Source: Quercus robur (taxonomy: Eukaryota; Streptophyta; Magnoliopsida; Fagales; Fagaceae). Taken from it: a DNA stretch of 64,000 nt. This document shows, piece after piece, positions 1 to 64,000 of the stretch. A program made the position numbers and the translations under genes. Numbering within the stretch: position 1 is the stretch's first letter; each line of letters begins with the position of its first letter. The stretch lies in the NCBI RefSeq assembly GCF_932294415.1, contig NC_065542.1:47023942-47087941 (forward strand), in the 5' to 3' direction. The notes below the pieces were generated by a model. The model made no database searches and was not told where the DNA came from. It saw only the letters and a program-made list of their open reading frames with translations.

Positions 1-2945
1 CCCAATAACTTATTATTGAATTCATATTTTTAAAATAAAACCGTTGGATTACATGTTCTATATGATCTTAACATTCATGCCAATTTACATGTCAATCGGA
101 TGTAATTTACCATTTGATCTATAAACTCATTTTTTATGCATTATTTTAAATTACTAAAACTTGAATCTAGACAATTGATTGATGACATCGCTATTAATTT
201 TTGATTTCCTTAAAATTTTGTAAGCATGAAAAATATATGAATATAATATAATCTAACGGTAGGTTATCAAAATTCACATTGAATTAAGAAATATGGGGTT
301 GAGTTCAAGTTACACTTGACGTAACTCTAAAAAATGTTACACCACCCAATAACTTATTATTGAATTCATATTTTCGAAATCCAACCGTTGGATTACATGT
401 TCTATATGGTCTTAACATTCATACCAATTTTCATGTCAATCGGATGTAATTTACCATTTGATCTATAAACTCATCTTTTATGCATTATCAAAATTCACAT
501 CGAATTAAGAAATATAGGGTTAAGTTCAAGTTACAATTGACGTAACTCTAAAAAATAATACACCACCCAATAACTTATTATTGAATTCATATTTTCAAAA
601 TCAAACCGTTGGATTACATGTTCTATATGGTCTTAACATTGATGTCAATTTACATGCCAATTAGATGTAATTTACCATTTGATCTATAAACTCATCTTTT
701 ATGCATTATTTTAAACTACTAAAACTTGAATCTAGACAATTGATTGATGACATCACAATTAATCTTTGATCTCCTTGAAATTTTGTAAGCATTAAAAATA
801 TATGAATATAATGTAATCTAACGGTAGGTTTATCAAAATTCACATTGAATTAAGAAATATAGGGTTGAGTTCAAGTTACACTTGACATAACTCTAAAAAA
901 TGTTACACCACCCAATAACTTATTATTGAATTCATATTTTCGAAATCCAACCGTTGGATTACATGTTCTATATGGTCTTAACATTCATACCAATTTTCAT
1001 GCCAATCGGATGTAATTTATCATTTGATCTATAAACTCATCTTTTATGCATTATTTTAGACTACTAAAATTTGAATCTAGACAATTGATTGATGACATCG
1101 CTATTAATCTTTGATCTCCTTGAACTTTTGTAAGCATGAAAAATATATGAATATAATGTAATTTAACGGTAGGTTTATCAAAATTCATATCGAATTAAGA
1201 AATATAGGGTTGAGTTCAAGTTACAATTGACGTAACTCTAAAAAATGTTACACCACCCAATAACTTATTATTGAATTCATATTTTCAAAATTCAACCGTT
1301 GGATTACATGTTCTATATGGTCTTAACATTCATGCCAATTTTCATGCCAATTGGATGTAATTTACCATTTGATCTATAAATTCATCTTTTATGCATTATT
1401 TTAAACTACTAAAACTTGAATCTAGACAATTGATTGATGATATGACTATTAGTATTTGATCATCTTGAAATTTTGTAAGTATGAAAAATATATAAAGATA
1501 GTGTAATCTAACGGTAGATTTGTCAAAATTCACATCGAATTAAAAAATATAGGGTTATGTTCGAGTTACACCTGACGTAACTTTAAAAAATATTACACCA
1601 CCTAATAACTTATTATTGAATTCATATTTTGAAAATCCAACCGTTGGATTACATGTTCTATATGGTCTTAACATTCATGCCAATTTACATGCAAATCGGA
1701 TGTAATTTAGCATTTAATCTATAAACTCATCTTTTATGCATTATTTTAAACTACTAAAATTTGAATCTAGACAATTGATTGATGACATCGCTACTAATCT
1801 TTGATCTCCTTGAAATTTTGTAAGCATAAAAAATATATGAATATAATGTAATCTAATGGTAGGTTTATCAAAATTCACATCGAATTAAGAAATATAGGGT
1901 TGAGTTCAAGTTAAACTTGACGTAACTCTAAAAAATGTTACACCACCCAATAACTTATTATTGAATTTATATTTTGAAAATCCAACCGTTGGATTATATG
2001 TTCTATATGGTCTTAACATTCATGCCAATTTACATGCTAATCAGATGTAATTTACCGTTTAATCTATAAACTCGTATTTTATGCACTATTTTAAACTACT
2101 AAAACTTGAATCTAAACAATTGATTGATGACATCGCTATTAATCTTTGATCTCCTTGAAATTTTGTAAATATGAAAAATATATGAGTATAATGTAATATA
2201 ATGGTAGGTTTGTCAAAATTCACATCAAATTAAGAAATATAGGGTTGGATTCGAGTTACACCTGATGTAACTCTCAAAAATGTTACACCACCTAATAACT
2301 TATTATTAAATTTATATTTTGAAAATCCAACCGTTAGATTACATGTTCTATATGGTCTTAACATGCAAGCCAATTTTCATGCACATCAGATGTAATTTAA
2401 CATTTGATCTAGAAACTCATATTTTATGCATTATTTGAAACTACTAAAACTTGAGTCTAGACAATTGAGTGATGACATGACTATTAATCTTTGATCACCT
2501 TGAAATTTTGTAAGCATGAAAAATATATTAAGATAATGTAATATAACAGTAGATTTGTCAAAATTTATATCGAATTAAGAAATATAGAGTTGGATTCGTG
2601 TTACACCTGACGTAACTCTCAAAAATGTTACACTACCCAATAACTTATTATTGAATTTATATTTTGAAAATCCAACCGATGGATTACATGTTCTATATGG
2701 TCTTAACATGCAAGCCAATTTTCATGCGAATCGGATGTAATTTACCATTTGATCTATAAACTCATATTTTATGCATTATTTGAAACTACTAAAACTTGAA
2801 TCTAGACAATTGATTGATGACATAGCTATTAATCTTTGATCACCTTGAAATTTTGTAAGCATAAAAAATATATGAAAATAATGTAATCAAACGGTAGATT
2901 TGTCAAAATTCATATCGAATTAAGAAATATAGGGTTGGGTTCGAA
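1..2945. repeat. 345-bp satellite array, nine monomers
   Basis: Monomers begin at 1, 345, 566, 911, 1256, 1601, 1946, 2291 and 2636, marked by the recurring start CCCAATAACTTATTATTGAA. Spacing is exactly 345 bp (344 for the first), except that the second monomer is only 221 bp. The last monomer breaks off near 2945, and the left edge lies outside the window. Each monomer carries the same landmarks in order: CCGTTGGATTACATGTTCTA, GATCTATAAACTCAT, GATTGATGACAT and a closing GTTACACTTGACGTAACTC. Divergence by eye is several percent, and later monomers share private variants. There is no coding potential. Confidence 0.97.
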
Positions 2946-3330
2946 TTAAGAAATATTTTGAGGTTATTACATGAGTTTTTGCTCATTTTAGAGATTTTGG
3001 GATATTTTGGTCATTTTAGTTGTTTTTTGGCATAATTGGTGATTTTAGAGATTGTAGGAGTATTTTTGTCATTTTAAAGGTTTCATGGATATTTTGCTTA
3101 TTTTAGAGATTTTGAGGATACTTGATCATTTTAGTGGTTTTTGAGCATATTTGGTGATTTTATAAAAATCGGCTTTGAGTAGGGTATGAATATCTATGGA
3201 TAAATCGACCGGGTTACAATTGGATATGGATACTAATTGGGTAAGGTAATCGGATATCCATGGATAAATTATTTGGTCTGGTATATATAGGTATACCCTA
3301 CCCATGGCCATCCTTAATTATTTGTATATA
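2946..3330. other. non-coding spacer with degenerate short repeat
   Basis: From 2946 to about 3165 there is a loose repeat of a 25-35 base motif (variants of GATTTTGGGATATTTTGGTCA). From about 3170 to 3320 the sequence is rich in GGATATCCATGGATAAAT-like words and ends CCCATGGCCATCC, resembling the end of a small DNA-transposon MITE. I see no gene. Confidence 0.4.
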
Positions 3331-3765
3331 ATAGGTGACGAACACTTATTTCGTCACCAAAAACACCTCCATCTTAATATTGGATGATGAATTTGGAATT
3401 TCATCACATCAGGTTAGTCTTTGGTTAAACAATAGGTGACGAAAATTTATTTCGCCACCAAAAACACCTACATCCTAATATTGGGTGACGAATTTAGAAT
3501 TTCGTCACCTTTGGTAAGCCTTTGGTGACGCAAATATTTTGTCACCCTAGGTTTGCCTTTTTTTCATGACCTATAGTGACAAAATAAATATTTCGTCACC
3601 AATTTGTACATCTTTGGTGACGAAATATTGATTTCGTCACCAATTTTAAATTTTTTATAATATTTGGTGACGAATTCTTCTTTTCCTCACTAAATGTTAT
3701 CATTTGGTGACGAAATTGTTTATCCTCACTAGATTTCGTCACCATATCTCACTTTTGTTGTAGTG
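3331..3765. mobile_element. CACTA transposon end fragment
   Basis: The stretch is packed with direct and inverted copies of GGTGACGAAAT / ATTTCGTCACC, the subterminal repeat layout of plant CACTA elements. It ends at 3765 with TTGTTGTAGTG, the inverse of the CACTACAACAA terminus seen whole at 44318. No matching left terminus lies within reach upstream, so this is a lone end or a strongly deleted copy. The subterminal motif (GGTGACG) differs slightly from the AGTGACG motif of the 44318 element, so it is a related but separate family. Confidence 0.75.
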
Positions 3766-4067
3766 GCTGTTGATTTTGTTTCTTAATAAAAAATGAAGAG
3801 AGATGACAAAATTTAACTCAAACTCAAACTCAAACAAACAAGTTGTCCAGTAGGATATGTTAGGTATTTTTTTGTGGTATAGTGATGGTGGTTGATGGGA
3901 TTGAGTGTAGGCAGTAGCTTAGATGTCCAGCAGTGGTGTAGATCGGGCAACGGTGGCTGCTGTGACTGGTGACATCGTGGGTGGAGGTGGTCGGTGCCGG
4001 TCTGGTTGTGGTGTTTGGCTTCTTAATTTGTTGTGAGTAATTAAATTAAGAAAAGACATAATGAGAG
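3766..4067. other. non-coding spacer
   Basis: Contains an ACTCAA short tandem run (about 3808-3828) and a GGTGGTNGTG-rich stretch (3890-4020). No gene or recognisable element. Confidence 0.5.
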
Positions 4068-4084
4068 GATTTAATTAAATAAAG
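4068..4084. repeat. LINE target-site duplication, 5' copy
   Basis: GATTTAATTAAATAAAG, 17 bp, is repeated without mismatch at 9965-9981 directly after the poly(A) tail of the LINE. This defines both ends of the element. Confidence 0.95.
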
Positions 4085-4278
4085 TGTTGTAAAGTCAATT
4101 AGTCTCTCTCCCACGTAGGAGTGTTTCCTCTCTCGAGTGCTTCCTTTACTTTTCTCGAGTGTTCTTTCCCTTTCCTTGATAGGAACAATCTCTAAGGCCC
4201 TAATTCGGAGCTTTTAGTTCTGATTAGGTGGCCTAAATTCTTTGAAAGGCTCCAAATTTCACGGTAAGGATCAGAATC

Positions 4279-5700
4279 ATGGAGAAAGAGCTGATAGATG
4301 TTTTGAAGAACATGCAGCAAACGGAAGAAGAAGAGTTGCAGATCTCAGTTTCGGAAGAAGGCAGAGCACAGGTAATAGAGGAGTGTTCTCAGAGTTTGAT
4401 GGGAAAGGTGTTGACGGACAGAAAGCAAAACCTGCGTGCTCTGAAGAATACTTTAAGGACTGCTTGGAAAATTGGTCAGGATTTAAAGATTGTGGAAGTT
4501 GGAAGTGATATCCTTCAATTCAAGTTTGCCAATGAATATCAGCTAAGGTGGGTTGAAACAAATGGGCCATGGAACTTTGAAAATAACCTTCTATTGCTCA
4601 AAAGATGGGAGAGGGGAATGACGGCAAGTAATATTTCTTTTACCCACTCTCCTTTTTGGGTACAAATTTGGGGTTTGCCTTTTGATATGATGACAGAGAA
4701 GATAGGAAAGGAGATAGCCAGTAATTTGGGGATTTTTATGACAGTAGATACAAGATCATGGATGTCAGAGCAAGCCAAGTTCATGAGGGTGAAGGTGAAT
4801 CTTTCGCTGGAAAAACTCCTAAGAAGATGTGGAAAGGTTGCTAGTCCAGAGGGGGAGAGTTTTTGCATCCAATTTTGGTATGAAAGGTTGCCGATTTTCT
4901 GCTTCAGATGTGGAGTAATGGGGCACGATGAGCGACATTGCAAGAAAAGTGGCCAACAAAATCAAGCTCTGCAATATGGTGAATGGTTAAGGGCTCAAGG
5001 TGGAGGAAAAGCTAAATATACAAAAGAAGAACAAAGAAGGAGTCCTCTAAACCAGCAAGCTGATGACACGGCAATGCAAGAAAGGATGCAGTTTGGGGCG
5101 GAAGACGGGGGCTACTCCTATTCCCGTGGCGGTGCACAATTCAGGGACAATCTTGGAAATGAAAAAAGAGGAAGTCTTGTTTCAATGACGTCAGAGGAAG
5201 GTGAGCACGCCACGCAAGAGGTATGTCAATTTCAATTTCAAATTCAAAATGGTAGACATGATGAGATAGAAGCAAGGAAAAAAAAGGAAAATATCCACGG
5301 TGAAGAGGGAAAAGAAAATAACCAAAATATGGGGCCGGCCCAAACCTTTATGTCAACAGTAGGATGTGAAAATGGGGTAAGTGGGATAACCCACATGGGC
5401 CGGGTAGAAGTAAAAAATATAGAGTTTCAGGAAGTTAATAGCCCAGTTAAAATGGATATTGGGCTTAGTCTAGAAAAGGAAAATAATGATGTGGAAAATA
5501 AAACACAGAAAAATAAGGGTAAACTGAAGAAGCTGGCCCGTGGTCAGAACAAAGAATTTGAAATGGGAAGGGATGCAGCTAGTAATATAGTAGGAGTAAA
5601 GAGAACTCTCTGGGCAGATGAGGAAATGGTTGATGGAGGAAGGCAGAAAAGTTTTGTGGCAGTAACACAACCCCATTTGAGCTATCGGTGGTTTCTGTAG
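4279..5700 (+). CDS. LINE ORF1 nucleic-acid-binding protein (DUF4283, CCHC)
   Basis: An open frame of 473 residues. The N-terminal half (about residues 50-190) has the pattern of the DUF4283 domain found in plant L1 ORF1 proteins, including GPWNFENNLLLLKRW and PFWVQIWGLP. It is followed by one zinc knuckle, CFRCGVMGHDERHC, with C208, C211, H216 and C221 in CX2CX4HX4C spacing. The C-terminal half is charged, low in structure and variable, as is usual. In the family ORF1 protein binds element RNA and forms the ribonucleoprotein with ORF2. The start ATG follows a short leader with no better ATG in frame. ORF2 begins 19 nt after the stop. Confidence 0.92.
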   Translation: MEKELIDVLKNMQQTEEEELQISVSEEGRAQVIEECSQSLMGKVLTDRKQNLRALKNTLRTAWKIGQDLKIVEVGSDILQFKFANEYQLRWVETNGPWNFENNLLLLKRWERGMTASNISFTHSPFWVQIWGLPFDMMTEKIGKEIASNLGIFMTVDTRSWMSEQAKFMRVKVNLSLEKLLRRCGKVASPEGESFCIQFWYERLPIFCFRCGVMGHDERHCKKSGQQNQALQYGEWLRAQGGGKAKYTKEEQRRSPLNQQADDTAMQERMQFGAEDGGYSYSRGGAQFRDNLGNEKRGSLVSMTSEEGEHATQEVCQFQFQIQNGRHDEIEARKKKENIHGEEGKENNQNMGPAQTFMSTVGCENGVSGITHMGRVEVKNIEFQEVNSPVKMDIGLSLEKENNDVENKTQKNKGKLKKLARGQNKEFEMGRDAASNIVGVKRTLWADEEMVDGGRQKSFVAVTQPHLSYRWFL

Positions 5701-5719
5701 AGCAGCACCGCCGGGAGCC

Positions 5720-8700
5720 ATGAATACCTTAAGCTGGAACTGCCGGGGGCTGGGGAACCCCCGGTCAGTTCGAACGTTGTACGATATGGTGCAACGATGG
5801 TGCCCCAAACTGGTATTCTTGATGGAGACAAAAGCTGGAATAAGTAGGATGAGGAGAATAATGGTGAAGACAGGCTTATTAAATGGAGTAATTGTTCCTA
5901 GCAAAGGAAGAAGTGGTGGAATAGCCATGTTATGGGAAAGGGATCTATCTGTGGAGCTTAAAAGCTATACTAGGTATCATATTGATGCAGTAGTGATTGA
6001 TCCTACATCTGGCTTCAAATGGAGAATCATAGGGTTCTATGGAAATCCGGATACAAATCGAAGGAAGGAGTCTTGGGAGTTACTACATTTTCTAAATGCT
6101 CAATTTCAGATACCATGGGTTTGTTTGGGGGATTTTAACGAAATATTATCAAATTTTGAGAAATGGGGAGGTCCAGAGAGACCCCAACAGCAGATGGAGG
6201 GTTTTAGAAGAGTAGTAAATGCTTGTGGTTTTATAGACCTTGGATATGAGGGCCCAGAGTTCACTTGGTGTAACCAAAGGCCAGCTAGGGAAAGAATTCG
6301 ATTAAGACTTGATATGGTGCTGGCTACAACAGAGTAGAAAGATCATTACAAAGATACTAGGGTCCTCCATGTGGTGGATTCAACCTCAGATCACTATGCT
6401 CTGGTTCTAACTAACCAAAGAAATATCCAAGGAAGGGGAAAGAGAAGATTCCAATTTGAGGCAGCATAGGTTAGACATGATAAATGCAAGGAGATAATTC
6501 AAGATGCCTAGAAGTTTTATTCAGGTTTTCAAACGGCAAGTGATTTTGCTGAGGGTCTGAGAGTGTGTGCTGAGGGCTTAACAAGATGGAACAATTCAGA
6601 CCTTAGACATGATGCTAGAATGATAAAAGAGAAGAGAAAGCAACTGCAAGATCTAATCTAGGCTGACAGGGATGGAAGTAGGGGAGAAGAAATTAATGCA
6701 ATAAGGAAGGAAATAAATGAAATGTTAGATGATGAAGAAGTCAAGTGGAATCAAAGATCCAGAATCCAATGGTTGACCCTTGGTGATAGAAACACAAAAT
6801 ATTTCCACTACAAAGCATCTCAGAGAAGAAAGAAGAATGAAATCCGGGGCTTGCTGAATGGAGAAGGGAATTGGTGCGAAGAGAAAACAGACATAGCAAA
6901 TATTGCTGTGAGTTACTTCAAAGAGCTGTACTCTACTTCATTCCCAACCAGAGTGATGGAAGTAGCAGATTTGATACCGAGAAGAGTTACCAGGGAGATG
7001 AATGAAGACTTAACTAAAGAATTCCAGAAGGAGGAGGTTCTTCAAGCTATCCGACAAATGCACCCAACAAAAGCACCGGGTCCGGACGGTATGTCTGCTA
7101 TCTTTTATCAAAAGTATTGGGATATCATTGGGGATGATGTGATAAAAACTATTCTTAATATTCTTAATTTCAATGCCCCTATAGCTGAGCTAAACAAGAC
7201 AAATATAGCTCTCATTCCTAAAATAAATAATCCAACAAAGATAAGTGAATTCCGACCAATAAGCCTTTGTAATGTTTCATATAAAATTGTGTCAAAGATT
7301 CTTGCAAATAGGCTGAAACCTTTTCTCCCCTCCATCATCTCCGAAAGCCAAAGTGCTTTTGTCCCAGGTAGACTCATTACTGACAATGTCCTGGTTGCTT
7401 TTGAAATAATGCATTATCTAAAGAAAAGAAAGGATGGGAAAGAGGGGTATTTGGCAATTAAATTAGATATGAGTAAAGCCTATGACAGAGTGGAATGGTG
7501 TTTTCTTGAAAAAATTATGTCAAAAATGGGCTTTGATAATAAATGGACTAATTTGATTATGAGTTGTATAAACTCTGTTTCCTATTCTGTTCTCATAAAT
7601 GGTGAGGCCCATGGTTGTATTACCCCTACAAGGGGGCTACGCCAGGGTGATCCCTTATCTCCCTACATGTTTCTGTTATGTACAGAAGGACTAACGGCTT
7701 TGATTGTGGAGGCAGAAAAGAGAAGGCAGATTTCAGGCATCTCTATATGTAGGGGCGGCCCAACAATTACCCATCTCTTATTTGCCGATGATAGTGTGGT
7801 CTATTGCAAGGCATCAGAGCAAGAAAGCAGAGAGCTATGCACAATTCTGCATAAATACGAGGAAGCAGCAGGCCAAAAAGTAAATATAGAAAAGTCATCG
7901 GTCTTTTTTAGTAAAAATACTAAGGAAGAAACAAGCGAATGGGTGAAGAATATGCTGGGTTCAATGCAGAATGTACAGCCAGGAAAATACTTGGGCCTAC
8001 CTTTGATGATTGGAGATCAAAGAAACAAATATTCAATGAAGTCAGGGAGAGAGTGGGGAAAAAGATGACCGATTGGAAAGAGAAATTGTTATCGATTGGA
8101 GGAAGAGAAATCCTTATTAAAGCGGTTGCTCAGGCTGTCCCCACGTACACAATGGGGTGTTTTTTACTTCCCAAAGGTCTTTGTGAAGACATTGAGGAGA
8201 TGATGCGGAATTTTTGGTGGGGGCAGAAGAATCAAGAATAAAAAATGGCGTGGGTTAGCTAGTCAAGAATGTGTAATTCAAAGTCAGAAGGGGGAATGGG
8301 GTTTCGGGATCTTTATGCATTCAATTTGGCTATGTTGGCAAAGCAGGGATGGAGGATGTTGGAAAATCCCACATCGCTTATGGCGCGCATGTACAAAGCA
8401 AGGTATTTTCCCAATGGGGATGTTTTAAATGCAAGCATAGGTAGCAACCCATCTTATGCTTGGAGAAGCATTCATAAGAGCATAAAGATTCTGCAGAAAG
8501 GAACAAGATGGAGAGTGGGAAATGGGAAGACAATCCATATATGGGATGATAGATGGTTACCAACCCCAGCGACTTATAAAGTCATTTCCCCAAGGAAAGA
8601 TTTTGGAGATTTCCCTATGGTATCGGCCTTGATTGATCAAGATACTAGAAGATGGAGAAAGGACATTCTTGATAGAGTCTTTCTTGATTTTGAAGTGGAG

Positions 8701-9819
8701 AAAATTCTAAGCATCCCAATCCCTCACTACCCACAGGTGGACCAACTAATATGGGTGGGAAATAAAAAAGGAATTTTCATGGTGAAAAGTGCTTATTTTT
8801 TGGCTAAGGAAATTGTAGAAAAGCATGAAAGAGGTGAATCCTCAGTGGGAGATGTATGTGCCCCACTTTGGAAAAAGATGTGGCACTTAAACATTCCGGC
8901 CAAAGTGAGAGTCTTTGCTTGGAGACTTTGCATGAAGGCCATCCCATCTATGTTGAATATGAGTAATAGGGGAATTCAAGTGGATCCTACCTGCCCTGTT
9001 TGTTGTGGGGAACCTGAGTCAACTGAGCATGCAATAATCTACTGTGGAGCTGTTAAAAGAGTGTGGAGCAAATGGGAAGAATGCCCAATCTATTTGAATG
9101 AAGCCAACATGGAGATTGTGGACTTGGCTTTATGTTTGCTAGAAAAGGGAACACAGAGGGACATGGAGATCTTTTTTGGTGTTGCTTGGATGATTTGGTA
9201 TAATAGAAACCAAATTGTTCATGAGGGAAATGGTGTGTCTGAGGATCACATTTGGGAGACAGCAATCCAAATGATAAAGGAGTTCAAGGGAATAAGGGGC
9301 TGGGAGATAAATAGTCCTCAGAGAAGTGAGAAAGCATGGACTCCTCCACCTGTGGGTTTCTTCAAAATAAATGTAGATGGGGCTGTTCCTTCTGTTGATG
9401 GCCATTCTGGAGTGGGTGTTGTAATTAGAGCTTGGGAAAGAAAGGTGGTAGCAGCAAAAAGTCTTCCTCTATCGGGTCGAATAGCTGTGGAGGAAACATA
9501 AGCCATAGCTATGGAACAAGGAATGATCTTAGCAAAAAACATGGGCTTGGAAAGGACCATTTTTGAAGGGGATTCATTGCAGACAATTCAAGCTATTGAG
9601 GTTAAGGATGTAAGAAGTGTGATTGGCCACATTGTGAAAAGCTGTCTGCAAATTTTTCCAAGCTTCCAGGAGGCAAGAATCAGACATATTAGTAGGGAGG
9701 GCAACAAAATAGCCCACGATCTTGCACAGCTTGCAAAACAATCCGCTGAGGAACAGGTCTGGATTTCAACTATACCGGTTTGGATTGAAGACATGGCGAG
9801 AGCTGAAGGAACGGTTTAA
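5720..9819 (+). pseudogene. LINE ORF2 (endonuclease, reverse transcriptase, RNase H), broken
   Basis: Domains in order: an APE-type endonuclease from the start (MNTLSWNCRGLGNPRS, then GDFNEI and DMVLATTE); a reverse transcriptase with FRPISLCNVSYKIVSKILANR, KLDMSKAYDRVEW, RGLRQGDPLSPYMF and the catalytic FADD near residue 688; a zf-RVT domain (CPVCCGEPESTEH); and an RNase H domain starting FKINVDGAVPS. In-frame stops lie at 6335, 6467, 6509, 6659, 8239, 8260 and 9499, with a single-base loss near 8013 between the reverse transcriptase and the downstream part. Five of the stops are TAG where the family has tryptophan (TGG). All catalytic motifs visible are otherwise preserved. In the family this protein nicks target DNA and reverse transcribes the element RNA. 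Confidence 0.93.
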
Positions 9820-9981
9820 AGTTTGCCTGTGTTTCGTGGTCTAAGTTGTTGCTTTTTCTTATTTTGTTATGCTCTGTTTTTCTGTAGCTTGTGCTCTGTT
9901 TTCTTCAGTGTATCTTCTTATCTGTTTATGAATGAAAGTATTCAGTTTGGTCTAAAAAAAAAAAGATTTAATTAAATAAAG

Positions 9982-10091
9982 AGATATATGGGATGGAACA
10001 TAGAATGGTACGAGAAAAGTGGTATAGAAGATGTTGATTCCTTCGATATAATGTACAATATCTAGAAAAAATCGTAAAAAGAAAATACCCA

Positions 10092-10137
<46 letters not shown>

Positions 10138-10770
10138 GTATTGGAGAAACAAATAGCCCCCAATATTTACATAGGAATGGCCGAATGGGTTCCCCCACCT
10201 TTTGTTGGTAGCCTACTAGCCATGTCCAAAGCTTAAAATAAATGAAGCTATTCTTACTTCTTACACTAAAATATTGTATTTCCATACTAAAGCACACTTT
10301 CTATCCTTAAAATTTTGATTTTATTTTTTACCATTTACATTTCGAAATTTTAATTTTGATATTCCTCATTTTTTATTTTGCTTTCATATTGGCACTATCT
10401 ATTTCTATTAGTAATCTTATTATTCATAATTTTTGTTTTTTGGTCTACAACAATAAAATTTCTTCATTCCATTACAATTTAGAGCTAAAATATCATGAAA
10501 TTGTTAACCATGGAGAGTACTTAATAATCAAATTATTAACGGAAATAGACGACACGACTAATATGAAAACATAATCAAACACGAATACTAAAAAAAAAAA
10601 ATTTAAAACCTAAATGGCCAAAATGAAACCCCAAATTTTAAGGGTTAAAAGTATACTTGAGTTTTCAAAGGTCTATGGTTGATGATCCAAAGAATTTTTC
10701 TCACATAATTATTACACATTGTACTAAATAATTGATTTTTTTTTCTTCTAAAAAACTTTCTACTAAGTTG
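9982..10770. other. AT-rich spacer with TA/TATG microsatellite
   Basis: An A10 run and then (TA)n at 10101-10125 run into (TATG)n at 10121-10140. The rest is AT-rich with no credible gene; short open frames here have no family resemblance. Confidence 0.5.
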
Positions 10771-11343
10771 TAGGGATGTCAATTTAAACCTGCAACCGTG
10801 AGTACTCACCTCACCCGCCCTTAATTGATAGGCTTTACTTGCCCTGCATAACAAATGGGGTGGGGGTGAGGGTTAATATTTTCCCCTGCACCTGTCTTGT
10901 TTAAATTTAAATAATTAAAAAAATATTTTTATAAGTGTTTTATTAGATATACATATATGTTTTTAGCCTTCAAACTTTCAATTTATTATATTTTTTATAT
11001 TGTATTATTGAATTTATACTTTTATGTTTTAATATTTATGTTGTTTATATTTTTTTTAATTGTTGTATTGCTATGCTTGAATTGTTTTTGTATTTCTTAA
11101 TACTTAAATTGCTTTATTGTTATGCTTTAGGAAGGTTTTGTAATATTAGAACTTTTTTATTTAAATGTTTTATGAGTTTTAATTTAATACATTCAAAATA
11201 AGCTTTTAATAAATTATATATATGAAAAATTTGGGTGTAGCAGGATGGATACCCGCTAGAATGGGGTGGGGAAAACAAACCTACCCCGAAACGGAAGTGG
11301 GACAGGAGTGGGGAATAGGAAACCCGCACCATTGTCATTCCTA
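10771..11343. mobile_element. non-autonomous hAT MITE, 573 bp
   Basis: Begins TAGGGATGTCAAT and ends ATTGTCATTCCTA, an imperfect 13-bp terminal inverted repeat. It is flanked by an 8-bp duplication with one mismatch, CTAAGTTG (10763-10770) and CTAAGCTG (11344-11351). Eight-bp duplications and TAGGG-type ends point to the hAT superfamily. The subterminal parts are GC-rich (CCCGC, GGGGTGGG) and the core is AT-rich. There is no transposase. Confidence 0.8.
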
Positions 11344-11351
11344 CTAAGCTG

Positions 11352-12354
11352 GGTGTACAATGAAATGGAGATTGCATAGAGAGTTTTGAACTTTTTCAAA
11401 AGAGCAAGAAAAGAAGGAATTTGGAGAGAGCTTTCTAAACTTTTTCAAAAAGCACTTTTACTTCCTCAAGGCCTGTATTTCCTACTAGACATAATTCAAC
11501 CAGTGATAAAAGATAATAAACACTTCATATTATGCTCTCTTTGATTTAATCAAACAGTCTCGTGTAGGTGTAGGAAGTATGAAACATTTGGGATATTGTG
11601 TTTGTCATACTTTGAAGGTTTTTGACTTGCTTGATATAAAGATAATACCTCATCAATAAATTTGGAAGAGACGGACAAAAATAATAATAATAATAGTCTT
11701 AAAATTTGTTGTATCCTTTTGGCTAGATCTGTGTTGTCCTGCTGGTAACTTGATATGTATGTTGTAAACTTGTGAACTTTAGTTGTATTGTTCATTCTGC
11801 TGATTAATATATCTTAGTTTTGATCAGGCTTGGTTTATTGGAAGATTTGATTTAATTGGGTGATCCAATAATTTGATATATGGTATTAAGTATTAAAAAT
11901 AGATTAATTTGGTAACAAAGTGTTGCCACCCATTTGGGTGAATAAGCAAAACCCAAAATGCATGGGCCCTAAAGTTAGAGAAGCACAAGAGCGGTGCTTG
12001 GGCTTGAGAATGGCCCAGACCTCTTAGGGTGAGAAAAGTGCACAGTATTGTGGCTAGAAAGGCCCTAGCAGGTTGAAGGAACTAGTGGGCTCAATGATAG
12101 TCCATCTCCCCTTGAATTGGGATGGGTTGGGGGGCTAATAATGGCCTTTGAATAAGGCCCAAGAGAGGGAAGCAAGTAACTTTCCTTTATTGAATTAGAG
12201 TTTATAATAGATAATTTGATATAGGTATTTTTGAAAAGTAATTATGTAAAATAAATAGTATCTTTGAAAAGTGGTTATATAAAATAAAAAAAATATGTTC
12301 TTATACTAATATAAACATATCATATCATTTAAAAATATAATTCATTGAATATTT
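11352..12354. other. non-coding spacer
   Basis: The stretch from about 11935 to 12180 is relatively GC-rich (GGGCCC, GGCCCAGACC) and looks like old retroelement leader or LTR DNA next to the gag remnant that follows. I could not define ends. The remainder is AT-rich with no gene. Confidence 0.4.
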
Positions 12355-12600
12355 TTAAATATTTAATGAGTTATAGACCCAAGATGCAGGATCTTCTCCC
12401 TTGAATCTGGGAAAATCCAATTTCACACTCTTGGACAAATTGGGCATAGGTGAGGATATATGGTTTTGGTTTATCGGTGTTTTTGATGGTTGAGGCAATT
12501 GTAATTGATTTTGTTGTCTCTTTTCCTTTGCTTTAGTGAGTTTCTGCAAAGCAATTGTTACATGGTTTAATTGATGAGAAATTTATTGTAAGGATCTAGC
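12355..12600 (-). mobile_element. LTR retrotransposon gag remnant (Gypsy-like)
   Basis: The minus strand reads a short lysine/glutamine-rich stretch and then VKLDFPRFKGEDPASWV, the start of the plant retrotransposon gag domain. Only this scrap of the element is recognisable, with no polymerase region or LTRs beside it. An old, broken fossil. Confidence 0.6.
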
Positions 12601-12661
12601 ATGGTGGTCTATGGTTTTGAAAAAAAACAACTTTCAATCTCAAGTCTCAACCATTGAATAA

Positions 12662-13279
12662 AAAAGGGAAAAATGCCCATACACCCCTTAAATTTTCAAC
12701 TACTGGCCAAAAGACCCCCTCAACTTTTATATTGGTCAATTCACACCTTAAACTATTCACATCTAACAAATCAATACTTCTATTAGCTTAGTGTTAAAAA
12801 ACTAATAGAATAAAATCATGTGAGATCACTGAGATACACGTGAGATTTAAAAAGTAGCAAACTTAATGTTATTAATGTGAAACCGATGGAAAGAAGAGAG
12901 AGCTACGTCTGTGCATCGGAGAGAGGAGAGAGATGTGGAACCAAAGCCACCGTGACAGGTAGCTCCGCCATTGGCAGCGATATGACGGAGCTACTTGTCA
13001 CTGTGGCTCTGGTTCCACGTCTCTCTCCTCTGTCTGGTGCACAGAAGTAGCTCTCTCTTCTTTCCATCGGTTTCACATTAATAACATTGAGTTTGCTACT
13101 TTTTAAATCTTACATGTATCTCACATGATTTTATTATGTTAGTTTTTTAACGCTAAGTTAACAAAAGTATTGATTTGGCAGTTGTGAATAGTTTAAGGAG
13201 TAAATTGGTCAATATAAAAGTTGAGGGGGTCTTTTGGCCAGCGGTTGAAAGTTTAGAGCGTGTAAGAGCATTTTTCCCA
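12662..13279. mobile_element. 620-bp foldback (hairpin) element
   Basis: The left arm (about 12662-12969) and right arm (about 12983-13279) are reverse complements over almost their full length. Examples: GACCCCCTCAACTTTTATA (12713) pairs with TATAAAAGTTGAGGGGGTC (13216), and GGTAGCTCCG (12958) pairs with CGGAGCTACT (12985). The unpaired loop is only about 15 bases. The element looks like a MITE whose terminal repeats make up nearly the whole length. The outer sequence, (A/G)CCCCTTAAATTTTCAA..., is a common plant MITE end. No target duplication was clear. A transcript through it would fold into a long duplex. Confidence 0.88.
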
Positions 13280-13446
13280 ATAAAAAAAGTTAAAGAAAAA
13301 AAAAAGTAAAGGTTAAAAAGTGAAAATGTGAAAATATTTTTGAGAGGAAAATGAGGTATTACATTAGATACGTGAACCCAATTCAAAGAAAGGAAGTTTC
13401 TCTCCAAACTAGTTTGGAGAAAAACTCTTTAAAATTATCATATATC

Positions 13447-13732
13447 TCTTTTTTGGGTGTGAATTTTGAAACCATTGAATTTCATGTTCTTTATGTACTT
13501 AACATGCATATCAAATTTCATTCAAATCATATGTTATTTACTATTCGATCAATAAATTTAGTTTTTATACACAATTTTAGATCACAAAAATTTGAAATTT
13601 TAATATTTCTTTGATAACATAGCAATTGATCTTTGATCTTCTTGAAATTTTGCATGCATGAAGGATATAATAAGAAGTAAGAACGTGCAATCAATAGTTA
13701 GATTTTCAAAATTTACACTCAATATAAAGATA
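13447..13732 (+). repeat. solitary diverged satellite-like monomer
   Basis: A single forward unit that aligns end to end with the 345-bp monomer of the array at 1-2945. It shares CATGTTCTNTATG, CTTAACATGCAT, GATCTTTGATCTTCTTGAAATTTTG (compare GATCTCCTTGAAATTTTG in the array) and the closing TTCAAAATTTACACTNAAT. Identity by eye is about 70 percent. It is adjacent to a MITE carrying the same sequence in reverse. Confidence 0.75.
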
Positions 13733-14128
13733 CGGACAAAGTTTAGCTACAAAATTAGTTATACCTTAGGCTACAACCTTACTCAATATCTTTTTATTGG
13801 AGATAAACTTTGATAAATCCACCATTAGATTACATCTTCTTTTTATATCTTCCATACTTATAAAATTTTTAGAAAATTAAAGATCAACAACTATGTCATC
13901 AATAAATTGTTTAAATGCAAGTTTTTGTAGTTTAACATTATGCACAAAATATAAACTTATAGATTATATAGTAAATAATATTTGATTTATACGAAATTTG
14001 ACTTGTGTATTTAGAGTGTAAAGAATATGCAATCAATAGTTAAATTTTCAAAATATGTAGTAATGTTTAATTTATTGAGTAAGGTTGTAGTTTTAGGCTA
14101 CAGTTAGTTTTATAGCTAAATTTTGTCT
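13733..14128. mobile_element. MITE with long inverted ends, satellite-related core
   Basis: About 396 bp. The left end (13733-13789) and right end (14073-14128) form an imperfect inverted repeat of about 55 bp: GACAAAGTTTAGCTACAAAA against the inverse of TTTTATAGCTAAATTTTGTC, and GGCTACAACCTTACTCAATA against TATTGAGTAAGGTTGTAG. Flanks carry an 8-bp direct duplication, TAAAGATA (13725-13732 and 14129-14136). The core (13860-14000) is a reverse-complement relative of the 345-bp satellite monomer. An 8-bp duplication with long ends could be hAT or Mutator-like; I cannot decide. Confidence 0.78.
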
Positions 14129-14136
14129 TAAAGATA

Positions 14137-15780
14137 TATAAAGAGTTTGAAGGGATGGAGATAAACTTTGTTTAATCCAGAAGCATGTATCTTTTTTTTT
14201 TCTTTTTTCTTTTTTCCCAAAAAAAAAAAAAACAAAAAGGCATATATCCTTTTAATAGGGACAGCACAAACCTGGAAAAAAAAAAAGAAAAAGAAATGTA
14301 AGCCTGAGTGACACGTCAGCTTACTTGGTTTTCATCGGATCCTATGACAAATTCCCACACAAATAAATTAAATAGAATACACAACAAATCAAGCCTCTAG
14401 TTCTTAGAACTCGCTATAGTGTGCGTATATAATTTTAAATTTACGAACATGTCTCTTATTCAGTCCCATGTGAGGCCTACAAATACTTATTTGTGCCCAT
14501 GGAATTTAAACACTTCAACGTCCTAGTCTTCATGCTCTAAATATCTCCTTGCCCACATGCTTAACCAAAATTTATAATTAATATTTGCACTATTTTTAAA
14601 ATGAAGCATTGTTTAATCAAACTTTATTTTTACTATATTTTTATATCAAATGATGAAGCATTGTTTGATCAAAATGGAGTTTGTCTAACTGGCCAAGAAT
14701 TGGTGGCTAGTAATAATGTTTTATTTTTCCTTGTACTATAATGAAATTATAATCTGCATCTATGGCTTGTTATGCTACATTGGTATCCTTTTGCTTTTGT
14801 GTAATCGGAACTTATGCTAATTGCTGTTCTACCCATGGATCTATACTCTAACCAATTCATAATTTTACATCTCCGATTAACATATAACATATAAAGACAC
14901 ATTTAAGCCAAACAATGTAAGCTCAATGAGTATGAGCTCAACTATATTATACTAATATATAACTTGTGCATATGCACAATACAATTTAAAAAAAAAAAAA
15001 TCAATTATACACATATATAGATTTAAATTATACTCTCTTTCTCTTATTTTTTATTTGATTTTTTTTTAATTTCTTTTGGATATGCACAAGAGTTTACTCT
15101 TTTTTTTTTTTTTTTTTTTTTGTTTATTGAGTTCTTGATGATTTTTTTATATTAGACTCTTCGTCTTTTACACCTCATTAATTTACCTAGAACAAAAATT
15201 TAAAAAAAAAAAAAAACTTAAACAGGAGACCTAGTGCAAAATTAGACAACAATTGGAATTCAATTTAGAACCTAATTGGATTTTCTCTTAGTTTCGTCTA
15301 TTAATATATATATATATATATATATATAAATTAACCGCTCATTCTTCTCATCATTATTCAATGTGAAACTTTATTCACACATATACACTTAACGTCAAAT
15401 ACTCACATTTCTTATGTTCCAGTAAATTGGTAGGTCGGCTGATTTTCCATATATACTATTGTACAACAATTAGGACCATTCAATTTCACTTCAAGAGCCT
15501 TTCTCTATCATCAAATGAGCTTTCTTTCATAACCATCCTAAATTTAGTCCATTCTGTGTTGGGCTCTTAAGTTTTCTTTTGAGTTAAAGAGCACCTGAGT
15601 AAATCTTGGGCCAAGTAAATCCTAAAATGTGATCCATAACATGGGGACCAACCAGATCGATGAATACATACAAGTGTATGGTTAATAAAAATGCCAACAG
15701 TGCTAAGCACATCTTGGCTCTTAATAAAATAAAAATTTGCTTAGTACCCACCACATGATCATCTTATATACAATACTAAA
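14137..15780. other. AT-rich intergenic DNA upstream of the 16.5-kb gene
   Basis: Contains homopolymer A and T runs (14189-14232, 15101-15121), a (TA)n tract at 15304-15328 and no open frame of substance. The 3' part is probably the promoter region of the next gene. A TATA-like TTATATAC lies near 15764, but no transcription start can be fixed from sequence alone. Confidence 0.4.
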
Positions 15781-16515
15781 CCCATGTTATGCAGAATCAC
15801 AAGCCAACCCTCACCCACTCACTGCCCGGTTGTCTAACCATCTTCCTCAGATTCAGTACAATTTCCCTTGTCTTCATCTCCCAAAAGGCTCATAGACTAG
15901 ACAGGAATCTCTAGCAAGTAGACAGCACAGATAGATCTCTTAGTGCTGTCCATTTGACCAAGAAACTCATCCATCTTTCTCACTCTTGGGCTTGCACACA
16001 CGCACACACAAACACATACACTACACTATATATGAAGGAAGTTCCAAGTATTAAACATAGACATGCAGGTAAACCTTTTGTACTTCTTGACCACATAGTC
16101 AAATGTGTAGCATCCACACCAAAGCTAATGTCCCTCTTGGTGAATTGTAGCAGATTCTCCATCTGAACCCTGGGGGTGAATACTTCTAGTCCTTCCAACA
16201 ACAAAAAGATACTATTAGTGGTAAGCCAAAGGTTCAGATGCTTTTTTGGAAATTAATATTAATGCACATTTTAAGGGACTAATTTTACTCTCTTTTTCTT
16301 CAGATCGAAAGGCTGAATCAAAAGATATAATTTTGTTTAAGCATTGTGGGGTCGGTTGAAGATTGAAGAAACTTGAAGGTAGCTAATTGGGTTGTGTAAA
16401 TTTCAAGCCATTTACAATTTTATGCAGGAGAGATATTGCAAAGTCTTGCTTCTATAGTACCCTCAATTTTAAAAGACTTGAAAGTTGTAATAGAAGGCAT
16501 CGTTGGATCCAATCA

Positions 16516-17584
16516 ATGAAAATGAAGAAAGAAGATATTACTCGAGGACTTGGAATCAGTCACAAGGTGGATTCTGCTACTCATGCAGGAAATAAAGTCT
16601 TACCAATTACTGAGGCCACATTGTCAACCTCGACTAACACAAATGGCCAAAGTCAAAGTGGCTCGTCGGAAAACAAAGATAGGCTTAAAGGGGATAAAAG
16701 CAAAACTATGTCAAGAATGAAGGAGCTATTGAGATGGGCTGCTGCTGCAAAATCAGAGAAGGGAGGAAAGTTTATTGGTCGAAAGGTACATTATTTAACC
16801 ATATGATTCAAAATTTTCTTAAAGTTTCTTTCATCATTAGGCATTGATATGCATGTTGCATGTTTAATATATATATTATTCTTCCTGAAATCTGCACACC
16901 AGTATATGTAATCACCACATCCAATAGCTATAAATATCAAACTTTCCATAATATTTATCTGTGACAGATGGAAATCTAGTAACAACTTAATTTTACATTC
17001 ATTTACACTAACTTTAGGTAGATTCATAACCTAAGATAGCTTTAATTGAAAACTTAATTAATTAGTGCATGTGTCAAATATATGTCATTTCCTAATGCAT
17101 ATCTTTGCACTGAAATAGCATAGGTTTTTGATTTTGAAAAATAGACTAAAAGAAAAAGATTATATATCTTCAGGTTCTACAATTCCGGAATCGTGGAAGC
17201 CTAAAAGCAGTACCAGATGATGATCAACTAAGCAACGATTCTCCTAAGATCAGTTTCAGGTGGGATGTGGAAAGTTGTTCCACCACTTCCTCTGCATACT
17301 CAGCAATGTCTATGCCTGCCTCATATAAAATTAATGACCAAACGATCAACATTACATCATCAATTTCAACTCCTATTCAAGACAAGGATCACAACACTCC
17401 TAGGAAAGGAAATTGGATAACCACAGACTCTGAATGTAAGACCCTTTTCCCTTTATTCAATTGTGTTTTATTTTTCAAGAAAAAAAAGAAAAAGAAAATG
17501 CCACGTCTCCCTGTTAAACTAACCCTTTTTCTTTTTTTTTTTTTAATTTTTTTTAATTTTACAGTTGTGGTGCTAGAGCTATGA
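16516..17584 (+). CDS. plant protein of unknown function, three coding exons
   Basis: Coding exons are 16516-16785, 17174-17435 and 17565-17584, giving 183 residues. Both introns are GT-AG: GAAAG|GTACAT to CTTCAG|GTTCTA, and CTGAAT|GTAAGA to TTACAG|TTGTGG. The last exon has only 20 nt and encodes the end FVVLEL. The start is the first in-frame ATG of the open stretch; the reading frame stays open upstream to 16387 without an ATG. The N-terminus is polar. A basic block [20 protein letters not shown] then [13 protein letters not shown] looks like the conserved core, followed by [20 protein letters not shown] and the end [15 protein letters not shown]. No signal peptide or membrane segment is visible. 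I remember plant proteins of this look but no function, so none is given. A possible 5' UTR intron has a donor near 16221 and an acceptor TTTTTCTTCAG near 16303. Confidence 0.82.
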
Positions 17585-18239
17585 AGAGGAGTTGAAAGAT
17601 GATCTTCCATGGTTAAAACTAAAATCAACTACTTAGGCTATGTTTTACAAGTATTGGTAGCTGGTTCTGCTTCATTCTAGTTTCTCTGAAATAACAGAGC
17701 AATTTAATGTAATATCAGTGTAAGGATCTGAAATTAATATACCAGCACCATATTGAAGATGGCCTAGGCCTAGCTACTTTGTGACTTAACTACTGTGGAT
17801 GACAAGAGAATGTCGTGAAATCTGTATTGTATCTCTCAACAATGATAGATGGATAATTTTTTGACTGACCTCATCCAAGATTTTTTTGGTTTAATATAGG
17901 TAATTAAAGTGTTTAATTTGTTGCCTTTTGAAATTATATAATTTATGTGTTAGCATTTTAATATTTTGTAATTAAAATGAATAAATATAATAATAATATA
18001 AATGTAAAGATATGAGAGGTAATATAGAAGATAAGGAGTTAAAGAAATGTTTAATTCCTTGTTGAAAATGAGAGATACTTTTTTGTTGGTTTTAAGTGTG
18101 GTGATTAATGGGCTAAAATGTATTGAGGAAGATATTAGGCCAGATATATGCGCAAAGGAAAGGTGAAGGGAGTAGGTGTACGACATTTGTTGGACTATGA
18201 AGCTTAATCTTGAATCGTGCTTTGATGTCTCCAAGTTGG
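17585..18239. other. 3' flank of the unknown gene
   Basis: The first 200-250 bases are probably the 3' UTR of the preceding gene (AATTTAATGTAATATC near 17701 could serve polyadenylation). The remainder is AT-rich with no gene. Confidence 0.35.
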
Positions 18240-18847
18240 ATGTGTGATTGAATGTATTTGATTTGATGTCGATGACTTTTGGCTTAATCTCAAACTAGAA
18301 CAAAGGAACTTGAAGGAAAATCTCTACTTTAATTTGAAGAAGTAGGAATGAGTTTTGATTTTGAGAGAGTAAAAGTGTCTTTTGAACTTAGAGATGACTC
18401 TTTATTTTAGCAGAGTATTAGTAGGTTTTCTTTTCTAAGTTTTTGTCAATTTTCTCATATAAGAAGCCTTTATTTATAGGTAACTCAATAGTATTTGATT
18501 TGAAATTTTATCTCAGCATTTATTGAGATTTAACTACAAATTTGGCTTTAATTTTGGTTTGCATTTAATAAGAACCCATATGAGTTTCTTTTTTTTTTTT
18601 TTTTTTTTTTTTGACGTTGTCACATGACTTTTTTCATTTGATATTGTCACATGGATTTACGTGACTTGTGACATGTGTCATTTTTATGTGAGTCACGATA
18701 ACTCAAATACTTGATATGTGGTTTGATTTAATTTGCCGATCGTCCTCTGTTAATATATATTATCAATTGAAAATTAATTTGATCACAAATATTTAACCAC
18801 AATCAATTGAATGGTTGTGAATACATCATAAAACTTTGATGTCTACA
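18240..18847 (-). mobile_element. possible LTR fragment
   Basis: Read on the minus strand, the segment starts TGTAGACATCAAAG (18847) and contains CCTATAAATAAAGGC (around 18470-18482), a TATA box placed as in a plant LTR promoter. The other end is not clear and may reach below 18240. No internal region with genes is present, so at most this is a solo or partial LTR. Family not assigned. The edge calls are weak. Confidence 0.4.
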
Positions 18848-19802
18848 GATACATACCCCTAAAATAAGGGATTTACATTGTAGACACTACTTTAATTTTA
18901 CACACACAAAAACAAAAACAAACAAACCATTCAACAACGATGCCTTGCCATGACTAGCTGACGACGCAACGCCAACACTGCCATCCCACGCCTCACCCTA
19001 GGCCCTAATATACATCATCATTTAGTAAACTTTACTAATTTACTGATTAAATTTTTCTGTCTTTTTCATAAAAAAAAGAAGAAGTAAAGTTAGACTAGTT
19101 AGTGATTCAAGAAAAAAAATTGGTAAAATTAGTGCTAGTATTTGATAGGTTAATGAGTAGTATGAGTAGTGCGTTATTTATTTGAAATGCTGATATGTAG
19201 CAGTGGATGCAGGGAAATGACGCATGGCTTGGTCCTGGTGAGTGGGGTGTGTTGTTGGATATAGCTGGTTGAATTTTGTCTTGTAGTTTATAATTTATTT
19301 TTTTTATCAAAGATTATCAAAGACAAAGACAAAGAGATAAGAAACAAAGATAAAAACAATAACAATGGCATAATAAAATAAAAATGGCACACATCAACTT
19401 TACATAATAAAATTGTCACACATGCTCACGTTATTGACTCGTAGTGCTATAATTAAATGAATGCTTAATTGGATTATTATTATTATTATTTGTTTATACT
19501 TCTACCCTTTTAACTCAAACTTTGAACTCCATCTTTTTTTTTTTTTTTTTTTTGAGAAACAAACACACATACACACAAGGGAGAGGAAAAGGAGTTCTAC
19601 CACAAATGCACACCACAACTCTACTCAAAAACCATGATAACTTTTAAGAGAGGGTGGAGCAAGTTATTGATCTCCATCCTTGTATCTAAACAAACCTTCT
19701 CAAAAATATTGTCCAAAAAAACGCTCATGCCACATAATAAGCGAGTATATAATACTGTAATACAAAGATGATTAGCCTTTAGAAAAAAGAAATTATGACT
19801 AT
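18848..19802. other. spacer with possible SINE-like tail
   Basis: No gene seen. At 19530-19700 a T20 run is followed by GAGAAACAAACACACATACAC, and a similar T-run plus AGAAACACATACGCACACAT occurs at 33100. The two may be minus-strand copies of one short retroposon family, but I could not find both ends. Confidence 0.35.
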
Positions 19803-20032
19803 TTTTTTTTTTCTTAATGAAAGCAAACTTGTATTAAAGCAACGGCAGCAACAGGACACAAACAAACAGAACAAACAAAAAAAGAACTAAAGCTTGATCA
19901 TGAGCCCATTGCTCGTTTTAATCCAAGCCCATTTATTCGCTTGATCATGAGCCCACATGGAAGCTTTGTTTACAGCTGCAACTGAAGCTTGATCAAACAA
20001 TTCACTGATTAAACTATCATTCCAACCAGCCT

Positions 20033-20200
20033 CATTTTTTTTTTTTTTTTTTTACAAGATAGAATTCTACTTTAATCTAATCTAAGTGTATATGTGTGTG
20101 AAGCTCCCTCCTAGAGACTTGAACCCTGGCCCTTGCCCCCCACACCCTACAAGCATTTATACTTATGAAGTGACCATCACACCAAGGATGTGCGGTGGTA
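20033..20200 (-). mobile_element. tRNA-derived SINE, full length
   Basis: Read on the minus strand, the element starts CCACCGCACATCCTTGGTGTG. It has an A-box-like TTGGTGTGATGGTC and a B box GGTTCAAGTCTC about 60 bases on, and ends in an A-run (T-run at 20036-20054 on the plus strand). It is flanked by a perfect 14-bp duplication ATTCCAACCAGCCT (20019-20032 and 20201-20214). Pol III boxes, tail and duplication together make this a retrotransposed SINE sitting inside the older LINE. Confidence 0.9.
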
Positions 20201-20484
20201 ATTCCAACCAGCCTTTAACTGGTTTAACAATTGTGACACCACCAAACAAGAACTCCTAGTTGGGTCCTTTGGGATTGGCAAGAAACCAGGCATATCGATC
20301 CGGGAGCCATAGGTCCTCCCAAACCAAAATATACTCCTCAGACCCAACTAGTTTACAAGTTCCTTGTTTTAGGATCTTATTCCCATTCTTAATACTCCAC
20401 CAAGCCCAAGATGCATTAGAACTTTTAGTTGAATTTAACTAGTTTGCTTTGAGCTTGTACTCTGCTTTTTGAACTTTCACACAC

Positions 20485-20546
20485 AAGCTACTCTTGCCTA
20501 TCTCAAAAAAAAAAAAAAAAAAAAAAAAAAAGGCTACTTTTGCCTA
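20485..20546 (+). repeat. A-tract between short direct repeats
   Basis: GCTACTCTTGCCTA at 20485 is followed by TCTC and an A-run of about 29. GCTACTTTTGCCTA (one mismatch) then resumes at 20533. The surrounding LINE sequence reads through if one copy of the repeat and the A-run are left out. It looks like a retroposed insert consisting almost only of poly(A). Confidence 0.55.
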
Positions 20547-20834
20547 CAATACCCACCACCCAAATTTAGCTAATAGAGCAATGTTGATGTCTTCAAATTT
20601 CTTAAAACCCAAACCATCTTGATTCTTTGGCTTTCAAAGATTTGCCCAAGCAAGTGGTGTGAGATAATGTTTAGAATCACTGAATCACTCTTAGGATTCT
20701 ACCAAAAACACCTCACTATTGTGTCCAATCTTTCATTCAGCTTACTTTGAAGCTTAAAAATTGACATTGTATAATTGGGAATAGCCTGAGCTACTAATTT
20801 GATCAAAGTAGCTCTCAAAATGGATGGAGTCGCG

Positions 20835-22725
20835 TGTTATATATTGACTCTCAAAATGGAAGTTCTACTGATTATATTTTTCCCTTTAAATTAAGAATTT
20901 TACAATTGAATCGCCACTTACTTAATTATTGAAATAAATAAGAAAATCAAAATTAAAAAAAAAAATTCCTCATTTTATTGATTTGCAAATGAATTTACAT
21001 TGATAATAAGAAATTGTATGACTTTAGTCCTAGATACAATCTAAGATAAAGTACATGATTTTGTTTCCTAGTTACAATCTAGAAATTGAAAATTACATGG
21101 GCAAGTATTGATCTATCAACTCTTGATCTAAACTCGGAGGCTATGTTACAACGTGTGAAGGTGTTAGGCACCTCCCTTACCTATTGAAACTAGTCTTTTA
21201 GACTATAGTGGCCAACATTCATATCATATCATCCAATATGTTATTAATCAATTTGCATGTTGAATTTAATGTGTGTGTATGTGATAAACCCTAATTCCAT
21301 TTATTAAATATTGCATTTCGATTGAAAAACTAAATTATAGTGAATGTGTGTGGGTGGTGATATCCTAGATTCAAGAATATGAGAGAATTATGAAACTAAC
21401 TTGTTTTTCATATTTTGTATGTGGACTTAAGATCAAAGCTAGTGTCATGCATGAACATGTAATGAACAACTAAGAACATGTGAAGAACGCATATGAACAT
21501 TTAAGAACATTCAAATATATTCAAGGAATTTAAATAATTACTAGCATGCTTTAATTTTAATCTCATCATAGCAATATAAAATAACAAGTTAGGGAAAGAG
21601 ATTATACCTGCATGCAAGATCCACATGGTGAAGGAGGAAGCTTTTGCAATAGGCCTTAAGGGTATAATAAAAAAGAAGAATTAAGAGAGGGAGAGTGAGT
21701 CTTACTCAATATCTTGAGTCTCAAGAAGACCAAAAAATGACAAGACTACTCTACTTCACTAGAACTTAAGAGGGGAGAAGAAATGATATTTTTTTGTGTC
21801 TTGGAACGGAGGAGATGGGAAGTTTATATAGTAGTGGTGAAGAAAATATGAATAGAATGGCATTTAATGAGGATTAACAAAGGATTAAAGAGAATCATAA
21901 ACTTAGACCCTATTTCAGTATTTAGAGAAAGCTAATGCATTAAATTTGGAGGTTGGTGGGAGTAATGAGCAAGCAAAATGTCTAAAACCTCGGTTTTCTA
22001 GTAGCTCCTGTAACAGTTTTCAGAGCTAACTTCGAAAAATCATATCTTTTCTAAATTCTAATCGGAATTGTCTTATTCTTGTGCTTAAATTGAAGCCCTA
22101 GTTGTCTAGTTTCTGGCTAAATTACCTTCATTCACAAATTCAAAATACTCTGAGAGATATCAACAAAATGGTGAACAAAGTTAATTTGTTGGAAAATAGT
22201 TTCAGCATAATTAATATTAATATGCCTCAAATTAGTTCCCAATTAATATTAATAGGTTCCAATTACTTCCATTTCAGAATTAATTAGTCCCAAATTTACT
22301 CTAATTAAAAAGATAATTACACAAATTACTCATTGTATAATTAATGCTTGATTATCTAATTAATCAGGTGTGCACAACCTTACCGTAAGATGTAATCTTA
22401 GCCAATCAAATTATGATATGTCATTAATTTCAAATTGATTATAATTATTACCAATTAGAATCAATTGTTCATGATTACATATAGTCAGACTCAACTTGTG
22501 ATAGTCCATCTCGGCCATTAACTTGATTTGGTGATAACTTTTAATCTGATGATTCGATTAAGACTTATAAACAATCAATTTGATTATTACAACATCAAGA
22601 TCACTTTGATAAAATGAAATTAAGGATCTAGTGGCCACAATTAAGATGTCTATTTTCAATGTGAAATTTCTCTTTTGTCTCCTCCATGTGAGGTTAAATG
22701 TGGGTTGTAAAATGGGGTGTCAACA
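20835..22725 (-). mobile_element. LTR retrotransposon LTR or partial element
   Basis: Read on the minus strand it starts TGTTGACACCCCATTTTAC at 22725 and ends about 20835 in ATATAACA, with short TGTT/AACA inverted ends. A TATA box (CTATATAAAC, near 21820) lies well inside, as expected for an LTR promoter. GGTGCCTAACACC (21160-21175) and a GTGGCGATTC-like motif (20920-20930) are hallmarks of a widespread group of plant Gypsy-type and non-autonomous LTR elements. No gag or polymerase sequence is seen, and no target duplication was found, in keeping with later deletion. A fossil of moderate age. Confidence 0.65.
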
Positions 22726-25145
22726 CATCTCTCAAAGCATCCATCATTCTTTGAAAAAGCTTTAAGTTTGAACTACCACTAATAATTGCTTCCCAACAAT
22801 ATCCCAATAGTGATGATAGAACAAACCGGGTATACCATTAGGACCAGGAGCCTTGAGTGAGCGCAAGAACTTTCTCCAATTAATTTCATTGTCTTCATTT
22901 GAAATACAAGACTCAATTAAATTATCTAAATCAGTAGGCATTTGAGGATGGGAGGATTGGTAAATACTTCATTAAGTTTATTAATAAAATAAGCTCCAAT
23001 CTCATCTCTGTTGAAAATACGATCTCCACTATCCTTCTTAATTTCTGTAATCCAGGTCCTCTCCGTCCACTAACAAGAGTAGTAAGATGAAAAAATTTAG
23101 AGTTGCGATCTCCTTCCTTCAACCACAGCTCCCTAGACTTTTGCTTCCGCTTGATTTCCTCCTGCTCCAACCATTCATCAAGCTCTAAACATAAGGCTGC
23201 CTCATGCTCTAGAATTTCCTGTGTGCTGTCACTGCTGAGTAGGAGCTCTATCTTGCACCTCTTTAATTTTCTCTTCTAGCTCTTTAATTCTTGATCTAGC
23301 CAAACCAAACTGCCTCTTATTCCATATCTTGAGTTCCTCTCTGGCTTGCTGTATTTTTCTTAGCAATTTGAAACTTTGAGACCCATCAAAATGTCTTTGC
23401 CAAGCTTGCTCAAGTAATTACTTCTGAACTTGTGGCATCTCTCGTCCACATAGCTTCGAACCTAAATGGTTTGGCCCTCAACATTTGTTCCACATGGGTG
23501 TCATGAAGAATCGGATTATGATCAGAGGTGGAGGCTACTAGATGTTTGACTCTTGCCTTAGGGAATAAAGATTGCCAATAATCCTGGGTACAAACTGCTG
23601 TGTCTAATCTTTCTTTGATATTAGCCATGCAAGGCTTCTCTTTTATTTGACCAAGTAAACCTCGCTTGCTACACTGAATCCAAGTTCAATCGTTCCTGAA
23701 ACATTCATGAAGTTCCTAAAATTTGTGGTATATACCTCCCTCAAAAAATGCCACCTCTCTTTCCTGAATTGCTTTTTTAAATTATTAAAATATCCAATGG
23801 CCATCTAAGGCCCAGCAAAAGATTCAACCATATTTTCAACTAAACACCAAAAACTAGCCCTACCATTGATGCTTGGCTGACCATATATAGCAAGAAGCAT
23901 GCATGCATCCAAGTAACTGAAGGCGGTTCAGAATAAATTACAGACACCGCCACATTTTTGTCTCCACAAATCTTTTCAAGCTCTACACCTTCTTTCCAAA
24001 ATAAGGCCAATCCTCCTAATTTACCCACAGATTCAATACAATAATAATGCTCATGAAAACCCAAACTTAATATTTATTCTTTTAGCTTTGGCTTTTGATT
24101 CTGCTGTAAAAAATAATATCTGGACTTTCCTCCCTCACCAAAGCCTTCAAAGCTTTAATTGTCGGTGCTCTACCAGCACCCCGAAAATTCCAAGCTAGCC
24201 CTGTTCAAACTAACCTTATTCTCTTTATGGACCTCAGAACAATCACCCTTGGTGAGGTAGAGGTACACCAATATTTAGCTTTATCTTCTACAACCTTTAA
24301 CACTACACCAAAATCTTCAACACCAACACCAACCAATAAGTACACAACTACGTCAGAGGCTTAAATAGTTATTCCAAAGAGTGAGAAGCGACTCTAAACG
24401 AGCACCGAGACAAGTCCAGGGACGGACCCAGGTAGAAGGGGCCCGGGCCCAAAAAAAAAATTTTTTAGCAAGTAAAATTTTCCAAAAAAAAAAAAAAGGG
24501 GGGGCTTGGGCCCCCCTAAGTTTTTAGCTCAGGCCCCCTCCCAAAAATCATGAACCCCTAGCCCATCATCTTGCCAGGAGCCCATGACGCAAGTAAAAAA
24601 AAAAAAAAACTCAGCTCTCAAGTCTCAACAGTCCAAAACCAAACGGAGAAAGCAAAAAATGAAGGAAAAAAAAAAAGAGAAAAAAAAAGAAAGGAAAGTG
24701 AGACTGTGAGAGGCAAGACAGAGAGATAAAGAGTACTCAGAGACGGAGGGACCCATCTTGATCGGAGACCCATGTCGCTGTGACGGAGAGAGACAGAGAC
24801 CCATCTTCATCTAATCATCTAATCATCTTGTACCCACGCTGATGAAACCCACGCCACCACGCGAGACCCACTTGCCGCCACCGGTCGCCAACGGAGACTC
24901 ATCACACTCATAGGTATTTACTCTTATCACAGAAATTGAGAATCTGTGCTTGTGATCTGAGAATATGAGATTCACAGAAACTATGCTTGTGCCTTGTTCA
25001 TGTTTGTGTTTTTATTGAGAATGTGTTTTTTAGAATCTGAGAAACTACGCCTATGATCTGAGAATTTGTGTTTTTTTTTTTTTGGGCTTTTTGGCTTCGT
25101 GATTGTCACTCTGTGTTTGTGATTCTCTCTCTTGCATTATATAGA

Positions 25146-25148
<3 letters not shown>

Positions 25149-25224
<76 letters not shown>
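25149..25224. repeat. (GA)38 microsatellite
   Basis: Uninterrupted GA dinucleotide tract inside the 5' non-coding part of the hAT element. Confidence 0.97.
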
Positions 25225-25229
<5 letters not shown>

Positions 25230-25596
25230 TAGAGTTTGTAGAGATAGTTGTTTCTTTGTTGACTAATAGTTTGGCATAATAGGGACAAGTGGAGCTGGGC
25301 AACGAACAAGTGACAAAAAAAAAAAAAAAAGCAAAAAAAAAGGTAAAGTTAAGAAAAGTTTTTGTTAGCAGTGTTGGTAGTGGGATTCATTGGGTTAGTG
25401 GGTCAGAATTAGAAAGATGGAGACAACACAAAGACACAAAGACATAAATAAAGGCAGAGAGAGACAACACAAAGACATAAATAAAGGCAGACAAAAGACA
25501 AAAAGAAAAAAACAAATCATATAATATAGAAAATTGTCACACAAGTTTAAGAAAATAATGGTGATTCTTATATGATTTTTATTTTATTTGTAGATC

Positions 25597-28100
25597 ATGA
25601 AAAAATCAACTACAATGGTTGAATTTTTCAAAAGAAAAGGTTCAACTTCAAATTCTTCCGAAGTCAACGTGGAATTGCCAACAACTAATGTTGCTATTCC
25701 AATTCTAAAAAATGTGGATGTTCCAATTCCGAAAAATGTCGATGTTCCAATTCCGAAAAATGTCGATGTTCCAATTCCGGAAAATGTCAATGTTCCAATC
25801 TCTCAAACACAATTTCAAAGAATTAACCTTGATTCTTTGGATTATGATTCCAGAACACGCAAACAAATATTGGAATATCATGTTAATCAACATGATGAAA
25901 TTCGATGGGCTTACATTATAAAAGGTCCACACCAACCTCCTCTAAAGACATTCAAAAAAAGTGGAAAGCACAATCGTAGCTTTCAAGCTTCTTGGTTTGG
26001 AAATTATTCAACATGGCTTGAATATTCTCCTATGACAAATGCAGCTTATTGTCTACCATGCTTTGTCTTTTATAGTTCAAATGGGGTTATGGGACAAAAT
26101 ACAATCATTGTTGGTGGATTTAGAAATTGGAGAAAGGTTGGGGGCAAAGATTGTTATTTTCAAGGTCATATAGGAAAAGATCCTAACTCAGTTCATAGAG
26201 TTGTCGAGCAAATGTGTAAGGATTTGATGAACTAATGGCAGCATTTACAAAGGGTAGTTGATCATTTCACTATTGAACAAATTGCAAATAATCGGTTGCA
26301 ACTGAAGGCCATAGTTTTTATTGTCCGATATCTTGCCTTTCAAGCTATAGCTTTTAGAGGTCGAGATGAAAGTTTTAGTTCATTAAATCGTGGGAACTTT
26401 TTAGAATCATTGGGTATTATGACTTTTTGGAATGAGAAGGTTGTTGAAATAATAGAAAAAGCTCCCATAAATGCATCCTACACATCACCTAGGATTCAAA
26501 AGTAAATTCTACATGTTTTCTCAGTCAAAGTGAAAAAAGCCATTCGGGAAGAAATTGGTGATGCAAAGTTTTCCATAATGGTTGATGAAGCTCGTGATGA
26601 GTTCATGAAAGAGCAAATGGCTGTGGTTTTTAGATATGTTGATGCTGAAGGCTTTGTGAAAGAACGTTTTTTTTGGCTTATTTATGTTGTTGACACTGCG
26701 GCTTTGACTCTAAAGAAGGGGATATATTCTTTGTTATCTCAACAATGCTTAGATATACAAAATATTTGAGGGCAAGGATATGATGGAGCAAGCAACATGC
26801 GAGATATGTGGAATAGATTACAAGCTTTGATTTTGAATGATTGCCCATATGCTTACTACATCCATTGTTTTACACATCGCTTACAATTGGCATTAGTAAA
26901 AGCATCAAAACCAGTTGTTCCCATTAGTCATTTTTTTCTTACATTGTTTTTTCTGATAAAAATTGTTATTGCTTCATGCAAGTGCAATGAGCAATTGAAA
27001 GTTGCCAATGCTAATGAAATAGCACGTTTGATTGATCTTGAAGAGCTTGAGACTAGAAATGGACTTAATCAAATTGGCACTTTACAACGACCTGTAGAAA
27101 TACGTTGGAGTTTACATTTTAGATCAGTTTCTAGCTTATTAAGGATGTTTACTTCAACTATTGAAGTTTTACAAAATATAATTGATGATGCAATTGATGG
27201 AGAACATCGGGCAGAAGTAGAGTCGGCATATGAGGGTTTAATTTCATTTGAATTTGTCTTCATCTTGCATCTTGAGAAGGAAACTATGGAGATCACTGAT
27301 AAACTTTGTCAAGCTTTGCAAAGCCAATCTGAAGACATTTTAAATGCCATGCATTTAGTTTCATCTACTAAAACACTTATTCAAAAATTTAGAGATGATG
27401 GGTGGGATGACTTACTCACCACTGTGATATCATTTTGTGAGAAGCATTGCATTGATGTCCTGGATATGAATGCTCGTTATGTTGCGAGGCGAGGTCGAGC
27501 TTGTAATCAACAAGATAACGTTACAATTGAACATCATTATTGAGTAAATATTTTTTATGCTACAATAGATTCTCAACTACAGAAACTAAATTATTAGTTT
27601 AATGAAGATGCAATGGAGTTACTTAGGCTTAGCTCAGCTTTAGAACCTCGAGAGGCATTAAAATCTTTTAGAAGTAGTGATCTTTGTTTGTTAGTAAAGA
27701 ATTTCTATCCACAAGATTTCACAGATTATGACAAACAAGTATTGGAGAAGGAGCTTTATCATTTCGAGCATAATGTAGTCCAGGAACCAAAGTTCAAAAA
27801 ATTGAAAAGTTTATCTGAGTTGTCTCAATGGTTAGTAAGAACTAGAAATTCAAAACACTACAAACTTGTTTATAGAATAGTGAGACTTGTGCTTACTCTT
27901 CCAGTTTCTACTGCTACTACAGAATGAGCATTTTCAGTTATGAAAGTTGTCAAAACTAACCTTCGAAACAAAATGGAAAATGATTTTTTAACGGACTCTT
28001 TGATGTTATACATTGAAAAGGATATATCTTCGACATTTAGTTTGGATTCAATCGTAGATGATTTTGAAAATTTGAAAGAGCGTCGAGTTTCCTTTTCATA
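25597..28100 (+). pseudogene. hAT transposase (TTF-type zinc finger, hAT dimerisation), broken
   Basis: Starts MKKSTTMVEFFKRKG. Next come four tandem copies of an eight-residue motif (KNVDVPIP and variants, from 24-base DNA repeats at about 25706-25800). A TTF-type zinc finger block follows (SFQASWFGNYSTWLEYSP, then AAYCLPCFVF), then a DUF4371-like central part (FSIMVDEARDE, GYDGASNMR, HCFTHRLQLALVKA). The C-terminal hAT dimerisation region reads VLTLPVSTATTE, then AFSVMKVVKTNLRNKM. The frame is continuous with no frameshift but has stops at 26233, 26503, 26767, 27541, 27595 and 27925. At least four sit where relatives suggest CAA or CGA, so single C-to-T changes would explain them. Family: ZMYM1-like hAT transposases. 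Not a host gene. Confidence 0.9.
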
Positions 28101-28309
28101 GATGATTGTATAAAGAAATAATAGTTTTTTGCGTCTTTTGTTTTTGTTAGCAGATGATTGTATTTTAATATATTAAGAAACAATAATTTTTGGGTATTTG
28201 TTTTGGTTGATAGTTTATTAATACTATATGAATGCATATTTGAAAATTTTTTTTTTCGCTTATCTCCGACCCCCAACTAAAAATCCTGGGTCCGTCCCTT
28301 GAGACAACT

Positions 28310-29020
28310 CTATAGAATCTAGAAGCTTTTCAATAACCTTGCTTCTTTTTGCTACTTTGATAACATTAATTTAACGCCTCTGCACTATGCAGGTTTCTAC
28401 TGAAATTGAAATAATTCGATTTCATCTCTTTTCTAATTTGCATCCAAGGTTCCATAATCCATTTCCATGTAACGTGCCAAAAAAAAAAATACCATCTAAA
28501 CATGCGCTATATGTTCAGTTCAACCATGAACCAAGTTACCAAAATGACCTTTTTAAAATAATAATAAAAAATAAATAAATAAAGTCAGAATCAACCAACA
28601 TGACTTAAATAAATGCAAACAATAGGAGGAGGACCGGAATGGAAAGGTCGGGCCCTCTCGGGCAATTATCTCCAAGTTGAGGAATTGTTGTTAATAAAGT
28701 TTGCGGACAATCTGATTATCAAAAAAAAAAAAAAAATTAAAAAAAAAAAAAGTTTGCGGACAATACGTATCACGTAAGCCTTTATTATTTTCTTTTTTCC
28801 TCCTTATTTTAATAATTGACTATGATGTTATGATTCTGTTACGTAAATTAGAAGATAAGATTAGAAATAAAATTAATTCAAAATTAATATTAATAAATTA
28901 AATAAACTATTGCATAATAAGAAAAAAAAATCAATTTATTATTAATAACAATCAATCTAATAAGTTTGGACTAATACCAAATAGGTCTAAAACTTTTAAA
29001 AATTGATCAACTTAGTAGTA
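28310..29020. other. non-coding spacer, possible LINE ORF1 remnant at left
   Basis: Up to about 28480 the minus strand could continue the old LINE; for example SKVIEKLLDSIELSRCSF reads across the hAT empty site. The match is too weak to call a domain. After that the DNA is AT-rich with A-runs near 28722-28751 and no gene. Confidence 0.35.
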
Positions 29021-29029
29021 TGTGTTTGA

Positions 29030-29300
29030 ATAGGACTATTGTGCGTCTACGTTTTCTATTTCATTTTTTTTTTTTCAGCGCATGAACAGTAAAATCACAT
29101 GGATTTACTGTGCAGAGACAATTATCACTGTTCACGTACTGTAGCAACACTGTTCACACACTGTAGCAGCACTGTTCATGCATTAAAAAATATTAAAAAT
29201 GGGTCCCACGGTACTACTCACAGATTTAAAAATTATTTTGCTACAGTGTTTTTAGTTTTCAATTTCAACAAAAATAAGTTATATCCAAATGGACTCTTAG
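29030..29300. mobile_element. MITE with CACTGTTCA / ACTGTAGCA words
   Basis: Ends GTTTGAATAGG... and ...TATCCAAATGGAC are rough inverted repeats. The interior holds ATGAACAGT, CACTGTTCAC, ACTGTAGCAACACTGTTCA and TTGCTACAGTG, words typical of a common non-autonomous DNA element in woody dicots. CTTAGT flanks both sides, but the full length of the duplication is unclear. No coding capacity. Confidence 0.6.
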
Positions 29301-31690
<2,390 letters not shown>

Positions 31691-32947
31691 TCTTTCCTTA
31701 AAAACAACGGGCAGAATTCTATGGACCGAACATAGAGAGAGGTTGAGAGATACCACCGTGAAGATAGATCAGTTGGTTGGTTATTCAATGGTGTGGATGG
31801 GATCACGTATCAGACTTGAGCTTGCAAGTATGGCGGCCAAATTCTATTCCTGTTTTTGGATTTTTTTGGGGACAAAATTAAGATTTGAGGGCCGAAACAT
31901 GTCTATATTTTTTGCCAAGATTCTAGGGGGCTAGTAAGTAATAAGATGTTCTTAACTTTTATGGGTTTTTTTTTAGTTATCACTTTACTCCCAGTTAACT
32001 GGGCTAGTAGGAAGTGACCGTAGGTTGTACACCTTGATTGGTCCTAGACTCCTCGCTTTGTGTCGCATTCTACTACTACCTATATGGCTCAAATTTTTCC
32101 ACTATATTAAGAAAAATTTAAAAGATATTATAAATTTTATTATATACTAGTAAATTGTCTATGCGATGCACAAATAATGTTATAATATTTTATATAAGAT
32201 GATTTTGGAGAATTTTGTATATATATTATAGTATAATTGTTGTAGAACTTTGATAGTAATAAGTTCGTCATAAGAAGAAACAATTATAAATTACACACAC
32301 ATATCTATTATAATTATTCAATACAAGTAATGAGAAATAAAAAATAACTTTGGTGGAATATTATGAATAAAAATTTATATAAAATGTGTTTTTTTCCCCT
32401 TAATTCTAAAACAAAATACACATCCCAAATACCTATAGTCAATCACATCATTTAAAAAATCTACACATCCACAACAACCGACCTTAACATCAAAATCATA
32501 ATTGTCGTTGTCACTCAATATAAAATGCAAGCTACTCTTCCTTAGTGGTAACCAACTCATACAGGTTAAGATTAATGACCTCTTTTTTAGTTTGCTGTAT
32601 TTGACATGGGATGGCAATGGCATGGAGGGCTATGGGTAGGTATAGATAAAGGGGTAGAAGTGTAAAATGTGAAAATGGTGAATTAAAATGTAAATAGTTT
32701 TGTGTGTATGTATGAGGGATGAAAAGTCTTGAAACATTGAACCAAATAATATAAATAAGATTTATTTTTTAATTAGAAAAGTCTTGAAACATTAAACCAA
32801 ATAAAACAAAAATCTAATATTTAATTTGTTCTTATCTCTTATGTGGCACTTAAGAGTATTTTAATTCTCTTTGCATATAATGCGACACTTGACAAAACCT
32901 CATACTTTTCCTCATAAGGTCTTTTCTTTTATATAATAATAATAATG

Positions 32948-32978
<31 letters not shown>

Positions 32979-33790
32979 TTGATTATAAACTCGTGTGACA
33001 ATAAATATAATTAGTTCATTAAAAAAAACACAATAATAATTGTTTGAATTACTTTTATGTGATTAGTAAACACATTATTTCAAAAAGGTTATATATAGTT
33101 TTTTTTTTTTTTTTTTTTAGAAACACATACGCACACATCTGGATAGGGGATAGGGTTATGTACTTCAATTTGTAGTATCCTAGAACACCTGTTTTTGTAA
33201 ACTTATTTGGAGTTCCAACTTTGAATTAGTCTCCTCTTGAAAAATGTTAAAAATACTACAAATTTTAATACCTAATCTCCACAAATTGGCATGAAAATGA
33301 ATGTGATTGGTGGCTTTAAAAAACATAATAAATAAATGTAAAAATTACTTTTTCCTAATTGGTGTAGTTAAAAGTTGTGTGTGTGAGAGATATAAAACCG
33401 TAAGGTTTGGCCTGATTTGGCTAATCTATACCGATTTGAGGTAACTAGGCACTTTTTGTGCTTCCAATAAACTTTTTGACTTGTATTAGGGTTTTCTTAA
33501 TTTTCTTGGGGGTTTTGGGTTTGTTTTTCTAAAATTTGTTAAAAATTAAAAAAAGAAAAAGATTAAGACAAAAACTTATTGTGTTTTATTTTTTTATTTC
33601 TAAAAGCTAAAAATTGGTTTTGATTTTGATTTTGTTTTGTTTTTTTTTTTTTTTTCTTTTTCTTTTTTGGCTATTGGGACAAATTTTAGAACTTAGGGGG
33701 CTGATGCCCCTTTGGGCCCAACCCCTGTCCTATTTAGATATAAAGGGGCAAAAAAGGGACATATATATCAGGTTTATTTTATTTTATTGA
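31691..33790. other. non-coding spacer with (TAA)n microsatellite
   Basis: A (TAA)n tract lies at 32934-32977. A T20 run at 33100 is followed by AGAAACACATACGCACACAT, matching the tail-like sequence at 19530. Small open frames have no recognisable family. I see no gene. Confidence 0.4.
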
Positions 33791-34275
33791 GAAGAAACCC
33801 CGAAGGGGAAAATTTTATTCAGTCAATAATAAATCATTGTTGTAAACATTATAGAAATCTGGATGAATAGATTCCAGCCAAACAAGTGGAGAGTGAGAAG
33901 ATCTTGCTCTTCTAACAAGTCTATGAGCAACATTATTTCCAAGTCTTTTAACATTACAAAAATAAATGGCATCAATGACATTCTTTGAGTCTCCTTCTAC
34001 TAGCACTTTCCCAAAACCCAGCTCCTAAGCAAACCAAATGGCATGCCATGCTATTAACACTTCCACCATCTCTACCAAGGTAGGCAGCGGAATTTGTTGC
34101 GATAAAGCAGCCATAACTAGTCCATTCTCAATAAGGATTATAACACCCAAACCAGTAGTGTTGTCATCATAAAAAATTGCTCCATCAAAATTAACCTTGA
34201 ACCAACCAAAGGGGGGAGGGTGCCATCAAACTAAGCAGGCTGTGGAAAGTATCTTTGCATGGATAGGGCGAAGTT
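33791..34275 (-). mobile_element. LINE ORF2 RNase H fragment
   Basis: The minus strand encodes the end of an L1-type ORF2: WFKVNFDGAIFYDDNTTGLG, then VLVEGDSKNVIDAI and GNNVAHRLVRRA, the RVT_3 RNase H pattern seen whole at 9356-9760. At least one stop interrupts it. Only the 3' part of the element is present, as expected for a 5'-truncated insertion, and it ends near 33790 in an A/T-rich tail. Confidence 0.8.
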
Positions 34276-34980
34276 GTGTGTGTGTGTGTGTGTGTGTGTG
34301 TTTGGGTTTTCTGTACTTATTTTATTTAAGAGGGAACTACAAATTTATTTTAGGAGGGAAATTAAATTTTTGATAAATGGGGAGCCTACAATTTAGCCCT
34401 TACCCCTTAATAGATAGCCGAATTTTTTTTCTCAAATTCTCAAGAAGAGGAGGGGGGGGGGGGGGGGGGGGGGGGCGGGGGTTAGATATAATTTGACTTT
34501 TATCTAGCATTGATAATGACAAATTTGGAAAATTTTCAAAAAGTCAAGGGGTCCCTTCGCTCCTCTCCTTTATCGTCAAGTAAGTAATGTGTATTGCACA
34601 TAAAAGAGCACATGTCATTTTCCTTCTTGATATGAGTGATAAATTCAAAATTATGTATTTTAGGTAAAGTAATTTGTTGCATGATTTATTGATCCGACTT
34701 GACTCACAATTTTATTGACCTGACTCGTTTTTAACCCTATTAAAATGACTTCCTTTTTGTACAGAAACTCGTTTTTTTACCCGAACACGACTCAACCAAC
34801 CCATCTTGCCGCGTTAGAGTAAAACTAGAAACGTATTTGAACTTTGAAGAATAAAGTACATTTTTCATATCGTTTTATTTTTCCTGAAAGAACAAGAAAG
34901 AAGAGATGATGAACTTGAAGGGATTTGATATAAATTCTTTTTCAGTTTTCGTAGGATTCTGACAAAGGAGAATTGATGTA
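34276..34980. other. spacer with TG tract and 24-G run
   Basis: A (TG)n tract lies at about 34275-34301, and a run of 24 G at 34452-34475, interrupted by one C and then five more G. The remaining part is the distal promoter side of the F-box gene, with no clear motif. Confidence 0.5.
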
Positions 34981-35092
34981 TGAATGAGGGAAGCCAACCA
35001 TTCACAGCCTTCCATATCACATGAACCACATGGCCCATCGTGTCCACACCTCACCAACTACGCTTTCTTTCATTACCCAAATACTAGTTATA

Positions 35093-35105
35093 TCTCTCTC
35101 TCTCG

Positions 35106-35136
<31 letters not shown>

Positions 35137-35165
35137 ATTCTTCTTCTTCTTCTTCTTCCTCTTCC
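35093..35165 (+). promoter_or_regulatory. CT/CTT-rich leader of the F-box gene
   Basis: (CT)n followed by (TTC)n immediately upstream of the ATG at 35195. Pyrimidine-rich tracts at this position are common in plant core promoters and 5' UTRs. The exact transcription start is not visible. Confidence 0.55.
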
Positions 35166-35194
35166 TCACAGTCTCAACATTAATTAATTAAAAA

Positions 35195-36364
35195 ATGACA
35201 GAATTCAAGTCTCTGAGTGTAGACCTGATGGAGCGAATCCTGTGTCTCCTCCCAATCCCAACTCTGATCCGTGCTTCCACAGTCTGCAAACTCTGGTACT
35301 CCATCATCTCCTCCTCAACCTTCTCTTCCTCTTCCTCTTCTCTTCATCCATGGTTTTTCCTTTACGGCCTCCACAACACCTCCTCCAAGAACAACCAATC
35401 CTTCGCCTTCGACCCCATCTCCAACCTCTGGTTCCGCCTCCCTTCCAACACTTCCTTCTCCAACAACAACACTACTTCCGCCGCCGGCTTCCTCTTCACC
35501 ACCGCACCCACCTTCTCCTTCTCCCCAGTCCTCTCTCGCCACATTTCCACCACTTCCCCTCTACACTACTCTCGCCACAACCCTCTCCTCGGAGTCTTCT
35601 ATTCTAGCCACAACCACAACCACAACCACAACCGACCCAGTTTCATTGTTGTCGGTGGAGTCAGATTCATCGGCAACCTCGTCGACATCGAGGACCGTTT
35701 AGCCGTAGAGATGTACAACCCCGATCTCGATTCCTGGGGCATCTGTCCTCCATTACCCTCCGATTTCCCAACTGGGTTTTCCTCCTCGTCCTTATCTTCA
35801 GCCTTATTTAAAGGCAGGTTCTATGTGTTCGGTATTAACTCTAGCTTTGTCTCGTCCTTCGATTTAGAAACCCACGTTTGGAGTAATGTCCAAACTCTTA
35901 GACCTCCTGGGGTCAGCTTTTCTTTCTTGATCTCCTGTAAAGACCGCCTTGTTCTCGCTGGAATATGTAATTCGCAAGCTGGGTCGTCCTTTAATCTGTG
36001 GAGGATTGATGAGAAAACTATGGAGTTCAGTGAGTTTGCTATTATGCCTCAGGATTTGCTGTATAGCTTGTTTGATAGTGATGAGGATGATAAATTTGCT
36101 TGCTTGAAATGTGTTGGTTTGGGTGATCTTATTTATGTTTTCAACGAAGACTACCATAAGAGATACCCTGCTTGTGTTTGCGAGATTACTACTGCTACTA
36201 CTGCTCAACAGTCTGGTGGTGGCAAGTGCAAGTGGAGGAGAGTACCCCAATTGCCTTCACCTGTTAATAAGTTTCATCAAGTCATTAGCTTTTGTTCCAC
36301 AGTTTCGCTGCATAGCATTCTTCGAGGTCGTGGTGGAGATGCTGGAGCTGAAGCCTATGTTTGA
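35195..36364 (+). CDS. F-box/kelch-repeat protein
   Basis: A one-exon frame of 389 residues. The F-box is at about residues 5-45 (LSVDLMERILCLLPIPTLIRA then VCKLWYSIISS). Serine-rich linkers and a kelch-like beta-propeller region follow, with blades marked by AFDPISNLWFRLP, VEMYNPDLDSWGICPPLPS, GRFYVFGINSSFVSSFDLE, VWSNVQ and LIYVFNEDYH. In the family the F-box binds SKP1 and the kelch region picks the target for ubiquitination by an SCF complex. The layout and length resemble Arabidopsis F-box/kelch proteins of the At3g24760 kind; I give no symbol because I cannot run an alignment. The ATG follows a CT-rich leader with AAAAAATGAC context. Codons in the first half are C-rich at third positions, unlike the surrounding DNA. 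Confidence 0.9.
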   Translation: MTEFKSLSVDLMERILCLLPIPTLIRASTVCKLWYSIISSSTFSSSSSSLHPWFFLYGLHNTSSKNNQSFAFDPISNLWFRLPSNTSFSNNNTTSAAGFLFTTAPTFSFSPVLSRHISTTSPLHYSRHNPLLGVFYSSHNHNHNHNRPSFIVVGGVRFIGNLVDIEDRLAVEMYNPDLDSWGICPPLPSDFPTGFSSSSLSSALFKGRFYVFGINSSFVSSFDLETHVWSNVQTLRPPGVSFSFLISCKDRLVLAGICNSQAGSSFNLWRIDEKTMEFSEFAIMPQDLLYSLFDSDEDDKFACLKCVGLGDLIYVFNEDYHKRYPACVCEITTATTAQQSGGGKCKWRRVPQLPSPVNKFHQVISFCSTVSLHSILRGRGGDAGAEAYV

Positions 36365-39300
36365 GGATTCATCATTTCCTTTCCTCTACTTGGTAATGGT
36401 AAGAGTGCTTCTCGCTCACACCCTCATCTTTTTTAGCACCATTATTATCATAACTGGTTACATAATCATCTAATTTATTTGAATCATGATATGTTTGAAT
36501 GATCAATTGTACTATATGCGTAACACTAGTCAATTAAAGTGGAGCATGTGCTTCTGAAGGTTAATTTCATCATATGAAGTAGTGTAGGTCCGTTGAGAAA
36601 GTAGTTTTGAATATTAGTAATAGGGCTGGTTATAGTTTTCAAATAATGAATGGGTTGTGCTATTACTCTTGATGAAAATGGAAAACTGGCGTGCCTTTTG
36701 GTAATTTCCAAAAGTATGGTTAATTTTCAAGGAGTCTCCAAATCCCCAAGTGCATCATTCGGAATAGTTTTTGACTTGAAGTTCTTATTCTCCGGAATTA
36801 GATCTTTATGAAAACCCTTCACCTTGCTCTTATAAGGGGAGGAGGTGCCTTTATGTCAGAGCTTATTGGCTTTATCAGAACCTTTTTTTTGCTTGCTCTT
36901 TGCAGATATCTGCCTACCTTTTCAGGTCAGTGAACTTACAATGCATGCGGAAAACCTCATACAGACATCTTGAAACTATATGATCAGTTTTGAAACCTAT
37001 TTGCCACTTGCAATCTTTCTTTGTTTTTAAACTTTAAAGGAAGGCTCCCATAGCAAGGTTTAATGTTTGATGCCAAGTGTCATTTATTGTTTGATGCTTA
37101 AAACAAATTGATTGGCTGATGGGATAGTAAAAAAAAAAAAAAAAAAAACAAAGGATCATTGAACAATTTATATTGGAAATCTGAGTTTTTTATTGAGCTG
37201 TTCTTTCTTGTTGGTTGATTGTGGCTGGTAAAATGGGTTTTGCTAACTTGAAAGCCAATATATATATAATGGAAACTGGGGAAGTATAAAAGAGTCACCC
37301 AAGTATATAGGAAGTATACAACTGGGGACCAAAACAATCTAATATACAAATTACAAGCGTCCATCAAATCATAAACCAAAGATATGTAATGACTTCCTAC
37401 TATTGACATCCAACCGGATAGCATTTTTTTTTTTTTTAAGGAAGTCTGCTATTGTCCTTTTAGATTTCTCAAAACACCAGTTGTTTCTCTCTCGCCAAAT
37501 GCACCGCATCAAGGAATGAGGGACAACCATCTAGATACCAAACAAGGAGAGCACCATAGACCTAAGCCATTGGAAATTAAAGTTGTATCTTATAGATCCT
37601 CTTTCTTGGGCAATTTTAGGATTTGCGTCATTGATTTAAAGGATTTTCCCCTCCTTTCTTCTTTAGCCTGATTTTATTAAATTTTAATAGCTCTTCCTTA
37701 ATTACATGTCCTCACTGTATAATGTTTACTTTGAGTGCAGTTAATGGCATACGAGTATGGGGAAGCTAATGAGCTGATTTTAGGCAGAATCTGACACATC
37801 AGTATAGAATGTCTGAACTGGCTAAATCAATAATTAATTAACATTACAAGTGAAATAAATAAATATAAGCCCTCAAGCTTGTGTGGACACTTCTAATTCT
37901 AAATTTGTTTCCTTTCTGAACAAAATAATCATCTTTTTGTTTTTTTTATTTCTTCGCTCCCCCCCCCCCCCCCCCCCCCCTTCCCCCTTCTTCTCTTCTG
38001 TTAGTAAGGATATGATTTGTGAATTTATTATTTTTTTTTACCATATATGTCGACCTCTTAGTGAAGAGGAGATGGAAAATGTGAAGGTAAGCTAGTATGT
38101 TATGATATTATGTTGGGAGACTTGGTCTGTGGATTGTATGAACAGAAATATTTTCCTATTTGCAGTTATTTTGATGGGGACACCATGGTATGGTCTGCAA
38201 GTTTAAACAACTTTCTATTTTAGTTTTATTTCTTTGCCCCAAAAGCAGCTCTTCCACTCAATATCGACACAAACTAACTGCAACTTCTTGCTTATTACAC
38301 AACCTGATGACTGAAAGTGCCCAAAAGACACAGTTTAAAACCTTCTTTTAAGAAATGGTAAAAATTAAAAAGGTTGAAAACAACCATTCTATAGCTTATT
38401 GGCACCGGGTTTGAAGCAAGACGTAGTAAGTTAGTGGTAAGCTGGAAACACTCTGGCATTAGTCCAAATCTTGCCTTCAGATTTATTGCATGTTTGTCCT
38501 GTCATATCTGTAACTATAAGTTGGCTATTCTAGCAGTACTGCAGATCTTAGTTATTCAATTTGTACTTAATTTGTTTTTCATTTTTGGGGCTTCATAATT
38601 GTTTCTCTTGGTAACTACATGCTTAGAACAGTAACCTGTTTTCACCTCATTCTATCTTCCACAATGCTAATGAAAAGAAAAGGCTCATGTATCACTAGAT
38701 GGAGAATAAGGCATGCCTCCATCACTACTACTTTTGAGTTTGGCATATGCTTATTCTTGGTATCCAAATTTTATTTGAGTCTAAATGCTTTAACGATTGG
38801 ATGATGTAGTGGTGACTGAGTCCTCAACTTGTTTGTCAGTAATGCAGATGATGGATTTGCAAGATTCATATACTTGGAATAGGGAAAGATCATGTGTTCA
38901 TAAAAAGAAATTGTGTTGCTGCTGGATCGAAGACTTTATATTGGCTAGCATCTGTATTTTATTGTTTTTAATTCAGCATTACCAATGAACTTATTCTTAG
39001 GGACGGAGTGAAGGAAATCTGGCTGGAGCCAGCATTTTCAAGGTTGACTCACTTTTTGTAGGTTGACCAATTACAATTGTAATCACTCTGAACCTTATGT
39101 AATTAGTCATTCTAATGATCTGATGTGGATTTTATTATTATTTTAAAATGTAATGAAATAAACTGTACCCTGTAATAAGTTTCAGCTTGACTATCATTAT
39201 CTGTAAACCTTTTAGTAAGTTTTTAGTTTCTACTTACTAGTAAGATCCGTTTTTAGGGGGTGACTGTGGCTGCCCAGTAAGTATGTGGGCCTCTTCTGTG

Positions 39301-39754
39301 TTTCCTATTGTCATGTAGTTTGCATTCACCTGGAGTATGCTAGGCTGTGTATCTATTTTGAATTGGACTGTAATTTAGTGCAATGAAAGGCCCATCATGT
39401 GCTATGGTCTTTCACCCTTGCTCTGGTGTATGCGGTTGAATATGTCATATTGTTAAATGTTATTTATTTGTTTGTTTTGTTTTTTTCCCCTACAGTGTGT
39501 GATGTGTGATGTGTGATGTGTAATATGTATGGTTGATTAAAATAATTTTCAGCAGCATCCCTTTTCGATTTTTATAATGTGATAGGGGGATTTGAATTCT
39601 AGATTTCTTTGTTGGAAATGCCCGAAAATGCGAGTAGTATCCCTTTCCTTTCCAAGTAACCATAGGATGATCCATGTGAGGAGGAGTTGGGAGTAGGTAG
39701 CCTAATGGTTGGCAACATCATTTTACCAACCATTGGATTGGAAGTACAGGAAAT
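36365..39754. other. downstream region of the F-box gene, no further gene seen
   Basis: The first few hundred bases are probably 3' UTR. A patch at about 37255-37440 (minus strand: TATACTTCCTATATACTTGGG) resembles the 3' end of a plant LINE but is only a scrap. A run of 22 C lies at 37959-37980. Several splice-like sites occur (TTTGCAG near 36905, GAGTGCAG near 37740), but no coding sequence joins them. Confidence 0.4.
37959..37980. repeat. C22 homopolymer
   Basis: Uninterrupted run of 22 C in a T-rich setting. The length may be unreliable in the assembly. Confidence 0.9.
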
Positions 39755-40707
39755 GGCATTTTGGATCAGAGATAGAGATGACCAAGGAACTATTAATGTT
39801 TCTCAAGAGACTGGTGTAAAAACAAAAATGAAATTCATCTCATAATGCTAAACCCTCTCTGACAGCAAATAATACAAAAAAAAAGAAAAAAAAAAAAATA
39901 GAGTTCACTTATGGGCTCGGAACCCCTTTATTACCTTCTTATTATAATGGGTAGGCTAACCAATTAAAGAAAATCCTACAATGAACTGCTGATATGCAGG
40001 AAGTACAACGCTCAGGCAGTTTAAAAAGGTCCCATGCCATTACGGCTGTGACAGGAGAAGAAAACCCACATGTTGAAAAGTTTCCGACTGTAAATTAGCA
40101 TCATAGGCAGACGCAGCCTCCACCAGCAGCGCACTAGTAACAAACAACTTAACATGTACTCACATCCTTTACTCCTTGTTTATTGGGGGATGCTATTTGA
40201 AAAAGACCAAAAATATCCGAAAATTGAATCAAAATTCTTTTTTTCAGTTCAGTTAGATTGTTGATAGATTGTTATGAACTTTGTTCTATTTGGAAATAGG
40301 ATAAATCTTTAGAAAAAGAATTAGTTATTGGTTATACAAGATATGATAGCCATATTGAATTTTAAGGAGACCCAAAATAATAATAAAAATGCGATTCATT
40401 TTAATTTAGGAATTTCGTGGGAGTTTGTAAGCAATTTGAAGAAACAAAAAAATTTCTTGAGTGAACATGATCACATTCACACACAATTAATTAGTGAGCA
40501 GTGAACTATTACACACAGTATGAGAATTAAAGACCCACTATAGATCTCTAATCCTATGGTACTCAGACGGACCAAAACAACTCCTTAAAAGAAAGAGCAA
40601 AGACTCCAACCATTACAGTTATTCAAATAAAAATATAAAGACTAGAACTCTTGTCTCTAAAACGACTACACAATTCAATTAAAACTTATAAGAATTGAAA
40701 TGATATT

Positions 40708-41150
40708 TGATGAGCCTTGAGATATTGTTTGTCCAGACATGGCGATGGACGAGGAACAAACCATAAATGAGGCCTTTATTGACGGAGCCGTTATTATTGG
40801 ACAAAGTAAAGAGGGTAACAGCTCAGAGATCTCCATATCCTGACATTAATTGTCAGAGGCATTACCCAAACAGGGAATTAAACCACCATTAATGGTCATT
40901 TCAACGGCTAGAAAAGCAGAAGCCTATATAAGGAACATCTAACCTAAGGTAAAGACATAGGATCAGAAATATACTCCCATCAACCAAAATTTCTCTTTAT
41001 CATTCTCACTCTCTCTTTCTAACTTTACCATTGGAGGCTCATCGGCTGGCACCATGCCGGTGACTTATCTATTACTTTTTTTTACTATTTTGCAGGTCAC
41101 GCCGAAGCCATTTGGACGATCCTAACCACTGACGATTTTTGCACTCATCA
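40708..41150 (+). mobile_element. solo LTR, 443 bp
   Basis: Begins TGATGAG and ends CTCATCA, a perfect 7-bp inverted terminus, and is flanked by ATATT (40703-40707) and ATACT (41151-41155). The duplicate locus near 52480 lacks it, which confirms both ends. A TATA box CCTATATAAGG lies near 40922, as expected of an LTR promoter. No internal genes remain. Family not assigned. It inserted after the GA2ox duplication, unless copy B lost it. Confidence 0.85.
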
Positions 41151-41172
41151 ATACTCATTTTTTGCCCAAATT

Positions 41173-41864
41173 CTAATTCTTGAAACCATCAAGACGTGTT
41201 GCCGTGAGACCTTGTGAGTATAATTTTTCCTTGTAGGCTTTCCAAGTGAAGGTCCTATAGAGAGAGTGGCCAATGGGTCTAAGCAATTCTGGAGGTGCAG
41301 AAATTGATGCTTGCAGGGAGGGAGCTCCAAAATATACCATTGACATTCTAGGCTTGGATGTATTTGTTAATACCCTGTGCCAGACGCTCACAAATATTCC
41401 GTTTGTTAGAGCCTTCACAAATAAAAATTAATATCAGTGCACAATTTTTTTGGTTAAAAAGAAAACAAGAAGATAAAAAATTACATTTTAAATGACCTAG
41501 AGAAAGAAAGAGAGTATCAACCTGTAACATGTCACACCCACAATAACCCAAAAGGCATTGGGGTCATCTGGGACACTAATCCACGCATCTTTTTCAACAA
41601 GAATTTGGAGGCCAGCAACATTGTTTGATGTAAGAATGCTCAAGAGCTGAGGGTCAGAATGTTCTCCAAAACCTATATCATCATCTTTAGAAGTGGGTAG
41701 ATAGTAATTAAGCCTGAGGAGTGAGTCACTCTCTACGTCCCTAATCAACCCACTGAAAACCGATTTGTCCTTGACATATAGCCCCTCTGCTATCAGCTCT
41801 AATAGCTCACATGTTAGATCCCTAACTGCTTGGATGTAATGATTTACGGTAGAACTGTTGTGTC
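41173..41864 (-). pseudogene. gibberellin 2-oxidase copy lacking exon 1
   Basis: The minus strand contains exon 2 (about 41864-41532) and exon 3 (41412-41173) of a GA2ox gene, nearly identical to the intact gene at 52485-54091. Exon 1 and its promoter are gone. Exon 2 has two extra bases near 41535 (GTCACACCCAC against GTCACCCAC in the intact gene), which shift the frame before the splice site. Exon 3 ends eight codons early (TAG for TCG after KN), and the arginine of the conserved RHRV motif is tryptophan (WHRV). The Fe-binding H and D of GEHSDPQ and the RMS of the 2-oxoglutarate site are kept. A decayed duplicate and very unlikely to make an enzyme. Confidence 0.9.
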
Positions 41865-41955
41865 ATAAGTCTTAAACCTCATTAAAAACTCATCTGGGTT
41901 TATTCCTACACTAGCAATTGACAATGGCACTAGAGAGAGAAAGTGATAACTTTCA

Positions 41956-42231
41956 TAAATAGTTAGTCTATTTTAGAACACCAATGACATGCATGGTAAG
42001 TGGTGCCTTTTTAACCATTAAATAAAAATCTATTATTAAAAAAAAAAAAAATCAAATGTGTAACTTGAATCCATCCCAAACAAATTCAATTTAGTATAAT
42101 AATTTTTTTTCATAAAAAGTAAAATAAAATAAAATTAAGTCATAAAATATTCAATATTGTCAAATAATTTTTTGTTAATCTTATCTAATCTTACAAGACA
42201 TCTAAGTAAAAGTTATCATGTTAATTTCGTA
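41956..42231. other. AT-rich junction between GA2ox copy A and the tandem array
   Basis: An A-run near 42038-42050 and AT-rich unique sequence. No gene. Confidence 0.4.
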
Positions 42232-43027
42232 AAATATAGCATTTCGTTGTGTCTCCAATTTCTAAAACGTTTTGTTTGATTATTGGATCACTATATTATT
42301 TTCATTATGTTTTTTGGTAGTGAAAAAGTGATGTCTAATCCCAATTTTTTTTTTAATGTGAGAAATGTTAAATCCACTTTAGTAGAGCTAAAGTGACAAA
42401 AACTGTGGCAATGAAGTGAAAAAATAAATTTAGAGAATCTCTTACTTGCATTTCAAGTTTCCTTTGCTTCAAAATGTCCTGAGAGTTTGTACGAAACTGA
42501 ACGTATGGCTGTTGCATAAGATTATGCAAAATTTACAAATTCGATAGTTTTTGGGACAAAATTTGTTTCACTAGAAATGAAAATGTTTGTGAATATTGGA
42601 AACAGTTTTGGGACAGTTATAACTCTTTACCTGTAATATTTAAATGATTCTAACTCTTACTTTCAGTACTTCTTTCAAAACTATCTAAGAAACACTAAAA
42701 ATGGACATCTCTAAAATTGTTGTATTTAAAATGTAATAAACTTGGTTGTATCCGTGGGATAAATATGTAGTAAGATTTTAGCAACTCTTGTGTGAGTGCA
42801 TATATTGTCTAAGGATATCGTTTCGTTATGGCTCCATATTGTCAAATCTTTCATTTGATTATTAAATCAATATATTTATTTATTATATTTTTTGGCCTTG
42901 GAAATTTGGTGTAAAGTCCCTTTTATTTATTTATTTATTTTTAATGTGAGAATTGTTACTTCCTCTTTATTAGAACTAAAGTGAATGAAATTGTGGCAAT
43001 GAAATGGAAAAAAAAAAAGTTCAGAGA

Positions 43028-43060
43028 ATGTCGTACGTACGAGAGACGTATGTACGACAT
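43028..43060. repeat. palindromic hairpin in an array unit
   Basis: ATGTCGTACGTAC and GTATGTACGACAT form a 13-bp stem (one mismatch) with a 7-base loop, overlapping the perfect palindrome TCGTACGTACGA (43031-43042). Related but decayed forms occur at the same position in other units, e.g. near 47863 and 49748. Confidence 0.75.
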
Positions 43061-44317
43061 ATGAGATTTTTAAGTTTCTTTTGCATTAAAATTTCCTGAG
43101 ACTTTGTACGAAACCCGAACGTATGATTGTTGCACAAGATTATGCAAAATTTAAGAATTTGATAGTTTTTGGGACAAAAATTGTTCCACTTGAAATGAAA
43201 ACATTTGTGAATATTGGAAACAATTTTTGGACGGTCATAACTCTTTAGTACTTCTTTCAAAACTTTCTAAGAAACACTAAAAATCCTTTGGGACTTCTCC
43301 AAAATTGTTGTATTTAGAGCGCAATAAACTTGGTTGTATCCTAGGGATAAATTTGAAGTAACATTTTGGCAACTCTTGTGTGGGTGCGCATATTGTGTAA
43401 GGATAGCGTTTCATTGTGGCTCTAGAGTGTCAAATGTTTTGTTTGATTATTAAATCACTATTTATTTTTATTATATTTTTTTTAGTGAAAAAAAAAAGTT
43501 TATATAATCTCAGACTTACGAGAGTTGTATAAAAGACGTACAAGATTATCAAGTTTCTTTTCATCAAAATTAATTAAGAGTTGTTCAAATCTCGAACGTA
43601 TGAGTGTTGTACGAGATTATGCAGAATTTACGAATTTGATAGTTTTTGGGCCAAAAGTTGTACAACTTGAAATTGAAACTATTGTGAATATTGGGAACAA
43701 TTTTTGGATGGTTATAAGACTTTACCCATGATATATAAATGATTGTAACTCTCACTTTTAATATCTTCTTCTTTCAAAACATTCTAAGAAACACTAAAAC
43801 TCCTCTAGACCATCTCCTAAATTGCTATTTTTAGAACGTAATAAACTTGGTTGTATCTTGGGAATAAATTTGTAGTACCATTTATCAACTCTTGTATAGG
43901 GGCATATATTGTCTAAGGATAGCATTTCGTTGTGGCTCCAAATTCTAAAATATTTTGTTTGATTATTGAATCACTATATTATACTATTCATTATGTTTTT
44001 CAGTAGTGAAAAAGTGATGTCTAATTCCAATTTTTTTAATGTGAGAAATGTTAAATCCTCTTTAGTAGAACTAAAGTGACAAATACTATGGCAATGAAGT
44101 GAATATTTTTTTAGAGAATCTCTTATGTACGAGAGTTGTATGTAAGACCTATGAGATTTTCAAGTTTCATTTGCATCAAATTATCCTGAGAGTTTCTATG
44201 AAACCCGAACGTATTACTTGATAGTTTTTGGGACGAAATTTGTTCCACTTGAAATGAAAACGTTTGTGAATATTGGAAATAGTTTTGGGACGGTTATAAC
44301 TCTTTGCCTGTGATATA

Positions 44318-47300
44318 CACTACAACAAAATGTACTTTCAGTGATGAAAAAATTCGTCACTAAAAGTCCAGTTTTTCATCGCTAAGAACTTTGAGTGACG
44401 AAATTGTAGCCCAGACGCTAAAAGTCCTAGCGACGAAAAATTTCGTCACTAAAAGTCCGATTTGTTTAAAAAAGAAAAAACTTTTAGCGACGAAAACGTT
44501 TCGTCACTAAATGTTTTCCTCGCTAAAAACAGTATTCAGCGACGAAAATATTTTGTTTCAGTTTATTAAATCATATTTAGTGACGAACAATTTCGTCACT
44601 AAAACTGTTTTAGTGATGAAAAAAGTCGTCACTAAAACTATTTTTAAGAAAATCTAGGCATATATAGTGATGAAAATTTTCGTCACTAAAACCATTTATT
44701 ACAAAATTCTGCTACATTTAGCGACAAAATATTTCATCACTACAACAATTTTTTGTTACTATATTTGTGACGAAAAAATTCGTCGCTAAAACTTATTTTC
44801 TGTTTTTATTATTTTCATGGCTTTGATATTAACCTGTAACCTGTCATTACATTATTAAAACCTCATATTTGATTAACACATTTATTTCAACAACACATTT
44901 ATAAAAAATCGATCCATACATTCTACAAGTAAAAAATAAAACAAGTATTCAATTCAAACTCTTTCCATACAATAATTGTTTGCAACACATACAATAACTT
45001 AATATGTTTTATAACAATATAAAAAGTGTAGCATAATATAATTAGAACCAACGGAAGATGTCCTTATATGTCTTCAAATAATGCCAAAAGTAAATCCCCT
45101 AATGCCACCAATAAAAAATCTGCACAAATATTAAAACACTACTACATTAAAGTATTGAAATCGAATAAAGGAACACAATTGCTACTAATCAACAAGTTTC
45201 ATTCACATTTGCAAGAAATTAAAAACATTCCCAATATGAATTTAAACCACCTTATAACACCATGCAAGCCACCTGCTTGCTCCAACACAACAACCCACCA
45301 CAAAACCAATTTCCAACATCACAAGTATATATAGAGTTTTATAAGTTTTTATCTAGAATATACTTACTTTGCTCAAGCTAAATTTACAACTTTCAAAAAA
45401 AAAAATCCAAACTTAACTTGTGTTCTTGACCTTGTTCCTCACAATTTCTTTAGCCACAAAAGAGAGAGAGTTGGAGATAAAAGAAAGCTAACTCTTAGTG
45501 AACGGTTAAGTAGCTAGACCTAAATTTAAAATACATATTCTTTATTCTTTTTCCCGTTTCTAAACAATGGTATAGCTTAGAATTCAATATTGAAAAGATT
45601 GAAACCCCACTTCATGGTATCAAGTCCCCACATTTCCCTTCATTTATATTGTTAGTAACCAGACCCAATCATACCTCAAAAATATTCCTAATGTTTAATT
45701 AGTCAACACAAAACATGGAGTTAAGTTGCCAAGGGCCCACACCCAACATTTGATAAGCCTCCCAATGATCTAATGGCTGCAGTCATCAACACATTCTATG
45801 TATCAATAGGATTTCACCCGCATGCAACACATAGAACAGTGAAGCTTTACCTCTTGATGGAGACAATGCAAGAATTTCAATAAAAAGATGACTCTCAATC
45901 TAGAATACCATAGATTTACATAATAAATAATAAGTAGATAATTGACATAAAATCATTAAAATTAGGTAAATCACAACCAGCATTGAGAAAAAGAAGGAAA
46001 CGCAATGTAATAGTAAATAAACGTGTTAAACTACCCTATCAAGAAGTCTTTCACTGCTTAGGTATTCTTACCGTTGGAGTTGACAAACTCTGCCACAAAA
46101 TTAGTTACCTGCACTAACTACCCACCTCCAGCCTTCCCCATATGGACCGATTCATAAGAATGAATATTAATAAATAATTAACATTAATGAATAATTAATA
46201 TTAATGAATAAATTAATAAATATTAATATTAATGAATGAATATTAATATTAATATTAATTAGATCACATGTAAAAAAAAAAAAAGGAAATCCGATTCATA
46301 AGAACCAAAGCTAACTAAGCACTTAAGCTAAAAATCGAAGTAGAAGTAATTCACAGTAAATCATAATAAGCCTTTTCGTTTGAATATGAAATAAATAAAC
46401 TCATTGATCATATCGAATCCAAACTAATCTAGACAAAAAAAAAAAAACCCTTACCGAATCCAGATCGTCATGAATGGTCCGTATCGGCGGTGAAGGCTTC
46501 ATTGCGAAGGGTCCGAAACGGCGACGAATGGGTTTAAATTGTCGAGAATGGGTTCAAATCAGTGACGGTGGGAGTTGAAATAAAACTTCAAAACCGTTGC
46601 GAATGGGTTCGAATCGACGACGAATGGGTCGAGAATTGGTGACGAATGGGTCCGGAGTTGAAACAACACTTCAAAGCCGTCGAGAATCAAACAACGAATG
46701 GAGTTTGAATCATCTAGAATGGGTCGAGAATCGGCAACGAATGGGTTGAGAACCGTTGAGAATCATCTAGAATGGTTCGGTGTTGGTGTTAATGGTTCGG
46801 CGTTGGTGTATTTGGCTGAAATAAAATGGCTTTTGGGAGGCTTTTGGCTGAAATAAAAGAGATGGATAGGTATTAAATACTCAGGTCTTTAGCGATGAAC
46901 CTTTTCCGTCGCCAATGCCTACTTTGTCATCGCAAAAGGTATCAGGTTTTTAAGTTTTTAGCAACGAATGTCAGTTTTGTCACTAAAGAACCTAGGCTTT
47001 GTTAAGTTTTTTAGAGACGAAATTCATATTTCGTCACTAAAGCATACTTTTAGTGACGAATTGTGATTTCGTCACTAAAAACATATAAGTGCAAAACTAT
47101 TATTATTTTTAGTGACGAATATTTTTCGTTGCTAATTCTTCCTTATAGCGACAAAAGGATTTTCGTCACTAATACTATCCACAACAATATCTACAGTGAC
47201 AAAATATTTCGTCACTAAAAATTTCAACTTTTAGCAACGAAATATTTTGTCGCTATAGATTAATTAAACTCGTGCCAAAGTTTCCCTCCATTGGTGCCCA

Positions 47301-47467
47301 TTTTTTAGATCAAAATAGCGATGAAATTTATTTTTCGTCGCTAAATGTTATAATTTTTTTTCATTGTTAGCGACGAAATTCATATTTCATCACTAAAGCT
47401 GTATTTTTAGTGACGAAAAATATTTCCTCACTAATTTTCATCGCTAAAAATACATTTTGTTGTAGTG
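44318..47467. mobile_element. non-autonomous CACTA element, 3150 bp
   Basis: Starts CACTACAACAAAATGTA and ends ATACATTTTGTTGTAGTG, near-perfect inverted ends. It is flanked by a 3-bp duplication ATA (44315-44317 and 47468-47470), the CACTA signature. Both sides are filled with AGTGACGAAA / TTTCGTCACT subterminal repeats (44340-44800 and 46885-47450). The core (44820-46880) is AT-rich, with a short repetitive stretch of GAATGGGTC(C/G) words at 46470-46800. No transposase is present. Removing it and one ATA restores an uninterrupted array unit. Confidence 0.95.
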
Positions 47468-48370
47468 ATATAAATGATTCTAACTGTCACTTTCAGTACT
47501 TCTTTCAAAACTTTCTAAAATACACTAAAAATCCACTAGGACTTCTCCAAAATTGCTGTATTTAGAACGTAATAAACTTGGTTGTATCCTTGGGATAAAT
47601 TTGTAGTATCATCTAAGCAAATCTTATGTGGGTGCAAATATTGTCTAAGGTTAACGTTTCGTTGTGGCTCCAAATTGTCAAATGTTTTGTTTGACTATTA
47701 AATCATGATATTTTTTTATTATATTTTTTTGTTTTGAAAATTTGACGTGAATTCCTTTTTTTTTTTTTTTTTTTTAATGTGAGAAGTTTTACTTCCTCCT
47801 TAGTGGAACTAAATTGAAAGAAACTATGCTAATGAAATGAAAAAGAAAACTTTTAGAGAATCTCGTTCGTACGAGAGATGTATGTAAGATGTACGAGATA
47901 TTCAAGTTTCTTTTGCATCAATATTTCCTGAGAGTTAGTATGAAACTTGAACGTACAAGTGTTGCAAGGGATTCTGTAGAAATTTGACAGTTTTTTTGGA
48001 TAAAAGTGTTCCACTTGAAATGAAAACATTTGTGAATATTGAAAATAGTTTATGGATGGTTATAACTCTTACCCATGATATATAAATGATTCTAACTCTC
48101 ACTTTCAATGTTTTCTTCATTTTAAACTTTCTTAGAAACACTAAAACTCCTCTACTAGACCAAAATTGTTATTTTTAGAACCTAATAAACTTGGTTGTAT
48201 TCTGGGGATAAATTTATAGTAACCTTCTAGCAACTCTTGTGTGGGTGCATACATTGTCTAAGGAAAGCATTTTATTGTGGGTAAAAATTACCAAGTGTTT
48301 TGTTTGATTATTGAATCACTATATTTTTCTTAATTATATTTTTCAATACAAAAAAAGAGATGTTTGGTCC

Positions 48371-48374
<4 letters not shown>

Positions 48375-48419
<45 letters not shown>
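48375..48419. repeat. T45 homopolymer
   Basis: Uninterrupted T run inside a B unit of the array, where other units carry shorter T runs. Probably grown by slippage. Confidence 0.95.
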
Positions 48420-48422
<3 letters not shown>

Positions 48423-49922
48423 GTGAAAAGCGTTAATTCTTGTTTAGTAGAGGGGGAGTGACAAAAAATGTGACAAACAAATGAAAAAAACATAATTTAT
48501 AGAATCTCGAATGTACGAGAGTCATATATAAGACCTAGTAGAGTATCAAGTTTCTTTTCATCAAAATTAATTGAAAGTTGTACAAAACTTGAACGCACAA
48601 GTGTTGTATGAGATTATGCAGAATTTACGAATTTGACAGTTTTTGAACCAAAAGTTGTACAACCTGAAATGAAAACTAATGTGAATATTGGAAATAGTTT
48701 TTGGACGGTTATAAGACATTACCCATGCTATATAAATGATTGTAACTCTCACTTTTGAATATCTTCTTTATTCAAAACATTCTATGAAACACTCAAACTC
48801 CTCAGGGCCTTCTCTAAAATTTATATTTTTAGTATATAACAAACTTGAAGTACCTTTTATTAACTCTTGTGCAGGGGCATATATTGTCTAAGGATAGCAT
48901 TTTATTGTGGCTCCAAATTCTAAAACGTTTTGTTTGATTACTGAATCATTATATCATATTCATAATGTTATTTAGTAGTGAAAAAGTGATGTCTAATCCC
49001 AATTTTATTAATGTGAGAAATGTTAAATCCTTCTTAGTAGAGCTAAAGTGACAAAAACTGTGGCAATGAAGTGAAAAAAAAAAAATAGAGAATCTCTCAT
49101 GTACTAGAGTTGTATGTAAGATGTATGAGATTTTCAAGTTTCTTTCGCATTAAATTTTCCTAAGAGTTTCTACGAAACCTGAACGAACAAGGGTTGCAAA
49201 AAAAATGCAAAATTTACATATTTGATAGTTTTTGGGACAAAATTTGTTCCACTTGAAATGAAAACGTTTGTGAATATTGGAAATAGTTTTTGGATGGTTA
49301 TAACTCTTAACCCGTGATATATAAATAATTCTAACTGTCACTTTCCGTACTTTTTTCAAAAATTTCTAAGAACCACTAAAAATCTAGAAGGAATTTTCTA
49401 AAATTGTTGTATTTAGATTGTAATAAACTTAGTTGTAACCGTGAGATAAATTTGTAGTATCATTTTGAAAACTCTTGTGTGGGTGCATATATTGTCTAAG
49501 GATAGCGTTTCATTGTGGCTCCAAATTGTCAAATGTTTTGTTTGATTATTAGATCACGATATTTTATTATTATATTTTTTGGTAGCGAAAATTTGATGTG
49601 AAGTCCCTTCTTCTTCTTCTCTTTTTTTTTTTTTTAATTTTTTTTATTTTATTTAAAATGTGAGAAGTGTTACTTCCTCTTTAGTGGAAGTAAAGTAAAA
49701 GAAATTGTGCTAATGTATTGTGAAAAAAAATGTTTAGAGAATATTGTACGTATGAGGGATGTATGGAAGACGTACGAGAGTTTCAAGTTTTTTTTTGCAT
49801 TAATATTTCTTGAGAGTTTGTACGAAACTCAAACGTATGAGTGTTGCAGAGGATTTTGTAGGATTTACAAATTTGACAGTTTTTTGGATAAAATTCATTC
49901 TACTTGAAATGAAAACGTTATT

Positions 49923-50718
49923 TGTGAGGACGTAGACCCAAATATATATTGGGTCTTGGGCCTTATCCGAGGAGGCACAGTGGTCTGAGAATAGATCAAT
50001 AGTGAGGAAGAAGTAAGATTTTGAACTTCACGAGCAAGCTATGACTGTAAAGACTAGGAGAGGTAGGCCGAGGAGGAGTATCTCCTTAGCTAAAAGAAGG
50101 AGTCAGAAAGTGCATTCTGTTGTCTAGAATGATGTTCCAAGAAGTTCTATTGATAAGGATATGCGCTGCAAACGTACAGGACAAATGGGAGCCAAGAAAT
50201 ATCTAAGAAAAAACTGTTACCACCGCATTGAATGCTCTGCAGCCAACTCTCTAGCCAAATTTATGTGGAAAAACCCCTTGAACAATGTTGTCTTGGTCGC
50301 CCCAACTCACAGAGGGTCTGTAAGGGTGTCCGATGGGACAAGTACTCAAGTAGTGGCTTGGATGATCGACAAGTGGAGGGCCAAGATCATTCAAAAGGGG
50401 ATATATAATATAAGAGACCCTGAGGAAAATTGGGTCAAGAAATAGAAAGGGAAACACTATAGCAATCAAGAACTGAATGTGTAATCCAATTTGAGAATCA
50501 ATATATAAGAGCTGATCTCCTCGGATTGTGCCGAGAATAGTTTTCTTTAGATTAAACTAGTCAATCTTCATTTTCTTATCATCTAAATCCACTTTACTTG
50601 TTGTCCAATTCATTAAAGCCCAGTTTTTCAACTCGCTCTCTACAAATTCAATGTATTGGGCTTTTTGGGCCTAAGTTCATTTATTCCTTGGCCTAGGGAC
50701 TCAAATCTGGTCCTTACA
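49923..50718 (+). mobile_element. solo LTR, 796 bp
   Basis: Begins TGTGAGGACGTAGACCC and ends GGTCCTTACA, flanked by a perfect 5-bp duplication TTATT (49918-49922 and 50719-50723). A TATA box (GGATATATAATATAAGAG) lies at about 50399-50416. The host array unit reads on across the empty site. No internal region is left, so the full element was lost by LTR recombination. Family not assigned. Confidence 0.9.
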
Positions 50719-51179
50719 TTATTGAATATTGAAAACAGTTTATGAATGGTTATAACTCCTTACCCATGAATATAAATGATTCTAACTTTCACTTTCAATG
50801 TCTTCTTCTTTCTGAACTTTCTTAGAAACACTAAAAATCCGTTGGAACTTTTCCAAAATTGCTATTTTTAGAACCTAATAAACTTGGTTGTGTTCAGGAG
50901 ATAAATTTATAGTAACCTTTTAGCAACTATTGTGTGGGTGCATATATTGTCTAAGAAGAGCATTTCATTGTGACTACAAATTATCAAGTGTTTTGTTTGA
51001 TTATTGAATCACTATATTTTTTTAATTATATTTTTCAGTATAGAAAACGATATGTTTAGTCCCAATTTTTTTTATTGTGAAAAGCGTTAGTTCCTCTTTA
51101 GTATAGGGGGGAGTGACAAAAAATGTGGCAAACAAATGAAAAAAAAAAAAGTTAATAGAACCTCGAACGTACAAGAGTG

Positions 51180-51790
51180 CAGGGCCGACTGAAGCTATAG
51201 GCCACTTAGGTAGTGGCCTAAGGCCCCCACTGCTAAAGAGGCCCCAAATAGTAATAATATATTATATAATATTCCATCAAAAAATTTTATAGTCTGAAAA
51301 AAAATTGCCTTAATCTTGAATGTTTTCTCACACATGAAAATTATTCCGATATTGATGGTTTAGATTTATTTTCAAAACTAAAAGTTTTAAAAAAAGTTTT
51401 GCAAATAAATGAAAACTCTCCAATTAATGTACTAAATTATATAAAAAGGTTAGAATCTTTTCCAAATGTATGTATTGCTTTCAGAATATTACTAATTATA
51501 CCTGTTACAGTTGCTTCCGTAGAAATAAGTTTTTCAAAATTAAAATTAATAAAATCCTATTTAAGATCAACTATGTCACAAGAAAGATTAAGTGGATTAG
51601 CCATATTACCAATTGAAAAGGAAATGTTAGCGGAACTTGAATGCAAAAATTTAATTAGTAATTTTGCCTCTCGAAAAGCAAGAAAAATAAATTTTAATTG
51701 AAAAAAATATATGAATTTATAATTAAATATAATAAAAAATCCCGTTTAAAGTTTTCGCCTAGAGCCCCCAAATTCATTGAGCCAGCCCTG
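51180..51790 (+). mobile_element. deleted hAT element, 611 bp, keeping the transposase C-terminus
   Basis: Ends CAGGGCCGACT and GAGCCAGCCCTG, with a perfect 8-bp duplication CAAGAGTG (51172-51179 and 51791-51798). An open stretch at 51399-51701 encodes the hAT dimerisation region (FPNVCIAFRILLIIPVTVAS, then SFSKLKLIKSYLRSTMSQERL and LAILPIEKE). The DNA-binding and catalytic parts are gone, so this is an internal deletion derivative that could move only with help from an autonomous relative. It differs from the hAT at 24416 in its ends and protein. Confidence 0.93.
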
Positions 51791-51957
51791 CAAGAGTGGT
51801 ATGTAAAACGAATGGGAGTATCAAGTTTCTTTTCTTCAAAATTAATTGAAAGTTGTACGAAACTCAAACATACAAGTGTTGTACAAGATTATGCAGAATT
51901 TACGAATTTGACAATTTTTGGGCCAAAAGTTGTACAACCGGAAATGAACTAATGTGA

Positions 51958-53195
51958 ATTTTGGATCAGAGATAGAGATTTGAGAGATGACCAAAGAACC
52001 ATTAATGTTTCTCAAGAGACTCGTGTAAAAACAAAAATTAAATTCATCTCAAAATGCTAAACCCTCTCTGACAGCAACTGTAAATTAGCACTATATATAG
52101 GCAGACGCAGCCACCAGCAGCAGCGCACTAGACAAACTACTTAACATGTACTTTTGAAAAATACCAAAAATATCCGAAAATTGAATTAAAAAACCCCAGC
52201 TTCAGTTTATAGCCCTAAATAAATTTATTGTTGTCCAACCAACTTTATATAAACTCAAATTATATAATATGTAGCAGTGAACGATTATACACAGGATATG
52301 AGAATTTAAGACCCGCTATGGATCTCCTATCCAATGGTGCTCAGACGGACCAAAACAACTCCCTGAAAGAAAGAGCAAAGACTCCAACCATTACAGTTAT
52401 TCAAATAAAAATATAATGACTAGAGCTCTTGTCTCTGAAACGACTACACAATTCAATTAAAACTTATAAGAATTGAAATGCTACTCATTTTTCGTCCAAA
52501 TTCGAATTCTTGAAACCATCAAGACGTGTTGCCGCAAGACCTTGTGAGTATAATTTTTCCTTGTAGGCTTTCCAAGTGAAGGTCCTGTAGAGAGAGTGGC
52601 CAATGGGTCTAAGCAATTCTGGAGGTGCAGAAATTGATGCTTGCAGGGAGGGAGCTCCAAAATATACCATTGACATTCTAGGCTTGGATGTATTTGTTAA
52701 TACCCTGTGCCGGATGCTCACAAATCTTCCGTTTGTTAGAGCCTTCACAAATAAAAATTAATATCAGTGCACAATTTTTTTGGTTAAAAAGTAAAGAAGA
52801 AGATCAAAAATTACATTTTAAATGACCTAGAGAAAGAAAGAGAGTATCAACCTGTAACATGTCACCCACAATAACCCAAAAGGCATTGGGGTCAGCTGGG
52901 ACACTAATCCACGCATCTTTTTCAACAAGAATTTGGAGGCCAGCAACATTGTTTGATGTAAGAATGCTCAAGAGCTGAGGGTCAGAATGTTCTCCAAACC
53001 CAATATCATCATCTTTAGAAGTGGGTAGATAGTAATTAAGCCTGAGGAGTGAGTCACTCTCTACGTCCCTAATCAGCCCACTGAAAACCGATTTGTCCTT
53101 GACATATAGCCCCTCTGCTATCAGCTCTAATAGCTCACATGTTAGATCCCTAACTGCTTGGATGTAATGATTTACGGCAGAACTGTTGTGTCATA
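51958..53195. repeat. segmental duplication, copy B
   Basis: Parallels 39757-41866 from TTTTGGATCAGAGATAGAG onward and covers exons 3 and 2 of the intact GA2ox gene. The left border coincides with the end of the tandem array, which stops mid-unit. A second matching block lies at about 55057-55150. Confidence 0.88.
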
Positions 53196-54091
53196 AGACA
53201 TCATGTGTTTGCTGAGAAAGATTAATATGTGAAGATAGAAGTATATTACAAAGGAATAAGGCTGAGAAACAGAAGAATTAAAGAAAGCAACATTAAAATT
53301 TTGGCATATTGGTTGGAGATGTTGTGATAATATACCATTTTTCAACTTTTAAGACTATATAGAGTACATATAATAATTTTTCTCTTCATTCTATTAAACG
53401 AGAATTTTTTTATATAAGAATTTTTTTTCTTCATTATTTTAGACTATATAGAGTACATATAAGAATTTTTCCATATAAGAATTTTTCTCTTTATATACAA
53501 AGAAAATTCTAAATCTAAAAGAATATGATGCAACAACAACATTTATACAAAATCAAAAAAACAACTTAACACTTACATTATATTTTATATGTTAATCAAA
53601 TTTATACTAAACCAAAAAAAACAACTTAACACTTGCATTATATTTTATAAAAAGAATATGATGCAACCGTTGCCAACTTTCCATGCATGTTACAATAAGT
53701 CATAACATATTAAATACCTGAATCGTGAAGGATCATCAGAAATGGTAATGGATTTTTCAGCAATGTAAGATGGGTGAGTACTAAGTAAAAGATACTCAAG
53801 CTCTCCTTTATCTCCAAGGGCACCTATATTCTTGTGGCCATAGCCAAGAGGATTGGCCGGGCTAGCTTGGTCAGCTTGTTGTTTTACAAACGTTGGTTTA
53901 GCAAAGAAACTAAACCCTTCTTGTTGTACTCTTTCTATAATGTCCTTTGGGACACCATGGTTGATCACCTTGAAAAACCCAAATTGATCACATGCCTCAA
54001 CAATGCTCTTTGGCACATTTGATCTATGGTCCCGAAGGTCGATGGTAGGAAGGTTTTTGGAGCCAAGGGGGGTTCGAGAGGACGTGGCCAT
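52485..54091 (-). CDS. GA2ox: gibberellin 2-beta-dioxygenase (GA 2-oxidase)
   Basis: Minus-strand exons 54091-53718, 53182-52852 and 52742-52485 join in frame to 320 residues, the normal size for the family. Introns are 535 and 109 bp with GT-AG ends. The N-terminal dioxygenase part reads LPTIDLRDHRSN and CDQFGFFKVINHGVP. The core has the Fe ligands H and D in GFGEHSDPQ and the distal H in RHRV, and the 2-oxoglutarate contact RMS in KPRMSMVYFGAP. Family-typical words are NPLGYGHKNIG, ELEYLLL, ESDSLLRLNYY and ALTNGRF. GA2ox enzymes hydroxylate bioactive gibberellins and their precursors at C-2 and so inactivate them, in the cytosol, using Fe(II), 2-oxoglutarate and O2. The pattern fits the C19-type enzymes. 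The start has a good context (AATATGGCC). A broken second copy lies at 41173-41864. Confidence 0.93.
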
Positions 54092-55056
54092 ATTAAATTT
54101 TCAAGGAAGTACAAAAAATGAAAATATGGGAAATGAAAGTAAAATAGTGAAGAAGTTGTGTCGGTAATGATGCGTGTAGAAAGAGATGAACTGATAAACA
54201 TCAACAAGAAAATATGAAAAAGTCAAAGAAAATGGAAGTGGAGGGCGAAAATCTAGAAGGTTTTCTCTGAAGGCAGAAATTTCAGTTTCTCAACATATTG
54301 ATTCTCAGGGAGTATTGACAACTTGACATGACCATCCGGGCAAAAAAGAAGTCAAGAAAAAAGAAGTCCATATTTTGTCAGGGACAAAATTAATGCACCC
54401 ATACAACGTCAGCTCTCTTCATGTTGCCAAAAAAAAACCAGCGTTGCTCTCTTCTTTCTTTTTTTGGTTAAAGCGTTGCTCTCTTCAGTAAACCAAAAGG
54501 GGGATTTTAAGAACCATTGGCAAAGACAAAACAAATTAATTCTGTGTCAGAATCTGAGATTAGTGGTCTCGCAACTATAATTGATGTTTGGGATTGAGAG
54601 TAAAAAAAATTTAATTTTTAATTTCAATCATTAAATAAATAAAAGAATGTAAAAAAAATTTGTGAGAGGAAAGGGGGTAATAGTATTAAAGTGCGATATT
54701 TATTGCATATGATCTCAATCCAAACATTCATTATTATTGACTATAAATAGCTTTTTGTTATAAATAGACTCACAACTTTTATCACAAGTCACATCCTATT
54801 ACTTTTTATCTTTTTATAGTTGGGGTAATATAGAAACAAATACAGTAAATTACAGAACCGTAAAAAGACCAGAATGTCCCTTAGAATGTGTGGCCCCATT
54901 TTTAAATCTATCCAGATCAGCTGTACACATAAAAGAAAAAAGGAAAAAAAAAAGAAAGAAAGAAAGATTGAGCTACTTAAGTGGATTCACTTTCCTACTA
55001 CTGTGGTCATCACTCATCATCTTATAGTAATTAGCATAGCACCCATTGTACAATTG
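54092..55056. other. 5' flank of the GA2ox gene
   Basis: Should hold the promoter and 5' UTR on the minus strand. I see no diagnostic element beyond AT-rich sequence. This piece is absent from the duplicate copy at 41866. Confidence 0.5.
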
Positions 55057-56784
55057 GTCTTAAACCTCATTAAAAACTCAACTGGGTTTATTGCCTACGC
55101 TAGCTGTTGACAATGGCCGTAGAGAGAGAAAGTGATAACTTTCAAAACACTCTCAATGTTCCAATGAATGGTCAAATGTAAAACAATGTCATGTGTCATC
55201 AGTTAGTCATTATAATAGTGATGGCAAAACGGTGCCGTTAGTTGTTAAAAGAAGAACGCGTCGTTTAGCTTAAAAGCTTTATACTATTGTATTAAAACGG
55301 TGACATTTTGCTATAGATAGGAACAGTGTATTAGTGAGTTCATTACATTAGCAGTTGGTTATTTTTAGATCCAAACTTAATGGGATTTTTTGTAACTTTG
55401 AGTGGGGAAGGGACAAGGGAGTTCAAAGGTTGAAGTTGTAAAAGCCAAGCTTATTAAAGGGCATTTTGGTATTGATTTAAAAGAATTTGCTTCTCCCATC
55501 TTCTATGACACACATGCGTAGTAGTCAGCATTTTCTCCTTACTCAATTCCCCTGACTAGTAGTGACTACTGATACTAAACCATGACAATGCAAATGCCTA
55601 CACAATCTTCATCATAGGCTCATAGCTTGCTATATGATGAGTTGTGAATTATAGAGAATCTTTATCGCAATTTGCTACGTGACAAGTTGTGAATGATAAG
55701 AAAAAAATAGTAAGTTTACAATTTTACCGCTTATAACTACAAGTTAGGACAAAAGTTGTAAACACTTTGTGAATGATAAGAAAAAAATAGTAAGTTTACA
55801 CTTTTACCGCTTATAACTACAAGTTAGGACAAAAGTTGTAAACATTGGTACATAATTTATAACCCCATGAATTTTAGTCCACTCAATATTCTTTATTCAT
55901 TGATAAAGCACAACACCCATGAGGGCCATGACACAACCATCATCAACATGAACAAAACATATCAAAACTCTAGATGCTATAATAAGCTATTTGTCATTTT
56001 TAAATGAACTCGCCACTTTATTCCATTGCTCATAATTACATCAAATAATTGTGAAGATGTGTGTGGAATAGTTGTGGCTCTATAATTTTTCAAATGCCAA
56101 TGCATTATGTATAACGCTGATGATAAGAGTGGAGAAAATAAAGCTACTGGTATGATGTTGCCTACATCTTGAATTATTTTCCAGAAAAACACAATTTTAG
56201 GAATGACTTTATTCTCTTCTTCAAATCCAAATTGTCATCTCTTGAGTCTTGAACAAGACAAGAAGTAATCTATGTGATGACAAATGACATTAGGTAAAAG
56301 AAAGAAAAAAAAAAATGAAAGAGACAGAGACAGAAACAGCACAAGAAGACCATGCTTGAACCAATCCACTTCCAAAAATACTAGGAATACAATTTTTGTT
56401 ATAATTTATTCATGTGACAAGTTGTGAGCAGTAGAGCAAAAGTGATAGGTCTATAATTCTACCACTTACACTTTGCCACATAAACAAATTATGATGAAGT
56501 TATGTCAAAAATTGTGATCTTAGCACTACTTATCATTTTTAAGTATGTGAGAGAGTTAGAAAAATTCTAGACCATAACTTGTTACATACGCTTTGCCACC
56601 ATCTTTATATGTGGCTTAATGTGAGTGATGAAGAAAAAGTTGTGGATCCTAAAATTATTGGAGGAAGTAATTGCAAGTGTGTTTTTATGTTAAAGAGTAA
56701 TAATATTTTAAGTTTTTATTTTAAAAAAATCTTTTAACCTTTTCATTTTCGAAAACATTGATCATATATATTTTTGCTAGTATC

Positions 56785-56825
<41 letters not shown>

Positions 56826-56960
56826 GGCTAGTTATTAAAATCATAAATTGAAGAACAAAAAATAAAACATATTTTGCAACATTTAACATATATAAAACAT
56901 TAAACATCAATCTACCAAATCCAAAACGTACAAATGTATTCAGTCCTACAAAAGAGTTAC
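55057..56960. other. spacer, with a match to copy A at left and an 80-bp duplication
   Basis: 55057-55150 matches 41868-41955. At 55687-55846 an 80-bp unit (TTGTGAATGATAAGAAAAA to AAAAGTTGTAAACA) is repeated twice in tandem with one or two differences. A T38 run lies at 56787-56824. No gene. Confidence 0.6.
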
Positions 56961-56965
56961 AACAA

Positions 56966-57375
56966 GGTAAAATTGTATTTTACCATCATAAAATATACTT
57001 TTAATTATACTTTGCACCTTAAAATTTTCAAATGCACGTTTTACACTCTAAATTTTGATTATTGTTACACTTTATACCCTGACATTAAGTTTACTGTTAA
57101 CTTGGATGGAAAAATATAACATCACGTGAAAAAACCTAATTACCTCTCTTCTTAATCCTTTAAAAATAAAAGAGAAATTATACTTTACTAACCTAAACTA
57201 TGTTCCTTATTACACTTTGCACCTTTAACTTTGACTTTCCATCCAAGTTTACAACATATGCAAAGTATAATAAGGGTTACAGTTTATAATGCAAAAACAT
57301 GCATTTGAAACATTTTTTGGTGCAAAGTATAATATAAGGAAAAATAGTTTGAGGTGGTAAAATTTAATTTTCCCC
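56966..57375. mobile_element. foldback MITE
   Basis: The two halves are inverted copies. ATTATACTTTGCACC (57015) faces GGTGCAAAGTATAAT (57320), TTCAAATGCACGTTT faces a relative of AAACATGCATTTGAAA, and AACTTGGATGGAAA (57098) faces TTTCCATCCAAGTT (57235). Outer borders are near AAAATTGTATTTTACC and GGTAAAATTTAATTTT. No coding capacity; duplication not resolved. Confidence 0.7.
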
Positions 57376-58435
57376 AATTCTAAAATATGATTTATAAAGG
57401 AAACATTAAAAAAAAAAAAAAATGAAAAATAAAGATTAAATGTAGAGGATGAACTATAAATTACATAGTTATGCTTCACATTCCTGCTATAGCATATAGC
57501 ATGTGTTAAGTTGCAATTTTTCCATGTTTTTAGTTGGCTTTATTTTGTGTTAATTTGCTTGTAATACATCTAGTTCCTTGTATATTATAGGATTTTAATG
57601 TATATGAGTTTAGCTTAGAGTTGGTGAAGAATCGCACATTCAGTGGAACTCGAGTCTGATTTGTGAATAGCTCAAAATTGTAACACCCACGAATGGACAT
57701 ATGAGGAGCATGTGAGGAATTTCAAAAGTCAGTTGCAGTTGTATTGACTTGCGAGTAGCAAATGCTCCTTATCCCTGAGTTAGGTTAAATGTATCAACTA
57801 TTAAATCACATGACTTGTTTAATTATTTAAACAAGTCACATGATTATTAAGTAGATTATGTAATTAAATATACATATAAATACTTATTTGACTGGCCACA
57901 TAATAATTTTGGATGGAAATTTTGTCCGATTATCTCCAGGAGTTCACATATAAATCTAATATCTATACATGGTGATACTTGATTTCTTTTAAAACTGCTA
58001 TGGTTGCCATTGCTACATAAATCACTAGGCCTTTCTTTTATATATACACATTTGGCTAGCCAATGTTGTTTTTGAAGTTCATTGAAAAATTAACTGCAGA
58101 AACAGTGGCAAATAAATCTCGAGACACAGACAATTTTCAATTTGAAAAAGATATATTGATTGTATATACAATATCCGAAATATACAACTCTTTCCTCCCT
58201 AAAGCCATTCTTGGTCAAAAATTTCTCCCATCCCTCATACCAAGCTCCCTCCCAATACCAATGACTTAAACCAACATCTCCCTAACCTCGTGCAATTATA
58301 AAAGCGAAGTGGAGACAAAAATTCAAAAATAAAAAAGGCCAAAGGACAGAAAAAACTAAAGAGGACAATGTCAAAATTTGAGTCCCAACTTTCGTCTAAT
58401 AATATATGGTATGCACATAGGGAGCAGAGTTGGGT
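57376..58435. other. spacer downstream of BTAF1
   Basis: Part next to 58435 is probably the 3' UTR of the BTAF1 gene on the minus strand. The rest is AT-rich with no gene. Confidence 0.4.
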
Positions 58436-61400
58436 TTAGCCTTTAAGCTTTGCCAAGAATTGGTTCAAATTGTATTCTTCGGTATACTGTGAATGATCCC
58501 AGAGTTCCTCGAGTCCACCAAGGATGGCTTTTAACCCTTTTCCACTGCCCACCAATTTTGTATCTACATCAACATTTCTATCTGAATTCTTCGGTACAGA
58601 AGCTCCCTACATATATCAAATAAATGTTCCACATGTCATAACCCAACTTAGAAAATTTTAAAGGAAAAGAAGCATGTCGACTTGATAAAAGAAATTACAA
58701 ATTTTATGCAAGCAGAGCAAAACACACACACACACACACAACTCATATCCTCTGGACAAAATAAGACCCAAGTAAAAAAGAAAAGTATCAAAACACAACT
58801 CATTCTTCTGGACAAAAATAAGATCCAAGCCAAAAAAAAAAGTATCAACACCCTCTCCTAAATTGGATTTTTCCTAGTGAATCAAGGTCCAGTATTTGAT
58901 CAATTTGTCATCCATTAAAGCTTAGTTATGAATTGAGCTTAACATTAAAAATAACAAGGCGAAGAACATGTTCAATAGAGTGCAGTGAGCAATACCTTGT
59001 TAGAGGGTTCTACTGATGCAAATAGATCAAGCAATTGGTCTGTGTTCATAGTTTTCATACTAGCGTTCTCTGCATTAATGACAGCATTAGCAACTGAAAC
59101 TTTGAACCTTTGGAGGCTCATAACTTTCTCTTCCACAGTGCCACGCATTATGAGTCGATGGACATTCACGACTTTCCGCTGACCTAACCTGTGTGCTCTG
59201 TCCATTGCCTGTGCAAGTGAAAATACATTAGATGAGCATACTTGTTATGATGGAACTAACAATAGTTCTGTCTACCCCTTCCCCTCTAGAACACAAGTGC
59301 CCAAAGTCGCATTCCCTTGAAGAAAGAAATAAGACATCAGAAACAACAGACACCTATAATTACCTGATGATCTCGCATTGGATTCCAATCATGCTCCATG
59401 AAAATCAGGGTGTCTGCAGATGTTAGGTTCAAACCAAGCCCACCAACTGCAAAGAGTTATTAGAATCAACTTCCATCCTAGTGGAATCTCAGTGTTAAAA
59501 GAAAAGGCAAATAGAACTTACCATGTGTTGTAAGTAGTAGGGCATCAATAGTAGGGTCAGAATTAAATGTTTTAACAATGTCAAAACGTTTTTCAGATTC
59601 AACTGATCCATCCAACCGCAGATATGTGACACTGCTTTGAAAAGCAACATAAGTAAAACCATTAGAACAACGAATGCACCAATAGACATAGCATGACTCA
59701 TATTTATGCAGTTGCATGATTGATTTGAGAAAGGAAAAAGGAAAAAGAAAATAAAAAGCAAAAGGGGATACATAAAGAATATAATATAATTAGAATCAAA
59801 TATAAATATATTTGAAATAGTATAGTCATTAAATAAAATAATTTTCTATTTTAATTTAACCTTTAATATATTAATCATGATTTTTTCCAGTTGATGACTT
59901 ACAAACAATCCTTGATCTAATTCTCAATTTCTAGTGTGCTATCCACTTCCAATATTATTTTATTTATTATTATTATTTTATAAGTAGTATTATTTATTCA
60001 AAAAAATAACTTTATGTTCATGATGAATGAACAAAAAAGTATCTAGAAGGCTACAACAAAATCATATAAGAAAACGGGTCCTGAAACTCCAAAACAGAAT
60101 GAGAATTGGTGATACCCCACGGTTGGGACCAATGAATTTCAAATGAATATGAAAATTTGCTGACTAATGAAAAGAACATAGTATTGACATCACCTTCTTT
60201 CAACTAAAGGACTCTAGATTTTTGCCTTCAACTTGATTCTTTCATCCATGAAATCTTTTCTAGTCTATCCTCAATTAGCCTCTACCATCCCTTTCTTTGT
60301 TATATAGGTTACACTCCTCCAAATCCAGCCTAGATAGCTCAACCAATGAGCTCTATTTTATTGCACTTCTATATCCCTAAATACTCTCCTTATTCAACTT
60401 TTTCTCTAATCACCTTTCAATTGGTAAAGCTTCTTGACAGGAAAAAACTAGCTAAGCCTGCCAAGCAGCTATTCCATCAACCATGCCAAGTTCCTTTAAC
60501 CACATTCTCAAATTAAAACAGACTTCCACCCCTCTTAAACCACCATAATCTAACAAAATAGGATAATAATATGAAACAAGCTGAGGTAAGAACCACTGAA
60601 CTACATTTTGATAATGATCCTCCCTCAACATCAAAGCCAAAAATCGGTCAAAGTGAGGAATAGAAGGTTGATCTTGATTATTTCTCTCTGTAAAAGAGCC
60701 CACTTCTTGTGAAAAATGGAGCAATTTTAACTAATTAATAAAATCTGTAAAACTATTATGGTTGAAGACAATCTCAGACAGTACGAGAATCTCACTGCAT
60801 TGAAGTCCTGTATGCGCCAAGCTGCTATCCATCTCCCTTTAACCATTCTTCCCATAAAATTAATCTTACCCCATCATTATTTGGTCCCTAGACACCCCGA
60901 AAACACCCCCTTTGAAATTATCCTCCACATTCCAAAATAAGTGAAAGACCAAAAGATTCACCCACTGTCCAATGAACTTCCTCCACCACTCATTTATTCA
61001 ATATGATATGAATTCCACCTGCTTTGACGTTCAAGTCTAGGTGCATGTACTAGGGCTTTATGCATGTATGAACTTACAAAAGAAAAAAGTACATATAGTG
61101 GAACACAAATTAAAGAATAAAATAAATAAGAAAAAATATTTATATTCAGTGAATAATGGAGATAAGGAGACTAACTTCTTCATATGAGTGTGAAACAAAT
61201 CTCTTTCAATTATGTCTAGAAAGGCCTGCATTAGATTCCATTGTAAATGCCATCAGAAAAGCACACATGTTTAACCTCAACATCACATTAGTCAAACATG
61301 GAGTAGTATACATACTTTATGCTGGGCAAATATCAAAACTCTGTGCTGCCCTACTGCAATGGTACCTTCAGAACTTGAAGCATCAGCACCTATCCCACAC

Positions 61401-63216
61401 TCTTCAAGAATCTCCTGAAGAGCAACTAACTTGGGAGAGTGGTGCAGTCTATGAAGTTCTGAAATAATGTCTGAATTTGCAGGTAGGAGTTCTGACAAAA
61501 GGTATTTCAATGACTCTGGAACCTTTTCACCGATGGCAAGCAATGGATGACCACAAAGTTTTAGCAAGTACTGAAGTGCCTGAAACATGTAACACAGTAC
61601 ATACATCAGGTCACAGAAACAGATTAAACTTAATTAAACTATGGCTCATATTGCTTTCGAGATGTTATGGGTTCAATCTCTCTTTTGCTAGTTGGGTATT
61701 GATGTCCCTACTCCTATGCAGATATATTGTGACAATCAAGCTGTTATCTTGATTGATTAAGCCCTAAACCTTTTTTCCTTTTTCTTACAGTCTCTGCTTC
61801 TCTCTATTCTTATCTTCTTCATTCTTGAGTCTCAACCCTATGCTTTCATATTTTACAACTCAACTGTGGAAAAGAGTGACTCATGAAGAAAACATAAACA
61901 AATAAATAACCAGTTGACCACAGTACCTGGAAAATATGGGAAGATGCTTTGGTTGAACTACCTCCTTCGCCCTTATCTGCGGAATCATCTAGTTTTACAA
62001 TACTTGAGATTTCTTGCCTTACATTTGCCCCTGAAAATCGTTCATACAGTTTTAATTGCACAGGGCTCAAGTCACAGTATCTGTCCTGAATAATTTTCTC
62101 TGGCAGATCAGACAGGACTTCATCTTTTGTTCGACGGAGAAGGAATGGCATCACCTGTAGAATGGAAAACCCTTCAATTAGAAGAGGATTTTTTTTTTTT
62201 CTTTCTCTGATAGGTAATCTTTCAATTAGAAGAGGATGTGTTAACCATTGCGTCATATATAAAATATAAAATAAAAACTAAAAAACCCAAAAAAAGTGCA
62301 CCTGTTTGTGCAGTGCTTCCATAGCAAGTACCCCTGCTTCAGCATCCTTGGCAGAACATTTAGAATCTCTAGCTGCTAGCAGTGGTTTTCCATACATGGC
62401 TTGGAACTGCAAATGCCAGATAAAACCAACAAATGTTTTGGGCATTAGACAATAGCATGAAAAAGGATGAAGCTAAGTACAATAGGGACAATACTATCAG
62501 AGAGGCTGAAGCCGTAGCAGAAAAGCTTAGTTCATCAAATGACAATGCTGATCAATCAATAATACATCATATAGGGAGGCTATAGCCAGATTATAAAACA
62601 ACCATTGGTATTTGATACAGCAGCAACTCAAAATAAATAAATAAAGGCTGAAATTTTTTCCTGTTCTATGTTAGTCATTCCAACCACAGTTCACAAATGG
62701 CAATCAACGAGCCATATGCACATGTATGATCCTTAATGCTGTTAATAGACGAGAGAGAGAGAGGAACAACTTAAATACTATAATCCATTTTTCCTTTTAT
62801 GAAAAAAATTAAATAAATTACAAATAGTGAAAGCTATGCAAATTAAGTTATGAAAATAAGGATAATGAATACTAATTTCTAGTCAATGATTAAATTCTCT
62901 AGACATGGTAAAAGCATGCGAAAGATTAAAATCAAGGAATTAGAATTACAGAAACAAGATAGGAAGAAAAAGGGGGGAAAAAGAATAGAAAAATACACTT
63001 GTGGCTGGTCAGTGGATGTGTGGAGCCATGAAGGACAATGAAAGGGAATTCAATATCAAGTCATTGATAAAAAATCTTGAAATCAAGAAGACGGCATCTT
63101 TGAATTATATATAATACTATAAACACATCAATATAGTTTATGTCCAGGAACATAATCTGCTTGTCAAGCATTCGTTTTTCTCTTTTTAATCATAATGCTC
63201 AACATCTTTAGTCAAT

Positions 63217-63255
<39 letters not shown>

Positions 63256-63931
63256 TATGCTGAAAAGTAAATGAAAGTCAGGAGGCACAAATATACCTGT
63301 CTCTCCGTTCCAAGAAACCCCGGCATTAGGAAATCAAAGAGAGACCATAAATCCATGATGTTGTTCTGCAACAGAAGGTGAACTATTTCTCAGAAAAACT
63401 GTTCAATTTTTTCTTAAGGTTCTAACACTGTAACTAACCTGGATTGGTGTTCCACTCAGTATAAGGCGGTGCTGGGCTTTCAACTGCTTTACTGCGAGTG
63501 TAATTTTAGATTTTGCATTCTTGATGATGTGACCTTCGTCTAAAATACAATAATTCCATAGAAGATGTCCAAGATAATCAATATCTCTACGAACCACATC
63601 ATATGATGTTATCACAACATTATGCTTATTAAAATGTCCCCGAAGAGAAATGCGCTCTTGAACAGAACCAACATATTGGAGAGTAGATACTACAGAATCA
63701 TCAATATACTTCTCTATCTCAAAGGCCCAGTGTCCAACAAGGGTCGATGGACAAACTATTAAAGACGGTGGAAGATCATCACCGATATTCAGAGTGCGAT
63801 GCTCAACTATGTCAGATGCCACAATTGCAGATGCTTGAAGTGTCTTACCAAGGCCCATATCATCACATAAGATTCCATGAAGCTTGAATCGTTTTAAAAA
63901 TGCCAACCAATTTATACCTTCCTGTTGATAC
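58436..63931 (-). CDS. BTAF1: BTAF1/Mot1-type TBP-associated Snf2 ATPase, C-terminal part
   Basis: Ten minus-strand exons join in frame: 63931-63439, 63365-63297, 62406-62302, 62154-61927, 61579-61316, 61225-61176, 59634-59522, 59446-59364, 59208-58996 and 58606-58436. They give about 596 residues ending [10 protein letters not shown]. All introns are GT-AG. Motifs in order: Walker [13 protein letters not shown] box (LDEGHIIKN), [52 protein letters not shown] and the arginine finger [12 protein letters not shown] rather than DEAH, the ending [13 protein letters not shown] and the order point to BTAF1/Mot1 (Arabidopsis RGD3 class). It uses ATP to strip TBP from DNA and acts in the nucleus. The N-terminal HEAT repeats must lie beyond 64000. 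The 1.5-kb intron between 61176 and 59634 holds LINE DNA. The 50-nt exon is easily missed. Confidence 0.95.
60110..60950 (-). mobile_element. LINE ORF2 fragment within a BTAF1 intron
   Basis: In the 1541-bp intron, the minus strand shows degraded L1 ORF2 sequence: DFNAVRFS, then [34 protein letters not shown] and, after stops, matches to the QKSR...WLKEGD linker. This covers the late endonuclease to the pre-reverse-transcriptase region only. It lies in the same direction as the gene and leaves the splice sites intact. Confidence 0.75.
62407..63296. other. BTAF1 intron, 890 bp
   Basis: Lies between exons 63365-63297 and 62406-62302 of BTAF1. It contains a GAGA tract near 62752-62763 and an A31 run at 63223-63253. 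No element ends or open frames of note. Confidence 0.7.
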
Positions 63932-64000
63932 CTGGAAACATCAAAAGATCATCATAGCTCAGAATGAGGACTTTAATTCAGATCACAATGAAGGAACAAT

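Follow-up and report, generated by a model that had tools for sequence, protein, structure and literature searches.

The tandem array in the window is likely an old, low-copy satellite related to a transposon family. A block of three unit types in the order III-I-II was amplified, copied to several places in the genome and is now decaying, and the array is probably not a product of the gene pair that flanks it. The window is the whole stretch of Quercus robur DNA analysed here (64,000 nucleotides, C38:47023942-47087941), and the genome searched comprised 786 Mb in 42 contigs.

The array (42236-51957) is arranged head-to-tail and measures 5153 bp (5.15 kb) once three insertions are excised. In the phase used here it holds eight ~0.6 kb units and one partial first unit, in the order III-I-S, III-I-II, III-I-II (Table 1). 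Cut at a conserved anchor, the units after the partial one were 618, 480, 579, 615, 648, 588, 653 and 622 bp long. The partial unit was scored in three sub-regions, and type III was the top type each time (mean 91%, 91% and 86%). The sequence-only reading had described nine units in three blocks. That count stands as eight units plus the partial one, but the blocks are unequal and the type II slot of block 1 is occupied by a chimeric unit, S.

When the joined array was aligned to itself, a lag of 1843 gave 81% identity over 2125 columns, and lags of 611 and 1199 gave 71% and 72%, respectively. The mean identity between units was 0.853 at lag 3 and 0.822 at lag 6, compared with 0.783, 0.782, 0.765, 0.792 and 0.773 at lags 1, 2, 4, 5 and 7. 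This phase-3 excess was reached by 84 of 20000 permutations of unit order. Three unit types do repeat in order, as had been noticed from the letters. The block spacing is unequal (lag 1683 from block 1 to block 2, lag 1843 from block 2 to block 3) because the type II slot of block 1 holds the 474-bp S chimera. Within the window, K80 was 0.28 between types (three units) and 0.148 between blocks 2 and 3 (three pairs).

Table 1. Positions of the array units, insertions and flanking gene copies in the window, and of a repeat common to four other unit-bearing loci (positions within each locus)
Feature	Position	Strand	Remarks
Partial 2-oxoglutarate dioxygenase copy and 3' flank, left of array	39758..41869	-	97% identity, 718 columns, to 52482-53197
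Partial first unit, type III, block 1	42236..42581	+	profile positions 243-624
Type I unit, block 1	42585..43199	+	clade with L009/L010 type I, 100/99
Shortened chimeric unit S, block 1	43202..43675	+	profile ~333-430 missing
Type III unit, block 2	43679..44258	+	unit profile and tree
Type I unit, block 2	44260..48024	+	profile and tree; split by insertion 44318-47467
CACTA-like DNA transposon	44318..47467	.	inverted ends CACTACAACAAAATGTA, TSD ATA
Type II unit, block 2	48027..48673	+	unit profile and tree
Type III unit, block 3	48677..49262	+	unit profile and tree
Type I unit, block 3	49264..49913	+	unit profile and tree
Type II unit, block 3	49916..51948	+	profile and tree; split by 49923-50718 and 51180-51790
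Solo LTR, by structure	49923..50718	.	796 bp, TG...CA ends, TSD TTATT
hAT element remnant	51180..51790	+	TSD CAAGAGTG, imperfect CAGGGC ends
Longer 2-oxoglutarate dioxygenase copy with exon 1, right of array	51958..54100	-	homology and Pfam
~1.1-1.6 kb repeat copies	L016 3974-5381; L017 2905-6570; L011 5558-7129, 8153-9501; L010 7-1541		

Each of the three insertions has a matching target-site duplication (TSD), and excising the insert with one TSD copy restores the repeat sequence. The excisions proposed earlier were right to within the TSDs. The CACTA-like insert was classified by inverted CACTA termini together with a TSD of 3 bp. It is probably non-autonomous, and the ORFs listed inside it are all shorter than 120 aa. 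The hAT remnant combines an 8-bp TSD with a hAT protein (ORF 51270-51698, Pfam Dimer_Tnp_hAT, 3e-15) of which only the C-terminal dimerisation region is present, and its terminal repeats are imperfect.

Related arrays were found elsewhere in the genome with two queries, a type III stretch and a type II stretch, which gave the same arrays. A third query (L012:7341-9466) returned matches swamped by a repeat inside it. Four arrays lie on C38, at 46.645, 47.066 (the window), 47.390 and 50.868 Mb. C40 carries one array at 56.571-56.578 Mb, C1 carries one at 54.013-54.016 Mb and a remnant at 54.048 Mb, and pieces occur on C2 (89.680 Mb) and C4 (36.565 Mb), together with short partial matches. The arrays have 2 to about 11 units and there are about ten loci in all; these counts are lower bounds, and the C40/C1 kind may have further arrays. 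The sequence-only reading had set the window array apart from centromeric and subtelomeric satellites. For the latter this contrast was too sharp, as the C40 array lies ~54 kb from a telomeric TTTAGGG tract of ~9 kb. The C38 arrays are ~6-10 Mb from the contig end, and the final 8.9 kb of C38 showed no TTTAGGG tract.

We obtained 41 units of at least 380 aligned positions: eight from the window, four from L009, seven from L010, two from L011, ten from L012, six from L014, one each from L015 and L016, and two from L017. The period was tested on 37 units of six arrays, of which L009 and L011 were too short to test. A period of three was observed in the four others. Lag-3 identity was 0.885 in L012 on C40 (0.737 and 0.732 at lags 1 and 2; 10 of 20000 permutations reached the excess) and 0.879 in L010 on C38 (0.802 and 0.799; 177 of 20000), where a type-I-like fragment after S breaks the unit order. 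In L014 on C1 it was 0.909 (0.740 and 0.748; 1339 of 20000, p=0.067), which with six units is not significant alone. Agreement in order between arrays is weak evidence by itself, since a three-slot cycle allows just two orders.

Maximum-likelihood trees were built from 33 of the 41 units, leaving out four S units and the four single units of L015-L017. Units grouped by type and not with their neighbours, as the sequence-only reading had expected, and the period and the tree together bear out its claim that a three-unit block was itself copied. Type II formed one clade (100/100) with units from C38, C40 and C1. Forcing the seven window units together was rejected (381 log-likelihood units, AU p=4.5e-46), and so was holding the 16 C40/C1 units as one clade (p=4.6e-98). 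The type II clade across contigs and the rejected window clade indicate that the types predate these arrays. Type III was found on C38 only in this tree (99/97), and the third slot on C40 and C1 is filled by IIIb, which falls into a larger group with type I. By these trees, types I and III are not cleanly common to C38 and C40/C1. In a quicker tree of all 41 units, the L017 units (C4) fell inside type III, the L016 unit (C2) with IIIb, and the L015 unit (the C1 remnant) with type II. Clustering by array was weak over all arrays (17 label changes versus a shuffled mean of 20.2; 7 of 200 shuffles were as low), and for the window units we counted four changes, a value at least as low as which was reached in 4 of 500 shuffles (mean of the shuffles 6.5). 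Because of this weak clustering, some later exchange inside arrays is likely.

The S unit of the window is type-I-like in its left part (the left end averages 87% to type I) and type-II-like in its right part (the right end averages 83% to type II). In separate trees of the two parts (37 units for the left, 35 for the right), the left part joined type I (86/75) and the right part joined type II (100/99). The S units of the window, L009 and L010 grouped together in both trees (100/100 left, 95/98 right). The first type I unit of the window likewise grouped with type I of L009 and L010 (100/99), apart from its counterparts in blocks 2 and 3, which paired together (97/95). Since its type I and S units group with L009 and L010, block 1 should not be read as just another copy of the two later blocks. 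Judged by these groupings, the window array is composite, and block 1 resembles arrays 0.3-0.4 Mb away more than blocks 2 and 3. Unequal exchange, the mechanism suggested earlier, is plausible for both the block expansion and the S chimera, at the level of what unit order and similarity imply. The satellite family is apparently non-coding, and no sign of function was seen in the arrays.

About half of the monomer is shared with a dispersed repeat family. Profile positions ~6-321 match the interior of this family, and ~322-624 are other sequence. A first look gave 1074 candidates, of which 40 were scored. Of 22 loci fetched, 19 matched the unit profile, but 18 of the 22 had come from a query that included the unit-like stretch (15 of these match) and the other four from a query with the unit (each of them matches), so that the overlap is not independent and the sample is biased. 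Among the 23 matches, 21 lay within 6-322 and 12 ended at 318-322. The consensus of nine chosen copies has a 3' hairpin, CCCATGCATnGCATGGG, followed by TTAGCGACTAG/T (CTAG/T). In the hairpin 84% of cells were paired, compared with 14-48% in slid versions, but the covariation score does not stand out from shuffles (214 of 500 reached it), and single-copy folds gave z -4.89 (L046) and z -1.29 (L020). At the 5' end, six of 14 ends read TCTATATATA(A/G)TATAAAA and the remaining eight do not. We take the 3' hairpin with CTAG/T and the 5' TC to resemble Helitron ends, and the family is called no more than Helitron-like here, after these ends. The transfer is inferred to have run from the common dispersed family to the rare satellite. 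In a side observation, locus L021 contains a 3.9-kb direct duplication (998-4895 and 6031-9901, 95.6% identity), and the duplicated stretch carries a copy of the Helitron-like element.

Another tandem repeat occupies the start of the window. Positions 1-2949 are an array of a 345-bp unit whose copies are 88-96% identical and whose start lies before the window. This unit forms short arrays on at least 10 contigs, with 88-95% identity among the matches listed, the query itself excluded. An inverted sequence pair at 13396-14080 looks like a palindromic relative or source of the 345-bp repeat, to which it is ~71-77% related. After the 345-bp array there is a LINE-like element (4246-9498) with an ORF containing DUF4283 and a zinc knuckle, and then reverse transcriptase. 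The idea that the 345-bp repeats are 5' monomers of this LINE was unsupported: on visual comparison, the nearest two of the LINE copies listed (on C4 and C39, with 91% protein identity) lie close to none of the 345-bp matches listed. At L018 2226-2848 (C5), a relative of the 345-bp repeat directly adjoins a match to positions 314-624 of the 0.6-kb unit.

The spread of the arrays can be followed in part through their flanks. L012 and L014 have more than 0.8 kb in common beyond the array end, with K80 of 0.069, 0.123 and 0.097 in the three largest pieces. The four closest unit pairs between these arrays gave 0.075, and the blocks within each array gave 0.110 in L012 and 0.098 in L014 (three pairs each). 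Because the flank divergence is similar to that of the unit pairs, and the blocks within each array differ by more than these pairs do, block amplification probably came first, and by these distances the two arrays probably parted afterwards, by duplication of a single segment. L009 and L010 have the same junction, in which the 105-bp end of a repeat (87%) is joined at the same unit position. These 105 bp are more diverged (K80 0.152) than four unit pairs (0.083). At the threshold used, the window array had no flank in common with another array. Segmental duplication, as read from these flanks, may explain part of the spread.

A repeat of ~1.1-1.6 kb is common to four unit-bearing loci. In L011 it directly borders the array, and in L010 it is ~2.2 kb away from it; in L017 it sits next to units, and in L016 inside them. 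In L016, ~13 profile positions are duplicated on either side of it, like a target-site duplication, and this copy looks like a later insertion. In L017 two copies are inverted and nearly symmetric. The opposite orientation of units in L017 (C4) and L016 (C2) had raised the candidate of a foldback or long-inverted-repeat element. It was set aside as the vehicle: at both loci the shared ~1.1 kb repeat is found inside the units or next to them, and identity between the unit arms of L017 is just 79% over 208 columns.

Both flanking genes were assigned as 2-oxoglutarate dioxygenases by Pfam domains (2OG-FeII_Oxy, 5.5e-14, at 41500-41862 in the left copy; DIOX_N, 1.7e-16, at 53693-54100 in the right copy). 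The sequence-only reading had placed the array between two copies of GA2ox (gibberellin 2-oxidase), which is a candidate identity within this class of dioxygenases. The right copy indeed includes exon 1, but the left is just a fragment, whose homology ends at 41869, near the inferred start of exon 2; no exon-1 match was found left of the array. Over five matching pieces K80 ranged from 0.024 to 0.076 (0.039 overall). Two stretches of the left fragment, 40706-41151 and 39869-40086, have no counterpart in the right copy, and are likely insertions in the fragment or losses in the right copy. Further exon-1-like pieces at 47.24 and 47.34 Mb indicate repeated gene duplication in this stretch of C38. 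A translated search of 18 other loci (L009-L026, 3.6-9.9 kb, some holding only single units) gave no match to the window gene. If rates were similar, the distances suggest that the block arose long before the gene was duplicated (0.148 versus 0.039), and that the order of events was divergence of the types (0.28), then of blocks 2 and 3 (0.148), then of the gene copies (0.039).

Three other explanations were weighed against this background. The three-unit block might have been made where it now lies, by unequal exchange linked to the duplication of the dioxygenase gene, as the array sits between two copies and at 51958 its right end meets the homologous 3' flank. We consider this very improbable. 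The same types occur in the other C38, C40 and C1 arrays, no match to the gene came from the other loci searched, and divergence is greater within the array than between the gene copies. A local origin would also require the window array to be the source of the arrays outside it, which the interleaved tree does not show; this explanation is largely contradicted. The tie between array and gene was set aside, and with it the earlier view that the array belongs to its place between gene copies. Another explanation is that the trimer evolved twice, on C38 and on C40/C1, starting from one pool of diverged monomers in which type II alone was clearly common to both. Only type II is a well-supported clade across the three contigs, and a clade of III with IIIb was marginally rejected (p=0.024). 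However, in each of the six sub-regions no pairing was closer than that of type I on C38 with type I on C40/C1 (at 530-624 type II tied with it), and a single clade for every type I unit, although absent from the tree, was not rejected (p=0.24). IIIb was nearest type III at positions 0-100 (86% versus 80%) and nearest, or tied nearest, type I in the later sub-regions. This pattern suggests a III/I mosaic, as a recombinant of an ancestral trimer would be, and the unit order is identical in both lineages. Two origins seem unlikely, and in our reading the units go back to a single ancestral trimer, with mosaics arising later.

The array, or a larger piece holding it, could also have been part of a transposon and have spread by transposition. 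Half of the monomer matches the interior of the Helitron-like family, the ~1.1-1.6 kb repeat occurs in four loci and adjoins or lies inside units in three of them, and Helitrons with central tandem repeats are described in the portion of a review that we draw on (PMC10048060). Yet the array borders have no common ends, and the unit positions at which arrays start and stop vary, though L009, L010 and L012 begin near 501-505. The flanks differ except for the pairs L012/L014 and L009/L010 and the ~1.1-1.6 kb repeat, and in L016 this repeat itself has the appearance of a later insertion. Such a vehicle is improbable in our view, more so than two origins of the trimer.

The preferred reading, an old satellite whose block was copied and is decaying, would run as follows. 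The ~0.6-kb monomer would have formed when sequence shared with the Helitron-like family (~6-321) was joined to other sequence (~322-624), and an ancestral array may then have diverged into the three monomer types. Amplification then acted on III-I-II as a single higher-order unit, with unequal exchange as the most likely mechanism. Pieces of array would later have been carried elsewhere, at least partly by segmental duplication, to which the shared flanks of one pair and the shared junction of another point. The arrays would then have decayed with limited homogenisation, gathering transposon insertions and deletions, and the window copy would be one relic of this. Its position between dioxygenase copies may be a coincidence or may reflect a duplication-prone region of C38.

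The head-to-tail monomers, and the greater likeness by type of units three apart, are those of a higher-order satellite. High identity between block copies, which reflects recent homogenisation, is usual in classic higher-order satellites, and was not observed here (K80 0.098-0.148). The arrays are an old, decayed form of such a satellite. Like centromeric alpha satellite, they contain diverged monomer types amplified as an ordered block. The higher-order copies of alpha satellite are nearly identical and extend over megabases, whereas the blocks here differ by K80 0.10-0.15 and the arrays have 2 to about 11 units.

The excerpts of PMC7004042 used here describe satellites of Lathyrus sativus (grass pea) born from Ogre retrotransposon repeats. 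The oak arrays are similar in their transposon-related monomer, short arrays and later element insertions; they differ in that the relative is Helitron-like rather than an LTR retrotransposon 3'UTR, and in having about ten loci and a three-type higher-order unit. Higher-order peaks are marked in the same excerpts for FabTR-2, which is treated there as a centromeric satellite. The portion of the review mentioned above (PMC10048060) also covers short dispersed satellite arrays near genes, to which the present arrays are alike in length, in setting and in their Helitron-like link. That portion describes tandem repeats inside, or released from, many elements and does not mention a fixed three-unit order kept in few old arrays, as is the case here. 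Within the literature covered, which lay outside subscription papers, no paper was recognised as describing this satellite family, and this is weak evidence of absence.

Higher-order repeats have mostly been studied in large, recently homogenised centromeric arrays. The family described here is small, old and low-copy, and its insertions, two array pairs and recombinant units allow the steps of type divergence, block amplification, dispersal and decay to be put in order. The setting between gene copies was suggestive but misleading until the rest of the genome was searched. In conclusion, we tentatively propose that a three-type block has been inherited in fixed order between contigs at about ten short loci. 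Higher-order structure might then outlive homogenisation and be carried as segmental duplication outside centromeres, and the S and IIIb mosaics might be a fossil record of crossovers.
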